A stretch of DNA of 64,000 bases. Source: Prauserella cavernicola. Lineage in GTDB: Bacteria > Actinomycetota > Actinomycetes > Mycobacteriales > Pseudonocardiaceae. Positions within the stretch are counted from its first letter, which is position 1; the number at the start of each line of letters is the position of its first letter. This document shows positions 1 to 64,000 of this stretch, piece by piece. Below the pieces are notes generated by a model. The model was not told the origin of the DNA, did not search any database, and was given only the letters and a program-made list of their open reading frames with translations. The stretch spans positions 1,240,001 through 1,304,000 of the forward strand of contig NZ_JAENJH010000002.1 in assembly GCF_016595675.1 (NCBI RefSeq), written 5' to 3'. The position numbers were made by a program, and so were the translations under genes.

Positions 1-823
1 TGCCGAGCCGAGGACACTCAGCGCACTCGGTCTGGCCGGGCAGCAGATAGCTGAAGCAGCAGCTCTCCCTGCGCCTGCACCACAGGCGTCGACCGTCCGC
101 GCCGGGTTCCATGCGCAACGTCGAGGCCGAGGTCAGCGGCGTGAACCGCGACTCGAGCACCAGTGCCGCGTCGGCGACGCCCGCGCCCTCGTCGCCGCCG
201 TCGAGTCCCGCCCACCACAGGCACGCGTCGAGCGCGTCGGTCGCGCCCGCCCACAGCACCCGGTTGCCGAGCGGGCTCATCCGGCCGTAGGTGCGGACGA
301 AGCGCGCGGCGTGCGCGGTGTAGCGGGCCCGCAGCACCGCCGCGAGGGCGCGCTCGTCCGCGACGACCGTGGCCTCCGGCCGCCCCGCGGCGGGGTCGAG
401 CGGCAGGCAGTAGAAGGAGGTGCCGAGCACCGCGATGCCCGTGGGGTCGGGCCTGCCATCGGCGGAGATCCGGAAGCCCAGCTCCTCGGGTCGCAGTGAC
501 GGCACCCGGCGTTCGTGGTGCAGCAGGAGCGCGCCCGCGTACGCCGGTACGCGGAGGTACCAGGACATGACGTAGCTGGCCGCGGTCCTCGGGGGTGCCT
601 CGCCGTACTGCTCGCGCAACCAGTCGGACAGCGCCAGGCACCACTCACCGATGCGGCCGGGTTGCGTCAGCAGGTCTGAGCACCGCTGCCAGCCCTCGCC
701 TGGCAGGTCGGCACGGAGCTCGACGCGATCCTGCAGGCCCGCGACCCTGGTCAGCGAGTCCGAGAGGGAGTCGAGCTGGGCGCGCGTGTGTCGAGCATCA
801 CGCACGGACCGATCAACGGTCAC
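1..823 (-). CDS. FhuF-like [2Fe-2S] siderophore-iron reductase family protein, 3' end cut by window edge
   Basis: The protein has the FhuF C-terminal signature C-C-x10-C-x2-C (CCFSYLLPGQTECAEC, close to the left edge), which binds a [2Fe-2S] cluster in the E. coli ferric-siderophore reductase FhuF. About 270 residues lie in the window and the stop codon is outside it. I chose the GTG at 823, the last in-frame start before the regulatory region. The role inferred is reductive iron release from siderophores in the cytoplasm. A candidate iron box lies 30 bp upstream, which supports iron repression. The gene is divergent from clpC. The substrate siderophore cannot be told from this sequence. Confidence 0.82.
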   Translation of the reverse strand, partial: MTVDRSVRDARHTRAQLDSLSDSLTRVAGLQDRVELRADLPGEGWQRCSDLLTQPGRIGEWCLALSDWLREQYGEAPPRTAASYVMSWYLRVPAYAGALLLHHERRVPSLRPEELGFRISADGRPDPTGIAVLGTSFYCLPLDPAAGRPEATVVADERALAAVLRARYTAHAARFVRTYGRMSPLGNRVLWAGATDALDACLWWAGLDGGDEGAGVADAALVLESRFTPLTSASTLRMEPGADGRRLWCRRRESCCFSYLLPGQTECAECPRLG

Positions 824-852
824 GGATCGCCTCCGCTTGCTCCATTCGGGCG

Positions 853-871
853 TTAGGTCTGCCTTACCTTA
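853..871. promoter_or_regulatory. Candidate IdeR/DmdR iron box
   Basis: TTAGGTCTGCCTTACCTTA is an imperfect 19-bp palindrome. It matches the actinobacterial iron-box consensus TTAGGTTAGGCTAACCTAA at about 14-15 of 19 positions, with both outer half-sites (TTAGGT and ACCT) kept. It sits 30 bp upstream of the FhuF-like start, where an IdeR/DmdR-type repressor would block transcription when iron is plentiful. Binding is inferred from the match and the gene's function. Confidence 0.65.
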
Positions 872-1213
872 CCGCTGGACGGGTGACTCGCCACCCGCGC
901 ACCTCTTTCGTGGGAAAGCTGGGTCACGGATATCTGTTCGCGGTGAGCGGACAAGAATTTCCATCGGAATCAAAAGGTGCCGCTTGTGCGTTGTGCCAGA
1001 CGTCAACAGCCAGCAACAAACGGACTGTGTGTCTGCTCAGCGCCGGGTCAGGTGTCATCGCCCGGTCGGCAGGAGCGGGGTGCAAACGGCCAGAGTGGTA
1101 GGCCGACACGTGCGCTTGGCTACTACAGTGGTCTCACGGTGCCGAACTCATTGCCGGAAGAGTTCGTTGGTGATGAGATCGGGCCGCCGGGCGCAGCAGT
1201 CGAGGGAGTGGGA
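872..1213. other. Divergent intergenic region upstream of clpC
   Basis: About 340 bp with no convincing gene. The clpC reading frame stays open upstream to 977, but the conserved protein begins at 1214. A GGAAT at 966-970 followed about 19 bp later by GTTGTG loosely resembles an ECF sigma (SigE/SigH-type) promoter; this is weak. No lsr2 gene lies next to clpC, unlike in mycobacteria. Confidence 0.4.
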
Positions 1214-3766
<2,553 letters not shown>

Positions 3767-3786
3767 CCGCAACCCGGTACGACGGA

Positions 3787-3819
3787 AACGGCGCCCCACG
3801 CTTTGCGTGGGGCGCCGTT
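3787..3819 (+). terminator. Strong hairpin terminator of clpC
   Basis: A perfect 15-bp stem (AACGGCGCCCCACGC with its complement) closes a 3-nt TTT loop 20 bp after the clpC stop. There is no long T tract, as usual in high-GC actinobacteria. Confidence 0.85.
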
Positions 3820-3871
3820 CCTGTCGGTACCCAAGCGCAAGTCGTGCGGCCCGACGCGCGACTCGCGCCCC

Positions 3872-3955
3872 GCTCCAGCCCGCGAGTCCCCCGTTCCCGC
3901 ACGCGAGTTCCCCGCTATGGCCGACGAGTTCCCCGTTCCCGACCGTGAGTTTCCC
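3872..3955 (-). repeat. 21-bp-period minisatellite array, four units, minus orientation
   Basis: The core GAGT recurs at 3884, 3905, 3926 and 3947, exactly 21 bp apart. Read on the minus strand each unit is G-rich, then (G/A)ACTCGCG-like, then a variable GC segment. The same family occurs in the opposite orientation at 4341-4444 and again at 55491-55680. The units share no spacer structure and no conserved reading frame, so this is not a CRISPR and probably not coding. Confidence 0.8.
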
Positions 3956-4340
3956 GATGGGACAAGCGGGGTCTGCGTTCCGACGGGATGTGATGGGCAG
4001 CGCCTCACGTAGCGCCCCGCGCGATTCGTATGCGACCGGAGAGCCGAAGCGGCCGTGCGCCGTCAGGACCTCGCACGACTGGCGGGAGTAAGGGCGTCTT
4101 CCGCTGAAAGCACGCGTGTGGGAGGACCAAGCGTGAAGGTCGAGGCGGGGATCTGATGCGCCGACGCGGGACGCCCTGCCCGGAGTGCGGAACTCGTTGT
4201 GCCGGGACGGAGGCCAACAGGCTGGATCGGGGACCCCGCTGCCTACTGGGCGGTGTCACGTTCCAAGCGGGGCACTCGCTGCGCGCTTGGAAGCACGCGA
4301 GCTGGAGCTGCGGCTCGGAACGGATGCTTGCGCGCGGGAG
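3956..4340. other. Non-coding stretch between two opposed minisatellite arrays
   Basis: About 385 bp between the convergent clpC and sir2 genes. The reading frames here are all short and arginine/proline-rich with no recognisable protein, and I see no RNA gene. It contains degenerate relatives of the 21-bp unit but no strict periodicity. Confidence 0.5.
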
Positions 4341-4444
4341 TGGGCAACTCACGCCCCGGAACGGGCAACTCGCGTGCAGGAGGGGGCAACTCGCGGCCCA
4401 GAGCGGGGGACTCGCGGGCTGGGGCGGGGGACTCGCGGGGCTGG
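4341..4444 (+). repeat. 21-bp-period minisatellite array, five units, plus orientation
   Basis: ACTC cores start at 4347, 4368, 4389, 4410 and 4431, all exactly 21 bp apart. The typical unit reads GGGGGACTCGCG followed by a variable GGCTGGGGC-like tail. It is the same family as the array at 3872-3955 but in the opposite orientation, so the two arrays form an inverted pair between clpC and sir2. Confidence 0.82.
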
Positions 4445-4486
4445 GTGCGCGGTCCGCGGTTGGTGGCGGGTGGCGGCGGCGCGGGG

Positions 4487-5302
4487 CTAGGTGATCGTTT
4501 TCGACAGGGCTGTCAGGGCGTTCAGGGCGGCTTCCGGGAGGGGGATGCCCCTGCCGTGGCGGACTTCGGGTTCGCGCGGGTTGATGCGCACCAGCGCTGC
4601 CGTCGCCGCACTCGCCAGCTCGGCCTGTCTGCGCACCGTCGGCACCGCGGTGCCAGCGCCCAGTTCGACCACCACCGCGTCGCGGTGCAGCCGCCGCCAG
4701 GCTCGCAGCTGCTCAGCCTGCTCGTCGCTGCGCTCCGGCAGCCACTCGATGTCGCCGAACATCAGGATGTTGGGCCGGGCCAGCCCGCCACACCGAGGGC
4801 ACGATGGCAGCGCACCGACCGCTCGCATCGTGTCCGGGTCCACCTCCACCGACACGTCGTCGGCAGGCCAGATGCCGGAGCCGCAGCGCGCCAGGCACTG
4901 CAGGTGATGGATCGACCCGTGCACCTCGGTGACATGCTCGAACCCGGCTCGCTGGAACTGGCCGTCGACGTTGGACGTGAACACGTGCACCCCACCGGGT
5001 TTGCGCTCACCCCACTCGCGCAGGATCCGGAACCCGTCGTGCGGCACCGTGCGGCGGTACAGCTCCAGCCGGTGCCCGTAGAAACCCCACGCCAGCGCGG
5101 GATCGGCGGCGAAGTGCTCGGGGTCGGCGATCTCGGCGAAGCTCAGTCCGAGTCGCGCGTAGGGCGGGTACGCGCGCCAGAACCCGTCCTCGCCCCTGAA
5201 GTCGGGGAGCCCGGAGTCGACGCCCATACCCGCGCCCGCGCACACGAGCAGCGCGTTCGCCGACGAGATCAGCCCGGCGGCGCGCTCGAGCTCGCGAATC
5301 AC
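4487..5302 (-). CDS. Sir2-family NAD-dependent protein deacylase
   Basis: A 271-residue sirtuin. The NAD-binding motif GAGMGVDSGLPDFRG lies at 23-37, TSNVDGQFQRAG at about 109-120, and the catalytic His is in VHGS (H128). Four cysteines in two pairs (C136/C140 and C168/C171) fit the structural zinc site. Sirtuins use NAD to remove acyl groups from lysines, giving nicotinamide and O-acyl-ADP-ribose. The GTG start at 5302 overlaps the mhuD stop (GTGA), so the two are translationally coupled. The substrate is unknown. Confidence 0.9.
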   Translation of the reverse strand: MIRELERAAGLISSANALLVCAGAGMGVDSGLPDFRGEDGFWRAYPPYARLGLSFAEIADPEHFAADPALAWGFYGHRLELYRRTVPHDGFRILREWGERKPGGVHVFTSNVDGQFQRAGFEHVTEVHGSIHHLQCLARCGSGIWPADDVSVEVDPDTMRAVGALPSCPRCGGLARPNILMFGDIEWLPERSDEQAEQLRAWRRLHRDAVVVELGAGTAVPTVRRQAELASAATAALVRINPREPEVRHGRGIPLPEAALNALTALSKTIT

Positions 5303-5610
5303 TCTGCCTTCGGCACCGAACTCTGCACGACCTCGAACTCCAGCAGACTCGCACCGCTGGACACGGGCTTGGCCCGCTCACCGGCGTGCGCCTCGCGGGA
5401 CGGGCCCTGGGCCCACGCCTGGAAGTGCTCCTCGGTCTCCCACTTCGTGTAGACGAAGTAACGGTCGTCGCCGGACACCGGGCGCAGCAGCTCGAAGCCG
5501 AGGAACCCGGGCTGCGAGTCCACGGCGTGCAGCCGTGCGGCGAAGCGCTTCTCCAGCTCGGGGCCTGCGCCCTCGGGGACCTCGATCGCGTTGATCTTCA
5601 CAACAGCCAT
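5299..5610 (-). CDS. mhuD: MhuD-type heme-degrading monooxygenase
   Basis: A 103-residue ABM/IsdG-fold protein whose sequence follows M. tuberculosis MhuD closely (start MAVVKINAIEVP, end ASLLEFEVV). The residues that bind and attack heme in MhuD are present at the same numbers: N7, W66 and H75. MhuD opens heme to mycobilin and releases iron without carbon monoxide. Gene order with clpC, an alpha/beta hydrolase and mutY also matches the mycobacterial locus. It is the first gene of a two-gene operon with sir2. No separate iron box is obvious upstream. Confidence 0.9.
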   Translation of the reverse strand: MAVVKINAIEVPEGAGPELEKRFAARLHAVDSQPGFLGFELLRPVSGDDRYFVYTKWETEEHFQAWAQGPSREAHAGERAKPVSSGASLLEFEVVQSSVPKAE

Positions 5611-5626
5611 GGCCCCAGCGTAGAAC

Positions 5627-7063
5627 CTAGTTGCGCAGCGAACCCGGATAGAGGTGCTCGTCACCGGGCAGCTCCGTGCCCCGGAACCAGTCGGCGAAGA
5701 AGCCTTCCAAGTCCTGGCCGGAGACGTCCGAGACGAACTGTTCGAAGTCCGGCCAGCTCGCGTTGCCCTCGCGGTGCTCGACGGGCCACTGCTTGAGCAC
5801 GCGGTCGAACGCCTCGTCGCCGATCTGCTTGCGCAGCGCGTGGATCGCGAGGGTTCCCTTGTCGTACACGCCTTCGAACTCGTTGCCCGCGCCCATGTCG
5901 TAGAGCTTCTGGCCCCAGAACTCGGTGTCGTCGCGCAGCTGGTCGATGTTGTTGCGGTACCTGGCATCGAGGTTGTCGCCCTGCTTGCCCTCGGCCCACA
6001 GCCATTCCGAGTAGCTCGCGAGGCATTCGTTGAGGCAGATGTCGGCCCACGACTCGACCGAGACCTCGTTGCCGTACCACTGGTGGGCGAGCTCGTGCAC
6101 GATCGTCGAGAAGTCGGCCCCGAGGGTGTAGGTGGGCCTGCCCTGCGTCTCCAGGGAGTAGCCGACGTCGTTGGCGAGGTAGATGCCGCCGGCCGACGTG
6201 GCCGGGTACTCGCCGAACTTCGTGGTGAGAAAGTCGATCACCTCGCCGACCCGGTCAGCGTCGCGCCGGATGCCCTCGGCTCCGGGGGCGTACGCGCTGA
6301 GCACGGGGGTGCCGTCGGCGAGCTGTCCCTTGTCGACGGTGAAGCGGTCGACGGCCACGGTAGTGAGGTAGCTGGCGACGGGTTCCTGCTCGGTCCAGGT
6401 GCTCGTGGTCCAGCCGTTCTCGGTCTTCGAGCTCTCCTGCGTGCCGATCGACACGGCGGTCCAGCCCTGCGGCACGCGCGCGGTGAGCCGGAACGTGGCC
6501 TTGTCGCGCGGGTGCTCGTTCACGGGGTACCAGTACGACCCCGACTGTGGTTCACCGAGCACGAACGCGCCGCCGGACTCGCTGCGCTGCCAGCCGTTGC
6601 CGCCGAGCTGGGCGCTGGAGGCGTCCTGCGGTTTGCCGTCGTAGCGCACGCGCGTGGTGAACTCGCTGCCCTCGGCCAGCGGCTCGCCGGGCGTGATCAC
6701 GAGCTCGAAGTCGCCTTCCCTGGCGAACTCCGCGGGCTGGCCGTCGACTTCGACGGAGCTGACGGTGAAGCCGCGCAGGTCGAGGTTGAACCGTTCGAGG
6801 TCCTGGGTGGCGCGCGCGGTGACGGTGGTGTCGCCGTCGAGATTGCCGTTGTCCGGGTTGTAGCCGATGGAGACGTCGTATCCGGTGGCGTCGTAGCCGC
6901 CGTTGCCGTCCTCGGGGTAGTACGGATCGCCGATCCCGGCCGCGCCCTGCACCGGAGCTCCCTGGTCTGGTTCCCGGGATTCGTCCGGTTGGGACGTGGT
7001 GCACGCGGCTAGTGTGCACACCAGACCGCCCAGCAGGGCGGCCCGCGCGCGGCGGCTAAACAT
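5627..7063 (-). CDS. Lipoprotein M1-family zinc metallopeptidase
   Basis: A 478-residue secreted aminopeptidase-like protein. A signal peptide ends in the lipobox LAAC (lipid-anchored C21), so it should sit outside the membrane. The zinc site HELAHQWYGN has H323, E324 and H327, with the third ligand E346 in NEC, the usual 18-residue spacing. The N-terminal beta-rich domain (about 45-250) is typical of M1 enzymes. The exopeptidase GAMEN motif is replaced by YSLETQGRP, a form I associate with short actinobacterial M1 proteins. It lacks the long C-terminal domains of PepN. It is not coupled to mhuD (16-bp gap). Confidence 0.88.
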   Translation of the reverse strand: MFSRRARAALLGGLVCTLAACTTSQPDESREPDQGAPVQGAAGIGDPYYPEDGNGGYDATGYDVSIGYNPDNGNLDGDTTVTARATQDLERFNLDLRGFTVSSVEVDGQPAEFAREGDFELVITPGEPLAEGSEFTTRVRYDGKPQDASSAQLGGNGWQRSESGGAFVLGEPQSGSYWYPVNEHPRDKATFRLTARVPQGWTAVSIGTQESSKTENGWTTSTWTEQEPVASYLTTVAVDRFTVDKGQLADGTPVLSAYAPGAEGIRRDADRVGEVIDFLTTKFGEYPATSAGGIYLANDVGYSLETQGRPTYTLGADFSTIVHELAHQWYGNEVSVESWADICLNECLASYSEWLWAEGKQGDNLDARYRNNIDQLRDDTEFWGQKLYDMGAGNEFEGVYDKGTLAIHALRKQIGDEAFDRVLKQWPVEHREGNASWPDFEQFVSDVSGQDLEGFFADWFRGTELPGDEHLYPGSLRN

Positions 7064-7111
7064 GGCGGGAGCTTACGCGCCCGCACCGAAAGACGAGGTG
7101 AATGCGAGTCC

Positions 7112-7876
7112 ATGCAGTGCGGCGAGGGAGTCGTCGATTTCGGTGGGCAGGGCCCGCCGATCGTGCTCCTGCACGGCCTCATGGGGCGCGCGACGACGTG
7201 GTGGCCGGTGACGCGCTGGCTCACCGGGTACGGGCACGTCGTGGGTCTGGACGCGCGTGGACACGGCAGGTCCCGGCGTCGCGGTGAGTGGCGCACCGAG
7301 GAGTTCGTGGCCGATGTCGCCCAGCTGGTGACCGGGCTCGGCGAGGGGCCCGCTGTGGTCATCGGGCACTCGATGGGTGGGCTGCACGCGTGGGTGCTCG
7401 CGGCCACGCACCCGGAACTGGTGCGCGCGGTGGTGGTGGAGGACATGGCTCCCGACCAGCGCGGTCGCACGGTCGAGGCGTGGCGAGGCCACTTCGACTC
7501 GTGGCCAGTGCCGTTCCGTTCGCTGGCGCACGTGCGGGAGTTCTTCGGCAGCACGGGCGACTACTTCGCCGAGTGTGTCGAGGAACGTGCCGACGGCTAC
7601 CACCTGCTGGCCGATCTCGAGGACCTGTACGAGATCGCGGCCGAATGGGGAAGGCGCGACTACTGGTCCTTTGTGGACAGTGTGAGGTGCCCGCTGCTCG
7701 TCGTCGAGGCGGGCGACACCGCGATGCCGCCGGGGCAGCAGGCAGAACTCGCCGGCCGGGTACCTGGCGGCAGGCACGTCGTCGTGCCCGGTGCGGGACA
7801 CGTGGTGCACGACGACGCGCCTGAGCAGTACCGGGGCGCCGTGGAGGCGTTCCTCTCGGAGGTCCTCGGCCGCTAG
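7112..7876 (+). CDS. Alpha/beta-fold hydrolase
   Basis: A 254-residue serine hydrolase of the alpha/beta fold. The oxyanion HG motif (LLHGLMG) is near residue 20, the nucleophile elbow is GHSMGG, and the C-terminal GAGHVVHDD supplies the histidine. It is the positional counterpart of the Rv3591c hydrolase of M. tuberculosis. The substrate is unknown. The ATG at 7112 gives the normal family start. Its stop codon overlaps the stop of the convergent amidase gene (shared CTAG). Confidence 0.85.
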   Translation: MQCGEGVVDFGGQGPPIVLLHGLMGRATTWWPVTRWLTGYGHVVGLDARGHGRSRRRGEWRTEEFVADVAQLVTGLGEGPAVVIGHSMGGLHAWVLAATHPELVRAVVVEDMAPDQRGRTVEAWRGHFDSWPVPFRSLAHVREFFGSTGDYFAECVEERADGYHLLADLEDLYEIAAEWGRRDYWSFVDSVRCPLLVVEAGDTAMPPGQQAELAGRVPGGRHVVVPGAGHVVHDDAPEQYRGAVEAFLSEVLGR

Positions 7877-8844
7877 CCGATCCTGGCCAGCCGTTGCTTG
7901 ACGGCCTGACGGTCGGCGCCGTCGGTGAGCAGGGGCCAGATGTCGGCACCGAGCAGCCCGCGCTCATCGGTGTGGGCGGAGGCGTAGCAGGTAGCCGTGG
8001 AAACCCCGTTGGCGTCGGCGAACGAGCGGACGGCACTGCGCGTCGCCGGGCCGAACACCCCGTCGACGGACACCTTCTCCCCGCGCGCCCGCAGCAGTCG
8101 CTGTGCTTCCCTGACCTGCTCGCCCGTGTCTCCCTGGCGCAGCAGCGGCCACTCGACGGGCTGGCGGGCCTGCACACCGAGCGAGGCCGCCACGGCCTCG
8201 CGCAGCTCCGGCAGCCGTCCGTAGAGAACCTCGCCTGGGCACTCGGTCGAGTTGAAGTCCCGGTGGCCCTTGATGAAATCGGTGGTGATTCCGTACTGGT
8301 CGGCCATGTAGGCCACCAGGTTCACCAGCGAGTCCCACAGCGCCTGCGGCACGTCGACGTCGGTGTAGAGGCCCTCGTTCTCGATCCCGACGACCTCACT
8401 GTTGTGGTTGCCCACGTTGGCGCCGAGCACGTGCTGGGTGCCGCCGCGCAGCACCTCGAGGCTGCGGTGCCGTCCTTCGGTGATGTGGCCACCGCGGCTG
8501 TTCGTGAACTGCTGGCCCGAGTCACCCCAGCCGCGAGTGTCCATGTGGAACGTCTGGATGTCGCGCGAGATCTGGAATGCGCGCTCTCTCGAATAGTCCT
8601 CGGTGTTGCCGGGCTCCACGGTGTGGTGCACGACGATGTAGGTGGGTTTGTGGTCGAGCACCTCGATGGGTTGGTCCGGTGGACGCGCTCCCCACAGATC
8701 GGTCCCGTAGATCACGGGTTCGGCTGCCCTGCGCGGAGCGGCGGTTGCAGGGGCCGCCCCCCAGGTCGTCAGGGCACCGACAGCGGTCGCGGCGATACCG
8801 CCCTTGAACAGGGCACGCCGGTCGAAACCAGAATTGCCGGTCAT
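7873..8844 (-). CDS. Tat-exported N-acetylmuramoyl-L-alanine amidase (PGRP/Amidase_2) with peptidoglycan-binding domain
   Basis: A 323-residue protein with a twin-arginine signal (DRRALFKGG followed by a hydrophobic segment and an Ala-rich cleavage region). The Amidase_2/PGRP domain spans about 50-220, with zinc-ligand-type histidines in IVVHHTVE and KGHRDFNSTECPG. A PG_binding_1 module follows (about 225-275, LRQGDTGEQVREAQRLL), with a further C-terminal tail. It is expected to cleave the bond between muramic acid and L-alanine in cell-wall peptidoglycan. A single gene with no visible partner. Confidence 0.88.
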   Translation of the reverse strand: MTGNSGFDRRALFKGGIAATAVGALTTWGAAPATAAPRRAAEPVIYGTDLWGARPPDQPIEVLDHKPTYIVVHHTVEPGNTEDYSRERAFQISRDIQTFHMDTRGWGDSGQQFTNSRGGHITEGRHRSLEVLRGGTQHVLGANVGNHNSEVVGIENEGLYTDVDVPQALWDSLVNLVAYMADQYGITTDFIKGHRDFNSTECPGEVLYGRLPELREAVAASLGVQARQPVEWPLLRQGDTGEQVREAQRLLRARGEKVSVDGVFGPATRSAVRSFADANGVSTATCYASAHTDERGLLGADIWPLLTDGADRQAVKQRLARIG

Positions 8845-8904
8845 CTCGATCTCCCTCGCAAATCGTGACGAGGGGAGACATTAACAAGATTCGCTTCTGT
8901 TCTG

Positions 8905-9780
8905 TCAATGTTCGCCCGGGAGAGCGAACCTCCCGTCGGCCGTTTGTTCGACCAGGCCATCCACCAGCAGCGAGTCCAGGCAGCGGTCTCGCTGACCCGC
9001 CTGCGACCACACGACGTCGAGTCGCGGTTTCTCCACCGGTTCCGAGGTGCCGCGCAGGACGTCGAGCAGCAGTCCGCGCACGTGCCGGTCGGTTCCGGCG
9101 AACTTCTGCACCGGTTTGGCGGGACCCGCGTAGGCGGGCCTGCCCGCGTGCTGCCAGGCGCAGCCGTCGAAGACGGGGCAGTCGGCGCAGCGCGGAGTGC
9201 GCGCCGTGCAGACCAGCGCGCCCAGTTCCATCAGCGCGGCCGAAAGCCGTGCCGCCCGCGATTCCGAGCGGGGCAGCAGAGCCTCGACGTCGGCCATGTC
9301 GCGAGTGTTCGACGGCGGTCCGGCGTCGCCCGCGCCGTGGACGGCCCTGGCGACGACCCTGCGCACGTTGGTGTCCACGACCGGAGCCCGCTGGCCGTAG
9401 GCGAACGCGGCGACCGCCCTCGCGGTGTAGGCGCCGATGCCGGGCAGGGCGAGCAGAGCGTCCACGTCAGCTGGCACGACGTCGCCGTGCTGTTCGGCGA
9501 TCGCCGAGGCGGCGGCGTGCAGTCGCAGCGCGCGCCGCGGGTAGCCGAGCTTGCCCCACGCGCGCACCACCTCACCCTGGCTCGAGGCGGCCAGGCCGGA
9601 GGGCTTCGGCCAGCGCGCGAGCCACTCGTGCCAGATCGGCTCGACCCTGGCGACCGGCGTCTGCTGCAACATGATCTCGCTGACCAGCACGCCCCACGCG
9701 GTGCACTCGGGGCGACGCCACGGCAGGTCGCGGCCTACCGTGTCGAACCAGTCGATCAGGGTGTCGGAGTCGATGGACAT
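8905..9780 (-). CDS. mutY: A/G-specific adenine DNA glycosylase MutY
   Basis: A 291-residue HhH-GPD glycosylase that removes adenine mispaired with 8-oxoguanine. The catalytic Glu is in SEIMLQQTPV (E35) and the catalytic Asp in VVDTNVRRV (D136), after the helix-hairpin-helix LPGIGAYTA. The [4Fe-4S] ligands C190, C197, C200 and C206 keep the C-x6-C-x2-C-x5-C spacing. A shortened C-terminal region follows, typical of actinobacterial MutY. The position next to the mhuD/hydrolase block matches mycobacteria. Confidence 0.95.
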   Translation of the reverse strand: MSIDSDTLIDWFDTVGRDLPWRRPECTAWGVLVSEIMLQQTPVARVEPIWHEWLARWPKPSGLAASSQGEVVRAWGKLGYPRRALRLHAAASAIAEQHGDVVPADVDALLALPGIGAYTARAVAAFAYGQRAPVVDTNVRRVVARAVHGAGDAGPPSNTRDMADVEALLPRSESRAARLSAALMELGALVCTARTPRCADCPVFDGCAWQHAGRPAYAGPAKPVQKFAGTDRHVRGLLLDVLRGTSEPVEKPRLDVVWSQAGQRDRCLDSLLVDGLVEQTADGRFALPGEH

Positions 9781-9824
9781 CCCTGGAATTACAGCAGCAC
9801 CGGCCGCCGTCGCGGCCGGGTGGG

Positions 9825-10316
9825 CTAGGAGACCTCGGTCAGCTCACCGCTGTGCACGTCGTAGACGAAGCCGCGCACGTTGTCCTTGTGCGGCAGGAAA
9901 GGACTCGTCCGCACGCGCCGCACCGACTGCCGCACGCTGGCCTGCACGTCCTTGAAGGCCTCGACGGCCCACGTCGGCCGCAGGCCGCAGTCGGTCTCCA
10001 GCTCGTCCTTGAAACTGTCCTCGGTCACGGTGTTCAGTCCGCAGCTGGTGTGCTGGACGATCAGTACCTCGGTGGTGCCGAGCTTGCGCTGGCTGAGCGC
10101 GAGCGAGCGGATCATGTCGTCGGTGACGACGCCACCCGCGTTGCGGAGCACGTGCGACTCGCCCTGCAACAGGCCGAAGATCTCGAACACGCGGATGCGC
10201 GCGTCCATACACGTCAGGATGGCCACATGGAGCGAGGGGCTGGCCGAGGAACGGTCGCCGGGCGTCGCGTTGCCCAGTTCCTGGTTGCGCTTGAGCAGCA
10301 GGTCGATCGCGGTCAT
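9825..10316 (-). CDS. Beta-class carbonic anhydrase
   Basis: A 163-residue beta-carbonic anhydrase that interconverts CO2 and bicarbonate. The zinc ligands are C36, H89 and C92 (motifs CMDAR and HTSCG), with the D38/R40 dyad. Length and motifs resemble M. tuberculosis Rv1284 more than Rv3588c, although the position next to mutY is that of Rv3588c. It ends 45 bp before mutY starts on the same strand, so the two may be cotranscribed. Confidence 0.92.
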   Translation of the reverse strand: MTAIDLLLKRNQELGNATPGDRSSASPSLHVAILTCMDARIRVFEIFGLLQGESHVLRNAGGVVTDDMIRSLALSQRKLGTTEVLIVQHTSCGLNTVTEDSFKDELETDCGLRPTWAVEAFKDVQASVRQSVRRVRTSPFLPHKDNVRGFVYDVHSGELTEVS

Positions 10317-10374
10317 ACGTCAATTGGACCATGAGCGGCTGGGCGAAAGGGGTGAGCAGCGGCTCACTTTCGGC

Positions 10375-11475
10375 TCAGGGCCCGAACCAGCGTTCCTCGG
10401 CGGTCCTCGGCGGCGCCGACGTGGTGCCGACGCGCAGTTCCGTCGGCAGCGTGATGACTTTCGGCGCGACGCGGTCCGCGGCGCCGAGCAGCAGCTTGCC
10501 CGCGGACTTCCCCTTCTCCAGCACCGGCTGGTGCACGGTGGTGAGCCCGGCGCGCGTGGCTTCGGCGATGCCGTCGAAACCCGTGATCGTCAGGTCGGCC
10601 GGCACACGCAGGCCTCGTCGGCCCGCCTCGGCGAGCGCGCCGAGCGCGAGGATGTCGGACGTGCAGATCAGCGCGGTCACGCGCGGGTAGGAGTCGAGTA
10701 ACTGCCTGGCCGCGGACGCGCCGTCGTCGACGTTGTGCTCGAAGCGCTCCACGACGGGCACGCTCTCCCACGCCACACCCGCGGCCTCGAAGGTGCGCTT
10801 GAGTGCGTCGAGCCGGGTGCGCTGCACGTGGTAGTGGGCATCCTGCTGGCGAGACATCGGCACGAAGTCGTCGTTGCGGTCGCGGGCGAGGCGCATGCAG
10901 AGCACGCCGACCTGGCGGTGCCCGAGCCCGACGAGGTGGTTGGCGAGGCTCACGGTGGCCGTCTCGTCGTCGGGGCCGACGCGGTCGACGCCGTCGACGG
11001 AGGGCTGGTCGACGATCACGGTGGGCACCGGGCGCTGGAGCACGGCGGCGAGGTGCGGATCGTCGTCGGGCACGGAGTAGACGACGAACCCGTCGACGCC
11101 GGCCCTGTGCACGGCGGCGACGTCCTCACGGCCGGGACCGGCCGGCACGAGGTGCAGGCCGACGCCCGCGTCCTCGCACGCGAGCGCGAGTCCTTCGAGC
11201 ACGCCGACGGCCGCCGGGTCGCGGAACGCGTAGGAGAGGTTCTCGGTGAGCAAAAGACCCACAGCGCCGGCCTTGCGGGTTCGCAGGGAGCGGGCGACCG
11301 GGTCGGGGCCGGGATAGCCCAGCCGCCTCGCGGTCTCCAGCACACGTTTGCGTAGCTCGGGCGAGAGCTGGTCCGGCCGGTTGTAGGCGTTCGACACCGT
11401 GGTCCTGGACACGCCCAACTCGGCGGCCAGTGACGCCAACGTCGCCTGTCGCCGGGTTCGCATCGGCCGGTTCAT
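10375..11475 (-). CDS. LacI-family transcriptional regulator
   Basis: A 366-residue repressor-type protein. An N-terminal LacI helix-turn-helix (ATLASLAAELGVSRTTVSNA, about 10-30) is followed by the hinge and a periplasmic-binding-protein-like effector domain. I chose the ATG at 11475; the frame is open to a TTG at 11481. It is divergent from the zinc-uptake operon and has no adjacent sugar genes, so its effector and targets cannot be named. Confidence 0.88.
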   Translation of the reverse strand: MNRPMRTRRQATLASLAAELGVSRTTVSNAYNRPDQLSPELRKRVLETARRLGYPGPDPVARSLRTRKAGAVGLLLTENLSYAFRDPAAVGVLEGLALACEDAGVGLHLVPAGPGREDVAAVHRAGVDGFVVYSVPDDDPHLAAVLQRPVPTVIVDQPSVDGVDRVGPDDETATVSLANHLVGLGHRQVGVLCMRLARDRNDDFVPMSRQQDAHYHVQRTRLDALKRTFEAAGVAWESVPVVERFEHNVDDGASAARQLLDSYPRVTALICTSDILALGALAEAGRRGLRVPADLTITGFDGIAEATRAGLTTVHQPVLEKGKSAGKLLLGAADRVAPKVITLPTELRVGTTSAPPRTAEERWFGP

Positions 11476-11600
11476 GAACAAACCGTAACGGTTCAGAAGC
11501 CAATGCAGAAGTTCCGCCCCACCGGCGTCACACCTGACGGTCCGTCGTGACGCTGGTCGCTGAACTGTGGGTTCGTCACCGGTTGGGGTAAAGTGAATTC

Positions 11601-11619
11601 GACAATCGTTCCCATTATC
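11601..11619. promoter_or_regulatory. Candidate Zur box upstream of the zinc importer
   Basis: GACAATCGTTCCCATTATC is an imperfect palindrome with the AAT...ATT half-sites of actinobacterial Zur operators (typical core TGAAAATGATTTTCA). It lies 46 bp before the znuA start. Repression when zinc is plentiful is inferred from the motif and the downstream genes. Confidence 0.5.
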
Positions 11620-11664
11620 TCTACTGACTGTTACCCACCATCACGTTGACGGAGTGTGTTGTCG

Positions 11665-12684
11665 ATGAACTCTCGCCGCGCGAGGCGCCTGCTGGTCACG
11701 GCACCGGCTGTCTCAGTGCTCGTGCTGGGCCTCACCGCATGTGGTTCCGACGGTGACTCCGGTGGCCAGCCAGGTGAGGACGGCCGGATCTCGGTCGTCG
11801 CCTCCACCAACGTCTGGGGCAGCGTCGTCGAGGCCGTCGGCGGCGGCAAGGTGAGCGTGCTGCCGATCATCGAAGACCCGTCCGCGGACCCGCACTCGTA
11901 CCAGGCCAGTGCGGAGGACGCCGCCGACGTGCAGTCGGCCCAGCTGCTCGTCTACAACGGCGGCGGCTACGACGAGTTCTTCGAGCAGCTCGCGGGCCAG
12001 GCCTCCGACGCGGAGCCGGTGGTCGCCTACGAGGGCGAGGGCCACTCGCACGGCGAGGAAGGCGACGAAGGAGAGCACGCCGGTGAGCACGGAGACGAGC
12101 ACGGCGGCGAACACGCCGAGGAAGGTGCCGAGGGCGACCACGGCCACGACCACGGCGATGGCAACGAGCACGTCTGGTACGACCTGGAGGTCGTCTCCGA
12201 GGTGGCCGACAAGGTCGCCGCGCGCCTCGGTGAGCTCGACGCCGGGTCCAAGCAGACCTTCACCGACAACGCCGAGGCCTTCAAGTCCGAGCTCGCCGAC
12301 CTGACGACGCGCATCGAGCAGCTCGGCGCCGAGCACCCAGGCACGAAGGTCGTCGCCACGGAGCCCGTCGCGCAGTACCTGCTCGACACGGCCGGGATCA
12401 CCGACGCCACGCCGCACGCGTTCGCCGAAGCCGTCGAGAACGAGACCGATGTGCCCGTCGCCGCTCAGCAGGAGGTCACCGAGCTGGTCTCCAGCAAGCA
12501 GGTCCAGGCGGTGGTGAACAACTCGCAGACGGTCACCCCGGTGACAGAGAAGGTCATCGGCACCGCCAAGGACGCCGGAGTGCCGGTGGTCGACGTGACC
12601 GAAACGCTGCCCGAAGGCACGACGGACTACATTGCCTGGATGAACGAGCAGGTTGAGGCGTTGTCGGGAGCATTGGGCAAGTGA
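11665..12684 (+). CDS. znuA: Zinc ABC transporter substrate-binding lipoprotein (ZnuA-type)
   Basis: A 339-residue cluster 9 (SBP_bac_9) metal-binding lipoprotein. A signal peptide ends at the lipobox LTAC (C26). The domain starts with ISVVASTNVWGSVV, includes the ligand-type motif DPHSYQ, and carries a long His/Asp/Glu-rich loop (about 125-165) typical of zinc, rather than manganese, binders. I prefer the ATG at 11665 because GGAG at 11651-11654 sits 10 bp before it; a GTG at 11656 would be too close. It overlaps znuC by GTGA and heads the operon. Confidence 0.92.
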   Translation: MNSRRARRLLVTAPAVSVLVLGLTACGSDGDSGGQPGEDGRISVVASTNVWGSVVEAVGGGKVSVLPIIEDPSADPHSYQASAEDAADVQSAQLLVYNGGGYDEFFEQLAGQASDAEPVVAYEGEGHSHGEEGDEGEHAGEHGDEHGGEHAEEGAEGDHGHDHGDGNEHVWYDLEVVSEVADKVAARLGELDAGSKQTFTDNAEAFKSELADLTTRIEQLGAEHPGTKVVATEPVAQYLLDTAGITDATPHAFAEAVENETDVPVAAQQEVTELVSSKQVQAVVNNSQTVTPVTEKVIGTAKDAGVPVVDVTETLPEGTTDYIAWMNEQVEALSGALGK

Positions 12685-13499
12685 GTGGCGGAGTCGTCGA
12701 GATCGAGAGCGCCGGGCTGAGGTTCGGCGACCGGGTCCTGTGGTCGGGTCTGGACCTCGATGTCCGCCCCGGCGAGTTCCTCGCCGTCCTAGGTCCCAAC
12801 GGCTCCGGCAAGACGAGCCTGCTGCGCGTGCTGCTCGGCCTGCAGTCACTGAGCTCGGGCTCCGCGAGCATCGCGGGCAGGCCGCCGGGCAGGGGCAACC
12901 GCAGGATCGGCTACATCCCGCAGCAGCGCGCCATGGACGAGCAGCTGACCCTGCGCGGCACCGATCTGGTCGGGCTCGGCCTCGACGGCGACCGCTGGGG
13001 CTTCGGGTTGCTCGGCGCGGGCAGGCGGCGCAAGCGCATCGCCGAGCTGGTCGAGTCGGTGGGCGCGGAGTCCTACGCCGCGTCGCCGGTCGGCAGGCTC
13101 TCCGGCGGAGAGCAGCAGCGGCTGCGGGTCGCGCAGGCGCTGATCGGCGAGCCGGACGTGCTGCTGTGCGACGAGCCGCTGGCCTCGCTCGACCTGACAC
13201 ACCAGCGAGTGGTCAGTGAGCTGATCGACTCGAGGCGTCGGGAGGCCGACACCGCGGTGCTGTTCGTCACCCACGAGATTAACCCGATCCTGTCCTATGT
13301 GGATCGAGTGCTGTACCTGGTCAACGGACAGTTCCGCATCGGCACGCCGGACGAGGTGATGAACTCCGAGACGCTGTCGGAGCTGTACGGGACCCGGATC
13401 GAGGTGCTCAAGGTCGGCGGGCAGATCCACGTCGCGGGCGCGCAGAGCGCGCTGTGCGAGGACGAGGTGCACCATCACGTGGGCGAGCGGGTGTCGTAA
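12681..13499 (+). CDS. znuC: Zinc ABC transporter ATP-binding protein (ZnuC-type)
   Basis: A 272-residue ABC ATPase. Walker A is GPNGSGKT (38-45), the signature is LSGGEQQRL and Walker B is VLLCDEP, followed by the H-loop VTHEINP. It powers import with the permease that follows 6 bp later. The GTG start overlaps the znuA stop. An extended, His-containing C-terminus (EDEVHHHVGE) may be a regulatory metal-binding tail; this is inference. Confidence 0.92.
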   Translation: MSGGVVEIESAGLRFGDRVLWSGLDLDVRPGEFLAVLGPNGSGKTSLLRVLLGLQSLSSGSASIAGRPPGRGNRRIGYIPQQRAMDEQLTLRGTDLVGLGLDGDRWGFGLLGAGRRRKRIAELVESVGAESYAASPVGRLSGGEQQRLRVAQALIGEPDVLLCDEPLASLDLTHQRVVSELIDSRRREADTAVLFVTHEINPILSYVDRVLYLVNGQFRIGTPDEVMNSETLSELYGTRIEVLKVGGQIHVAGAQSALCEDEVHHHVGERVS

Positions 13500-13505
13500 C
13501 AGATC

Positions 13506-14399
13506 ATGGACAAGCTCTTCGACTTCGAGCTCACCGCACGACTGCTCGGTCTCGACTTCGTGCAGATGGCGCTGCTCGCCGCGGCCGTGCTCGGCCTCGT
13601 GGCCGGCACGCTCGGCCCGCTCATCGTCATGCGGCGGATGTCGTTCGCCGTGCACGGCACCGCCGAGCTGGCCTTCACCGGCGCCGCCGCGGCGCTGCTG
13701 CTGGGCATCGGCGTCAGCTACGGCGCGCTGCTCGGAGCGGTGGTCGCCGCGCTGCTGCTCGGGCTGCTCGGTGGCAGGGAGTCCGAGCGCGACTCGGTGA
13801 TCGGCGTGATCCTGTCGTTCGGGCTCGGTCTCGGTGTACTGCTGCTCTGGTTCTACGAGGGCAGGGCGTCGAACAAGTTCGGCATCCTCGTCGGCCAGAT
13901 CGTGGCCGTCGAACCGCAGGACCTCACGGCGCTGCTGGTCTCGGCCGGAGTCGTGCTCGTGGTGCTCGGCCTCATCTACCGGCCGCTGCTGTTCGCGAGC
14001 GTCGACCCCGGCGTCGCGATGGCCAAGGGCGTTCCGGTGCGGCTGCTGTCGCCGCTGTTCGCGGTGCTCGTGGGTATCGCGACGGCTCTCGGTGTGCAGA
14101 TCGTCGGCGCGCTGCTGGTGGTGGCTCTGATGGTCACGCCCGCCGCGGCGGCGGCCAGGATCACCGCGAGCCCGCTGCGGGCGACCGTGCTGGCCGTGGT
14201 GTTCGCCGAGGTCGCCGCGATGGGCGGCATCATCCTCTCGCTCGCACCGGGCGCACCGGTGAGCTTCTTCGTCACGGCGATCTCGTTCACGATCTATCTT
14301 GTGTGCCGGGTGATCGCCTACGCGAAGGGACGTGAACGGCGCGTCGCCGTCACGTCAGCATCAGCTGCACCTGAAGCTCACCGACCAGGAGTCCGATGA
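13506..14399 (+). CDS. znuB: Zinc ABC transporter permease (ZnuB-type)
   Basis: A 297-residue ABC-3 family membrane permease with about eight hydrophobic helices, starting LLAAAVLGLVAGTLGPLIV. It completes the znuACB set. The last 50 bp overlap the end of the convergent DUF445 gene. The family is shared by zinc, manganese and iron importers. The His-rich loop of the neighbouring binding protein points to zinc. Confidence 0.92.
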   Translation: MDKLFDFELTARLLGLDFVQMALLAAAVLGLVAGTLGPLIVMRRMSFAVHGTAELAFTGAAAALLLGIGVSYGALLGAVVAALLLGLLGGRESERDSVIGVILSFGLGLGVLLLWFYEGRASNKFGILVGQIVAVEPQDLTALLVSAGVVLVVLGLIYRPLLFASVDPGVAMAKGVPVRLLSPLFAVLVGIATALGVQIVGALLVVALMVTPAAAAARITASPLRATVLAVVFAEVAAMGGIILSLAPGAPVSFFVTAISFTIYLVCRVIAYAKGRERRVAVTSASAAPEAHRPGVR

Positions 14400-15579
14400 C
14401 GCCGCCGACCATGATGAGCTTCCACTCGTCCTGACGGAACGCGGGCCGCAGCAGACCCTCGTACTCCACCGGCGTCAGCCTCATCATCCGTTCCTCGACC
14501 ATGTTCGCGACGTCCATCGCCCTGGTCAGGTAGCCCTCGGCGGGACCGATGGTCTCGGGCAACCGCTCGATGGCCTTCGCCGCCGCGGCCTGCTTCATCT
14601 CCTCGAGCCGCTTCGTGCCGATGGCCACAGTGACCAGCGGCTTCGCGGCACTTGCCTGCTCGTCGATCGACTCGGCGACCATGCGCTTGATCATCGCCAT
14701 CAGCCGGTCGGAGCGCGGCCCGCGCAGGATCGAGTCCATCAGGTTCGGCACGGTGAGCACCTCGCGCGCGATCAGCTCGCCGTACTGCTGAGCCACCTCC
14801 GCACGCCTGCGCTGGAACTTGCCCTGCAGCGTGAACCGGTTGAACAGCCGCACCGGCTCGCGCGGAACGAAGATGAGCTTGATCGCCAGCCAGTCGGTGA
14901 ACAGGCCGATCGCGGCGCCGAAGATCGGCATCACGAGCGGCTCCTTGGTGAGCGCCCAGACGATCGCCTGCGCGATGCCGAGCACGAACCCGAAGTAGAT
15001 GCCGGAGCGGGCGATGAACGCCATCTCGGGCCTCGACGTCTCGCGGATCAGCCTGACCAGCAGCGCCTTGTCCTTCGTCAGCCGCTGCACGGTCATGTGC
15101 TTGACGTCGAGGATGTCGTCGAGGTTCTCCCGCACCTCGTCCATCAGCTGCGTGACGAGCTTCGGTGACGACGCCTGTAGCTGCTTGACGATCAGTTCCT
15201 GCGCCATCGGGGGGAGCCGTTCCCACATGCGCGGGTGGTACTCGGCGAGCACGTCGCGGGCGATCCCGTCGACGGCCCGGAGCAGCGGCTGTTCGATCTC
15301 GCGCGCGATCCGGTCGGAGTCGATCCGGTCGAACACTTCGCGAATGTCCAGCAAATTCGCGGTGAGCAGATCGGTAGCGACCGCGGCCATGCGACCGCCG
15401 TGCCGGGGAACGACGCCCTGCCAGCCGAGGAAGGTGCCCTTGATTCCGACCCACTCGAGGGGCCGGAACATCATCTCGATGGCGACGCGTTTGGTGACGT
15501 AGCCGATCAGCGCGGCGATGAAAGGGATCGCCGCGTACAGCGGCCAGTGCTGGGCGATGTCGTCGAGGACCGCGTCCAA
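14350..15579 (-). CDS. DUF445 family membrane protein
   Basis: A 409-residue protein of the DUF445 family. Hydrophobic segments lie near the N-terminus (PLYAAIPFIAALIGYVTKR), in the middle (GIYFGFVLGIAQAIVWAL and the following GAAIGLFTDWLAIK) and at the C-terminus (IMVGGVIGLLVGELQ), with a long helical region between. The frame is open far upstream, but the conserved protein starts at a TTG (15579) with GGAGGG 9 bp before it. Function unknown; no partner gene is evident. Confidence 0.82.
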   Translation of the reverse strand: MDAVLDDIAQHWPLYAAIPFIAALIGYVTKRVAIEMMFRPLEWVGIKGTFLGWQGVVPRHGGRMAAVATDLLTANLLDIREVFDRIDSDRIAREIEQPLLRAVDGIARDVLAEYHPRMWERLPPMAQELIVKQLQASSPKLVTQLMDEVRENLDDILDVKHMTVQRLTKDKALLVRLIRETSRPEMAFIARSGIYFGFVLGIAQAIVWALTKEPLVMPIFGAAIGLFTDWLAIKLIFVPREPVRLFNRFTLQGKFQRRRAEVAQQYGELIAREVLTVPNLMDSILRGPRSDRLMAMIKRMVAESIDEQASAAKPLVTVAIGTKRLEEMKQAAAAKAIERLPETIGPAEGYLTRAMDVANMVEERMMRLTPVEYEGLLRPAFRQDEWKLIMVGGVIGLLVGELQVQLMLT

Positions 15580-15693
15580 TCTAGACGTCCCTCCCCTCGT
15601 CAGCGCACCCTTGCACGCACAGTATCGGCCCTGGAGAGAAAGGGTCCGTTTGGAGGTATGGGTTTCCGCGTGTGGACTCATTAAGGTTGCCGA

Positions 15694-16632
15694 ATGGCAG
15701 AAGCCGGAGCACCCCACAACCCCACCAAGTCCACCCCGTTCACCACGGTCTTCAGGGGCTACGACCAGGTCCAGGTCGACGAGTACCTGAAGAAGACTGC
15801 CGGCGAGCTCAAGCGCAGTGCGCGCAGCCGCGACGAGGCCACCGCGTCCGTCGCCGACCTGACCAAGGCCCTTGGCTACGCGCAGCAGGAGCTGATCGAG
15901 GCCAAGGCCGCTCTGACCCGCATGGTCGAGGACCCCTCGGGTCCCGCGGCGATGAGCGAGCGCGTCAAGACGATGATGCGGCTCGCCGAGGAGGAGATCG
16001 CCGACCTCCGCCGCAAGGCCGAGGAGGAGGCCGCCGCCGCGCGCTCGGCCGCCGACGGTTACGCGGAGAAGACACGCGACAAGGCGCGCGCCGAGGCCGA
16101 GAAGCTCGCGAACGAGGCCCAGCAGGAGCGCACCCGTCTCGACGGCGAGGCTCAGGAACGCCGTAAGGCCGCCGAGAAGAAGTCGGCTGACGAGGTCGCC
16201 GCCGCGGAGAAGAAGTCCGCCGACCAGATCGCCGTAGCCGAGAAGGGCTCCGCGGACAAGATCGCGTCGGCCGAGAAGACCTCGGCCGAGAAGATCACCG
16301 CGGCGGAGAAGAAGTCCGCGGAGAGCATCGCGGCGGCCGAGAAGGCGTCGGCCGAGGAGATCGCGACCAAGACCGCCGACGCCGAGCGCAGGATCAACGA
16401 GCTCGAGACCGACGCGAGGACGCGTTCCGAGAAGATGGTCAGCGAGGCCGAGCGCAAGCTCGCCGACGCCAACACCAAGCGCACCGAGGCGCTCGAGCTG
16501 CGGGGCGTCGTCGCCGAGCGGCTCGCGGCGAGCCACACCGCGCTGCAGGACGCTCTCGAACGGCTCGGCTCCGATCCGGAGGCCGCGGCCGGCGAGAAGA
16601 AGAAGGAGCCCGCCGCCGCTCAGTCCTCCTGA
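15694..16632 (+). CDS. DivIVA-domain coiled-coil protein with six hendecad repeats
   Basis: A 312-residue, strongly charged protein. The N-terminus carries a DivIVA-type motif (FTTVFRGYDQVQVDEYL, about 16-32) and the rest is almost all coiled coil. Residues 158-223 are six 11-residue repeats of the form AAAEKKSADQI, encoded by 33-bp units at about 16165-16362. DivIVA proteins mark curved membrane and guide polar growth or septation in actinomycetes. This paralogue is not the usual Wag31, which sits in the dcw cluster, so its exact job is open. Confidence 0.8.
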   Translation: MAEAGAPHNPTKSTPFTTVFRGYDQVQVDEYLKKTAGELKRSARSRDEATASVADLTKALGYAQQELIEAKAALTRMVEDPSGPAAMSERVKTMMRLAEEEIADLRRKAEEEAAAARSAADGYAEKTRDKARAEAEKLANEAQQERTRLDGEAQERRKAAEKKSADEVAAAEKKSADQIAVAEKGSADKIASAEKTSAEKITAAEKKSAESIAAAEKASAEEIATKTADAERRINELETDARTRSEKMVSEAERKLADANTKRTEALELRGVVAERLAASHTALQDALERLGSDPEAAAGEKKKEPAAAQSS

Positions 16633-17003
16633 GCAAGCGGTGTCGCTGGTTGGGTAGGGCCGATCCGAGACCGCCCGCCCGGCCGGCGCCGACTCCACAG
16701 TGGACGTGGTGACGTTGCTCCATTGTGGATTTACCGGCCGCGCCGCCGATTCGCTGTCGGCCCCCTGCGGGGGCCAGCAGGAGAAATCCGGCGGCCGCGG
16801 CCGTTCGTGTGTCACCGGCCGAACCGGGTAACGATGCCGACTGCGCCTGTCGCAGCGGGATCGTCCCGTTGCACTACCCGGCTGGCGAACACGCGATTTC
16901 CGTCCAATCCGGACCGTTACCGACCTGCTCGCGCTGTGTCACCCATTGCTGCGGCTTGGTAACTCGAGCTGCCGATACCGGGCGAACGGTGCAATATCTT
17001 CGA
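16633..17003. other. Intergenic region with a small GC hairpin
   Basis: About 370 bp. A 7-bp stem with a TGC loop (GGCCCCC/GGGGGCC, 16759-16775) may end the DivIVA-like transcript, though it lies about 130 bp beyond the stop. The reading frame of the next gene stays open through this stretch but looks non-coding in composition. I see no other feature. Confidence 0.4.
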
Positions 17004-17690
17004 GTGAACTCCGATGTCACTGACAAGAAATCGCTGCCCGTCGACTTCTCCGTCTACGGGCTCGACTGGGGTTTCCGGGGGCCGCGATGGGTCGACTTCT
17101 TCGAGGGCATCCCGGACAGCAGGCCGTGGGCGTTGTGGCTGGGGCACCGCGAGCGGGAGAGTGAGCACGGCGTCCGGATCGGGAGTCTGCCGAAGCGGCG
17201 CTACGACGAGACCATGTGCGCCAGTGGGGGCGACCCGCTCGCCGAGGTCGCCTTCAGTGGCGCGTTCGGCCTGGTCAACCTCACGCTGCCGGACGGGTCC
17301 GTACCGCGGCCCGATGGTCTGATCCTCGCGCTCGTCGAGCACGCCGAGAAGCAGGCCAAGCGCTACGAGGACTGGCCGCAGGTGACCTGGCTGGTCGAGG
17401 GTGAGCCGGTGACGGCGCGGGTGTGGCACTTCGCCGGCGCCTGGGCGGGCTTCACCGCCGAGCTCGACGACTCCTACGTCATCGCGATCGGGATCGGCCT
17501 GGCGCCCGAGCGGACGCACCTCGTGCGCATCGAGAAGCCCGACTCGTACGGAGCCGACTTCGGCGCGCCGCTGAGCCTCACGGAGCTGGGCAGGCACAAG
17601 AGCAACCGGCCGGAAGCCTGGTTGCCGCCGCCGCAGCGCCAGTCGTTCCACGCCGACCAGCTCGCCCTGGTGCCGGAATCAGACAAATGA
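17004..17690 (+). CDS. Protein of unknown function
   Basis: About 228 residues, soluble, with no motif I recognise. It is rich in aromatic residues (DFSVYGLDWGFRGPRWVDFF near the start) and looks like a compact alpha/beta protein. The start is uncertain: I chose the GTG at 17004, while a GTG at 16989 is equally possible and no clear ribosome site supports either. The frame is open back to 16725. It lies 46 bp before the SLC13 transporter on the same strand. Composition and codon use look native, so it is very likely a real gene. Confidence 0.65.
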   Translation: MNSDVTDKKSLPVDFSVYGLDWGFRGPRWVDFFEGIPDSRPWALWLGHRERESEHGVRIGSLPKRRYDETMCASGGDPLAEVAFSGAFGLVNLTLPDGSVPRPDGLILALVEHAEKQAKRYEDWPQVTWLVEGEPVTARVWHFAGAWAGFTAELDDSYVIAIGIGLAPERTHLVRIEKPDSYGADFGAPLSLTELGRHKSNRPEAWLPPPQRQSFHADQLALVPESDK

Positions 17691-17736
17691 TCGCAAAGTA
17701 CTAGTGACTTGGATCACTGGTCGCTAGGGTTCCCGG

Positions 17737-19350
17737 ATGGCACAAAGCGACGACGCTGACGGTGGGCGCACGCAGAGCGTCACTTCGGCTCTGTTGTCCG
17801 GGAGTACCTATCGCGGACTGGCGGAACAGAAGCTGACGCCTGCCGAGGAGCGCTTCGAACGAGCACGCAGAACAGTGGGCTTCTTCCTGGCGCCCGCGGT
17901 GACGATCGTGTTCCTCCTACTGCCGACCGGGCTGGATCCCGCGCAGCACAAGCTGGCCGCGGTCCTGCTCGGCGTGGTGGTGCTGTGGGTCTGCGAACCG
18001 GTACCCATCCCGGTCGGCGGCCTGATCGGCGTCGCCGCCATCGTGATACTCGGGGTGCTACCCGCCGACGACGTGCTGGCACCGTTCGGCTCCTCGACGG
18101 TGTTCGTGTTCATCGGCGCATTCATCCTCGCCCAGGCCATGTTGCGGCACGGCCTGGCGCGCAGATTCGCGTTCAGAATCCTGAGCATCCGCGGCGTTGG
18201 CAAGAGCACCTGGCGCGTGATCGTCGCGCTCGGAGCGGTCACGGCCGTCATCTCCGCGTTCATCTCCAACACCGCGACGGTGGCGATGCTGCTGCCCACC
18301 GCGGTCGGTCTGCTGTCGGTGATCGCCGAGCTCATCAAGCGTCAGACACCGGAGGACAAGCCCTTCGACCCGCTGCGGCTGCGCGTCGGCATCGCGCTGA
18401 TGCTCGTGCTCGCCTACGGCGCCAGCGTCGGCGGTCTCCTGACACCCATCGGCTCGCCGCCGAACCTCATCGGCAGGGAGCTGATCGAGGAGGCCACGGG
18501 CCAGCGGATCTCGTTCCTGGAGTGGACGGTGCTGGCGCTGCCGGCGTGTGCACTGATGTTCGTGCTGCTCGCCGCGGTGCTGATCCTGCTGAACCGGCCG
18601 GAGATCAAGCGGCTCACCGGGGTCGAGGAGTACGTCGCGAAGGAGCGCGAGCAGCTCGGCAAGCTCTCGCGTGCCGAGTGGAACACGATGATCGCGTTCC
18701 TCGTCACCGTGACGCTCTGGGTCACGCCAGGCATCGTCGCGTTGGTCGCGGGCAGCGATTCCTCGGCCTACGAGACCATCAGCAACCGGCTCGACGAGGG
18801 CATCGTCGCCGTGCTGGGTGCGGCGCTGCTGTTCGTGCTGCCGGTGAACTGGCCGCAGCGGAAGTTCACGCTCACCTGGACCGAGGCCGTCCGGATCGAC
18901 TGGGGCACGGTGTTGCTGTTCGGTACCGGCATCATCTTCGGTTCGCTGCTGAGCGACACCGAGCTCGCCCAGACCGTCGGTACGGCGCTCGCCAGCACGT
19001 TCGGTCTCACGAGCACGGTGACGCTCACGGTGTTCGCCGTCCTGGTGGCGATCGTGGTGTCCGAGACGACGTCCAACACGGCAGCGGCCGCGGTGGTCGT
19101 GCCGATCGTCATCCCCATCGCCGCGGCGGCGGGCATCGACCCGTTCATACCCGCGTTGGCGGCGACCTTCGCGGCGTCGTTCGGGTTCATGCTGCCGGTG
19201 TCGACGCCGCAGAACGCGATCGTGTACGGCTCCGGCGCGGTGCCGATCACCAAGATGATCCGGTCCGGAGTCGTGTTCGACGTGGCGGGAGCGATCCTGA
19301 TCATGCTGCTGATCCCGCTCATGGTCGGGGTGCTCGGAATGGGTGGTTGA
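17737..19350 (+). CDS. SLC13/DASS-family divalent anion:sodium symporter
   Basis: A 537-residue membrane transporter with about 11-12 hydrophobic helices. The two hairpin Ser-Asn-Thr motifs that form the sodium/substrate site in VcINDY are present (FISNTATVAM near 180 and TTSNTAAAAVV near 450). Family members import succinate and related dicarboxylates, or sulfate. No neighbouring catabolic gene shows which. It has a long hydrophilic N-terminus of about 45 residues. Confidence 0.88.
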   Translation: MAQSDDADGGRTQSVTSALLSGSTYRGLAEQKLTPAEERFERARRTVGFFLAPAVTIVFLLLPTGLDPAQHKLAAVLLGVVVLWVCEPVPIPVGGLIGVAAIVILGVLPADDVLAPFGSSTVFVFIGAFILAQAMLRHGLARRFAFRILSIRGVGKSTWRVIVALGAVTAVISAFISNTATVAMLLPTAVGLLSVIAELIKRQTPEDKPFDPLRLRVGIALMLVLAYGASVGGLLTPIGSPPNLIGRELIEEATGQRISFLEWTVLALPACALMFVLLAAVLILLNRPEIKRLTGVEEYVAKEREQLGKLSRAEWNTMIAFLVTVTLWVTPGIVALVAGSDSSAYETISNRLDEGIVAVLGAALLFVLPVNWPQRKFTLTWTEAVRIDWGTVLLFGTGIIFGSLLSDTELAQTVGTALASTFGLTSTVTLTVFAVLVAIVVSETTSNTAAAAVVVPIVIPIAAAAGIDPFIPALAATFAASFGFMLPVSTPQNAIVYGSGAVPITKMIRSGVVFDVAGAILIMLLIPLMVGVLGMGG

Positions 19351-19353
19351 CGC

Positions 19354-19662
19354 TCAGGGCAGCTTGGCGGCCCTGACGTCGACCTTGCGGATGTCGGGCC
19401 CGGCGGCGAAGAGCTCGGGAGCCTTCGCCACCAGGGCCTCGGCCACCTTGCCGCTGAGATGTGCGTCCCGGCCCGCGTCGTCGGGGAACACGTCGAAGAT
19501 GCCGTAGCGGGAACCTCCGAGGTGCAGTGCGAACCAGGCCGTGGTCGCGGGCTCGTCGTCCACGAGCGGGAGCCCGGAGTCGAGGAACTCCTCGACGTCG
19601 CGTTCGCGCCCCGGCTTGGCCTCCAACGTGACGAGCAGCCCCACCGTCGCCGTGCCTGCCAT
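19354..19662 (-). CDS. Antibiotic biosynthesis monooxygenase (ABM) domain protein
   Basis: A 102-residue ferredoxin-like ABM-fold protein (VGLLVTLEAKPGRERDVEEFL). It is of the YgiN type, whose members act as small cofactor-free monooxygenases or quinone-handling enzymes. Unlike mhuD in this window it lacks the N/W/H heme-site set. The GTG-ATG start pair follows GGAGGAGGG; I chose the ATG at 19662 for better spacing. It is convergent with the SLC13 gene, 3 bp apart. Function unknown in detail. Confidence 0.78.
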   Translation of the reverse strand: MAGTATVGLLVTLEAKPGRERDVEEFLDSGLPLVDDEPATTAWFALHLGGSRYGIFDVFPDDAGRDAHLSGKVAEALVAKAPELFAAGPDIRKVDVRAAKLP

Positions 19663-19729
19663 CACGATCCCTCCTCCGTGCCACGTGGACCACCCAGCCT
19701 CACCACGTGGTGCGCGTGCGCGCCTCGCC

Positions 19730-20347
19730 CTACCGGGGTGAGGGCAGGACGCGATAGCGCAGGTGCGTGACGGTGGGCGAGCTGATGGTCTCCACCGGCT
19801 CCAGCCTCAGGTCGCCGAGCCCGTCGAAGAGACGCTCACCCGCGCCGAGCGTCGCGGGTACGAGGTGCAGCACGAGCTCGTCGAGCAGCCCGGCCGCGAG
19901 GTACTGGCGCACGGTCGCCGCGCCACCCGCGATCTCGATGGGCCGCTCGCCCGCCGCGGCACGTGCCTGGTCGAGCGCGGAGGTGATGCCGGCGGTGACG
20001 AAGTTGAACGTGGTGCCGCCCTCCATCGCCAGCGGCGCACGCTCGTGGTGGGTGAGCACGAAGACCGGCGCGTGGTAGGGCGGCTCTGGCCCCCACCAGC
20101 CGGTCCAGCTCTCGTCCCAGGCGCCACGACCGGGGCTGAACATGTTGCGGCCCATGATGTGCGCGCCGGTTCCGGCATGAATCTCGGCCAGCAGCTTGGC
20201 GTCGCGCTCGCGGCCGGGCTGCTCGGTCTCGAACATCCACGTGGTCAGCGCGTCGGCCCCCGAGCCGAACGGTTTCTCGAGGCTCTGCCCCGGCCCCGCG
20301 GTGAAGCCGTCGAGCGAGATGGCGAGGTTGGCGGTGACGATTCCCAT
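19730..20347 (-). CDS. Dihydrofolate reductase family protein (RibD C-terminal-like)
   Basis: A 205-residue RibD_C/DHFR-fold protein. It starts ANLAISLDGFTAGPG, has the NADPH-binding-type loop GAHIMGRNMF, and GGAATVRQYLAAGLLDEL in the C-terminal half. Stand-alone members are common in actinobacteria and mostly uncharacterised. No riboflavin genes lie nearby, so a role in riboflavin synthesis is unlikely. Confidence 0.82.
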   Translation of the reverse strand: MGIVTANLAISLDGFTAGPGQSLEKPFGSGADALTTWMFETEQPGRERDAKLLAEIHAGTGAHIMGRNMFSPGRGAWDESWTGWWGPEPPYHAPVFVLTHHERAPLAMEGGTTFNFVTAGITSALDQARAAAGERPIEIAGGAATVRQYLAAGLLDELVLHLVPATLGAGERLFDGLGDLRLEPVETISSPTVTHLRYRVLPSPR

Positions 20348-20377
20348 GCCGGTACTGACCTGGGCCGAGCCGGAAAC

Positions 20378-21124
20378 TCATCGACCCCCGGCGGTGATGA
20401 GGCGGAACCCGACGTCGAGCTCGTCGAGCTCCAGAAGGTCGGCGTGGCGTCGCCGCCAGCGGCCGGAGTCGAGGTCGCGCCGCAGCCGCTCGATGCCGCG
20501 CGTCACCGCCGCCGGATCGGTCTGGGCGAGCGCCGAGCAGTTCGCGCGCACCCGCTCGTCCAGGTAGGCCTCGGGCCGACGCCAGAACGACGGGAACACG
20601 CCGTCCGTGAAGTCCCACGGCACGGGCAACACGGCAACGTCGTCGGCGCCGAGCTCGGTCGCGATGTCCTCGGCGGAAGGGCGGGAGCGCTCCAGTCGCG
20701 CGATCTCCGGGACGTACTCCCGCGTGAACCAGAACTCGCTGTGCAGCCGCGTGTCGTAGGCCAGCACCACCTGACGGTCTGCGACCCGCCGCAGCTCGGC
20801 GAGGCCCTGACGCCAGTCGGTCCAGTGGTGCACGGTCAGCACCGCCATCGCGGCGTCGACGGCGTGATCTCGAACGGGCAGGTTCTCGGCGACGGCCCGC
20901 ACGGCCGGAGCCAGGTATGGCCCTCGCTGTGTCAGCATCCCCCGCGAAGGCTCCACCGCCAGCACCGTCGACGCCGAGGGTTCGTAGGACCCGGTGCCCG
21001 CTCCGACATCGAGGACGGAACCGGCGTCTCCCAGCGCCGCCGTGATGGCCGCCATCCAGCGGGGATCTGTCCGCCGCCCGTGCGAGTAGCCGCGGCCGAT
21101 CCGGTCGTACACCTGCGTGGCCAT
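20378..21124 (-). CDS. Class I SAM-dependent methyltransferase
   Basis: A 248-residue Rossmann-fold methyltransferase. Motif I is VLDVGAGTGSYEP, followed by the acidic VLAVEPS and VRAVAENLPVRDHAVDAAM, typical of Methyltransf_11 proteins. The ATG at 21124 has a GGGGAG ribosome site. The substrate is unknown. It may be cotranscribed with the regulator upstream (64-bp gap). Confidence 0.85.
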   Translation of the reverse strand: MATQVYDRIGRGYSHGRRTDPRWMAAITAALGDAGSVLDVGAGTGSYEPSASTVLAVEPSRGMLTQRGPYLAPAVRAVAENLPVRDHAVDAAMAVLTVHHWTDWRQGLAELRRVADRQVVLAYDTRLHSEFWFTREYVPEIARLERSRPSAEDIATELGADDVAVLPVPWDFTDGVFPSFWRRPEAYLDERVRANCSALAQTDPAAVTRGIERLRRDLDSGRWRRRHADLLELDELDVGFRLITAGGR

Positions 21125-21188
21125 GTTCTCCCCGTCCAACAGCGCGACACCGGAGCGAGCCCGAGCTCTGGTCGGAGGCGCTGACGCC

Positions 21189-21524
21189 TCAGGTCGGCTC
21201 GAGGGTGTCGCGCAGCCGGGAGAGCCAGTCCAGGTGGCCCCGGAGCGCGGCCTGGCCATCGTCGGTGAGCCGGAACCAGGTCCGTGGGCGACGGCCCACC
21301 GAACCCTTGCGCACCTCCAGATAGCCCGCGTCCTCGAGGGTGCGGCTGTGCTTGGAAATCGCGGAGTCGCTCGCGCCCAGCATGTCGCGGGCCGTCGCGA
21401 AGTCGACCCACTTCGCGCCCTGCAGCAGTGCGCACAGCGCCAGCCGGGGACCGGTCTCGAAGATCGGTTGGCGACCCCAGCCCTCGGTCTGGCCCGCGCC
21501 CCGTTCGAGGTCCTGACTGCTCAC
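21189..21524 (-). CDS. Winged-helix transcriptional regulator
   Basis: A 111-residue MarR/ArsR-like winged helix of the HTH_34 type: LCALLQGAKWVDFATARDM then DSAISKHSRTLEDAGYLEVRK as the recognition helix and wing. There is no metal-binding Cys/His pattern. The GTG start overlaps the stop of the membrane protein gene (GTGA), a common pairing in which the small regulator controls its own membrane partner. Confidence 0.82.
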   Translation of the reverse strand: MSSQDLERGAGQTEGWGRQPIFETGPRLALCALLQGAKWVDFATARDMLGASDSAISKHSRTLEDAGYLEVRKGSVGRRPRTWFRLTDDGQAALRGHLDWLSRLRDTLEPT

Positions 21525-21988
21525 GGCCTGACCCGGCCCGCCTCGATGTCACGGCGCATCGCCGAACGGATCTTGAGGTGGGTGAAGAACACGGCGATGG
21601 CCACGACGGGGAGCACCATGAGCGCGATGTTGCGCTGATCGTTGTTGACCAACACGTTGATCCCGACGAACCCGGCGAGCGTGATCACGATGCTGGCCAG
21701 CCAGATCGGTCGCGCGCTGGGGTAGGCGCCTGCCCACTTGGGGAGGTGGACGCCCGACCTGCGCCGCTTGATCACGGAGTAGACGGCCGAGCCGAGCGCG
21801 ATCGCCCCGAGCGACCAGCCCAGATAGGTGGAGCCGGCCGAGTTCACCCAGCTCATCCAGATCGGCACACCGGCCATGAAAACGAGGGCGACCCCGAAGA
21901 AGACCCAGTAGCCCGTCGGGAACTGGGCGTGGGACGCGACCTTGCGGCGTGCGTCGGCGACCTGGTCGAGTTCGGACATGCCAGACAT
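21521..21988 (-). CDS. Small four-helix membrane protein of unknown function
   Basis: A 155-residue protein with four likely transmembrane segments in two pairs (TGYWVFFGVALVFMAGVPIW, GWSLGAIALGSAVYSVI, IWLASIVITLAGFVGINVL, IALMVLPVVAIAVFFTHL) and a charged cytoplasmic loop. It heads a coupled operon with the winged-helix regulator. I do not recognise a family with confidence. Before insertion of the mobile element this gene lay directly downstream of the MBOAT gene. Confidence 0.75.
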   Translation of the reverse strand: MSGMSELDQVADARRKVASHAQFPTGYWVFFGVALVFMAGVPIWMSWVNSAGSTYLGWSLGAIALGSAVYSVIKRRRSGVHLPKWAGAYPSARPIWLASIVITLAGFVGINVLVNNDQRNIALMVLPVVAIAVFFTHLKIRSAMRRDIEAGRVRP

Positions 21989-22010
21989 CAGACGAGCTCC
22001 CTTCGACGCT

Positions 22011-22032
22011 TACTTTCTATATGGAAAGCGTA
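22011..22032. promoter_or_regulatory. Possible operator for the winged-helix regulator
   Basis: The interrupted palindrome CTTTC-N6-GAAAG (arms 22013-22017 and 22024-22028), flanked by TAC and GTA, lies just upstream of the membrane protein and regulator operon. Autoregulation is a guess from position and symmetry. Confidence 0.3.
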
Positions 22033-22114
22033 CTCGCATCGGGAAGTAAATGCCAAACGAGAGCTGACCGGAGGTACAAAGATCCCCGGGACCGTGGGTA
22101 GTGGGCTACGTCGT

Positions 22115-22130
22115 CGTCAGAACTGGTAGT
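22115..22130. repeat. attL: left copy of the 16-bp attachment core
   Basis: CGTCAGAACTGGTAGT, identical to 32126-32141. It lies 62 bp from the integrase stop, as expected for attL. Read on the minus strand, the element side encodes ...YNYQF then stop, an imitation of the ...YYQF end of the target protein. Confidence 0.85.
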
Positions 22131-22192
22131 TGTAGGTAAGGAAGTGGGTCTGAGCTGCCAGTTCGAAGATCAACGGGCAGCTCAGGCCGTGG

Positions 22193-23440
22193 TCAGGCCG
22201 CCGCCGGGAGATCCCCACGACCTGGGCCGAAGACCCCGTCCACCGCGCGGCGGGTCCGTTCCTTGCTCGACGGCATCAGGTGTGTGTACGTGCGGAGCGT
22301 GAAGCCGGGGTCCGCGTGACCGAGGTAGCTCGCGAGCGCGGCCACGGTCTCCCCAGCGTCGAGCAGCGTCGAGGCGTAGAAGTGCCGTAGCGCGTGGAAG
22401 CCGTCGACCCGTGGAACCCGTTCCACCCCGGCCTTCTTGAGTGCGGGTGCCCACGTCCACTGGTTGAAGACCGGCCGCCATGCCTGCGTACGTTCCCTGC
22501 TGTAGACGAGCAGCCGCGCCGTCACCAGCTCGCCGCCCGGATGCTTCCACGGCAGCGTGACCGACAGCGGCGGGAACTGTGCCATGTGATCGACCAGCGC
22601 CTTGCCCACCGAGTCGGGCAGCGGGACATCCCTCGTCTTGTTCCGTTTCGGAGGAGCAAAGCACGGCTTGTTGCCGACCAGCTTCACCTGACGCTGTACG
22701 TGGACCTCCCCGCCATCGAAGTCGACGTCATCGACAGCCAGGCCGAAGACCTCACCCTGCCGAAGCCCAAGGCCAGCCCCGAGCAGCACCGTGACCTTGT
22801 ACCGCTCCGCCATCGCCTCGTGCACCGCGTGAACCCGCTCAGCCGTCCACGGGATGATCTTGCGAGCTTCGGCCTTCGGTTTGCGCACTGACGCCGCGTT
22901 GCATGGGTTCTTTCTGATCTTCTCGTCGTCAACCGCTGCGTTCAGCACCGACTGGAGATGCGCGAACAGCACCTCTCGATAACTGGCCGCCAGCCCCTTG
23001 TCCTGAAGCTTGCGGTCCCACTCCCGCACGTCCGAGGCTGTGATGCCGTCCAGGAACTTGTCACCGAGATGCGGATAGATGTGCAGCCGCATCCGGTAGG
23101 CCGTCAGCTCCCGCGTCGACTCCTCGAAGCTCTGGCTGGCCACCCATCGCTGTGCGTACTCCCGCAGCACCACCTTCCCCGCCTTCGGGTCGAGGTAGCT
23201 GCCCCGGTTCTTCTCGTCCTCCACCTTGTGCATGAAGTCCTCGGCCAGACGCTTCTTCTTGTCCGGAAAGGACTTGCTCCGCTCGTTGCCCACAGGGTCG
23301 AGGTAGCGCACCTTGTACCGCAGACCTTTGCCGAAGAGTTCGGTCTTCTCCAGCACCGGCTTACCCTGCGCGTTCAGGAGCGGCTTCCCGGTCTCCGAGT
23401 CCTGGGCAGGCCGATACCAGCGATCTTGGATATGTCCCAT
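22193..23440 (-). CDS. int: Tyrosine recombinase (AICE integrase)
   Basis: A 415-residue phage-type integrase. An N-terminal arm-binding part and SAM-like core-binding domain (about 95-185) precede the catalytic domain with R227 (GLGLRQGE), H349-x-x-R352 (HALRH), H375 (GHADPG) and nucleophile Y385 (TLRTYTHL). All residues of the RHRH-Y set are present, so it should be active. The ATG at 23440 overlaps the xis stop (ATGA). It catalyses site-specific insertion at the MBOAT 3' end defined by the flanking repeats. Confidence 0.95.
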   Translation of the reverse strand: MGHIQDRWYRPAQDSETGKPLLNAQGKPVLEKTELFGKGLRYKVRYLDPVGNERSKSFPDKKKRLAEDFMHKVEDEKNRGSYLDPKAGKVVLREYAQRWVASQSFEESTRELTAYRMRLHIYPHLGDKFLDGITASDVREWDRKLQDKGLAASYREVLFAHLQSVLNAAVDDEKIRKNPCNAASVRKPKAEARKIIPWTAERVHAVHEAMAERYKVTVLLGAGLGLRQGEVFGLAVDDVDFDGGEVHVQRQVKLVGNKPCFAPPKRNKTRDVPLPDSVGKALVDHMAQFPPLSVTLPWKHPGGELVTARLLVYSRERTQAWRPVFNQWTWAPALKKAGVERVPRVDGFHALRHFYASTLLDAGETVAALASYLGHADPGFTLRTYTHLMPSSKERTRRAVDGVFGPGRGDLPAAA

Positions 23441-23634
23441 CAGGCCGCCTCCGTCAGTCCGTCCACCCAGGCCCGCACCTTGGCCGGGTCGTATCGGAGG
23501 TGACGGCCGAGCTTGCGGACCGGCGGACCCTCGCCGCGCCACTTCCACTGGTAGAGCGTCTTCACCGGCACCCCCAAGTAGGCCGACACGTCCTCGACCG
23601 ACCACAGCCGCTCGAATCTGCTCACGTTCTCCAC
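23440..23634 (-). CDS. xis: Excisionase/AlpA-like MerR-type helix-turn-helix protein
   Basis: A 64-residue winged-helix protein of the HTH_17 type (LWSVEDVSAYLGVPVKTLYQ then WKWRGEGPPVRKLGRHLRY). Such proteins bend attachment-site DNA and turn the integrase toward excision. It is coupled to int by a 4-bp overlap and follows the rep gene, the order repSA-xis-int of pSAM2. Confidence 0.92.
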   Translation of the reverse strand: MENVSRFERLWSVEDVSAYLGVPVKTLYQWKWRGEGPPVRKLGRHLRYDPAKVRAWVDGLTEAA

Positions 23635-23652
23635 TGCGTTCCCCCTGGTAGT

Positions 23653-25299
23653 TCAGGCTGCGAGCTGAGTTGCCGAAGTTTCTGGCGCATCGCCTGGTGG
23701 TCCCTGCGCGGCGAGTAAGGCCCGGTCGTACTCGGCCCGCCAAGTGACTCGTTCGGCGATGGCGTGCATGAGCAGGTGTGCCCGTGGTGGCACGTGCTGA
23801 TCGCCGGGTGCGACCTTGCGCCAGATCAGGCGCGAGGTGTCTTCCTCGGGTTTCTCGATGCCGACTCCGGCGAGCATGTCCCGCACGAACCGTTTGCGGT
23901 CCGTCTTGTGGTCGGCCAGCGACTTGCCCGACCACTTGCGGGAGACGAGGACCCTGCGACCGGGCAGGCCGAGCGTGGTCCGCCGATGAGCCCGCCCCTT
24001 GCACCTGCCGGGCGTGGTCTTGGCGTTGCTGCCCAACGGTTGGATGCCGTAGAGCAGCCAGACCGCGCACCGGGGCGAGCACGGGGTGATCGCCAACTCG
24101 GCGTGCAACCGGTCGTGGTGATCCCGTTGCCGGTTGGACGCGGCCTCGACGACCTCACCGGTGGACTTGGTGAGGTACTTCGTCAGGTAGCCGATGTGCC
24201 GCCCGGCTTCCTCGGTGCCGCCGAGGATGCCCTTGGAGTGCACTTGCCGCCCGAACCGCACCACGTGCGCCGGGTCCTCAACCTCCTCTACCGCCTGATG
24301 CCATTCGGTCAGCGGACGTCGGGTGTCCGGGTCCACGAAACAGGCCGTGCGGGAATCCCAGACGGGCACCTGGTCGCCGTCGTAGACGAGCCGGTCATGA
24401 GCAGGCCACCAGACCTGGTGATAGGTGGCCGCGGTGACCATGCGGATGACCTCGTGCGACATCGACCCACGCAACGCCGCATGCAGATGAGGTGCGGCCC
24501 GCTTCTGGGGCTCGACGGTGGCGAAGTACTGCACGTCCCAGCCCGCCACACGGCGCAGGTTCTGCCACCACCGATCGATCAGGGCGGAGAAGTGCACCGC
24601 ATCCCGCGCCGCCCTGCGGTAGTCATAGCCCGCCGGGTCGATCGGGGTGCCGTCGTCCCGGACCCGCCCGTAGGTGTCCAGGGTCAGGGTGACGAACATC
24701 GACGGCCGGAACCGCCCCGCGAACTCCCGACCCACGGTGGTCTTGGTGACCTTGCGGGTCGGGAGGTCCGGCGCGTCCTGCCGCCGCTTCGTGGACCGCT
24801 TCGTCGGCTGCTTGACGGGGACCTCGACGGCGGGGAGTCGGCCCCGCATCCCGAGTGCCCGCAGCTCGTCGTCCACACCCCGGATCTCGTCACGGAGTTC
24901 TTCCGCGTCGCAGTCCGCGCCTTCGTCCACTGCCTGGCGGTAGGCGTGCACGAGGTCGGCCCGGAACTCGAGCAGTTCGGTCTGCTGCCCGGTGGGTGGT
25001 TCCGGGGTGAAGTCCGGTTCCTCGGTCAGATGCCAACCCTCACGGCACTGGGTCTGCCGCAGCGCCTTCGCCTTGCGCGCACACGGCAGACAGACCGACT
25101 CCACGGTGGAGCCGCAGGGCACCGCGACGTAGCGGAGTTCACCGGTGTCCGGGTCGCCAACCTCCATCGTGAACGGACGGACACAGACACCGTGCTTCTC
25201 CGCCGTGGCCTTGATGACCTCGGTGGACAGAGGCAGCCGCATCCGCTCCGCGCGAGTCAGCCGCGACACGTCGACCGGAGTGGTCGCAGGGATGGTCAT
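23653..25299 (-). CDS. repSA: RepSA-like replication initiator
   Basis: A 548-residue initiator. It has an N-terminal cysteine cluster (CLPC near 70-73), the HUH metal-binding motif in APHLHAALRG (H271 and H273), and the tyrosine motif GYLTKYLTKST (Y372 and Y376), giving the layout of rolling-circle initiators. pSAM2 RepSA nicks the origin to start replication of the excised circle. The ATG at 25299 overlaps the stop of the preceding gene. The origin was not located; in pSAM2 it lies close to rep. Confidence 0.92.
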   Translation of the reverse strand: MTIPATTPVDVSRLTRAERMRLPLSTEVIKATAEKHGVCVRPFTMEVGDPDTGELRYVAVPCGSTVESVCLPCARKAKALRQTQCREGWHLTEEPDFTPEPPTGQQTELLEFRADLVHAYRQAVDEGADCDAEELRDEIRGVDDELRALGMRGRLPAVEVPVKQPTKRSTKRRQDAPDLPTRKVTKTTVGREFAGRFRPSMFVTLTLDTYGRVRDDGTPIDPAGYDYRRAARDAVHFSALIDRWWQNLRRVAGWDVQYFATVEPQKRAAPHLHAALRGSMSHEVIRMVTAATYHQVWWPAHDRLVYDGDQVPVWDSRTACFVDPDTRRPLTEWHQAVEEVEDPAHVVRFGRQVHSKGILGGTEEAGRHIGYLTKYLTKSTGEVVEAASNRQRDHHDRLHAELAITPCSPRCAVWLLYGIQPLGSNAKTTPGRCKGRAHRRTTLGLPGRRVLVSRKWSGKSLADHKTDRKRFVRDMLAGVGIEKPEEDTSRLIWRKVAPGDQHVPPRAHLLMHAIAERVTWRAEYDRALLAAQGPPGDAPETSATQLAA

Positions 25300-25688
25300 C
25301 AGGCGGCCACCCCCTGCCGACCGCGAGCCCATCCGCGCAGCACCCACACCGGCACCTCCTGCGTGACCGCCACCGGCAGGTCAGGCAACGCGGTACGGGT
25401 GTAGCGGACCGCGCCGTACACGTGAACCGGGGCACCACAGGGAAGTCGACCGACGACGGTCACCAACACCCGCGACCCATCCGCCAGCCGGTGCAGTTCA
25501 GCCGTGGAGCCGTCGAGGCTCGCGGCCCACGAACACAACTGGCCGGCCACTTCCGTGAGGTCCCAGCCGTCGAGCTGGACCTTGACCGGTTCCCGCCACG
25601 TCGTGACCCGTACCCCGATCGCGCCCGGCAGGTTGTGCCGCACGAGATGAGCGCGGATGGCGTCGAGGAAGACGATCAGCTCGTTCAC
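25299..25688 (-). CDS. Small AICE protein of unknown function between traB and rep
   Basis: 129 residues, soluble, with no motif I recognise. It starts NELIVFLDAIRAHLVRHN and ends in a basic tail. The GTG start at 25688 overlaps the traB stop and its own stop overlaps the repSA start, so it is locked into the transfer/replication operon. Position suggests a role in replication or spread, but nothing in the sequence proves it. Confidence 0.75.
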   Translation of the reverse strand: MNELIVFLDAIRAHLVRHNLPGAIGVRVTTWREPVKVQLDGWDLTEVAGQLCSWAASLDGSTAELHRLADGSRVLVTVVGRLPCGAPVHVYGAVRYTRTALPDLPVAVTQEVPVWVLRGWARGRQGVAA

Positions 25689-27175
25689 GCTGCCGCACCC
25701 CCTTCCATTCGCTGGCCGGGGAAGTTCAGGACTTCCGCGCGGTGCACGGGAACGCCGGTGACGAAGGTGACCAGCTCGTCCAGGTCGGTGTCGGTGACGT
25801 GGAAAGCCCGAGCGCGGAACGGCTCCCGACGCCCCTCTTCCTTGGCCCACGCGACGCCGGGTGTCTGCTCGGAGATCTCGTGCGCCGTCGCCCCGCGCTC
25901 CCGGACACCATCGCCGAGGACCATGTCCACCTGCGGTTTCTCATCCAGCCGCATGGCGATGCGGGTGGAGAACAGGTGTCGGAAGCTCACGACCTCCTTG
26001 CGCGGGTCCTGCAACAGCCCCAGCACGCACACACCGGGTGCCCGGCCCTGGCTCGTGATCGTCTGCACCGCCCGCGACGCGCGTTCCCGCAGGCCCTTGT
26101 CGGCCTGGTAGGCGATCACGTCCGCCAGCTCATCAACCACGAGCAGGATGAACGGGTCCCCGGTCTCCGGAGTCCACGCCCGCAACCTCCCCCGATACCG
26201 AGTGGCGCGTTCCTTCACCGTCGCCGCGATCTCCTCCAACAGCACCACCGCGTCAGGACCGTTGTCGAACACGACCTTGCTGAAGACCTCCGGGGCCTGG
26301 CCGAGCTCCATGCCGCCCTTGGGGTCGATGCCCGCCAGCCGCACCTTCCCCGAGCGGATCAACGGCGCGAGCGCCCACACGATCGACCACAACAGCGAGC
26401 CCTTGCCCGCACCCGACACCCCCACCGCCAACACGTGGGTACCGAGCAGCCGCAACCGCCACGGCTTACCCACCTCCGTGCGACCCACGGTCACCCGCTT
26501 CAAATCGACCGCCGCCGCATCCTCCACCAGATCCGGCACCGCCACGGGATGCACGAGCGGGTCACTGTGCACCAGGTCCAGCTCCAAACGACCCGGCTTG
26601 AGCACCCGCACCCGGCACGAGCGGGCCTTGAACGCGTGCGCCAAACCGGAGGCGTGCAGCTCCCACTGCTCCGGGGCCTGGCCCTTGACCATCCGCACCC
26701 GTACCCGGTCCCGCCAGCCTTCCGAGCGCACCCGCCCGAGCGCAGGCCGGTACTCCTTGCCCCGGCTGGACTTCACCAGATCCGACAGCCGCATCACCGT
26801 GCGCCACTGACACGCATACACCGAGAACCGCCGGAACTCCGTGCGAGGCTGCGGGGCCACGAACCGCCCGAACGACGGCGCATGCCGCCACCGCCACAAC
26901 CCCAACACCACCACCACGGCCAACAACGTGAACGCCACCATCCACCACCCGGACTGGGCCTGAAGCCAGCCCACGAGCACCGCGACAGCGATGGTCAACG
27001 GGTAGCGCACCGCGACCCGGGCGAGCTGGAACACAAGCCAGCACACCACCCAGACCGCCGCCACCGGCGCGACGACGACCTTGATCCACCCGGGCAGCAG
27101 CGTCCACCACGGCAACCGGGGCCGCGAGATCTCCAGCGGGGCAGGGTCGGCCCAACGCGAACCATGCACGCTCAT
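25685..27175 (-). CDS. FtsK/SpoIIIE-like conjugative DNA translocase (TraB/TraSA type)
   Basis: A 496-residue membrane-anchored translocase. Two N-terminal hydrophobic stretches (about 31-58 and 61-95) precede the motor domain with Walker A GVSGAGKGS (252-260) and Walker B FILLVVDEL. In Streptomyces plasmids and AICEs this single protein moves double-stranded DNA between mycelia by recognising clt repeats through a C-terminal winged helix. A short C-terminal region (VPVHRAEVLNFPGQ) could be that part. The ATG overlaps the stop of the small zinc-ribbon gene. Confidence 0.92.
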   Translation of the reverse strand: MSVHGSRWADPAPLEISRPRLPWWTLLPGWIKVVVAPVAAVWVVCWLVFQLARVAVRYPLTIAVAVLVGWLQAQSGWWMVAFTLLAVVVVLGLWRWRHAPSFGRFVAPQPRTEFRRFSVYACQWRTVMRLSDLVKSSRGKEYRPALGRVRSEGWRDRVRVRMVKGQAPEQWELHASGLAHAFKARSCRVRVLKPGRLELDLVHSDPLVHPVAVPDLVEDAAAVDLKRVTVGRTEVGKPWRLRLLGTHVLAVGVSGAGKGSLLWSIVWALAPLIRSGKVRLAGIDPKGGMELGQAPEVFSKVVFDNGPDAVVLLEEIAATVKERATRYRGRLRAWTPETGDPFILLVVDELADVIAYQADKGLRERASRAVQTITSQGRAPGVCVLGLLQDPRKEVVSFRHLFSTRIAMRLDEKPQVDMVLGDGVRERGATAHEISEQTPGVAWAKEEGRREPFRARAFHVTDTDLDELVTFVTGVPVHRAEVLNFPGQRMEGGAAA

Positions 27176-27294
27176 CGAGCCTCACCCCGCTTCGCCGAGG
27201 CAGGCATGTCGAGAGGAAGCCGACCCGCACAGCCCGCGCAGTCGCGGTCACCGGGAGCCAGCCGAGCGAAACGCTTGCAGGTGGCGCAACGCAT
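27172..27294 (-). CDS. 40-residue zinc-ribbon microprotein of the AICE
   Basis: A very short gene coupled to traB (ATGA overlap at 27172-27175). It begins MRCATCKRFARLAPGDRDC and continues AGCAGRLPLDMPAS, giving two CxxC knuckles (C3/C6 and C19/C22) fit to bind one zinc. The ATG at 27294 follows GGGGGT. Such small zinc proteins sit next to transfer genes in many actinomycete elements. It may act with TraB or as a regulator; this is inference. Confidence 0.7.
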   Translation of the reverse strand: MRCATCKRFARLAPGDRDCAGCAGRLPLDMPASAKRGEAR

Positions 27295-27497
27295 CCGGGT
27301 GACCCCCGTTGACTCGCGCCCCTGCTCGTTGTCTATCGTTGCCAATGTCTACTCCGTCTGGTGTGGACAGCGCAGAAGCGGCAAGGTTGGTAGCCACGCA
27401 CCGCTTCTGCGCCTTACGTTCCAACAAGTCCGAACGAGGGCGCGCGTCATCGCCGCACGACCCACAGGCCGCACGTTCACCCTCTACAGTGGACTAA
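27295..27497. promoter_or_regulatory. Intergenic region of the AICE with a 12-bp inverted repeat
   Basis: About 200 bp upstream of the zinc-ribbon and traB genes. GCGCAGAAGCGG (27370-27381) and its perfect complement (27401-27412) flank a 19-nt loop. Nearby, ACAGT...ACTGT (27486-27504) forms a smaller inverted repeat across the end of the upstream gene. Possible roles are an attenuator before traB, a protein-binding site or part of the transfer locus. Confidence 0.45.
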
Positions 27498-27731
27498 CTA
27501 CTGTGGTTGCTTGATCTCCTCAGCCTTACGCTTCTCGCGCCCGGACCAGTACAAAGCCTCGTGGTGATGCCCCCGGTCGATCTCTGCGATCCGCGCGTAC
27601 ACGGCAGAGCTGCGCAGGTAGTAGTCACGCCACACGGCCAGCGGTTCGCCGTCGCCGGGGCGCAGACCGGACAGAACCTCGTGTGCCTGCTTCAGCGTCT
27701 GCACCTCACGCGCCTTGTCCCACTCGCTCAC
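27498..27731 (-). CDS. AMED_5909 family small protein
   Basis: 77 residues, helical and charged, ending VYARIAEIDRGHHHEALYWSGREKRKAEE. I recognise this conserved core from the AMED_5909 family of actinomycete mobile elements; its function is unknown. I chose the GTG at 27731 (VSEWDKAREV) because GGAGG sits just before it; the frame is open to a GTG at 27749. Confidence 0.7.
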   Translation of the reverse strand: MSEWDKAREVQTLKQAHEVLSGLRPGDGEPLAVWRDYYLRSSAVYARIAEIDRGHHHEALYWSGREKRKAEEIKQPQ

Positions 27732-27735
27732 GTCG

Positions 27736-28107
27736 TCACCTCCCCCCACGGTGCAGGGAACGGGAGGTGCGAGGGTGAACAGGACGAGTGCCGCCGGTGC
27801 TCACCCCCGCGCCGAACCGTCGAGCTTGCTCCGCCCAGTAGTCGGCCTGTTCATCGAAGGACTCAGCCGCCGAGACCATCGCCGCCACGATCCACCAGGA
27901 CAAAGCGCCCTGCGTCGCGATCGCCCGCCACGCCACAGCGACAGCCTTAGATGCCTCGGCCATGCTCGACGCGGTGTCGATTCCGCGGCTGCGGTCGAGG
28001 GCTTCACACGCCGTTCCGTACCGGCGATACGCCTCTTCCCATCCCTTCACGAGCGGTCGGGGAACGACGGCAAGCCCCTTCACGTTGGCCTCGCCCATGG
28101 AGATCAC
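27736..28107 (-). CDS. AICE accessory protein of unknown function
   Basis: 123 residues. The central part is helical and Ala/Trp-rich (SKAVAVAWRAIATQGALSWWIVAAMVSAAESF), with a basic C-terminus. The GTG start at 28107 overlaps the pra stop (GTGA), so it is coupled to pra; the next gene starts 4 bp beyond its stop. I know no motif for it. Confidence 0.68.
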   Translation of the reverse strand: MISMGEANVKGLAVVPRPLVKGWEEAYRRYGTACEALDRSRGIDTASSMAEASKAVAVAWRAIATQGALSWWIVAAMVSAAESFDEQADYWAEQARRFGAGVSTGGTRPVHPRTSRSLHRGGR

Positions 28108-28580
28108 GCGGCCTTGGCCGGAGTCTCAGCCCCGCCACCGTTGCCAGCCGACTTGCCCGCTGACCTGCCAGCGCCACCACTGGCCATAGCGGCCTTGAAG
28201 GCAGTCGCACGGAAGACGTACGACTGGTACTTGAACTCACCATTGCCCGCGACCTTGGGCTCAGCCGTCAGGCCGTCGAGCTCGATCGGGCGCATACCCG
28301 GCAGAGCCTCGTCGGTCGTGGGCACGGGCTGCACGTCGGCCAGGAACGTGAGGACGAACGAGGCACGCTTGGCGTTGGTCTCGCTCGGGTCGGTGACCGT
28401 GGCCTTCCACTGCCGCTTGCCCGTGGTCTCGTCCAACTTCTGCTTGGGCTGCTTGCCACGCGCCCGCTCGTCGTTCGACAGGTACTCGTTGTCCGGCGCG
28501 ACCTCGCCGACCATCACCAACCCCTGCGGGAAGGCGTCATCAAAGTTGATCGGGAACCGGTGACCCCTGTTGATCGCCAT
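28104..28580 (-). CDS. pra: Pra-like plasmid replication, integration and excision activator
   Basis: 158 residues. The N-terminal pattern (MAINRGHRFPINFDDAFPQG, then VMVGEVAPDNEY) and the middle (GKRQWKATVTDP) are those of the Pra activators of pSAM2-type elements, which switch on the rep-xis-int operon. It ends in a Gly/Ala-rich low-complexity tail. Its promoter region is shared with the divergent GntR regulator and holds three repressor-like operators, the arrangement of pra and korSA in pSAM2. Confidence 0.82.
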   Translation of the reverse strand: MAINRGHRFPINFDDAFPQGLVMVGEVAPDNEYLSNDERARGKQPKQKLDETTGKRQWKATVTDPSETNAKRASFVLTFLADVQPVPTTDEALPGMRPIELDGLTAEPKVAGNGEFKYQSYVFRATAFKAAMASGGAGRSAGKSAGNGGGAETPAKAA

Positions 28581-28651
28581 CTGTGTTCTGTCTCCTCATT
28601 GATCGCCTGTAGGGAGCCCTTCAGCGGGCTTCACGGCCACCCCATCGGAGC

Positions 28652-28704
28652 AACCTCGTATACGAGGTTAAGCCTCGTATGTGAGGATGTCAACATACGA
28701 GGTT
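28652..28704. promoter_or_regulatory. Three operator-like palindromes between pra and the GntR repressor
   Basis: A perfect 18-bp palindrome AACCTCGTATACGAGGTT (28652-28669) is followed by an imperfect copy CCTCGTATGTGAGG (28673-28686) and a half-copy CATACGAGGTT (28694-28704). These are likely KorSA-type repressor sites that shut pra off and autoregulate the GntR gene. Confidence 0.75.
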
Positions 28705-28744
28705 CTGTGAGACGATCAGCCCGAACCTGAGGAGGGCGAAAAAC

Positions 28745-29554
28745 ATGTCTGAGCTGCTGTTTGGCGAGCACGCGGACTTCCCGAGCGATGACGAACCGCG
28801 CTACAAGCAGATCGCCAAGGAGTACCGCCGCCGGATCATCGACGGCGATCTACAGGACGGTGAGAAGCTTCCGAGCGAAGCCCAGCTCTGCGACATCCAC
28901 AACGTCTCCGCGATCACCGCCCGCGCGGCCATGAAGCTCCTGCGCGAGTGGGGCTTCGCCAACGGCATTCGAGGTAAGGGCGTCTTCGTCCGCCGCCTGG
29001 ACAAGCTCACTCGCATCGCCCCTCAGCGGTATTTCCGGGGCCAAGAAGTCCGCACCTACGTGCGAGAGGCCGAGGCGTCGGGCGCGAAGCTCGACGTGCA
29101 GCACGAGACCATCCGAACCACGGCGCCGGCCGATATCGCCAAGCGACTCGGCATCGCCGAAGGCGATCCCGTGACCTGCACCCGCTACTTCATCCGCATG
29201 GGCAACCCAGCCCAACCGGTCACCAGCAGCCAGGCATGGGAGCCCCTCGCCATCACTGGCGGCACCGACATTGAGCTACCCCACGAGGGCGAGCACGCGA
29301 ACAAGGGCATCGTTGACCGCTTCGGAGCCATCGGCCTGCACGTCAACCAGGTGGAGGAGGTGCTGGATATCCGCACCCCGACGCCCGAGGAAGCCCGCGC
29401 CCTCGAAATGCCGCCCACGCGCCCCCTGGTCGAGATCCACCAGACATTCCGCGTCGCCGACCGCCACGGAGCCGAAGACCTCGCAGTCGAAACCGCCGAC
29501 ATCCTATTCCCCGCCGACCGCTACGAACTTCGATACGTTATGGAGATCCACTAA
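28745..29554 (+). CDS. GntR/HutC-family regulator (KorSA-like repressor of the AICE)
   Basis: 269 residues. An N-terminal GntR winged helix (YKQIAKEYRRRIIDGDLQDG, LPSEAQLCDIHNVSAITARA, GIRGKGVFV) is followed by a UTRA effector domain (about 100-265). In pSAM2, KorSA of this family represses pra and holds the element integrated. GGAGGG precedes the ATG. It is divergent from pra across the palindrome cluster. Confidence 0.88.
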   Translation: MSELLFGEHADFPSDDEPRYKQIAKEYRRRIIDGDLQDGEKLPSEAQLCDIHNVSAITARAAMKLLREWGFANGIRGKGVFVRRLDKLTRIAPQRYFRGQEVRTYVREAEASGAKLDVQHETIRTTAPADIAKRLGIAEGDPVTCTRYFIRMGNPAQPVTSSQAWEPLAITGGTDIELPHEGEHANKGIVDRFGAIGLHVNQVEEVLDIRTPTPEEARALEMPPTRPLVEIHQTFRVADRHGAEDLAVETADILFPADRYELRYVMEIH

Positions 29555-29561
29555 GTCTGCA

Positions 29562-30287
29562 TCAGTACGAACATGCGCGAAGAAGTCGCCGCCAAAGCTT
29601 CGGCGAGGCTACACGCAAAGCAACCATTTCGGGTTCCTGGCTACCCTCCCAGTAGCCATACCAGCGTGAAACCGCAACATCGTCTTCACGTACTAGTGTC
29701 AAAAGGTCTTCGCGTGCTTGATTTGAACTTGGCGCTGTGGCTGCGCTCCCGATTGCCTTCTTCAGACTTCGACAAACTCTCGCTCTACCCTCTGCTACGC
29801 CCTCATGATTTATCGTTGGTAGCACTGAGAGAGTGAACTCTCCGACCGGATCGAATGTGCTCTCCAAATATCGTGGAGATATAAATCCCGTTGCCGTATC
29901 CAAAGTAAGATGCGCCCAAGGATCTGTCCGCGACGGGTCGACCAGTAGTGGCTCTCCCGTATCAGCGACCGGGAAATTCGCCCCTTTTTGTCGATTGCAC
30001 TTTGTGCAAACCCACAAGAAGTTCTTCCAACTAAATACTCGACCGTGATCCCTTGCTATAGGAACGTAGTGGTCGATATCAGAAGCGTAGGAGTCGCTGC
30101 AATAGGCGCAACGTTGCCTAGTCCCAGCCATCGCTTCTAGTGCGGAGATTACCTCCTTTGCAGGCTTAGATCTCCTGTAGCGATCCCAGTGCTCGCGGCC
30201 CGACTTCGCCGAAGTGACATTCTTTTGACGCGCGAAAAGGTCCTGTCTCGATTCAAATTTAAGCGCAGGGCGATGGAGTCTTCGCAT
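29562..30287 (-). CDS. ptuB: HNH endonuclease of a Septu defence system (PtuB)
   Basis: 241 residues. The HNH core has zinc knuckles CAYC (C60/C63) and CTKC (C94/C97), with the metal/catalytic DIDHYVP (D72-H73) and FLWVC..CN..KG. It starts 5 bp after the ATPase gene, the ptuA-ptuB order of type I Septu, where ATPase and nuclease form a complex that cuts DNA during phage infection. The region is clearly AT-richer than its surroundings, a sign of recent acquisition. Confidence 0.85.
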   Translation of the reverse strand: MRRLHRPALKFESRQDLFARQKNVTSAKSGREHWDRYRRSKPAKEVISALEAMAGTRQRCAYCSDSYASDIDHYVPIARDHGRVFSWKNFLWVCTKCNRQKGANFPVADTGEPLLVDPSRTDPWAHLTLDTATGFISPRYLESTFDPVGEFTLSVLPTINHEGVAEGRARVCRSLKKAIGSAATAPSSNQAREDLLTLVREDDVAVSRWYGYWEGSQEPEMVALRVASPKLWRRLLRACSY

Positions 30288-30292
30288 TGGTA

Positions 30293-31576
30293 CTACTCGC
30301 CCAAGACCCCGGCAAAGAGATCGAGCTGCTCAAACTCTCGTTTTTCTTCGGGACTTAGGCCAACCTTGCGTTCTTTTGCGACAAGACGCGCGCGGCGTTC
30401 GCGGGCCCTTACAGTTCGAGGCGAACGTGTATGCGGCAGGTTAAACGCAGGAGTGAGTAGGATCTCGTCAGGCTTACCTGTAATTATGCGTCGATATTCG
30501 TCGTGCGACACCTTGAAAGGTTCACCGCTTCCTGCTGTCGGCATGTGGTATATCCGACCAGCGTCTGCGGCCTGGCAAACCAGAGGGCTATGCGTGGTAA
30601 CAATAAATTGTATTCGCGGCAAGTGATTCTTGAGCCAGAATCCTATTTCACGCTGCCAAGCTGGATGGAGATGCGCGTCAATTTCATCGATCATGACCAC
30701 GCCGGGCCGGTCTATGAAAGTGCGCCCATCCTCGTCTCGACTAAGAAGATTCTCGGAACCAAAAACGCTCACCATGTGGCGAAATATGTCGATAAGCATT
30801 GCGAGGGCAGATCTATATCCCTCGCTCATGTCGGACAGCGGCATCTTGCGCCCCGCAGAGTCGCGCATCCAGATACCGTCAGAATTCACTGCGTCGATCG
30901 CCACACCCTGTCGAAGAAAATTGTCTCCGACTAAGTTTAATAAAGCGTCGAGAATAGTTGCGTCTTCTTTGTTCTGTTCCAGTCGACGATAGTTGAGTGT
31001 CTTGACCCATTCTTCACCCTCGGCGAGAGTTGCGTCTTCTTTGAAGAGGGTAGCGTAACGCGGAACTCTTCCCGGAAGCATCATCAAACGTTGAGCATCC
31101 GGCGAACTTCCGTACAGCCTTCTAAAAGGGCCATATCCGACCGAAAACCAACCGGGTGTCAGAGACTGCCAGGGCCCGTTGAGGGCGCCTTTCTTTTTAT
31201 TTCTGAAAATATCTGCCGACGACACATCGAACATCCGGTCACTTCGCCGAATCTCTATCTCAGCCCAGAAGGTGCCCGCGACCGGAAATCCGCCTTTGCG
31301 AGTTTTGTCGTGGTCGTGGTCGGGCAGAACTTCAACTGAAATCGTCCCGCTATCGAGCCCGTCCGTGATCCAGCCCGAAAAATCGGGAACGAGGGACGCG
31401 GCTTGGTCTGGGCCGAGCAGGGCTAGTGCGATCGCCTTCAGGAAGGCTGTCTTTCCTGCACCGTTTTCACCTGTGATGACAGACCAGCCATCGAATGAAT
31501 CGTCATCGCCGACGAGGCTCAAATCAGCGTTATCAAAACCTTTGATTCCTGAAAGAACAACACGCCTGATGTACAT
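30293..31576 (-). CDS. ptuA: AAA/ABC-type ATPase of a Septu defence system (PtuA)
   Basis: 427 residues. It opens MYIRRVVLSGIKGFDNADL, with Walker A GENGAGKT (36-43), a signature-like LSDMSEGYRSAL, Walker B GVVMIDEIDAHLHP and the switch VTTHSPLV, i.e. an OLD/RecF-like ABC ATPase. Paired with the HNH nuclease it matches Septu. The frame is open to 31651, but the family start is the ATG at 31576; the ribosome site is weak. Codon use is unusually AT-rich for this genome. Confidence 0.87.
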   Translation of the reverse strand: MYIRRVVLSGIKGFDNADLSLVGDDDSFDGWSVITGENGAGKTAFLKAIALALLGPDQAASLVPDFSGWITDGLDSGTISVEVLPDHDHDKTRKGGFPVAGTFWAEIEIRRSDRMFDVSSADIFRNKKKGALNGPWQSLTPGWFSVGYGPFRRLYGSSPDAQRLMMLPGRVPRYATLFKEDATLAEGEEWVKTLNYRRLEQNKEDATILDALLNLVGDNFLRQGVAIDAVNSDGIWMRDSAGRKMPLSDMSEGYRSALAMLIDIFRHMVSVFGSENLLSRDEDGRTFIDRPGVVMIDEIDAHLHPAWQREIGFWLKNHLPRIQFIVTTHSPLVCQAADAGRIYHMPTAGSGEPFKVSHDEYRRIITGKPDEILLTPAFNLPHTRSPRTVRARERRARLVAKERKVGLSPEEKREFEQLDLFAGVLGE

Positions 31577-32125
31577 GCCGGAGTCATATACCTTTCGTGA
31601 GTTCTTCCCAGCGCTAGCCGCAACACGGACAGCATACAGCGCGACGTGCAACAGAGCGCCCGGCGAAACGACTGCCCACTGCCGAACTTGGCTCTATGGG
31701 ATCAAGGCGCGCCGCCTGCGGCGGCGCGCTCCCTGCCCCTCACCTTGGCGGCGGGGCCGGATCCATCGCGGCACACGCCGGGCTCCCGCTCCGCTACGCC
31801 CGGCGGGCCGCGCGGCACGGCCGCGCCCAGGTGGGTGCCTGCGCGCCACCGCAGGCGACGAGACAGACCCCCAGCGACCCGAACGCCGGATCGTCCAACG
31901 GCCGCCACACCGCGTCAAGGCGGGAGAGCGTGCCTTGACCCGGCGCAGCGGCCGCTGAGCAGGCTGCGTATCGGATCGATGGGGGAGGCGTGGCCGGAGA
32001 GCTGCCAGGCCGTCTACAGGCCGTCAGGTGGCGGGCAGGCGTGAGAACTCGCGAGAAAGATCAACAAGCAACGCGCAGGTCAGAAGGTATGCGAACGAGG
32101 CGACCCGAGGACCGGGCCACCTGAG
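31577..32125. other. Gene-free right end of the AICE with a 10-bp GC hairpin
   Basis: About 550 bp between ptuA and attR. Composition jumps from AT-rich to very GC-rich near 31700. A perfect 10-bp stem with a TGC loop (GCGCGCCGCC/GGCGGCGCGC, 31707-31729) stands near that boundary. Short frames here are arginine-rich and unconvincing. It may hold the ptuA promoter, the attR arm sites or a transfer/replication site. Confidence 0.45.
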
Positions 32126-32141
32126 CGTCAGAACTGGTAGT
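32126..32141. repeat. attR: right copy of the 16-bp core, inside the MBOAT gene end
   Basis: CGTCAGAACTGGTAGT, identical to 22115-22130. On the minus strand it spells part of ...YYQF, the TGA stop and two bases beyond, so the MBOAT reading frame is intact after insertion. Confidence 0.85.
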
Positions 32142-33564
32142 AGAGGAACGGGCTGAACGTGCCCGTCGCCACCAGGATCGCCGCGTAGGCGAGGCCGACG
32201 GTCATGATGCCGATCCGCAGGGCGGTCGCCGGCTTGCCGCGCGCCGACTCCAGCATCGGCCCCGTCACGGGGCTGGCGGGGAGGAAGAAGATGGCCGCCG
32301 CGGCGAGCAGGAGCACGAGTCGCTGATTCGTCAGCGACGCCCCGACGAGGTCGGTGATGCCCTCGAAGTCCGGCACCAGCATGTGGCCCAGCATCGTCAG
32401 CGCGTGCGCCATGTCGGGCGAGCGGAACAGCACCCAGCCGAAGACCGCCAGCACGAGCGTCAGCGCCCGCCTCGCGATCCGCGCCCTCGAGTCCTTCGGT
32501 GCCTTGTCCCAGCCGAACGCGCGCTCGATGATCAGCAGCGCGCCGTGGTAGATGCCCCACACGACGTACGTCCACGCCGCGCCGTGCCAGAACCCCGTCA
32601 GCACGAACACGATGCTCAGGTTCCGGTACGTCTTGCGTTTGCCGCCGCGGTTGCCGCCGAGCGGGATGTAGACGTAGTCGCGGAACCAGCGCGACAGCGA
32701 CATGTGCCAGCGCCGCCAGAACTCCGTGATCGTCACCGACGAGTAGGGCCTGGCGAAGTTCTCCGGGAGCCGGAAGCCCAGCATCCGGCCAAGGCCGATC
32801 GCCATGTCGGAGTAGCCGGAGAAGTCGAAGTACAGCTGCAGCGTGTACCCGATCGCCCCGAGCCACGCGATCGCGAAGGTCATCTCGTCGGCGGGGGTCG
32901 CGAAGCACGCGTCGACCATCGGGGCCAGCGAGTCGGCGATCACGGCTTTCTTGACCAGACCGAGCGCGAACCGCGGGAACCCGGCCGCGATGTCGTCGAA
33001 GCGGTGCGAACGGTGCTGCGGCAGCTGGTCGGCGATCTCCCGGTACCGCACGATCGGGCCAGCTGCGAGCTGCGGGAACATCGAGATGTACGTCGCGAAC
33101 GCCACCGGGTTGCGCAGCGCGTGCCGCTCGCCCCGGTAGATGTCGACGACGTAGGAGATGTGGTGGAACGTGAAGAACGAGATCCCGATCGGCAGTGCCA
33201 GCGAGACGATGGGGAAATCACCGCCGAAGAGCTCGGCGAACCAGGCGATCTGTTCGGTGGCGAAGCCGGCGTACTTCCACACGAGCAGGATCGACAGGTC
33301 GAACGCGACGACGCCGATCAGCAGCCACCGGCGCCTGTTGTTGGAGCGCAGGCCCCATTCGTCGGGCTCGAGCGCGGGCCCCGCCGCGAAATTGACGGCC
33401 ATGCAGGCGAGCAGCAGGAGCGTGAACGCCCCCGCACCCGTCGCGTAGAACAACAGGCTCGCGACCGCGACGATGCCGTTGCGCCAGCTCCTGGGGCACG
33501 CCAGCAGTGCGATGAGCACCGCGGGCATGAAGTACCACAGGAAGAGTGGCGAGACGAACGACAT
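32128..33564 (-). CDS. MBOAT-family membrane O-acyltransferase (AlgI-like); AICE integration target
   Basis: 478 residues with about ten or more transmembrane helices. It has the MBOAT signature PYSSVTITEFWRRWHMSLS and the catalytic-type His in TGFWHGAAWTYVVWG. AlgI/DltB-like members transfer acyl groups to extracellular polymers. No SGNH (AlgJ/AlgX/DltD-like) partner gene is next to it, so the acceptor is unknown. The ATG at 33564 gives the hydrophobic start MSFVSPLFLWYF. The last codons and stop coincide with attR. Confidence 0.9.
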   Translation of the reverse strand: MSFVSPLFLWYFMPAVLIALLACPRSWRNGIVAVASLLFYATGAGAFTLLLLACMAVNFAAGPALEPDEWGLRSNNRRRWLLIGVVAFDLSILLVWKYAGFATEQIAWFAELFGGDFPIVSLALPIGISFFTFHHISYVVDIYRGERHALRNPVAFATYISMFPQLAAGPIVRYREIADQLPQHRSHRFDDIAAGFPRFALGLVKKAVIADSLAPMVDACFATPADEMTFAIAWLGAIGYTLQLYFDFSGYSDMAIGLGRMLGFRLPENFARPYSSVTITEFWRRWHMSLSRWFRDYVYIPLGGNRGGKRKTYRNLSIVFVLTGFWHGAAWTYVVWGIYHGALLIIERAFGWDKAPKDSRARIARRALTLVLAVFGWVLFRSPDMAHALTMLGHMLVPDFEGITDLVGASLTNQRLVLLLAAAAIFFLPASPVTGPMLESARGKPATALRIGIMTVGLAYAAILVATGTFSPFLYYQF

Positions 33565-33665
33565 CCGGTGGGCCCCCTGGTCACGGTGCAGCAACGTGAC
33601 CCTAACGGAGCAAGGGCCCCCGGGTTGGCAAGACCGGCGTCAAGTGGCGGGCGCCATGCGCCCGG

Positions 33666-34631
33666 CTACACCCGGCCGGTGATCCTCCGCCGCCTCGCTA
33701 CCTCCGCGAGCAGCACACTCGCGGCCACGGACGCGTTCAGCGACTCGACGCCGGGAGCCATCGGGATCGACACCGTGTAGTCGCAGTTCTCGCGCACCAG
33801 GCGGGAGAGGCCCTTGCCCTCGGAGCCCAGCACGATCACCAGCGGGTCGGTGGCCAGATCGAGGTTGTCGATTTCGAGCGACGCGTCGGCGTCCAGTCCG
33901 GCGATCATCAGCCCCGCGGAGGCCCACGACTGCAGCTGGCGGGTGAGGTTGGTGGCCATCGCGACGGGCAGCCTGGCGGCCGTGCCCGCGCTGGTGCGCC
34001 ACGCGACGGCCGTCATGCCGGCGCTGCGCCGCGCGGGCAGCAGGACGCCGTGCGCGCCGAACGCGGCGGCCGAGCGGATCACCGCTCCGAGGTTGCGCGG
34101 GTCGGTGACACCGTCGAGCGCGACGATCAGCGGAGCCTCGCCGGAGTCGCGGGCCATCGCCAGCAGGTCGTCAGGGTGGGTGTACTCGAACGGCGGCACC
34201 TGCAGGCCGAGACCCTGGTGCATGGCTCCGCCGGTCTTGCGGTCGAGCTCGTCGCGCGGTACCTCGAGGATCGAGATGCCCTTGTCGGCCGCCCGGTGGA
34301 CGGCGTCCTTGACGCGGTCGTCGGCGTCGATGTTGAGCGCGACGTACAGCGCGGTGGCGGGCACGTTGGCCCGCAGCGCCTCCACCACCGGGTTGCGGCC
34401 CGCGATGATCTCCGGGCCCTCGGACTTGTTCTTGGAGTTCGCGCGCTTCTTGTCCGTCCGCGCCGCCGCGGCGGCCTTGCGCTGAGCGGGGTGGCCGTAG
34501 CGGTCCTCCGCCCTCGGGGTCGGGCCCTTGCCCTCGAGCCCCTTACGGCGCTGGCCACCCGAGCCGACGACCTGGCCCTTCTTGGTGCCGTCCTTGCGAA
34601 TCGCGCCACGGCGGTGGGAGTTGCCTGCCAT
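33666..34631 (-). CDS. rlmB: 23S rRNA (guanosine-2'-O-)-methyltransferase RlmB/TrmH family
   Basis: 321 residues. A basic, disordered N-terminus (about 1-75) precedes the substrate-binding domain ([12 protein letters not shown]) and the SPOUT knot with motifs [32 protein letters not shown] and [12 protein letters not shown]. The family methylates the 2'-OH of a guanosine in 23S rRNA (G2251 in E. coli). It lies 3 bp after cysS, as in the Rv3579c-Rv3580c pair. Confidence 0.92.
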
Positions 34632-34634
34632 CTC

Positions 34635-36014
34635 TCAGTCTCTCACTGTCCACAAGGGACCATTGGGGGTGTCTTCCACCGCGATGCCCGCAGCGGTCAG
34701 TTGGTCGCGGATGGCGTCGGCCCTCGCGAAGTCCTTGTCGGCGCGCGCCTGCTTGCGCTGGGCCAGCAGGTCGGCGACCAGTGCCGCAAGTGCCTCGTCC
34801 TCGGACCCGCCCGTCTCCGTCCACCGCTCCGAGAGCGGGTCGATGCCGAGCACGTCGGTCATCGCCCGCACCGTTTCGGCCAGCTCCAGAGCCTTGGCCG
34901 AGTCGGCGGCGTCCAGTGCCGCGTTGCCGTCGCGCACGGTGTTGTGCAGCACCGCGAATGCCTGGGGTGTACCGAGGTCGTCGTCGAGCGCCGCGGCGAA
35001 CTCGCCGGGAACCCGTCCGATGTGGACCTCGCCCGCGCTGCCCGCGACGCGCCGCAGGAACTGCTCCACCCGGCGGTAGCCCTGCGCCGACTCCGACAGT
35101 GCGGCGTCGGAGTACTCGATGGTGGACCGGTAGTGCGGCTGGATCAGGTAGTAGCGGAGCTCGACTGCCCGGTAGCGGCGCAGCATCTCCGGAATGGCGA
35201 CGACGTTGCCCAGCGACTTCGACATCTTCTCGCCCGAGAGCGTCACCCACGCGTTGTGCAGCCAGAACCGGGCGAACCCGTCGCCCGCCGCGTTGGACTG
35301 CGCCCGCTCGTTCTCGTGGTGCGGGAACACCAGGTCGACGCCGCCGCCGTGGATGTCGAACTCCGCGCCGAGGTAGGTCGTGGCCATCGCCGAGCACTCC
35401 AGGTGCCAGCCGGGCCTGCCCGGCCCCCACGGGGTCGGCCACGACGGCTCGCCCGGCTTGCTGCCCTTCCACAGGGTGAAGTCCCTGGGGTCGCGCTTGC
35501 CCTCGGCCAGGGTCTCGCCCTGCTGGACCTCGTCGACCCGCTGCCCCGACAGGGAGCCGTAGTCGGGGAAGGACGCGACGGAGAAGTACACGTCCCCGCC
35601 CTGCGCGTAAGCGTGCCCCTGGTCGATCAGCCGCTGCATCAGCTCGATCATCTGCGTGACGTGCCCGGTCGCGCGCGGCGCGATCGACGGCGGCAGGCAG
35701 CCCAGCGCGGTGTAGGCGTCCTCGAACGCGCGCTCGTGGGTCGCCGCCCACTCCCACCACGGCCGGTCGGCGTCGGCGGCCTTGGTGAGGATCTTGTCGT
35801 CGATGTCGGTGACGTTGCGCACCATGAGCACGTCCAGTCCATTGTGGACCAGCCAGCGCCTGAGCACGTCGTAGTTCAGTGCGCCCCGGACGTGCCCGAT
35901 GTGCGGAATGCCCTGGACGGTGGCCCCACAGACATACATGGACGCCGTTCCACTGCGCGCGGGATGGAACTCCCGTACGTCCCTGGTCGCGGTGTCGTAT
36001 AGATGTAGGACCAC
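34635..36014 (-). CDS. cysS: Cysteinyl-tRNA synthetase
   Basis: 459 residues. A class I synthetase with HIGH at 38-41 (after the zinc-ligand Cys in YVCGATV) and KMSKS at 263-267, plus the zinc-site residues of GWHLECSAM and HHENERAQ. It charges tRNA-Cys with cysteine. The start is the GTG at 36014, with no strong ribosome site visible. It lies between rlmB and a HAD gene on the minus strand. Confidence 0.96.
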
Positions 36015-36030
36015 GGAGAAATGGTACGTG

Positions 36031-36717
36031 TCAGAGCGCGGCGTGCTCGCGCAGGGCGGTCAGCAGTCCGTCGGAGCGCCGGACGGTCGGCAGGGGCTCC
36101 ACCAGCGCGAACGGGCAGCCGAGTGCCTTGGCTCCGCCGTCGGCCCCCTCGTGGTCGCCCACCATCAGGGTGTTCTCCGGTGCCGTGCCCAGCCGATCGA
36201 GCAGCAGCCGGAAGATCGCGGCGTCCGGCTTGATGGCGCCCACCTCGAACGACAGCACGAACTCGTCGATGTAGGCGTCGAGGCCCCGTGCGGTGAACGC
36301 GGGCCGGATGTCGAAGGCGATGTTGCTGAGCACACCCACGCGCACGCCCTTGTCGGCGAGCGACTTCAGCACCCGCTCGGTGTCGGGGTACGGGGTCCAC
36401 TCCGATGGGTCGACGAGCCGGTCGTACAGAGCTCTGGCCTGCTCGACGCGCGCGACACCGGACTGCCGCAGCACTTCGAGATACACCTTGTGGTGCAGCT
36501 CCGGGTCGAGGTCCCGGTGCTCCCACGCGTGCAGGTGCTCCTCGTCGAAGTCGACGTTCAGGGTCACCGGAGCGGTCATCCGCCGCATGAGCTCCGCCTG
36601 CGCCTCCAGATCGAGGGGCTCACCCGCGGAGTCGGTCAGGTCGCTGAGCCAGGTGTCCTTGTGCTCGAGTCGAAAGAGTGTGCCGGAGAAATCGAACATC
36701 ACCGCCTGAATCGTCAC
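36031..36717 (-). CDS. HAD-superfamily hydrolase with DxS motif I
   Basis: 228 residues. Motif I reads FDFSGTLF, with nucleophile D9 but Ser (S11) where phosphatases have the general-acid Asp; motif II is VGVLSNIAF, with K in AIKPDA and motif IV in [11 protein letters not shown]. It is HAD type IA by its helical cap. The Ser replacement may lower or alter phosphatase activity. Inserted between cysS and ispF, which adjoin in mycobacteria. Substrate unknown. Confidence 0.85.
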
Positions 36718-36726
36718 CGCGCCAGA

Positions 36727-37203
36727 CTACCGGTCGACGGGCACGAGCAGAGCGGTCGCGATCGCCGCGACGCCCTCGCCCCGGCCGGTGAGGCCCAGTC
36801 CGTCGGTGGTCGTGCCCGCGACGCTGACGTCGCCGCCGACGGCCTCCCCGAGCACGCGCTGGGCCTCGGCCCGACGGGGGCCGATGCGCGGGCGGTTGCC
36901 GATGACCTGCACCACCGCGTTGCCGAGGCGGTAGCCGGCCTGCTCGACGAGCCTGCGGGTTTCGGCCAGGAACTCGACGCCGTGGGCGCCCTCCCAGCGC
37001 GGATCACCGGTGCCGAACACGGCGCCGAGGTCGCCGAGCCCTGCCGCCGACAGCAGAGCGTCACAGAGTGCGTGCGCTGCGACATCGCCGTCGGAGTGGC
37101 CCGCACAGCCGTCGACACCGTCCCACCGCAGTCCGGCGATCCAGCACTCGCGGCCGGCCTCGATGGGGTGGACGTCGGTGCCCTGGCCGATTCTCACTGT
37201 CAT
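36727..37203 (-). CDS. ispF: 2-C-methyl-D-erythritol 2,4-cyclodiphosphate synthase
   Basis: 158 residues. The metal-binding D-x-H (GTDVHPIE) and the conserved [17 protein letters not shown] are present, with the C-terminal [17 protein letters not shown]. It forms the cyclodiphosphate of the MEP isoprenoid pathway. The ATG overlaps the ispD stop (ATGA), so the two are coupled. Confidence 0.95.
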
Positions 37204-37829
37204 TTCTCCGAGTTCAGCAGCGCCTCGGCCACGGCGAGATCGAACGACGTGGCGATGCGCATGGCATGGGGGTGGCCCGCGACGGTGTGCACCTGCTCGC
37301 CGAGTGGGTCGAGGCCCGTGTCGCGCAGGACCTCGGCGCGAAACGCCTGGGGAGACTGGGTGGAACGCAGCGTCGAGCGGTCGCGGGTACCGCGGATGAC
37401 GTCGTCGGAGTCCACGAGCTTGATGGTGTCGGTGACCAGCTCGACGGGGACCGCGGAGGGGGCCCCGGAGCGCACTGACTCGATGACCGCGCGAATGGTG
37501 GCGGCCGGTGTGAAGGGTCTCGCCGGGTCGTGGACCAGCACGATGTCCGACGGTCTTACCGAGTGGGCCGCGAGCGCCGACCGCACCGATTCGGAACGGC
37601 CGGCACCCCCGGCAACAACTCGCACACGTGTATCAGCGACTGATTCGAGCGCAGCCGAGTACACGGTCGTATTCTGCGGCGGGCCTGCCACAATCACCCG
37701 GTCCACACATTCCGAGTGCAACAGGCCACGAACGGCATGCGACAACAGGGATTCGCCTTGGAAATTGATCAGCGCCCCGGAAAGGCGATGGTCGTTCTCC
37801 GTCAGGGGAACCAGCGCGATGACGTTCAG
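37200..37829 (-). CDS. ispD: Divergent IspD-like cytidylyltransferase, probable CTG start, catalytic motif missing
   Basis: About 209 residues. Homology to 2-C-methyl-D-erythritol 4-phosphate cytidylyltransferase is clear in [32 protein letters not shown] and [13 protein letters not shown], and by position before ispF. The N-terminus, however, reads [19 protein letters not shown], without the AAGxGxRxG loop and active-site Arg and Lys, and the C-terminal TDEAS region is shortened. No ATG, GTG or TTG precedes the conserved start in frame. The CTG at 37829, 5 bp after the carD stop, is the best candidate; ATG 37745 would cut off the N-terminal strand. Confidence 0.7.
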
Positions 37830-37834
37830 GGTTG

Positions 37835-38326
37835 CTAGACCGCCGCGGTTTCCAGAACCTCGTCGAGCAGCACCTCGGCCTTCCCCTCATCGGTGCCCTC
37901 GGCGAGTGCTAGCTCACTCACCAGGATCTGTCGCGCCTTGGCCAGCATCCGCTTCTCACCAGCGGAAAGGCCACGGTCCTTCTCACGCCGCCAGAGGTCG
38001 CGCACCACTTCGGCCACCTTGTTCACATCGCCGGAGGCGAGCTTCTCGAGGTTGGCCTTGTACCGACGGGACCAGTTCGTGGGCTCATCGGTGTGAGGCG
38101 CACGCAGCACGTCGAAAACGCGGTTGAGCCCGTCCTGACCCACGACATCACGCACGCCGACGATCTCGGCGTTGTCAGCGGGAACGCGAACGGTGAGATC
38201 TCCCTGCGCGACCTTGAGGACGAGGTATTGCTTTTCCTCGCCCTTGATCACGCGTGTCTCGATCGCTTCGATGAGTGCGGCACCGTGGTGCGGGTAGACG
38301 ACGGTCTCTCCGACCTTGAAAACCAT
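37835..38326 (-). CDS. carD: CarD-family RNA polymerase-binding transcription factor
   Basis: 163 residues. The N-terminal Tudor-like RNA polymerase interaction domain ([20 protein letters not shown], to about 60) is followed by the helical DNA-interacting domain ([17 protein letters not shown]...). CarD stabilises open promoter complexes, including rRNA promoters, and is essential in mycobacteria. GAGG precedes the ATG. It begins a minus-strand run carD-ispD-ispF-HAD-cysS-rlmB. Confidence 0.96.
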
Positions 38327-38635
38327 GTGTCCTCTGCCCCTTTCGCTGAATACAGCTTAGCACGGAGCATCGGGGGCTAACCAGCCACCCGGAGTCGTCC
38401 TCGCAGGTCAGTGGCCTGATCAAGGGTCCCTCAGGGGTTGACAAACGCGCAATTCGCGTACTCACGCAGGTGGGCACGGATGCGTTTCCCGTCGGCTGCG
38501 AAATCCACTGTGGACGTTTGATCTCGGTGCGCGAGGTGTGTCACACCACGCGAGTGACCACCACGTCGCGCCTCGCATATCGCTCCGGGATAGTGTGCGC
38601 GGCAGGGCAAGTCCTTAGCTAGGAGGGACTCGGAA
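38327..38635. promoter_or_regulatory. Divergent promoter region of carD and lpqE
   Basis: About 310 bp. A TTGACA at 38438-38443 could be a plus-strand -35 box, but the best -10 (TACTCA, about 15 bp on) is poor and it lies far from lpqE. GGATAGTG near 38588 is another -10-like element close to lpqE. No gene is visible. Confidence 0.35.
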
Positions 38636-39172
38636 GTGAAACGTCGCATGCTGGGCTCGGTCATCGGTCTCGGTGCCGCGTTGCTCATCGCGGGCTGCGG
38701 AGCCGGTCAGATCACCCAGACCGACCGCCAGGTGGCGGCGATCGACGGGGCGTCGGTGGACGTGCGGGACATCGCGATCCGCAACGCCGAGCTCGCCTTC
38801 CCCGGGGACGTGCAGCCCCCGGCCTACCTCCAGGGCTCGGACGCCGAGGTGCTCATGAGCATCGTCAACCGCAGCGGCACCAACGACGAGCTGGTCTCGA
38901 TCGAGTCCGACGAGGCGGCCAACGTCTCGGTGCAGGGCGACCGCGAGGTTCCCGCGGGCACCGCGCTCAACGTTGGACCCACCGAGCCCGGCGCCGGCCG
39001 CCAGCTCCACGCCCAGGTCACGCTCGAGGGCCTCACGCGTGAGGTGCGCCCCGGCCAGACCGTCAAGGTGACGCTGACCTTCCGTGACGCCGGTGATGCC
39101 TCGGTCGAGCTCCCCATCAAGGCTCCGGCGGAGCCGAGGGTGTCCGAGCACGACGAAGAGGGCGGTCACTGA
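38636..39172 (+). CDS. lpqE: LpqE-like lipoprotein
   Basis: 178 residues. A signal peptide ends in the lipobox IAGC (C20), so it is lipid-anchored outside the cell membrane. The mature part is beta-rich (VDVRDIAIRNAELAF, VLMSIVNRSGTNDELVSIE, VKVTLTFRDAG), resembling the immunoglobulin-like PCuAC/LpqE group, but lacks the H(M)x10Mx21HxM copper pattern. It occupies the lpqE place between carD and radA. Function unknown. Confidence 0.85.
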   Translation: MKRRMLGSVIGLGAALLIAGCGAGQITQTDRQVAAIDGASVDVRDIAIRNAELAFPGDVQPPAYLQGSDAEVLMSIVNRSGTNDELVSIESDEAANVSVQGDREVPAGTALNVGPTEPGAGRQLHAQVTLEGLTREVRPGQTVKVTLTFRDAGDASVELPIKAPAEPRVSEHDEEGGH

Positions 39173-39208
39173 CGCCGCGTTGTCGGTACCGGCGGATACC
39201 GTCTGCTC

Positions 39209-40576
39209 GTGGTCAAGAAAGCAGCCAGTACCTACCGTTGCGCCGAATGCGGTTTCGAGGTCGCGAAGTGGGTCGGCCGGTGCCCGGAATGCCAGGCGTG
39301 GGGGACGATCGAGCAGCGTGGTGACACGCGCCCTCCCATTGCCCGCGTGGCGGCCGGAGCGCCCAGTGCTCCGGCGCGGCCCATCTCCGACGTCGACATC
39401 GAGACCTCCCGTGCGCGCCAGACGGGCGTCTCCGAACTCGACCGAGTACTCGGCGGCGGGCTCGTGCCCGGTGTTGTCGTTCTGCTCGCGGGCGAGCCGG
39501 GGGTCGGCAAGTCGACACTTCTGCTCGAGGTCGCCTACCAGTGGGCCGCCATGGGCACAGGGGCCGCGCTGTACGTCACCGGCGAGGAGTCCGCGGGACA
39601 GGTGAGGTTGCGCGCCGAGCGCACCGGCAACGTCCACGGCGACATGTACCTCGCGGCGGAAAGCGATCTCTCGTCGATCCTCGGCCACGTCGACGACGTC
39701 AAGCCAGGCCTGCTGATCGTGGACTCCGTGCAGACCATGTCGTCGCCCCAGGTCGAGGGCGCGCCGGGTGGCGTCACGCAGGTGCGTGCGGTCGCGGCGG
39801 GGCTCGTGGCGCTGGCCAAGGAGCGCGGACTGCCTGTCGTGCTCGTGGGACACGTCACCAAGGACGGTTCGGTCGCCGGTCCGCGCGTGCTCGAGCACCT
39901 GGTCGACGTGGTGCTGCAGTTCGAGGGCGACCGGCACTCGACGTTGCGCTTGGTGCGAGGGGTGAAGAACCGCTTCGGCGCCGCGGACGAGATCGGCTGC
40001 TTCGAACTGCGCGACGACGGCATCATCGGCGTTCCCGACCCGTCGGGGCTGTTCCTGAACCGGCACACCGAGGCCGTGCCAGGCACCGCGGTCACCGTGA
40101 CGGTCGAGGGCAAGCGCCCGTTGTTGTGCGAGGTGCAGGCGCTCGTCGGGCGCTCACACCTCAACCAGCCGAGGCGTGCGGTGAGCGGTCTCGACTCCGC
40201 CCGCGTGAGCATGGTGCTCGCCGTGCTGGAGAAGCGGGGCGGCGTGCTGCTCGGCGACAAGGACGTCTACACGGCGACCGTCGGCGGGATGAAGGTCACC
40301 GAACCCGCCGTCGATCTGGCCGCGGCGCTCGCGGTGGCGTCGGCGTTCAGTGACGAAGCGCTGTCCCCGCGGCTGGTCGCGATCGGTGAGGTGGGGCTGG
40401 CCGGTGAGGTGCGGAGGGTGACCGGTGTCGGCAGGCGGCTCGCGGAGGCGGTGCGGCTGGGCTTCACCCACGCGCTCGTTCCCACGGATCCCGGCCCGCT
40501 GCCCGACGGCATCAAGGCGCTGGAGGTCGGAGATCTCGCGAGCGCGGTGCACGCGGTCAAGTACGTGCCTTCCTGA
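39209..40576 (+). CDS. radA: DNA repair protein RadA
   Basis: 455 residues. An N-terminal zinc finger (C11, C14, C25, C28), a RecA-like ATPase with Walker A GEPGVGKST (95-103), the RadA-specific KNRFG motif (RGVKNRFGAADE) and a C-terminal Lon-protease-like domain (from about 270). It drives branch migration during recombination. The GTG start at 39209 gives the normal start VKKAASTYRCAECG. disA, which follows radA in many actinobacteria, is not here. Confidence 0.95.
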   Translation: MVKKAASTYRCAECGFEVAKWVGRCPECQAWGTIEQRGDTRPPIARVAAGAPSAPARPISDVDIETSRARQTGVSELDRVLGGGLVPGVVVLLAGEPGVGKSTLLLEVAYQWAAMGTGAALYVTGEESAGQVRLRAERTGNVHGDMYLAAESDLSSILGHVDDVKPGLLIVDSVQTMSSPQVEGAPGGVTQVRAVAAGLVALAKERGLPVVLVGHVTKDGSVAGPRVLEHLVDVVLQFEGDRHSTLRLVRGVKNRFGAADEIGCFELRDDGIIGVPDPSGLFLNRHTEAVPGTAVTVTVEGKRPLLCEVQALVGRSHLNQPRRAVSGLDSARVSMVLAVLEKRGGVLLGDKDVYTATVGGMKVTEPAVDLAAALAVASAFSDEALSPRLVAIGEVGLAGEVRRVTGVGRRLAEAVRLGFTHALVPTDPGPLPDGIKALEVGDLASAVHAVKYVPS

Positions 40577-40706
40577 GTTTTTGGCGAAGCGGCCGGGCCG
40601 TCCCCCGACGACCTCCCGACCGCTCCGTCGTCCGTGAGACGGATCGGAGTTCTGTCGGTGGTGCGGCGTAGCCTCGATTGTGACTTGATTCACATCGGAG
40701 GTAGTC

Positions 40707-41789
40707 ATGGACACCCTGCTCGCGATCGGCACGCGCAAAGGCCTCTGGCTCGCGCGTAGCCAGGACCGGCGCCGCTGGGACGTCTCGGGTCCGCGGTTCC
40801 CGATCGCCGACGTGAAGGCGGTCGGGATCGACACCAGGTGCGCGACCCCGCGGTTGTCAGCGGCCGTGCTGAACAGTCACTTCGGCCCCACGGTGGTCAC
40901 CAGCGACGACCTGGGCGAGACCTGGAGCGAGCCGGACGACGCACCCGTGTCGTTCCCCGAGGACACCGGCGTCGCGCTGGAGGGGGTGTGGCAGTTCGCG
41001 TACGGTCCGGAGCCCGACGTCGTCTATCTCGGTGCGGAGCCGACGGCCCTCTTCCGCTCACTGGACGGCGGGCGCACGTACGAACTCGTGCGGGGCCTGT
41101 GGGACCACCCGCACCGGGAGCAGTGGACTCCGGGCGGCGGTGGGATGGCGCTGCACACGGTGCTGCCCGATCCGAGGGACGCGCGCCGCGTGAACGTCGC
41201 GATGTCGACCGGCGGCGTCTATCGCACCGACGACGCCGGTGAGACCTGGCAGGCGTCGAACAGCGGCATCTTCGCGGACTTCATGCCGGAGGGCCAGCAG
41301 TACCCGGAGTTCGGCCAGTGCGTGCACAAGGTGGCCGTCGATGCCACGAACCCGGATCGGCAGTACCTGCAGAACCACGGCGGCGTGTACCGCAGCGGCG
41401 ACGCGGGGCGCACGTGGGAGTCGATCGCGGAGGGGCTGCCCGCGGACTTCGGGTTTCCCGTGGTGGCGCACCCGACGCGGGCTGACGTGCTCTACGCGTT
41501 CCCGCTCGAGTCGTCGATGATGCGGTTCCCGCCGGAGGGCCGGTGCCGCGTCTACCGCAGTGACGACGCGGGCGAGACGTGGACCGGACTGGCGAAGGGG
41601 CTTCCCGGCGAGGGCTTCTGGTCCGCGGTGATGCGCGACGCCATGTGCGTCGACGACTCCGACCCCGCGGGCGTGTACTTCGGCTCGCGTTCCGGTGAGG
41701 TGTGGGCGAGCGCCGACGACGGCGACACGTGGTCGCTCGTGGCCGCGCATCTTCCCGACGTGTTCTGCGTCCGTGCGGCGGGGGTCTAG
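40707..41789 (+). CDS. Asp-box (BNR) beta-propeller protein, sialidase-like fold
   Basis: 360 residues with no signal peptide, so cytoplasmic. Six Asp-box repeats of the form S.D.G.TW are visible (TSDDLGETW, SLDGGRTY, RTDDAGETW, RSGDAGRTW, RSDDAGETW, SADDGDTW), giving a propeller. The catalytic Arg triad of true sialidases is not evident. GGAGGT precedes the ATG. The next gene, a MoaD/ThiS-like protein, begins at the base after its stop, so the two are one unit. Function unknown. Confidence 0.82.
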   Translation: MDTLLAIGTRKGLWLARSQDRRRWDVSGPRFPIADVKAVGIDTRCATPRLSAAVLNSHFGPTVVTSDDLGETWSEPDDAPVSFPEDTGVALEGVWQFAYGPEPDVVYLGAEPTALFRSLDGGRTYELVRGLWDHPHREQWTPGGGGMALHTVLPDPRDARRVNVAMSTGGVYRTDDAGETWQASNSGIFADFMPEGQQYPEFGQCVHKVAVDATNPDRQYLQNHGGVYRSGDAGRTWESIAEGLPADFGFPVVAHPTRADVLYAFPLESSMMRFPPEGRCRVYRSDDAGETWTGLAKGLPGEGFWSAVMRDAMCVDDSDPAGVYFGSRSGEVWASADDGDTWSLVAAHLPDVFCVRAAGV

Positions 41790-42062
41790 GTGGCCTCGGT
41801 GGGATTGCCCTCGATGCTGCGCGGGCTCGCGGGCGGGATGTCGCATGTGGACGTGTCGGCGGGGACGCTGGGCGCGGCTCTGGACGTGCTCGCGCAGCGG
41901 TATCCGGCACTGGAACGTCGGCTGCGCGACGAGCAGGGCGGCCTGCGGCGGTACGTGAACTTCTATGTGGACGGTGAGGAATGCCGTCGCCTTGACGGTT
42001 CCGAGACGCCGCTGCGGCCGCAGTCCGAAGTGGTGATCATCCCGTCGGTGGCGGGCGGCTGA
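41790..42062 (+). CDS. MoaD/ThiS-family ubiquitin-like protein
   Basis: 90 residues with a beta-grasp pattern and the C-terminal di-glycine (VVIIPSVAGG) required for adenylation and sulfur transfer or conjugation. It starts GTG directly after the propeller gene's stop. No molybdopterin or thiamine genes and no E1-like enzyme lie nearby, so it is either a sulfur carrier for an unlinked pathway or a small modifier. The fixed pairing with the propeller protein is the main clue. Confidence 0.85.
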   Translation: MASVGLPSMLRGLAGGMSHVDVSAGTLGAALDVLAQRYPALERRLRDEQGGLRRYVNFYVDGEECRRLDGSETPLRPQSEVVIIPSVAGG

Positions 42063-42227
42063 CCGAGTTGTTCATGTCGGGGCGGTTATCCACAGGGTGG
42101 CGAAATCGCGGTTCTCTGGTGCGGTTCGCTCGGCCATTGTTGGTGGGGTGAGAAGAAGACGAGGGGCCCGATGGCCTGAACCGACCCGGGTGCCGAGGCG
42201 CTGCGTGCTGCCGTCCGGTACGGCGAA

Positions 42228-42264
42228 GGCCACCTCGAATGCGATCAACGCACTCGAGGTGGCC
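42228..42264. terminator. Bidirectional hairpin terminator
   Basis: An 11-bp stem GGCCACCTCGA/TCGAGGTGGCC, extended by TGCG/CGCA after one mismatch, with a 5-nt loop. It stands between the convergent MoaD-like gene and the trehalose gene and suits both directions. Confidence 0.75.
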
Positions 42265-42291
42265 TCCACGGCGGCTACGAGGGCCGCGCGA

Positions 42292-44823
42292 TCACTGGGC
42301 CAGCAGGCGGGCGCAGCGGATCAGTCCGATGTGCGAGTACGCCTGCGGGTGGTTGCCCAGCGAGCGCTCCGCGATCGGGTCGTACTGCTCCGGCAGCAGG
42401 CCCGTCGGGCCCGCGGCGTCCACCATCTGCTCGAACAGCTCCTGCGCCTGGGTGCGCCTGCCGGTCAGCAGGTAGGCCTCGATCATCCAGGCCGCACACA
42501 GGTGGAAGCCGCCCTCGCCGCCGGGAAGCCCGTCGTCGCGGTGGTAGCGGTACACGGTCGAGCCGCTGCGCAGCTCGGCCTCGATGGCCGTCACCGTCGA
42601 CTGGAAGCGCGGGTCCTGCGGGTCCAGCAGTCCGGAGAGGCCGACGAACAGCGACGCCGCGTCGAGGTCCGTGCCGTCGTAGGCGGTGGTGTACGCCTGC
42701 ACCTCGTCGTTCCAGCCGTGCTCGAGCACGTCCGATGCGATCTGGTCCCGAAGCTCGTGCCAGCCCGCGGGCACCGGGCGGTCGTAGATCTCGGCGAGCT
42801 TGATGGCCCTGTCCAGGGTCACCCAGCACATCACGCGCGAGTACACGCGGTGGCGCGGCACGTGCCGCTCTTCCCAGATGCCGTGGTCGGGCTCGGACCA
42901 GCGCCGCTTGACGGCCTCGGCCATTGCGCGCACCATCTGCCAGTCCTCGTCCCGCAGCGCGCCGCGCGCCTCGGCCAGCGTCATGACGAGTTCCACCACC
43001 GGCCCGAACACGTCGAGCTGCACCTGGTGGTTCGCCAGGTTGCCGACGCGCACCGGGCGCGAGCCCTTGTAGCCGGGCAGCGAGTCGATCACGGCCTCGG
43101 CGCCGAGCTGAGTGCCCGCGAGCGTGTAGAGCGGGTGGAGGCGTTCGGGGCCGGCGAGTGTCGAGAGCACGCCGTGCAGCCAGCGCAGGAAACCGTCGGC
43201 CTCGTCGAGGGAGCCCAGCGTCACCAGCTCGCGCACCGTCATGGCGCCGTCGCGGATCCAGCAGTAGCGGTAGTCCCAGTTGCGGACGCCGCCGATCTCC
43301 TCCGGCAGCGACGTCGTGGCAGCGGCCATCACGCCACCGCTGTCGGCATCGGCGAGGCCGCGCAGCGTGAGTGCCGAGCGGGCCACGAGCTCGGGCTCCA
43401 CCGTCGGCAGTTTCAGGGTCGACGCCCACGAGCTCCAGTAGTCGCCCGCCTTGGCGCGCCGCTCCAGCTCGGGAAGGTCGTGCGGGCCGAGGTCGGTCGT
43501 GCCGCAGCGCAGTTCGAGCACCACCGCGTTCTCCGGCGTCGGCTGCACCAGCGCCGTGGCGGTGTCGTGCAGACCGTCGCTGGTGATCTCCCACTGCACA
43601 CCGGGCGCGCGCAGCACGAACGGCTCCGACGTGCCCAGCACGCGAAGGCCGTCCTCTTCCTGCAGCAGCCGCACCGGCACGCCACCGAATTCGGGCCTCG
43701 GCGCGAACACGATCGACGCCGCCGCCTCACCCGAGATCACGCGCACGATGTCGGTGCGGTGTGCGGGCGACTCCGGCTCGAGGTAGTCCGTGACCAGCAG
43801 CCGCGACCAGCGCGTCTCCACGGTCATCGTGTTGGGCAGGTACCGCTGGCCCAGCGGCAGACCGTTGCGGTGGGGCTTGATCGTGAAGTGGCCCGCGCTC
43901 TCGCCTCCGAGCAGGTCGGCGAACACGGCGGGCGCGTCGGGGCCGGGGTGGCAGAGCCAGGTGAGCTTGGCGTCGGGCGTCAGCAGAGCGACGGAGCGCT
44001 CGGACGACAGCATCGACAGCCGCTCGATCGGGGGCGACTGCTCGCCGTAGAGCCAGTTCCGGCGCTCCTCGAGCATGAAGGCCAGCACGGTCGCGACCTG
44101 CTCGGGGTCCTCGACCCGGTACTGCGCGAGGCTCTCACCGTCGCCCACCTTCACGCCGAGGTCGGGCCCGGCGAGGCGCGCGAACGCCTTCTCGTCGGTC
44201 ACGTCGTCGCCGATGAACACGGCCGCCGTCGCGCCGACCTGATGGCGCAGGGTGTCGAGCGCGCCGCCCTTGTTGGTCTGGACAACCGCGAGCTCGACCA
44301 CCTCCTTGCCGTCCGTGGTCGACACACCTTCCCAGGTGCACGGTCCCTTGTGGACGGCATCGAGGATCCGGTGCGCGTCCTCGCGCGAAGCACGGCGGAC
44401 GTGCACGGCGACGCTCGCGGGCTTGACCTCGAGGGAGGCGCCCTCGACGCCCTCGATCAGCCGTTCCAGCTCGTCCTCGACCTGGCGGTGCAGGCGGCGT
44501 GCCTGCGCGTCGAGTTCGTGGACGAAGCCGATGTCGAACTCGGAGCCGTGGCTTCCGACGAGATGAACTTCGGAGGGAAGACGGGACAGGGTGGCGAGGT
44601 CACGCAGGGCGCGGCCGGAGATCACCGCCGTGGTGGTCTCGTGGAGGCCGGCGAGCGAACGCAACGCACCGACCGACTCGGGGCGCGGTCGCGCCTCGTC
44701 CGGGTTCTCCATGATCGGCGCCAACGTGCCGTCGTAGTCGCAGGCGACCAGCAGGCGCGGCGTCCGGGCGATCTGCATGATCGCGCGCCGCAGCTCAGCG
44801 GTCAGGGCCTCGGCGGTCAACAC
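42292..44823 (-). CDS. Trehalose-6-phosphate phosphatase fused to a GH15 glucoamylase/trehalase-like domain
   Basis: 843 residues with two enzymes in one chain. Residues 1-250 are an OtsB-type HAD phosphatase (CDYDGTLAPI, SGRALRDL, FIGDDVTDEKAF). From about 270 to the end is a GH15 (alpha/alpha)6 domain (GGVRNWDYRYCWIRDGAM, LGNHPQAYSHIGLI). GH15 members in actinobacteria include trehalases. With otsA 33 bp upstream it could make trehalose, and the second half could split it or another glucoside. GTG 44823 and TTG 44820 both fit; GGAGG spacing slightly favours TTG. Confidence 0.88.
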   Translation of the reverse strand: MLTAEALTAELRRAIMQIARTPRLLVACDYDGTLAPIMENPDEARPRPESVGALRSLAGLHETTTAVISGRALRDLATLSRLPSEVHLVGSHGSEFDIGFVHELDAQARRLHRQVEDELERLIEGVEGASLEVKPASVAVHVRRASREDAHRILDAVHKGPCTWEGVSTTDGKEVVELAVVQTNKGGALDTLRHQVGATAAVFIGDDVTDEKAFARLAGPDLGVKVGDGESLAQYRVEDPEQVATVLAFMLEERRNWLYGEQSPPIERLSMLSSERSVALLTPDAKLTWLCHPGPDAPAVFADLLGGESAGHFTIKPHRNGLPLGQRYLPNTMTVETRWSRLLVTDYLEPESPAHRTDIVRVISGEAAASIVFAPRPEFGGVPVRLLQEEDGLRVLGTSEPFVLRAPGVQWEITSDGLHDTATALVQPTPENAVVLELRCGTTDLGPHDLPELERRAKAGDYWSSWASTLKLPTVEPELVARSALTLRGLADADSGGVMAAATTSLPEEIGGVRNWDYRYCWIRDGAMTVRELVTLGSLDEADGFLRWLHGVLSTLAGPERLHPLYTLAGTQLGAEAVIDSLPGYKGSRPVRVGNLANHQVQLDVFGPVVELVMTLAEARGALRDEDWQMVRAMAEAVKRRWSEPDHGIWEERHVPRHRVYSRVMCWVTLDRAIKLAEIYDRPVPAGWHELRDQIASDVLEHGWNDEVQAYTTAYDGTDLDAASLFVGLSGLLDPQDPRFQSTVTAIEAELRSGSTVYRYHRDDGLPGGEGGFHLCAAWMIEAYLLTGRRTQAQELFEQMVDAAGPTGLLPEQYDPIAERSLGNHPQAYSHIGLIRCARLLAQ

Positions 44824-44856
44824 TCCTCCTCAAGGAGCTCGCAGGGGTCTGGGGAG

Positions 44857-46302
44857 TCAGGCGGCCGTCTCGGACCCGAGGGCTTCGAGGAACGAGCGCG
44901 CCCACCTGTCGACGTCGTGGGTCAATACCTGACGACGCAAGGCGCGCATCCTACGCCGACCTTCCGCGGGGTCGAGCGTAATAGCCTGTTCCAGCGCGTT
45001 CTTCACCCCGTCCAGGTCATGCGGGTTGACCAGGAACGCGCTGCTCAGCTCGGCCGCGGCGCCCGCGAACTCGGACAGCACGAGCGACCCGCCGAGGTCG
45101 TGCCTGCACGCCACGTACTCCTTGCAGACCAGGTTCATGCCGTCACGCAGTGGCGTCACGACCATGACGTCGGCTGCGGAGAAGAACGCGGCGAGTTCCG
45201 TCCGGTTGACCGACTGGTGCAAATAGTGCACGACCGGGTGACCGACGCGGGCGAACTCGCCGTTGATGCGACCCACCATCTGCTCGATCTCGCCGCGCAT
45301 GCGCTGGTAGTGCTCCACGCGCTCGCGGCTGGGCGTGGCGAGCTGGACGAACGTGACGTTCTCCGGCTTGACCCTGCCCTCCTGCAGCAACTCGTGGAAG
45401 GCCTGCAGGCGCAGGTCGATTCCCTTGGTGTAGTCGAGCCGGTCGACGCCGAGCAGGATCGTCTCGGGGTTGCCGAGGTCGGCGCGGACCTGGGCCGCGC
45501 TGTCGGTGACGGCCTTGGTGCGGGCGAGCGTGTCGAGGCCCGCGGCGTCGATCGAGATGGGGAACGCGCCGACGCGGACGGTGCGGTCGCCGACCTGCAC
45601 CATGCCCGGTCTCGAACGCACGCCGACCGAGCCCCTGCTCGGCTCGAGGCCGATCAGCTGCCTGGCGAGCCACAGGAAGTTCTGGGCGCCGCCCGGCCGG
45701 TGGAAGCCGACCAGGTCGGCGCCGATGAGACCGCGCACGATCTCTGCCCGCCACGGCATCTGCATGAACAGTTCCACCGGCGGGAACGGGATGTGCAGGA
45801 AGAAGCCGATCCGCAGGTCCGGCCGCAGCTCGCGGAGCATGCTCGGCACGAGCTGCAGCTGGTAGTCCTGCACCCACACCGTGGCGCCCTCGCCCGCCAC
45901 CGCCGCGCTGGCCTCGGCGAAGCGGCGGTTGACGCGGACGTAGGCCTCCCACCAGCCGCGATCGAAGATCGGCCTGGCGACCACGTCGTGGTAGAGCGGC
46001 CACAGGGTGGCGTTGGAGAAGCCCTCGTAGTAGTCCCGGACGTCGGCGGAGGTGAGGGTCACCGGGTGGAGGACGAGTCCGTCGTCGGTGAACTCGTCCA
46101 CCTCGACATCCGGGACCCCGGGCCAACCGACCCAGGCGCCCTTGCGGGAGCGCAGGAACGGCTCCAGCGCCGACACGAGCCCACCGGGGCTCTGTGTCCA
46201 GCGCTGGGTGCCGTCTTCAGCACGGTCGAGGTCCACCGGTAACCGGTTGGCGACGACCACGAACTCGGCGCGTGCTTCGGACTCCGTAGCTCGAGCGGGC
46301 AT
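44857..46302 (-). CDS. otsA: Trehalose-6-phosphate synthase (GT20)
   Basis: 481 residues. A retaining GT-B glycosyltransferase joining UDP- or ADP-glucose to glucose 6-phosphate. Motifs: [12 protein letters not shown] at the N-terminus, [23 protein letters not shown], and the sugar-nucleotide site [18 protein letters not shown]. It precedes the phosphatase fusion, forming the OtsA-OtsB route. The family makes the compatible solute and cell-wall precursor trehalose. Confidence 0.95.
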
Positions 46303-46325
46303 ACGAAAACACTATCGCGATGTGG

Positions 46326-47840
46326 TCATTCCAGACTGCCGCCAGTGTCCAGTGGACCTGCCATTCGGGGTCCGGCCAGCTTGCGTTCCAGCCTGCCGAG
46401 GCCGGTCCGCAGCGGCTGCGCCAGGAACTCGCCCAACACCACGCCCGCGGCCAGTGCCAGCCCGATCGCGACCGCCTCCATCAGCTGGGTAGCCGTACCG
46501 AAGTCGGCGAGCTGGGACAGTCCGCGGTACGTCGCGAACCCAGGAAGAAGCGGAGTGATACCGGACACAGCGACGACGAGCGGGGTGACCTTCAGCCTGC
46601 GGGCGAGCACACCACCGCCGAGACCGACCAGGGTCGCGGCGATCGACGACGCGATGATCTGGCTGAGGCTGAGCACGGTCAGCGCGCCGTAAGCTCCCAC
46701 GCCGACCGCTCCGGCGACCGCTGCGACCAGCAGCGGGCGCAGGCTCGAGTACGACGCGAGCGCGAAGCACGCGGCGGCTCCCGAACCGGCGACCACCATG
46801 ATCGGCAGGTTCACCGGGTTGAACGCGTCGATCGCCGGAATCGGTGTGCGACCGACGCCGAGGCTGCCTGCCAGCCCGATCGCCGCGGCGACGCCGGTGA
46901 TCAGCCCGGCACTCATCAGTGCCACCTCGAGACTTCGGCCCGCAGCGGTGACGTAGTAGCCGGTGATGGCGTCCTGCACGGCCGACACGGTCGAGAGCCC
47001 GGACAGCAACACCGTCAACGCCGCGGCGACGACCAGGGTCGGTCGATCCTCGGGAATGAGGTCCAGGTTGACGAACGCGATCGCCAGCAGGGTCGCGACG
47101 AAGCCGCCCGACACCTGCTGGAAGAAGAACGGCAACGTCAGCTTGTTGAGAATCCTGCCGACGCGGTCGACGAGGGCGCTGATCGCGAACGCGACGAGCG
47201 CCGCCCAGCCCGATGCGCCGAGCAGGATCGAGATGCAACCGGCCATGCCACCCCAGGCCAGCGTGGAGACCCAGCGCGGGTAGGGGTGTTTGGCGTTGGT
47301 GATGCGGTGCAGCTCGGAGTAGCCCTCCTCGGCGCTGAGCTTGTTGCGCAGGAGCCGCTGCACGAGCCGCTCCGTGTCGGAGAGGCGCGTGTAGTCGAGG
47401 CTGCGGGCGCGGACGACGCGCACAGCGGTGACCGGCGAGAGGTCGCTGCCTCGATGGCAGCTCACAGTGATGGACGTGAAGATCACGTCCACCTCACACG
47501 TCGGGATACCGAGCGCGCGAGTCAGGGCGAGGATCGTCGCCGTGACGTCTGATGCGCCGGCACCGCTGGCCATCTGGACCTCGCCGATCCGGACGACGAG
47601 GTCGAGCACGAGGTGCACGGTCGGTTCGTCGGGAAGTTGTGGGCCCATGGTCGCCGGGGGCTCGACCACGGGAAGCTCGCCGGTCGGTGCTTCGAGGATG
47701 TGCCACGCACGCTGCCGCAGCGAGCGGCCACGCTGCTGCCGTGGGACGTGCCTCTCTGTCCGCTCCTCGGCCGGAGCTTCCAGGATCTGCCACGCGTGCC
47801 GGCGGTTCGGCGCCGTTTTCGCGCGCGGCCGTAGTTTCAT
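46326..47840 (-). CDS. Threonine/serine exporter (ThrE family)
   Basis: 504 residues. The N-terminal ThrE domain (VLDLVVRIGEVQMASGAGASDVTATI, about 75-235) is followed by about ten transmembrane helices. This is the fused actinobacterial ThrE form, like that which exports threonine in Corynebacterium. The first 60 residues contain a short internal duplication, RRHAWQILEAPAEE and RQRAWHILEAPTGE. The frame runs far upstream, but AAGGAGGT five bases before the ATG at 47840 fixes the start. Confidence 0.9.
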   Translation of the reverse strand: MKLRPRAKTAPNRRHAWQILEAPAEERTERHVPRQQRGRSLRQRAWHILEAPTGELPVVEPPATMGPQLPDEPTVHLVLDLVVRIGEVQMASGAGASDVTATILALTRALGIPTCEVDVIFTSITVSCHRGSDLSPVTAVRVVRARSLDYTRLSDTERLVQRLLRNKLSAEEGYSELHRITNAKHPYPRWVSTLAWGGMAGCISILLGASGWAALVAFAISALVDRVGRILNKLTLPFFFQQVSGGFVATLLAIAFVNLDLIPEDRPTLVVAAALTVLLSGLSTVSAVQDAITGYYVTAAGRSLEVALMSAGLITGVAAAIGLAGSLGVGRTPIPAIDAFNPVNLPIMVVAGSGAAACFALASYSSLRPLLVAAVAGAVGVGAYGALTVLSLSQIIASSIAATLVGLGGGVLARRLKVTPLVVAVSGITPLLPGFATYRGLSQLADFGTATQLMEAVAIGLALAAGVVLGEFLAQPLRTGLGRLERKLAGPRMAGPLDTGGSLE

Positions 47841-48061
47841 CAGCGACCTCCTTACTGGTTCCGCGCGTAGCATCGACCGGCAAGGGCCCGCCGTTGCATG
47901 CTGACGGCCGTGGCGTCCGCCACGTTTTTCGTTCACCGTGGCCGGCAACCAACATAGCTCTGGGATGGTCGCGCGGCAGTCGGGTGAGACCGCGCGGCCG
48001 CGCGCGCTCACGCGAGCGCGCGACGGATATAGTGAGCCCGCGCTCGCCTGTGGCGAGGCAG

Positions 48062-48134
48062 GCCGGTATAGCTCAGTTGGTAGAGCAGCTGTCTTGTAAA
48101 CAGCAGGTCGCAGGTTCGAGTCCTGTTGCCGGCT
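48062..48134 (+). tRNA. tRNA-Thr (anticodon TGT)
   Basis: A full cloverleaf: acceptor GCCGGTA/TGCCGGC, D-arm AGCTCAGTTGGTAGAGC, anticodon stem GCTGT/ACAGC with loop CTTGTAA (anticodon TGT, codon ACA), and T-arm GCAGGTTCGAGTCCTGT. The CCA end is not encoded. No mobile element sits on it. Confidence 0.97.
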
Positions 48135-48363
48135 CACTCGGGACCGGGGCACGTCCGATGATCGGATTCGCCCCGGTCCTTCTTTGTCTCAGTTGTCTTC
48201 TCGGCTGCTGTGGCCCGGTGAGTGAGGCCGCCGCCATCCCTGCAACGCCGGCTGCCGTCGGAGCCGTTGCCGAGGTGTGTCCGGAGTCATTTCGGACGCC
48301 GGATTCCCAGTAGTCCGAACCAGCTCAGCAAGCCATTGATTCCGCACGCTTGCCAGAGCGTCC

Positions 48364-48389
48364 TATTATCCTAGTTAGCTAGGTTAATA
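48364..48389. promoter_or_regulatory. Operator-like palindrome of the YtrA-type regulator
   Basis: A 26-bp near-perfect palindrome with arms TATTATCCTAG and CTAGGTTAATA and a 4-nt TTAG centre, 15 bp before the GntR start. It is an AT-rich island in GC-rich DNA. Autoregulation by the YtrA-like protein is inferred; the promoter probably overlaps it. Confidence 0.65.
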
Positions 48390-48404
48390 GCGGAACGGGG
48401 TGAT

Positions 48405-48797
48405 GTGGTGTTCCGGTTCAGGTTCGACGCGGGATCGGGTGTGCCGCCGTATCTGCAACTCGTGCAGCAGGTCGAGCAAGCCGTGCGGCTGGGCGAGCTG
48501 CGGGTCGGTGATCGGCTGCCCACGGTCAAGGACCTCGCCCGAACCCTGGTGATCAACCCGAACACCGTGCTCAAGGCGTATCGCGAATTGGAGCACCGCG
48601 GGCTCGCCAAAGGCAGGCCGGGGCGCGGCACGTTCGTCGAGCGGGAGTCCAACGGGCTCGCCGAGTCCGAGCAGGCCGAGTTGCGCGCCGGGCTCGAGAC
48701 GTGGCTCGCCACCGCACGCGACGCCGGGATGGACGCCGAGGACATCGCCGCACTCGTCGCCGCCGTACTGCACGACTTCAAGGAGGAACACCGGTGA
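48405..48797 (+). CDS. YtrA-subfamily GntR transcriptional regulator
   Basis: 130 residues. A GntR winged helix (PPYLQLVQQVEQAVRLGELR, LPTVKDLARTLVINPNTVLK, GRGTFVE) with only a short C-terminal helix pair, which defines the YtrA group. YtrA regulators normally sit first in an ABC transporter operon and repress it. Here the stop overlaps the ATPase start (GTGA). Two GTG codons in a row can serve as start. Confidence 0.9.
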   Translation: MVFRFRFDAGSGVPPYLQLVQQVEQAVRLGELRVGDRLPTVKDLARTLVINPNTVLKAYRELEHRGLAKGRPGRGTFVERESNGLAESEQAELRAGLETWLATARDAGMDAEDIAALVAAVLHDFKEEHR

Positions 48798-49525
48798 CCG
48801 TACCCACCATCTCGACCAGGGGTGTAGGCAAACGGTATGGCCGTCGCTGGGGGCTGCGCGACTGCACGCTCGACATCGAGGCCGGACGCGTCGTCGGCCT
48901 CGTCGGCCCGAACGGCGCTGGTAAGTCGACGTTGCTGAGCCTGCTGGTGGGCCTGCTGCGGCCCACCGAGGGCTCGGTCGAGATCCTCGGCGCGCCCGCT
49001 GGCTGGGGATCGGTCGCCTACCTCGACCAGCGGCACGCGCTGTACGAGTCGTTCCGCGTGCGCGACATGATCGAGGCAGGGGCGAGGCTGAACGAGCGGT
49101 GGTTCCCGGAGGTCGCGTTCGAGCGGCTACAGGACCTGGGCATCTCGCTGGAGCACAAGGTCGGCAATCTCTCCGGCGGGCAGCGCGCGCAGGTCGCGCT
49201 CGCGCTCGCGCTGGCGAAGCGGCCCGACCTGCTGGTGCTCGACGAGCCCGTCGCCAGTCTCGATCCGCTGGCTCGCCGCGACCTCATGGGGACGCTCATG
49301 GAGGTCAAGTCGGAGTGGGACTGCACGGTCGTGTTGTCGTCGCACGTCGTGTCCGAGCTGGAACGCCTGTGCGACTACCTGGTGGTGCTCGACGAGGGCA
49401 CGCTGCGCTACGCCGGTGACATCGACGAGCTGCTGGACTCACACGGAAGACAACGGAGTCTCGAGGAACTGATCTTGTCCTTTTTGGATGCAGGGGAGCT
49501 CGCCCGGTCCGAGGTGACCGCATGA
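48794..49525 (+). CDS. ABC transporter ATP-binding protein
   Basis: 243 residues. Walker A GPNGAGKST, signature LSGGQRAQVALALAL, Walker B LLVLDEPVASLDP and H-loop SSHVVSE. The subtype is close to the exporter ATPases of YtrB/CcmA type. The GTG start at 48794 has AAGGAGG before it. Substrate unknown, commonly an antibiotic or peptide in YtrA-linked systems. Confidence 0.9.
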   Translation: MTVPTISTRGVGKRYGRRWGLRDCTLDIEAGRVVGLVGPNGAGKSTLLSLLVGLLRPTEGSVEILGAPAGWGSVAYLDQRHALYESFRVRDMIEAGARLNERWFPEVAFERLQDLGISLEHKVGNLSGGQRAQVALALALAKRPDLLVLDEPVASLDPLARRDLMGTLMEVKSEWDCTVVLSSHVVSELERLCDYLVVLDEGTLRYAGDIDELLDSHGRQRSLEELILSFLDAGELARSEVTA

Positions 49526-50448
49526 TCTGGCTGGCCTGGCGGCAGCATCGGTCGAAGCTCGTCGGACTCGGTGCGGTCTTCCTCCTGCTCGCCTGCGGTT
49601 ACGTCGCGCTCGGAGCGGCCATGCGCGGTGCGATCAGCCCGGCGGATCTGCCGTACTGCTTCACCGGCTCCGAACCCGTGCGCTGTGGTTCGTGGTCGGA
49701 CCTGGTCGACGCGATCCATCACTACGTGGTGATCCTGTTCCCGCTGCTGCCCGCACTGGTGGGCATGTTCCTCGGGGCGCCGCTCGTGGCGAACGAGCTC
49801 GAGCACCACACGCATCGCTTCGCGTGGACTCAGGGCCTCGCGCGGAGCCGGTGGCTGAGCTCGAAGCTCTTGTTCCTCGGCGCCTGCTCGGTGCTGTTCG
49901 GCGTGGTGTTCTCGGTCGCCTACGCCTGGTGGTTCTCGCCCGCGCTGGAGTCGGAGGGCTGGTTCGCCACGTTCGACTTCGGCCTCGTCTCGTTCCCCGC
50001 GACCTCCCTGTTCGGGTTCCTCCTCGGGGTGGCGGCGGGTGCGCTGACGCGCCGGACGCTGGCGGGCATGGCGGCGACCCTGGCCGTGTACCTACCTCTG
50101 TTCGTGGTGGTGAAGAACTTCGTGCGGCCGCACTACCTCGACCCGGTGCTGTCGGCCTCGCCCGCCGTGGACTCGCTCCGGGTGGGCACGCAGGTGTTCG
50201 TCGACGCCCAGGGCGCGGTGTACAGCTCCAGCGAGGCCGCTTCGCGGGCCGGTGTCGCCGATCCGGCTGGATTCCTCAACTCCGACACGGCGGACGAGAT
50301 GGCCCGGGCGGGTTACTTCTCACGAGTCCCGGTCCAGCCCGCGGACCGGTACTGGACGCTTCAGGTCATCGAGGCCGGACTGTTCCTCGCGCTGGCGGGG
50401 GTGTGCGTGGCACTGGTGTTCTGGTGTGTCAACCGCAGGCTGAGCTGA
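49522..50448 (+). CDS. ABC transporter permease
   Basis: 308 residues with about six transmembrane helices (ABC-2-like): first KLVGLGAVFLLLACGYVAL, last GLFLALAGVCVALVFWCV, with a long extracellular loop near 195-265. The start overlaps the ATPase stop by 4 bp. With the ATPase it should form an exporter controlled by the YtrA-like protein. Confidence 0.87.
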   Translation: MIWLAWRQHRSKLVGLGAVFLLLACGYVALGAAMRGAISPADLPYCFTGSEPVRCGSWSDLVDAIHHYVVILFPLLPALVGMFLGAPLVANELEHHTHRFAWTQGLARSRWLSSKLLFLGACSVLFGVVFSVAYAWWFSPALESEGWFATFDFGLVSFPATSLFGFLLGVAAGALTRRTLAGMAATLAVYLPLFVVVKNFVRPHYLDPVLSASPAVDSLRVGTQVFVDAQGAVYSSSEAASRAGVADPAGFLNSDTADEMARAGYFSRVPVQPADRYWTLQVIEAGLFLALAGVCVALVFWCVNRRLS

Positions 50449-50564
50449 CGGGTCACTCGACCGAGGGGCGCGACGGTTGGCGCACGGGTGGGCCGGGCAC
50501 TCGCTCGTCAGCTCCGAATTCCCCGCCGGGTCACGAAAAGCGGCAATCGGAAGGAACCGTCATC

Positions 50565-51374
50565 ATGACCCAGTCCATGAGGCCAGACGAGCTCGTCGAC
50601 AGCACTGTCGTCGACCACAGCGGCAGCAAGATCGGCAAGGTCGGCACCGTTTACCTCGCCGACGACACGCACGAACCCGAATGGGTCACAGTGCGCACCG
50701 GCATGTTCGGGCAGCGGGAGAGCTTCGTCCCGCTGCACGGCGCCAACCTGGACGCCGAGGGGCTGCACGTCAGCGTCGCCAAGGACCAGGTGTCCGATGC
50801 TCCTCGGATGGACGTCGAGGGCCACCTCTCCCACAAGGAGAGCGCGGAGCTCTACCGCTACTACGACCTGCCGGCGCCGCGCCAGAGCATGGACGGGCCG
50901 ACGGGCACCTCACCGGGACGGCTCGGAGGTGGCAGGCCCCGCGACACCGGCCGCGAGCGGTCTGAGCACTCCGGCTCCGATGGTTCCGATGGCTCCGGCG
51001 GAACGATGATGCGTAGCGAGGAGCAGCTCAAGGTCGGTACCGAACAGGTGGAGACGGGTCGCGTGCGCCTGCGCAAGTACGTCGTCACCGAGGAGCAGCA
51101 GGTGAGCGTGCCGGTGAGCCACGAGGAGGTCCGCCTCGAGCGGGAGCCGATCACCGACGCCGACCGTGCGGGCGGGGTGCCGATCGGCGAAGACGAGCAG
51201 GAGATCGTCCTGCACGAGGAACGTCCGGTGGTGCGCAAAGAATCCGTGCCCGTGGAGAAGGTGCGGCTCGGCACGGAGCAGGTGACCGAGGAGCAGACCG
51301 TCACCGACCAGGTGCGCAAGGAGCGCATCGAGGTCGACGGCGACGATCCGCAGGGCAGGCACCGCAAGGAGTGA
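50565..51374 (+). CDS. PRC-barrel and DUF2382 domain stress-type protein
   Basis: 269 residues. An N-terminal PRC-barrel (about 8-85, STVVDHSGSKIGKVGTVYL) is joined by a Gly/Ser/Asp linker (about 110-145) to a charged C-terminal DUF2382 domain with repeated EE-QV and VRKE motifs (EEQLKVGTEQVETGRVRLRK, VVRKESVPVEKVRLGTEQV). Such proteins are common in actinobacteria and Deinococcus and are of unknown function. A GGAAGGAA site precedes the ATG. A single gene. Confidence 0.87.
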   Translation: MTQSMRPDELVDSTVVDHSGSKIGKVGTVYLADDTHEPEWVTVRTGMFGQRESFVPLHGANLDAEGLHVSVAKDQVSDAPRMDVEGHLSHKESAELYRYYDLPAPRQSMDGPTGTSPGRLGGGRPRDTGRERSEHSGSDGSDGSGGTMMRSEEQLKVGTEQVETGRVRLRKYVVTEEQQVSVPVSHEEVRLEREPITDADRAGGVPIGEDEQEIVLHEERPVVRKESVPVEKVRLGTEQVTEEQTVTDQVRKERIEVDGDDPQGRHRKE

Positions 51375-51438
51375 CCGCCTTGCCTCTCGCGCCTAGGCTG
51401 CCGGTTGAGGCAAGACGACTTGGCGTGAGAGGACACGA

Positions 51439-53067
51439 ATGCTGGATCTGCTGCTGCGTGATGTGCGGGCACTGACGATGACCGGTGAGCGGCCCCGCGC
51501 GAACACCATCGGCGTGCTGGGTGGCCGGATAGTCGGCGTCGACGACGAGGTCGAGGGGCTGCGGGCGCGGCATGTCGTCGACTGCGACGGCGCCGTGCTC
51601 ACCCCCGGCTTCGCTGACGCCCACAACCACATGGTGTGGTACGGATTGTCGCTCGCCGAGCTGGATCTCTCGGTGTGCCGCACGCCGCAGGAGCTCTACG
51701 ACGCCGTCGCCGCGAAGGCGGCGAGCCTGCCCTCCGACGCCTGGGTTGTCGGCTCCGGCTACGACGACTTCGTGCTCGGCGGGCACCCCGATCGCGCCGC
51801 GCTCGACCGCGCTGGCGGCGGCAGGCCCGTGTGGCTCAAGCACCGTTCGGCGCACATGTGCGTGGCGAGCAGCGCGATTCTGGACCAGGCCGGGGTGCTC
51901 GACGGCTCGGCGAAGGTGCCAGAGGGCGGTGTCGTCGAGCTCGGCGACGACGGTGTGCCCACCGGTCTGCTCGCGGAGCAGGCGCAGCAGCTCGTGGACG
52001 CGCTCGTGAAGCCCTATCCCGTCGAGGAGCTCGTGGCCGCCATCGACCGGGCCGCGCGCGTCTACGTCACCGAGGGCCTCACGCACGTGACCGAGGCCGG
52101 GATCGGCGGTGGCTGGATCGGCCACAGCCCCGCCGAGGCCGCCGCCTACCAGGCCGCGAGGCAGCGCGGGTTGCTGCCGTTGCGGGTCGAACTGATGCCG
52201 GCCAGCGAGGTGCTGCACCCGCTGCACGGCGACGCCTTCGGCCTGGATCTGGGGCTGCGCACCGGTTTCGGCGACGATTTCCTGCGCATCGGCCCGATGA
52301 AGATCTTCACCGACGGCGCGCTGTCCAGCCGTACGGCGGCGGTCACCGAGCCGTTCTGCGGCCACGGTGGGGTCGGCGTGCTCGGTGACGACCCCGCGGT
52401 GCTGCGCGAACGGATGCTCGCCGCGCACAAGGGCGGCTGGCGGATCGCGGCGCACGCGATCGGCGACCGCGCCATCGACCTCACGCTCGACACCTTCGAG
52501 GAGGCGCAGCGCGTGCTGCCGAGGCCGGAGGTCCGGCACCGCATCGAGCACTCCGCGATGGTGCGGCCCGAGCAGCTGGCGAGGATGGCCGCGCTCAACG
52601 TGGTCCCCGTTCCGCAGGCGCGGTTCCTGTACGAGATCGGCGACACGATGGTGGGCGCGGTCGGCGAGAGCCGGGTGCCGTGGCTGTACCGGCACAAGTC
52701 CTTCCTCGCTGCCGGCCTGCGGGTGCCCGGCAGCTCCGACCGGCCGTGCGTCTCGGCCGGGGCGCCGCTGCTCGGCCTGCAGTCGATGGTCGAGCGCACC
52801 ACCAAGGCCGGTGTGGTGCTCAGCGAGGACGAGCGGGTGGACGGCGAGGAGGCGCTGCGTGCCTTCACCGTGCACTCCGCCTACGCGGCGGGACAGGAGC
52901 ACGAGCGCGGTCACCTGGCGGCGGGCGCGTTCGCGGACATGGTGCTGCTCGACGACGACCCCACCACGGCACCGAGTTCGAGCATCGGCGACATCGGTGT
53001 GCTCGCGACGTTCGTCGCGGGCAAGGCCGTGCACGGGGCGGAGAAGTTCGCGAACGCGCCCACCTGA
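51439..53067 (+). CDS. YtcJ-like amidohydrolase (Amidohydro_3)
   Basis: 542 residues. A metal-dependent hydrolase of the amidohydrolase superfamily: N-terminal beta part, metal motif DAHNHMVWYG, the GPMKIFTDGALSSRT strand, later H in AAHAIGDRA and HRIEHSAM, and the closing GSSDRPC and GAFADMVLLD. YtcJ-type enzymes act on N-substituted amides or formamides; the substrate here is unknown. Convergent with the sialidase gene, 6 bp apart. Confidence 0.88.
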   Translation: MLDLLLRDVRALTMTGERPRANTIGVLGGRIVGVDDEVEGLRARHVVDCDGAVLTPGFADAHNHMVWYGLSLAELDLSVCRTPQELYDAVAAKAASLPSDAWVVGSGYDDFVLGGHPDRAALDRAGGGRPVWLKHRSAHMCVASSAILDQAGVLDGSAKVPEGGVVELGDDGVPTGLLAEQAQQLVDALVKPYPVEELVAAIDRAARVYVTEGLTHVTEAGIGGGWIGHSPAEAAAYQAARQRGLLPLRVELMPASEVLHPLHGDAFGLDLGLRTGFGDDFLRIGPMKIFTDGALSSRTAAVTEPFCGHGGVGVLGDDPAVLRERMLAAHKGGWRIAAHAIGDRAIDLTLDTFEEAQRVLPRPEVRHRIEHSAMVRPEQLARMAALNVVPVPQARFLYEIGDTMVGAVGESRVPWLYRHKSFLAAGLRVPGSSDRPCVSAGAPLLGLQSMVERTTKAGVVLSEDERVDGEEALRAFTVHSAYAAGQEHERGHLAAGAFADMVLLDDDPTTAPSSSIGDIGVLATFVAGKAVHGAEKFANAPT

Positions 53068-53073
53068 TCCGCG

Positions 53074-54255
53074 TCAGGTGCGGGGGATGGCGAGCTGCTC
53101 GAACGTGATCGTCTCGTAGCTGCCCTCGGCGCCCGTCTCGTACAGCAGACCGACGCTGCGGGAGTCGAGCTGCACCAGGTCGCAGTACGCGGCCGGCGCC
53201 TCGGAGACGAGGTGCGCGGTTCGCCAGGTGCGACCCCGGTCGGAGCTGATCCGGACGCTCATCGCCCTTCGGGCGTCCGGATCGGACGGTCCTGCGAAGA
53301 GCAGCGCGTTTTCCCTCGAGGTCTGCAGGACGCTGCTCTGCACGCGCGGGCCCACCAGTCCCGGTTGCTCGCGGTAGGGCTCGACGAGGGTCTCGCCGCC
53401 GTCGGCGCTGTAGGTGTCCACCCGGTGGCCGGGTGCGGTGCCGTGGCAGCGGCTGTTGAAGTACAGCGTGCCGTCGGGCAGTTCGGCGACGGTGGTCTCG
53501 TTGGCGGCGATGTATCCGTCGTGGCGCTCCTCGGTGAAGCCGATGCGCCACGTGCGGCCGCCGTCGTCACTGAGCAGGCAGTGGGCGCCGTAGTACTTGT
53601 CCTCGGCGCCGGTGTCGGGCGAGCCCTCGGGCGGCGCGCTGGAGTGGTTGGCGGGCACGACGATGCGGCCCTTGTGCCTGCCGTGCTCGAGCTCGATCGC
53701 GTGGCAGGGGCCCGTCGCGTACCAGCGCCAGTCCGGTGCCTTGGCATCGGCGGTGATCTCGACGGCCTCGGAGAACGTGTGGCCGTCGTCGGTGCTGCGC
53801 TGGACGAACACCCTGCGAGTGTCCTGTTCGGACACGGTGCCTTCCCTGATCTCGTCCTCGGACACCCTGCCGTTGCGGACGGTCAGCAGCACGATGTCGC
53901 CGGAGCTCAGCACGACGGGAGAGGGGTTGCCCGCGGTGGCGTCGCCGTTGGCGGAGACGACGGACAGCGGGCTCCACGTGCGGCCGCCGTCGGCCGAGCG
54001 GCGCGACACGACCTGGATCGCGCCGCTGTCACCCGCCGACTCGACGCGACCTTCGGCGAAGGCGAGCAGCTCACCGGCCTTCGTGCGGACGAGCGCGGGA
54101 ATGCGGAACGTGTGGTAGCCCTCGGTGCCCGAGGTGAACGGCACTGAGGTCATACTGCGGGCACGCGGGGCGGCGGCGGCCGCTGGCGCGAGGGCCAGGC
54201 CGGCTGCGGTGGCGCCTGCGAGGGAGAGGGCGGCGCGTCGGGACACGGCGGGCAT
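53074..54255 (-). CDS. Tat-secreted exo-alpha-sialidase (GH33)
   Basis: 393 residues. A twin-arginine signal (SRRAALSLAGATAAGLALAP) is followed by a GH33 propeller with the sialidase F-R-I-P motif (TFRIPALV, R51) and five Asp-boxes (SADGGRTWSPL, STDDGHTFS, SDDGGRTWRIG, SADGGETLV, SSDRGRTWRT). It should release terminal sialic acids outside the cell. A perfect 14-bp palindrome lies upstream, and the divergent gene encodes a SIS-domain sugar-phosphate protein. Confidence 0.9.
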   Translation of the reverse strand: MPAVSRRAALSLAGATAAGLALAPAAAAAPRARSMTSVPFTSGTEGYHTFRIPALVRTKAGELLAFAEGRVESAGDSGAIQVVSRRSADGGRTWSPLSVVSANGDATAGNPSPVVLSSGDIVLLTVRNGRVSEDEIREGTVSEQDTRRVFVQRSTDDGHTFSEAVEITADAKAPDWRWYATGPCHAIELEHGRHKGRIVVPANHSSAPPEGSPDTGAEDKYYGAHCLLSDDGGRTWRIGFTEERHDGYIAANETTVAELPDGTLYFNSRCHGTAPGHRVDTYSADGGETLVEPYREQPGLVGPRVQSSVLQTSRENALLFAGPSDPDARRAMSVRISSDRGRTWRTAHLVSEAPAAYCDLVQLDSRSVGLLYETGAEGSYETITFEQLAIPRT

Positions 54256-54284
54256 CGCTTCAGCCTCCTTGCTGAAATTTGGAC

Positions 54285-54298
54285 ATAGGACGTCCTAT
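54285..54298. promoter_or_regulatory. Perfect palindromic operator candidate between sialidase and SIS genes
   Basis: ATAGGACGTCCTAT, a perfect 14-bp palindrome 30 bp upstream of the sialidase start, in the divergent interval. The shape suits a GntR- or ROK-type repressor of amino-sugar genes. The regulator is not encoded nearby. Confidence 0.55.
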
Positions 54299-54414
54299 CT
54301 AGGAACCTAGAGTGATGGCCCGCATAGGTCAAGATCCGGTTCGGCCACATTGGTCTGGACAAATTCGACTTGCTGGCCCTAGCGTTTGCCAGGCGATCGA
54401 AGGAGGCACCGCGA

Positions 54415-55131
54415 ATGCGCGAGGACGTCCGCAGGCTGCTCGGGGAACTCGACGAGCGGCAGGGTGACATCGAGCGGGCCGCCGGTCTGCTGCTGGACAC
54501 GGTGGCCGCTGACGGCATCGTCTACGCGGCAGGCGCGGGGCACTCGCTCGCGATGGTGTGCGAGACCTTCTACCGCGCGGGCGGACTCGCCCCGGTGCGG
54601 CCGTTGTGGGACCCGGAGGTCCTGCCGCTGACCGGGGCGCTGCGCAGTTCCGCCGTCGAACGCGAGCCCGGCCGCGGCCGGGCGCTGGTGGAGGCCGCCG
54701 CGCCGACGTCGTCGGACCTGCTCGTCGTGTTCTCGACGAGTGGCCGCAACCCGTATCCCGTGGAGATCGCGAGCGAGGGCCTGGCTCGTGGCGTCCCGGT
54801 GATCGCGGTGACGTCGCTGCCCGCGTCGGCGCAGGCCAGCGACCGCTCGGGAACGCGGCTCGCCGACCACGCGACCGTGGTGCTGGACACCGGCGTCCCG
54901 CCCGGCGACGTCGTGCACCCGCAGGGCGCGCCCCGGACGGCGGCGGTGTCGACGGTGCTCGGGGCGTACCTGTGGTCGTCCGTGCTCGCGGCGCTCGACG
55001 GGCTGGCGACGGAGCGCGGGATCGCGCTGCCGCTGTGGACCAGCGCGAACGTCCCCGGGGGCGACGAGCGCAACGCGGAGCTGATCGCGCGGTACTCGGC
55101 GCGTATCCCGGAGCTGACGCGCGGGTTGTAG
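54415..55131 (+). CDS. SIS-domain sugar-phosphate-binding protein
   Basis: 238 residues. A sugar isomerase (SIS) fold: GIVYAAGAGHSLAMVCETFYRAGG, LLVVFSTSGRNPYPVEIA (the phosphate-binding ST-S motif), then VIAVTSLPASAQ. It belongs to the stand-alone SIS group (UPF0309-like), often found in amino-sugar loci. The ATG at 54415 has AAGGAGG. Divergence from the sialidase suggests a role in sialic acid or amino-sugar breakdown; this is inference. Confidence 0.85.
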   Translation: MREDVRRLLGELDERQGDIERAAGLLLDTVAADGIVYAAGAGHSLAMVCETFYRAGGLAPVRPLWDPEVLPLTGALRSSAVEREPGRGRALVEAAAPTSSDLLVVFSTSGRNPYPVEIASEGLARGVPVIAVTSLPASAQASDRSGTRLADHATVVLDTGVPPGDVVHPQGAPRTAAVSTVLGAYLWSSVLAALDGLATERGIALPLWTSANVPGGDERNAELIARYSARIPELTRGL

Positions 55132-55490
55132 GTGTCGTTCGCGGCGGTTGGCGTGGGGGGCACTGCGCTCGGTGTTGTGGTGAGGCGCGGCGGGATCTTG
55201 CTGCGGGCTTCGGGTGGCGGATGGTCGCGCTCGTGTGGCCGTGTGGCCGTGTGGCCGTGTGGCCGTGTGGCCGTGTGGCCGTGTGGCCGTGTGGCCGTGT
55301 GGCTGTGTGGCCGGGGTGCCCGCGGTGCCTGTGTGGCCGTGTAGCCGCGTGGCCGGGGTTGCCTGTGTGGCCGTGTGGCCGCAGTGCTCGTGTGGGCTGC
55401 GTAGCCGCAGTGCCTACGGTGCCTATGTCGGCTGCGTAGCTGCGGTTTCTGCGGGCTGCGCCGGTCGGTGGTTCCTCGGATGCCTTGAGC
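55132..55490. repeat. Intergenic region with an 8-bp tandem repeat
   Basis: GTGTGGCC is repeated ten times without a break at 55233-55312 (one base change in the ninth copy), followed by looser copies to about 55400. It translates to a monotonous VAVWPCGR peptide with no family match, so it is treated as non-coding satellite. The rest of the interval shows no gene. Confidence 0.8.
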
Positions 55491-55680
55491 GCAGAGCTCG
55501 CGGGCTGGCGTGCACGACTCGCGGGCTGGAGTGCGGGACTCGCGGTTCGGAGCGCGGGACTCGCGCGCCTGACCGCAGGACTCGCGCGCAGGCGTGCGGG
55601 ACTCGCGTGCCCGAGCGCAGAACTCGCGGGCCGGAGTGGGGGACTCGCGCGCTGGAGTGGGGGACTCGCGGGGTGGGCGA
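55491..55680 (+). repeat. 21-bp-period minisatellite array, nine units
   Basis: CTCG cores stand at 55497, 55518, 55539, 55560, 55581, 55602, 55623, 55644 and 55665, exactly 21 bp apart without a slip. A typical unit starts GCGGGACTCGCG and ends in a variable GGCTGGAGT-like part. It belongs to the same family as the two arrays near 4 kb. It lies in the gap between two plus-strand genes. Confidence 0.85.
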
Positions 55681-55738
55681 TTAGTTCTGGGGGGTTTGGC
55701 GGTCCCTACTTCCGGACGGTGGTGTGGGAGGAGGGGCG

Positions 55739-56293
55739 ATGGGCGCAGGGCTCGCCCTGCTGGAGCGGGCGGTCGGCTACACGCTCGGCAGCCTGCGGCT
55801 GGTCGAGCGCGACGCGTTGCGCGGGCCGACTCCCTGCGGGTGGTGGGACCTCGGCCACCTGCTCGCGCACATGCAGGACTCGCTGCTCGCGCTGTCCGAG
55901 GCCGCGGGCCTCGGGGCGGTCTCGCTCGAGTCCGATCCCGGCGACCACCCCGATCCGGTGCGAGCGTTGCGCGAGCACGCGTGCCTGCTCGTCGGCGAGT
56001 GGGCACGCGCGGACTGCTCCGGGACCGTCGAGATCGGCGGGCACCCGTTGTCCGCCGACGTGGTGGCCGGGGCCGGGGCGGTCGAGGTCGCCGTGCACGG
56101 CTGGGACGTCGCGCGCGCGTGCGGCACGGACCGGCCGATTCCGGACGCGCTCGCGCGCGAACTGCTCGAACTCTGCCCGCTGTTGGTCAGCGGCGAGGAC
56201 CGGCCGGGCCGCTTCGCGCAGCCCGTCGACGTGTCACCGCTGGCCGGTCCCGGTGACCGGCTGCTCGCCTTCCTCGGTCGCGACCCGGCCTGA
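55739..56293 (+). CDS. Maleylpyruvate isomerase-like (DinB-fold, TIGR03086-type) protein
   Basis: 184 residues. A DinB-fold protein with CGWWDLGHLLAHM near the N-terminus and VEVAVHGWDVARACG in the C-terminal half, carrying the histidines that bind metal in the mycothiol-dependent maleylpyruvate isomerase N-terminal family. GGGAGGAGG precedes the ATG. The stop lies in the first of four tandem ~100-bp repeats shared with the end of the sigma-factor gene. Substrate unknown. Confidence 0.82.
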   Translation: MGAGLALLERAVGYTLGSLRLVERDALRGPTPCGWWDLGHLLAHMQDSLLALSEAAGLGAVSLESDPGDHPDPVRALREHACLLVGEWARADCSGTVEIGGHPLSADVVAGAGAVEVAVHGWDVARACGTDRPIPDALARELLELCPLLVSGEDRPGRFAQPVDVSPLAGPGDRLLAFLGRDPA

Positions 56294-56690
56294 GTCGGCC
56301 ACCGTTGGCGTGCGCCCGCGGCCGATCGGTCGGCCTGGGGCTGTCATCGCAGGCGTGCGCCCGGCGAACTGATTGCTCGGCCGGGATCCGGCTTGAGCCG
56401 GTCACCGTCGGCGGGTGCTTATGGCCGATTTCTTGGCCACGTCCCGGGCGGTCATGGCAGGTGCGCGCACCGCAACCGTTTGCTCGGCCGGGATCCGGCT
56501 CGAGCCGGTCATCGCAGCCGATCGCTCTGCCTTGCCCGGGCGGTCATGGCAGGCGCGCACCGCAACCGTTTGCTCCGCCGCGACCCGGCCTGAGTCGGCC
56601 ACCGTCGGCGTGCGCCCGCAGCCGATCGCTCGGCCAGGGCCGGTCATCGCAGGCGTGCGCCCGGCGAACTGATTGCTCCGCCGCCACCCG
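56280..56690. repeat. Four ~100-bp tandem repeats spanning two convergent gene ends
   Basis: Each unit opens with (GA)CCCGGCCTGAGTCGGCC or a close variant and runs through GGTCATxGCAGGCG to TTGCTCxGCCG. Units start near 56280, 56380, 56490 and 56580; the first and last are nearly identical over 100 bp at a spacing of exactly 300. The DinB-fold gene ends in unit 1. The sigma-factor frame reads through unit 4 into unit 3. Confidence 0.82.
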
Positions 56691-57674
56691 GCCTGCGCTG
56701 TCCTGGGTCACCGGCAGGCCGAAGAGCTCGAACAGCCGCGTGTCCATGAAGTTGGCGACGTGGCTGATCGCGCCGCCCGAGACGGTGAGCACCTGCAGCG
56801 TGAACGCGCGGTACTCGTCGCTGTCCGCGTCGTGCAGGTACATCGCGTACGCGGCCTGGCCGTTGGCCTCCACCGGCAGCATGAGCACCTTGCCCGGCCG
56901 CGCGGGACAACGATCGCTGAGGTGCGCCGCCACGGACTCGGTGCCCGCGTACCAGGCGGCGTAGGGCGGCATCTCCCACACCACGTCGCTGGTGAACAGT
57001 TCGACCAGTTCGGTCACGTCCTTGCGTTCGAACGCCGAGACGTAGCGCTCGAGCAGCGCGCGTTGCTCGTCGGCGGTCGGCTCAACGACGTCGTCCGGCG
57101 TGGGCGACACCTGGGCCAGCTGGGCCCTGGCCCGCTGCAGGATGCTGTTGACCGCCGCGGTGCTGACGCCGACGGCCTCGGCCACCTCTGCCGCCCGCCA
57201 CTTGAGCACGTCGCGCAGGATCAGCACCGCGCGCTGCCGGGGCGGCAGGTGCTGCAGGGCAGCGACGAGCGCCAGCCGGATGCTCTCTCGCTCCGTGACG
57301 ATCGCCGCGGGGTCGCTGCCGTCGGCGCCCGCGAGCGCGTCGGGGATCGGCTCCAGCCACGGCACCTCGGGCCGGTCGACGAGGTCGTCGGCGGGGTCGG
57401 AGCTGCCGCCGCCGAGCCCGGTGGGCATCGGCCGTTTGCTCCTGCTCTCCAGCGCCGTGAGGCAGGCCGTGGTGGCGATCCGGTGCAGCCAGGTGCGCAG
57501 CGACGAACGGCCCTCGAACCGGTCGTAGGCCCGCCAGGCGCGCAGATACGTCTCCTGCACCAGGTCCTCGGCGTCGTGTGCCGAGCCCAGCATGCGGTAG
57601 CAGTGCGCGAGCAACTCGCGGCGGAACGGGTCCGCCTGACGCAGGAAATCGTCGTCGACCTTGGTCTGCCCCAT
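56544..57674 (-). CDS. SigG-like ECF sigma factor with SnoaL-like C-terminal domain and repeat-encoded tail
   Basis: 376 residues. Sigma region 2 (LLAHCYRMLGSAHDAEDLVQ then ETYLRAWRAYDRF), region 4 (LPPRQRAVLILRDVLKWRAA with the following helix-turn-helix) and a SnoaL-like domain (about 205-325) give the SigG/TIGR02960 layout. After the family's normal end (LFELFGLPVTQD) about 50 extra residues are encoded by the tandem repeats, rich in Arg/Ala. The sigma controls its own activity through the SnoaL domain in related ECFs. No anti-sigma gene adjoins. Confidence 0.87.
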   Translation of the reverse strand: MGQTKVDDDFLRQADPFRRELLAHCYRMLGSAHDAEDLVQETYLRAWRAYDRFEGRSSLRTWLHRIATTACLTALESRSKRPMPTGLGGGSSDPADDLVDRPEVPWLEPIPDALAGADGSDPAAIVTERESIRLALVAALQHLPPRQRAVLILRDVLKWRAAEVAEAVGVSTAAVNSILQRARAQLAQVSPTPDDVVEPTADEQRALLERYVSAFERKDVTELVELFTSDVVWEMPPYAAWYAGTESVAAHLSDRCPARPGKVLMLPVEANGQAAYAMYLHDADSDEYRAFTLQVLTVSGGAISHVANFMDTRLFELFGLPVTQDSAGRVAAEQSVRRAHACDDRPWPSDRLRAHADGGRLRPGRGGANGCGARLP

Positions 57675-57744
57675 GGCCCCTGCCCTTTCGCTGCCTCGAG
57701 GTCCTCATCCTGGCAGACCCCACCGACAGGAAAAACTCATCGCG

Positions 57745-58578
57745 TCACAGCACTTCCAGCGGTGTGGCACGGGAGGGGGCCGGGAAGCGGGCGTCGAGGT
57801 CGGCGAGGTCCTGAGCCGTGAGCGAGATGTCCAGCGCCGCCACGTTCTGCTCCACGTGCGCGAGGGTGGTCGCCTTCGGGATCGCGCACACCTGCGGCTG
57901 GTGCAGCACCCACGCGATCGCGAGCTGCGCTGGCGTCACGTCGTGGCGTCGCGCGACCTCGGCGAGCACCGGGTCGCCGAGCAGCCTGCCCTGCTCGATC
58001 GGCGAGTACGCCATCACCGCGACGCTCTGCTCGCGGCACCACGGCAGCAGGTCGAACTCCGGTCCTCGCCGCGTGAGGTTGTAGAGGACCTGGTTGCTCA
58101 CGACGTCGCGGCCGAGCGCGTGCTCCCACGTCTCCGCGAGGTCGTCGCGGTCGAAGTTGCTGACGCCGTAGTGCCGGATCTTGCCGTCCGTCCGCAGCGT
58201 CTCCAGTGCTTCGAGCGTCTCGGTCAGCGGCACTCCGCCCCGCCAGTGCAGCAGGTACAGGTCGATCCGGTCGGTGCCGAGCCTGCGCAGGCTCCGTTCG
58301 CAGGCGGCGACCGTGCCGCGCGCGCTCGCGTTGTGCGGAAGGACCTTGCTGACCAGGAACGTCTCGTCGCGGCGGCCCGCGATCGCCTCGCCGGTGACCT
58401 CCTCGGCGCCGCCGTCGCCGTACATCTCCGCGGTGTCGATCAGGGAAAGGCCGAGGTCGAGGCCCCGTCGCAGGGCCTCGACCTCGGCCTTCCTCGAACG
58501 CTCGCGTTCACCCATGTGCCAGGTGCCCTGGCCGAGCACGGGCAGGCGGTCTCCGGGGCCGAGTCGCAGGTAGCGCAT
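57745..58578 (-). CDS. Aldo/keto reductase
   Basis: 277 residues. A TIM-barrel NADPH oxidoreductase: GLSLIDTAEMYGDGGAEE holds the catalytic Asp and Tyr, FLVSKVLPHNAS the Lys, and DLYLLHWRGGVPL the His. The C-terminal IPKATTLAHVEQN binds the cofactor phosphate. It lies 14 bp after the ApnO-like gene, so it may belong to the downstream end of the apionate-type operon. Substrate unknown. Confidence 0.87.
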   Translation of the reverse strand: MRYLRLGPGDRLPVLGQGTWHMGERERSRKAEVEALRRGLDLGLSLIDTAEMYGDGGAEEVTGEAIAGRRDETFLVSKVLPHNASARGTVAACERSLRRLGTDRIDLYLLHWRGGVPLTETLEALETLRTDGKIRHYGVSNFDRDDLAETWEHALGRDVVSNQVLYNLTRRGPEFDLLPWCREQSVAVMAYSPIEQGRLLGDPVLAEVARRHDVTPAQLAIAWVLHQPQVCAIPKATTLAHVEQNVAALDISLTAQDLADLDARFPAPSRATPLEVL

Positions 58579-58592
58579 GGCCCCATTGTGGG

Positions 58593-59444
58593 TCAGTTGT
58601 CGCGCTTCACCGCGTCGATCTTGAGCATCCTGGCGATGACCTTGTCGAGCTCGCCGTCGTCGAAGATCTTCTTCCAGTCGTCCTTGACGATCGACTCGCG
58701 GCCGTAGTCCATCGCGATGAGGCACGCGTCGGAGAACGGGTTGGAGCCGCGCAGGGTGTTGGTGAGCGCCACCTGCACGTGGCCGAGCAGCATCGCGCGC
58801 GCGGCCGGCTCGGGCACGCCTACGGTGTGCACGGTCTCGTGCAGGGCCTCGTTGAGCAGCGAACCCACCATGCAGGCCACCGTCTCGACGAGCGTCGGCT
58901 CCAGCACGGCGAGCTGCTTCACGCTCACCCAGTGCACGTCGACCACCGGCGCGTACATCACGCGGATGACGTCGTCGGCGAGCTTGCGCGCGGTCTCGTT
59001 GTCCGACTCGAACGCGGCGACGACCTCCTGCGGGGCCGCGATGCCGCCGAAGGTGTCGGCGTACTCCTCCTTGGTGGTGCGCTCGAGGAACACCGAGGGG
59101 TGGCACGGGTGCGCCACGGCGTACTCGATGTCGTCGCGCTTGAGCAGCAGGTTGGCGTAGGCCGCCGCCGGGTCCAGCGTCAGCACGATCGCGCCGGGCT
59201 TGAGCTCGGGCACGAGCGCCTCGGAGACCTTGCCGAGTACGACGTCCGGCACGGCGAGGATCACGACGTCGCTCTGCCGGGCCGCCTCGGCGGCGTCGGT
59301 GACTTCGCGGTCCTGGCTCGCCAGCAGCTCCTTGCCCTGGGGCGAGTTCTCGCTGAAGAGCACCTGGAAGTCGCTCGTGGCGAGGTTGTTCGAGACGCGC
59401 TGGCCCATCTTGCCGCCCGCGCCGACGACGGTGACCGTGGTCAT
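58593..59444 (-). CDS. ApnO-like oxidoreductase (6-phosphogluconate dehydrogenase C-terminal-like)
   Basis: 283 residues. An N-terminal Rossmann domain (VTVVGAGGKMGQRVSNNLA) and a helical C-terminal domain of the phosphogluconate-dehydrogenase type with AHPCHPSVF and LLGHVQVAL. D-apionate oxidoisomerase (ApnO) belongs to this kind of protein. Together with the next five genes it fits D-apionate to 3-oxo-isoapionate conversion. The assignment rests on the neighbourhood more than on a diagnostic residue. The ATG overlaps the previous stop; AAGGAG precedes it. Confidence 0.65.
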   Translation of the reverse strand: MTTVTVVGAGGKMGQRVSNNLATSDFQVLFSENSPQGKELLASQDREVTDAAEAARQSDVVILAVPDVVLGKVSEALVPELKPGAIVLTLDPAAAYANLLLKRDDIEYAVAHPCHPSVFLERTTKEEYADTFGGIAAPQEVVAAFESDNETARKLADDVIRVMYAPVVDVHWVSVKQLAVLEPTLVETVACMVGSLLNEALHETVHTVGVPEPAARAMLLGHVQVALTNTLRGSNPFSDACLIAMDYGRESIVKDDWKKIFDDGELDKVIARMLKIDAVKRDN

Positions 59445-60238
59445 GAGTTGCTCCTTAGGAATTCCACACTGTGCCGCGTCCACTCGTCCTCCAGCCGGCA
59501 GGTCGTCTCGATGTCGTCCTGCCAGGGAAGCCAGTGCTCCACGATCTGGTTGATCTTCTTCTCGCCCGGCCTGACCCGCTCGATCATGGCGCCGTAGTCG
59601 AGGCGCCCTTCGCCGAGCTTGCAGCCAGAGAGCGTGAACCCGACCCAGCCCGCCTGGCGGGCGAAGGTGAAGTCCTTGACGTGGAGGTTGGCCACGTGCC
59701 GGGCGGTGGTCTCCACGACCTGCTTCGGGTGTTCAAGGTTGGCCACGCAGTTGGCGGGGTCGAGGCAGATGCCGAGGTACTCGCTGCCGACGGCCTCGAC
59801 GACGTCCACGAGATCGGCCGAGGACACCTGTTCGTAGGTCTCCAGCGCGAGGGTCACCCCGCGCTGCGCGTAGCCGGGAACGGCCTCGCGCAGCCGTTCG
59901 GTTGCCTCGGCGAGCGTCGGCCGGTCGTCGGCCGAGTACAGCATGCTGCGCACGAGCGTCACGTCGAGCGCCTCGGCGAGGTCGAGGTAGCGCCGCAGGT
60001 GCTCGGGGCGCACGCCGCGGGTGCCCAGTTCCAGCTGGACACCGAGGCTCTCTGCCGTTGAGCGCACCTCGCGCAGCTCGGCCGTGGACAGCGCTTCGAC
60101 ACCCGCGTAGTCGCAGATCTGGAAGACGTCCGCGCCCAGTTCCCTGGTCTCCTCCAGCATCTGCGTCAGCGTCAGTGGCTTCTCGGCCTCCGACGAGATG
60201 CGCCAGAAGAACGCGTAGGTGCTGAGTCCGATCGCCAT
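59441..60238 (-). CDS. Xylose isomerase-like TIM-barrel protein, candidate 3-oxo-isoapionate decarboxylase (OiaC)
   Basis: 265 residues. An AP_endonuc_2/xylose isomerase-like barrel: GADVFQICDYAGVEAL, VTLALETYEQVSSADLV (Glu ligand), GICLDPANCVAN (Asp ligand), ANLHVKDFTF (His-x-Lys-Asp) and QIVEHWLPW (Glu ligand). In one apionate route a protein of this fold decarboxylates 3-oxo-isoapionate to L-erythrulose, the substrate of the downstream kinase and isomerases found here. It could instead be an ordinary sugar isomerase. Confidence 0.68.
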   Translation of the reverse strand: MAIGLSTYAFFWRISSEAEKPLTLTQMLEETRELGADVFQICDYAGVEALSTAELREVRSTAESLGVQLELGTRGVRPEHLRRYLDLAEALDVTLVRSMLYSADDRPTLAEATERLREAVPGYAQRGVTLALETYEQVSSADLVDVVEAVGSEYLGICLDPANCVANLEHPKQVVETTARHVANLHVKDFTFARQAGWVGFTLSGCKLGEGRLDYGAMIERVRPGEKKINQIVEHWLPWQDDIETTCRLEDEWTRHSVEFLRSNS

Positions 60239-60966
60239 CAGGATCCCTTCGCCAGTTCCAGCGCCTCGTCCAGGATCTCGCCCACCGCGACGGGATCGTG
60301 GGCGAACCGGCCGAGGAACAACCCGTCGACCGACGTCCCGAGCCTGGTGAGCAGTCCGGGGCCCGCGCTGCCGCCGTAGATCACGCGGACGCCGAGCCGC
60401 TTCTTGAGCGTGCCGCAGACGTGCGCGATGTGCTCCTCGGGAGCGGGCTCGGCCGCGCCGATCGCCCAGTGCGGCTCGTAGGCCACCACGACGGGTCCGG
60501 TCGCCGAGCCGAGCGCCGACTCCACCTCGGCCACGCAGTGGGCGGCGGCCTGGTCGGCGGGGACGCGCTCGGGCTCGCCGACGCAGAGCACCGGCACGAG
60601 CTCGTTGCGCAGCGCCGCCGCGGTCTTGCGGGCGACCAGCGCGTCGTCCTCGCCGTAGAGCCGCCGCCGTTCGGCGTGGCCGACCTCGACGTGGGTGCAG
60701 CCGAGCTCGCGCAGCAGCGGCCCGCCGACCTCGCCGGTGAACGCGCCGGTGTCGTCGGCGCACAGGTCCTGCGCGCCGACGCGCACCGGCGTGCCCGCGA
60801 AGACGTCGGTCACTGCGGGGATGCTGGGGAAGGAGGGCAGCACGAACAGCTCCGCGTGCCCTCCCGCGATCGCCTCGTGGGAGGCGAGCGCGGCCACATC
60901 CCCGCTCCACGCCAGAGTCCTGGCGTGGGAGAAGTACATCTTCAGGCTGACGCCGAAGCTCAGCAC
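60238..60966 (-). CDS. Triosephosphate isomerase-like protein, candidate L-erythrulose 1-phosphate isomerase (LerI)
   Basis: 242 residues, a TIM homologue. The catalytic Lys is in VSLKMYF, the His in [13 protein letters not shown] and the Glu in [12 protein letters not shown], with the phosphate loop [10 protein letters not shown]. Such TIM-like enzymes interconvert L-erythrulose 1-phosphate and D-erythrulose 4-phosphate in tetritol catabolism. The GTG at 60966 overlaps the RpiB-like stop. Being in this operon rather than with gapA-pgk argues against the glycolytic enzyme. Confidence 0.78.
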
Positions 60967-61430
60967 GAACCCACGCTCTCGTAGTCGGTGAGCACCTGCA
61001 CCTTCTGCGCCGACGCCGAGTTCTCGTCGAAGGTGTAGGTCAGCCACTCGCGCGCGAGCCTGCGGGCGAGCTCGAGGCCCACCACGCGCTGGCCGAACGT
61101 GAGCACCTGCGCGTTGTTGCTCAGCACCGAGCGCTCGACGGAGAAGCTGTCGTGCGCGGTGACGGCGCGGATGCCGGGCACCTTGTTGGCCGAGATCGCC
61201 ACGCCGAGGCCGGTTCCGCACACCAGCAGCGCCCGGTCGGCCTCGCCCTTGGCGATCAGCTCGGCCGCGGTGACGGCCACCTTCGGGTACGGCGTGTTGC
61301 CGTCGGCGGTCACCCCGACGTCCACAACGGACGCGACGAGCTCACTCGCCTCCAGGTCCGCCTTGAGCGCTTCCTTGTAGTCGAAGCCCGCGTCGTCCGA
61401 GCCGACGACGATGCGCCACTGCTGAGCCAT
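60960..61430 (-). CDS. RpiB/LacAB-family isomerase, candidate D-erythrulose 4-phosphate isomerase (DerI)
   Basis: 156 residues. RpiB fold: [40 protein letters not shown] (active-site Cys and anion loop) and [20 protein letters not shown]. DerI enzymes of this family convert D-erythrulose 4-phosphate to D-erythrose 4-phosphate. The ATG overlaps the kinase stop and the stop overlaps the TIM-like start. Confidence 0.8.
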
Positions 61431-63163
61431 CACACACCTTTCCTCTCGGCGAGGACGCCGTGTACCGCGCCCACGATCAGTGCGAGCGAGACGGCGCCCG
61501 CGTCCGGAGTTCCCACGCTCTTCTCGGCGAGCGGCCTGGCCCTGCCGATCTTCGGCACCAGGTCCGCGGTCGCCGTCGCGGCGACGTCGGCGGTCTCGGC
61601 CGCCCGGCCCCACGCCTCGGCGAGGCCCCTCGACTCGCCGATCCCGGTCGCGAGTGCCTCGGCGAACGGCGCCAGCACGTCGACCATTGTCTTGTCGCCA
61701 GGCTGGGCGCCGCCCACGCGCAGCACGCTCTCCAGCCCGGCCGCGACACCCTCGCTCACGGTCGCGCCGGTGGGTTCGTCGTTGTCCCCCAACGTGTTCG
61801 CGACGGCCCGCAGCAGCAGCCCCCACAGCGCACCGGACGTGCCGCCCGCGCGGTCGGCCCACGCGTCACCGGCCAGCGCCAGCAGTGTGCCCGCGCCCGC
61901 GCCGAGCCGCTGCGCCTCGCGCGCCGCGTCCACCGCGGCCACCGCGCCGCGCTGCATGCCGATGCCGTGGTCGCCATCGCCCGCGACGGCGTCGATGCGG
62001 CCCAGCTCCTCGGCGTTGCCGTCCACCACCTTGCGCGTGGCCTCCAGCGCGGCGAGCACGGTCGCGGCGGCGGCGCGCGACTGCTCGCTCGCCTCCGGCA
62101 CGCTCTGCTCGACCGTGTCGTCCGCCAGGTCCTCGGCTGCGGGCGGAGCGGGGGTGAGTGAGCCCTTGCGGAACGCGGGCGCGTCGGCGGGCGCGCTCCA
62201 GTACCGCTCCAGTTCCTCGTCCAGCCAGAACAGCGTGAGCGAGGCCCCGGCCAGGTCGAAGCTGGTGACGAACTCGCCGACCTCGGGGTCCACCACCTCG
62301 ACGCCCGCTTCGGCGAGCAGCTGGGCCACCCGCCGGTAGACGACGAACAGCTCCTCGTGCTTGACCGTGCCGAGTCCGTTGAGGATCACGCCCGCACGCT
62401 GCCCGCGCGCCTCGGTGATGCCGGGCGGCAGCTCGGCGAGCAGCGTCCGCACGAACAGCTCCGCGAGCCCGTCGGCGCTGGGCACGTCGGCCTCGTCGAT
62501 GCCGGGCTCGCCGTGGATGCCCATGCCCACGGCCATCTTGCCCTCGGGCACCGTGAACAGCGGCGCCTCGGCGCCGGGCAGCGTGCAGCCGGAGAAGGCG
62601 ACGCCCAGCGAGCGGGTGCGGTCGTTGGCGTGCTCCGCGACCCGGTGCACCTCGTCGAGGCTCAGTCCGGCCTCGGCGGCAGCGGCGGCGACCTTGAACA
62701 CCGTGAGGTCGCCCGCGACACCGCGGCGCTTGGTGATCTCGTCGACCTCGGCGCTCGACACGTCGTCGGTCACGGCGAAGGTCCTGGTGGGGATGCCCTG
62801 CTGGTTCAGGATCTCCGCGGCGTGTCCGAAGTGGAGGACATCGCCCGCGTAGTTGCCGAACAGCAGCAGCACACCGCCGCCGCTCTCGGCCGCCTTGGCC
62901 ACCGAGCACGCCTGCTGGGCCGAGGGCGAGGCGAAGATGTTGCCCGACACCGCGCCGTGGGCGAGTCCCTGCCCGACCAGTCCGGTGAACGCGGGGTAGT
63001 GGCCCGAGCCGCCGCCGACGAGCACGGCGACCTGGCCCGGCGTCTTCGCGGTGTTGCGCACCACGCCGCCCGGCACGCGGCGGACCCACCGCTGGTGGGC
63101 GGCGACGAAGCCCTCGAGCACCTCGTCGGCGAACTCGGCCGGGTCGTTGAACAGTCGGGTCAT
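61430..63163 (-). CDS. DhaK-DhaL fused dihydroxyacetone-type kinase, candidate L-erythrulose kinase (LerK)
   Basis: 577 residues. The DhaK half (to about 330) has [19 protein letters not shown] and the His that binds the substrate ketone covalently in MGIHGEPG (H217). The DhaL half (from about 375) has the Mg-ATP motif [13 protein letters not shown] and GGTSGALWG. It is an ATP-dependent single-chain kinase. Neighbouring isomerases for tetrulose phosphates point to L-erythrulose rather than dihydroxyacetone. Start and stop overlap both neighbours (ATGA). Confidence 0.85.
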
Positions 63164-64000
63164 GCCGAGGTCTCCGCTTTCTCGTCGAGGTCACCGGTCT
63201 GCACGCGGCCCCGCTTGGCGAGCGCGACCATGAGCACGGCCGAGAGCACCATCAGCCCGCCGACGACGAACATCGGCACGGCGTAGGAACCCGTGGCGTC
63301 GTTGAGGAATCCGGTCACGTAGCCGGCGGCGAAACCGGCCATGTTGCCGAAGGTGTTGATCAGCGCGATGCCCACGGCCGCGGCCGCGCCGGTCAGGAAC
63401 TGCGCGGGCACGGTCCAGAAGTTGGGCAGCGCCGCGAAGATCGCGCACGCCGTGATCGTGATGACCACGATCGTCGCCGCGGGCGAGCCCATGTACAACG
63501 CGACCGGCACGCTCACACCGCCGACCACGGCGGGCAGGGCGATGTGCCAGGTCCGCAGGCCGCGCCTGGTCGCGTCGCGCGACCACAGGTAGAGCACGAT
63601 CGCCGCGGGCACGTACGGGATGGCCGTGATGAGGCCTTCCTCGAGCGTCGTGAACGTGGTGCCGAAGCTCTCCTCGAAGCTGCTGATGATGGCGGGCAGG
63701 AAGAACGCCAGCGCGTAGAGGCCGTAGATGAAGCCGAAGTAGATGAGCGCGAGGACCCACACCCGGCCGCTGCGCAGCGCCGCCGCCATACCGCCCTTGT
63801 GGGAGCCGCCGCCGGTCTTGGTCTTGGCCTCACCCTCCAGTTCGGCGGTGAGCCACGTCTTCTCCTCCTCGGTCAGCCACTTCGCGTCGGCGGGGCGGTC
63901 GCTGAGGTAGAACCAGGTCGCGATGCCGACGAGGATCGCGGGCACCGAGACGCACAGGAACATGAAGCGCCAGCCCTCGAGGCCGAACACGCCGTGCTGC
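63160..64000 (-). CDS. MFS transporter (ACS-like), 5' end cut by window edge
   Basis: About 280 residues of the C-terminal two thirds of a major facilitator, entering in GVFGLEGWRFMFLCVSVPAI and showing seven or so helices with a long charged central loop (LTEEEKTWLTAELEGEAKTK). The GWR motif and loop resemble the anion:cation symporter family, which takes up sugar acids. Its stop overlaps the kinase start, so it is part of the operon and is the likely importer of its substrate, perhaps D-apionate. Cut at the right edge of the window; the start codon is outside. Confidence 0.8.
   Translation of the reverse strand, partial: QHGVFGLEGWRFMFLCVSVPAILVGIATWFYLSDRPADAKWLTEEEKTWLTAELEGEAKTKTGGGSHKGGMAAALRSGRVWVLALIYFGFIYGLYALAFFLPAIISSFEESFGTTFTTLEEGLITAIPYVPAAIVLYLWSRDATRRGLRTWHIALPAVVGGVSVPVALYMGSPAATIVVITITACAIFAALPNFWTVPAQFLTGAAAAVGIALINTFGNMAGFAAGYVTGFLNDATGSYAVPMFVVGGLMVLSAVLMVALAKRGRVQTGDLDEKAETSA

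Follow-up and report, generated by a model that had tools for sequence, protein, structure and literature searches.

The stretch of 64,000 nucleotides of Prauserella cavernicola analysed here (the window) very probably, at roughly 94%, carries a pSAM2-like AICE. Its tyrosine integrase would recombine a 12-bp core on the element with the 3' end of an MBOAT O-acyltransferase gene, restoring the end of the encoded protein. Direct observation covers the anatomy of the element, the presence of six insertions at a single gene end, the empty sites of two relatives and the swapped stop codons. A protein-coding target with restored last codons had already been proposed in the initial annotation, and the five further elements, the empty sites and the stop-codon swaps support this proposal.

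Anatomy of the element

The element is classified as an AICE of the pSAM2 type from its predicted integrase, RepSA and FtsK/SpoIIIE-type TraB together with its att repeats (Table 1); the repeats were taken from the window, whereas the empty sites are those of two sister elements. By homology, Int would catalyse the exchange, excision would depend on Xis, and RepSA and TraB would serve replication and transfer. The start of int is overlapped by the stop of the xis-like gene. Against the NCBIfam model plasmid_TraB the translocase scored 33.9 bits, which is under the cut-off. The PtuA-like ATPase and its neighbour, the PtuB-like HNH nuclease, represent a predicted Septu defence cargo; the second-best PADLOC match of the PtuB-like protein was mREase_IV (E 9.9e-25). 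Short repeats flanking both cores are putative arm-type integrase sites. Counted without a shuffle control and with at most one mismatch, the inner site on the int side recurred at the same distance in five of the six elements, as did the outer pair at -81/-70 and the inner site on the far side at +59.

Table 1 Features of the element and its target gene, in positions of the window
Feature	Position	Strand	Remarks
attL core, 16-bp direct repeat	22115..22130	.	element copy joined to left host flank
putative inner arm-type integrase site GCAGCTCA	22151..22158	-	GCAGGTCA-like; -39 from core end
putative outer arm-type pair CGGCCTGA	22182..22200	-	11 bp apart, overlaps int stop
int, tyrosine integrase, 415 aa	22193..23440	-	Pfam Phage_integrase PF00589, 58.6 bits (cut-off 27.1)
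small xis-like protein with HTH, 61-64 aa (uncertain start)	23440..23634	-	TIGR01764 excise, 22.9 bits, below cut-off 28.8
RepSA-type replication initiator	23653..25302	-	PF20199 RepSA, E 3.4e-102, 343 bits
small protein without family match	25299..25670	-	
TraB/FtsK-like DNA translocase	25685..27175	-	PF01580, 31.2 bits, E 2e-07 (cut-off 24)
three short ORFs, no family match	27498-27749, 27736-28098, 28104-28580	-	
GntR/UTRA regulator	28745..29554	+	PF00392, E 5.6e-13; PF07702, E 1.8e-09
PtuB-like HNH nuclease, cargo	29562..30287	-	PADLOC PtuB, E 1.8e-39
PtuA-like AAA ATPase, cargo	30293..31576	-	PADLOC PtuA, E 5.5e-142
putative outer arm-type pair ACGGCCTG, far side	32006..32024	-	from alignment of elements, L064 diverging
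putative inner arm-type site TGACCTGC	32075..32082	-	inverted relative to the int-side one
attR core	32126..32141	.	across MBOAT stop codon
target: MBOAT O-acyltransferase, 477 aa	32128..33561	-	ends in FSPFLYYQF and stop; PF03062, E 4.7e-36

The repeat and the end of the MBOAT gene

The two copies of the 16-bp direct repeat CGTCAGAACTGGTAGT are spaced by exactly 10,011 bp, one beside int (62 bp from its stop codon) and one across the MBOAT stop, which confirms the earlier description in both coordinates and spacing. Neither flank allows a longer identity. These two were the only exact copies in the available 7.2-Mb genome sequence, and the only ones in the window with up to three mismatches, where 0.28 copies were expected and one of 100 shuffles reached two. 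The right copy spans the MBOAT stop (32128-32130) and the codons YYQF. The protein end FSPFLYYQF, followed by the stop, was kept in all 20 MBOAT homologues compared, and at the DNA level TACTACCAGTT was invariant in the 20 genes. All six elements share, at either end, the 12-bp core ACTACCAGTTCT, which comprises the codons YYQF and the T of the stop. An imitation of the target upstream of the core (YNYQF), pointed out in the initial annotation on the element side of attL, is present in the window; its conservation was rejected, as the other elements do not share it.

In the proposed mechanism the integrase would recombine the element-borne core with the like sequence at the conserved MBOAT 3' end. 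A crossover inside the core would join the MBOAT body to the final codons and the stop codon carried by the element, and would shift the original host stop codon to the other end, attL. Since such an exchange would restore the last codons and the stop from the element, the MBOAT protein would remain unchanged. The stop codon was not the same at the two ends in four of the six elements, which indicates that the element supplies its own stop codon and leaves the protein as it was.

A tRNA target was considered and rejected for this element, given that the core lies in the MBOAT gene and that a tRNA-Thr at 48062-48135 was the single tRNA detected in the window. ARAGORN detected no tRNA near the element and none in 14 regions around relatives (only 2.9 kb in the case of L075).

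Related elements and empty sites

Of 390 family genomes searched for the integrase, 166 yielded matches at E up to 1e-40. Among the integrases found, the five closest (65-73% identity, from four other Pseudonocardiaceae genera) all sit in elements that occupy the same MBOAT gene at its 3' end. These five elements had int, rep and traB homologues and an element end at MBOAT. In a quick integrase tree of 67 rows, calculated without bootstrap, the six MBOAT integrases formed one clade (SH-aLRT 100), and label shuffling gave a value as low in 0 of 500 trials; the search for MBOAT neighbours among related integrases suggested in the initial annotation led to a clade residing entirely at MBOAT. A distant lineage was also present at MBOAT, in opposite orientation. 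Within 150 bp of int and on the int-sense strand, TACCAGTTCT occurred at 11 of 13 loci with at least 64% integrase identity versus 0 of 92 below; in this set of 105 integrase loci several places are represented two or three times, the 13 loci corresponding to five places. Both misses belong to a single place, G188, where int is split and the core lies 1.7 kb further on. One of the 92 loci, L056 (55% identity), had the core on the opposite strand.

Some of the insertions decay: the G188 int is interrupted by an apparent IS3-type transposase, the possibly disrupted rep of L065 and traB of L066 each give a match in two parts, and G001 retains beside MBOAT just one end, 376 bp long, of a related element, in addition to a gntR fragment.

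Genome G124 carries the empty site of the G114 element. The 10,442-bp element is absent, and the flanks align with 90% and 93% identity and overlap by 11 bp, which is the core; the G124 site differs from the 12-bp core by one base, TTT for TTC. Likewise, G017 carries the empty site of the G188 element. For the flank of the window itself no empty site was found: the left-flank gene had no match in the three other genomes of the genus, and no MBOAT stood beside its homologue at the nine family loci examined among 26 other genomes with a match. The predicted arrangement in element-free relatives, with MBOAT directly followed by the membrane protein gene at 21521-21988, was not encountered at these nine loci. 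For an Actinophytocola element the left flank was present in none of five other genomes of its genus, hence no empty site; G075 showed two matches to this flank, of 31 and 41 bases.

Left of the element in the window, the gene pair 21189-21524 and 21521-21988 recurred at all nine family loci, with neither an MBOAT nor an int match in about 3.5 kb around them, and we therefore read them as host DNA. The idea that they belong to the element or to an older one was dismissed, as no third core copy was found in the window at up to three mismatches. The left flank also contains a methyltransferase-like gene at 20378-21259, which may belong either to the host or to an element.

Alternative readings and protein genes as targets

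The insertion might be real and yet a relic, with an old entry at MBOAT followed by the loss of excision or transfer ability. The decay seen at the MBOAT site in relatives, as in the split G188 int and the G001 remnant, is compatible with such a history, but in the window int, the xis-like gene, rep and traB are all open frames and both 16-bp ends are identical. Furthermore, R227, H349, R352, H375 and Y385 of the integrase, which we take to be the catalytic positions, do not vary among the five integrases that were aligned, and we regard a relic as rather unlikely. Far less probable is a coincidental repeat with the true element ends elsewhere. The repeat alone would be weak evidence, because in this GC-rich window as many as 19 different 16-mers have copies separated by more than 3 kb; it is raised above chance by its location and by the same core at a similar int distance beside the closest integrases, and the empty site resolved to the core in G124 already contradicts coincidence.

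It is also very improbable that MBOAT is a secondary site and another gene, such as glutamine synthetase, the primary target. An adjacent integrase clade does reside at an apparent glnA, and the glnA end CTGTACTACGACGTCTGA (two of the eight glnA ends listed) agrees with the MBOAT end CTGTACTACCAGTTCTGA in 15 of 18 bases, but the occurrence of the clade, six of six at MBOAT and none at glnA, already speaks against it.

Compared with AICEs of the pSAM2 or RepSA type, the element shares the Int-Xis-RepSA-TraB families and the site-specific entry at a gene 3' end, but differs in having a protein gene as target, where according to PMC3218068 the 3' end of a tRNA serves most AICEs with a tyrosine integrase. 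A protein-coding target is no novelty, contrary to the exceptional status implied initially: AICEs within protein genes are described in PMC3218068 and PMC9513070, and for 47 of the 67 integrase rows the neighbour is the 3' end of a protein gene, such as acyl-CoA dehydrogenase or glutamine synthetase (by proximity and with our own labels). In PMC9513070, AICE03 of Streptomyces RLB3-6 likewise has a protein-coding target and an 11-nt direct repeat; the likeness lies in target type and repeat, whereas its target gene is rlmN. The pSLS subfamily, described in PMC3218068 as the AICE integrase subfamily that lies outside tRNA genes, is alike in this respect. A plasmid search with the integrase returned four Streptomyces records, each below 60% identity. 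Our literature search found no paper that names MBOAT as an AICE target. AICE integrases at acyl-CoA dehydrogenase and glnA 3' ends are of the same family with mostly 43-60% identity, a range that includes L113, L116 and others; their target gene is located on the int side and reads in the direction of int, whereas in the six MBOAT elements it is at the far end.

A tentative reading, with the odds somewhat against it, places the integrase of the window in a large actinobacterial family that is specialised on the last codons of conserved proteins instead of tRNA genes and hops between genes with like C-terminal codons; the ends of glutamine synthetase (LYYDV, stop) and MBOAT (LYYQF, stop) agree in as many as 15 of 18 bases. 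If true, invariant protein C-termini would play the role that tRNA 3' ends play for other integrases. Because family members also occur at acyl-CoA dehydrogenase and glutamine synthetase genes, the way in which integrases change targets becomes testable within one family. The MBOAT site adds a reproducible protein-gene target to an element class described as mostly tRNA-bound, with insertion amounting to a stop codon swap in the host gene that leaves the protein unaltered. The elements also provide pairs of integrase and att site for which relatives contain the empty site; such pairs are candidates for integration vectors in Pseudonocardiaceae, which include antibiotic producers such as Amycolatopsis.

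Structure and ends of the element

The initial annotation had described a 16-bp direct repeat beside the integrase gene (int) and across the stop codon of the MBOAT O-acyltransferase gene, 10,011 bp apart. This description was accurate: both copies were found at that spacing, their identity extended no further on either side, and they were the only two exact copies in the genome. The left copy lies 62 bp from the int stop codon. Since 19 different 16-mers recur more than 3 kb apart within the window, such repeats are not rare there, and the case therefore depends on the position of the copies and on related elements.

From the left, the element carries int, a xis-like open reading frame (ORF), repSA, a gene for an FtsK/TraB-like protein, small ORFs, a GntR regulator gene and a PtuB/PtuA-like pair. 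This gene set is that of a pSAM2-type AICE. The G+C content of the element is 64.5%, compared with 68.9% in the window.

Features of the element and its flanks in the window
Feature	Position	Strand	Remarks
Neighbour gene	21521-21988		left of the element
Element	22115-32141		
Left repeat copy (attL)	22115-22130		int side
Tyrosine integrase			leftmost gene of element; PF00589, 58.6 bits
Excisionase-like ORF			61-64 aa, next to int; score under family cut-off
RepSA initiator			PF20199, E 3.4e-102
FtsK/TraB-like protein			PF01580, E 2e-07
PtuB/PtuA-like pair	29562-31576		Septu-type anti-phage defence cargo, near right end
Right repeat copy (attR)	32126-32141		covers stop and last four codons of MBOAT gene
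MBOAT gene	32128-33561	minus	

Related elements and empty sites at the MBOAT gene

The integrase was searched against 390 genomes of the family with at most four candidates scored per genome, and 166 of them held a match at E up to 1e-40. The closest relatives were encoded in the genomes G114, G391 (Tamaricihabitans halophyticus), G250 (Labedaea rhizosphaerae) and G070 (Actinophytocola algeriensis) with 65-73% identity, and in G188 with 70% over part of the protein. G114 and G188 belong to one genus, g15, of which two further genomes, G169 and G125, match Amycolatopsis. With regard to the search of related integrases for MBOAT neighbours that was proposed initially, each of the five closest integrases belongs to an element that carries RepSA and TraB homologues and has the same MBOAT gene at its end, with 9.0 to 14.3 kb from core to core. 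Two genes of these elements, rep in locus L065 and traB in L066, each gave a match split in two and may be disrupted. Just beyond the left end of the element in L063, at about 1140-1226, lies a dispersed repeat of approximately 85 bp with other copies in Amycolatopsis genomes. At the level of the order, 397 genomes sampled from a larger group contained no further integrase as similar; the best new one had 56% identity.

All six elements share ACTACCAGTTCT, the 12-bp core, at both of their ends; the full exact end repeats span 12 to 20 bp. In a census of 105 loci, in which the window was not counted and some places were represented by two or three loci, the core lay no more than 150 bp from int, on the int-sense strand, in 11 of the 13 loci with at least 64% integrase identity and in none of the 92 below; one of the latter, L056, has it on the other strand. 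Both misses among the 13 represent a single place in G188, where an apparent IS3-type transposase gene splits int and the core follows 1.7 kb further on. The stop codon was unlike between the two ends in four of the six elements, with TAG at the MBOAT side and TGA at the other end in L063, L065 and L067, and the reverse, TGA at the MBOAT side and TAG at the other end, in L064; the window and L066 have TGA at both. The element therefore brings its own stop codon into the MBOAT gene. With five relatives' elements at the same gene and stop codons that differ between the ends, the original inference of an AICE at the MBOAT 3' end was supported. Around the core, GCAGGTCA at -39 (up to one mismatch) and TGACCTGC at +59 each recurred in five of the six elements, and CGGCCTG pairs further out were found on the int side in five of the six and are also visible on the far side, with L064 diverging; these motifs, counted without a shuffle control, are read as putative arm-type integrase sites.

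Twenty MBOATs were compared, leaving out those of G014 (cut by a contig end) and G005 (broken). All shared the protein end FSPFLYYQF and the invariant DNA TACTACCAGTT, against 54% variable alignment columns, although six of the 20 are element-bearing and owe their last bases to the element. Elsewhere in the protein, stretches of as many as 20 residues are likewise invariant, so that its end is not uniquely conserved.

Empty sites of the kind expected in relatives lacking the element were found for two of the related elements; none was found for the window's own flank. The left flank and the MBOAT flank of the G114 element aligned with 90% and 93% identity to one contiguous stretch of G124, in which they overlapped by 11 bp, and this overlap is the core. 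The empty site in G124 is one base off the 12-bp core (TTT for TTC) and has TGA as stop codon, as expected of the host's original. The left flank of the G188 element aligned to G017, at 75% over 326 bp beginning with the core at that genome's MBOAT end; past a gap that differs in length between the two, it remained colinear for a further 3.8 kb. Within the genus, none of the three other genomes had a match to the window's neighbour gene; 27 of the 390 family genomes, the window's own included, contained one, and no MBOAT homologue was found near it in nine other loci of about 3.5 kb each. In sister species, other genes occupy the interval between a transporter-like gene and MBOAT. In G001, of the same genus as the window, 376 bp beside MBOAT, core included, match the right end of the element at 92% identity. 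This remnant of a related element (L019, 6434-11100), with a piece of the gntR gene, is followed by what reads as an IS21-type pair and by further ORFs; no second core with up to three mismatches was found there. About 250 bp downstream of the MBOAT 3' end in L029 (reverse strand, 6740-7040), some 40 bp of that end recur, perhaps as a scar left by another element.

A seventh element, in G387 (L142), encodes an integrase with 55% identity and has traB, no RepSA match, and MBOAT on the int side. Its cores, at 1616 and 14815, are 13.2 kb apart, and sequence homology to G015, a genome from the same genus, breaks off exactly at the stop codon of MBOAT. From this anatomy and homology break, the same MBOAT end appears to serve a second, distant integrase lineage in the opposite orientation.

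Putative targets of the wider integrase family

Acyl-CoA dehydrogenase-like genes of three kinds end just past int, within 160 bp of the match, in 18 of 62 named integrase loci (L090, L091, L094-L096, L099, L100, L103-L106, L108, L110, L113, L116, L123, L131 and L135), and such a gene lies 0.5 to 2 kb from int in four more. Direct repeats extend into its 3' part, for example in L094, L099, L105 and L116. A glutamine synthetase-like 3' end (FALYYDV) was found just past int in the neighbouring integrase clade (L080, L081, L082, L085, L087, L140, L051 and L054); four of these eight glnA-like ends have GTG for GTC, one base further from MBOAT. Other family integrases lie beside the ends of genes for a hemolysin-III-like protein and a dihydrolipoamide dehydrogenase; these two names, like glutamine synthetase, were read from C-terminal sequences without a family search. 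In L083, a glnA-type core (11319-11330) also forms the end of a truncated AMP-binding (NRPS-like) ORF with QCYDV as its last residues, perhaps an off-target insertion that supplied a stop codon; a motif search of 21 kb did not find the rest of this gene.

In a quick maximum-likelihood tree, from which 11 of the 105 loci were excluded (below 40% identity or 300 residues), 47 of 67 rows lay beside a protein-gene end and 20 were unlabelled. These labels denote proximity, with a gene end anywhere within 2 kb accepted for glnA, hlyIII and lpd, and in most loci a second att copy was not found. Four of the excluded loci (L128, L130, L132 and L134; 30-31% identity) adjoin tRNA genes. The six MBOAT integrases formed one clade (SH-aLRT 100), while their grouping with the glnA integrases reached only 80.

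Relation to reported insertion sites

The vast majority of tyrosine-integrase AICEs are reported to occupy tRNA 3' ends, the pSLS subfamily being the exception, and protein genes are reported to harbour some of the serine-integrase AICEs (PMC3218068). Insertion sites of conjugative elements comprised 36 tRNA genes, 14 protein genes and one intergenic space, and one AICE was in rlmN (PMC9513070). It is common for an element to restore the gene into which it inserts (PMC12884075). A prophage described in PMC9934374 has a serine integrase and lies in the middle of an acyl-CoA dehydrogenase gene. The open-licence literature searched yielded no report of MBOAT or O-acyltransferase genes as integrase or AICE target, and no paper on Pseudonocardiaceae AICEs or on glutamine synthetase as insertion site. 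As AICEs in protein genes are already known, the surprise is moderate; what looks new is the recurrent use of the MBOAT gene by a whole clade, the exchange of stop codons and the broader habit of the integrase family.
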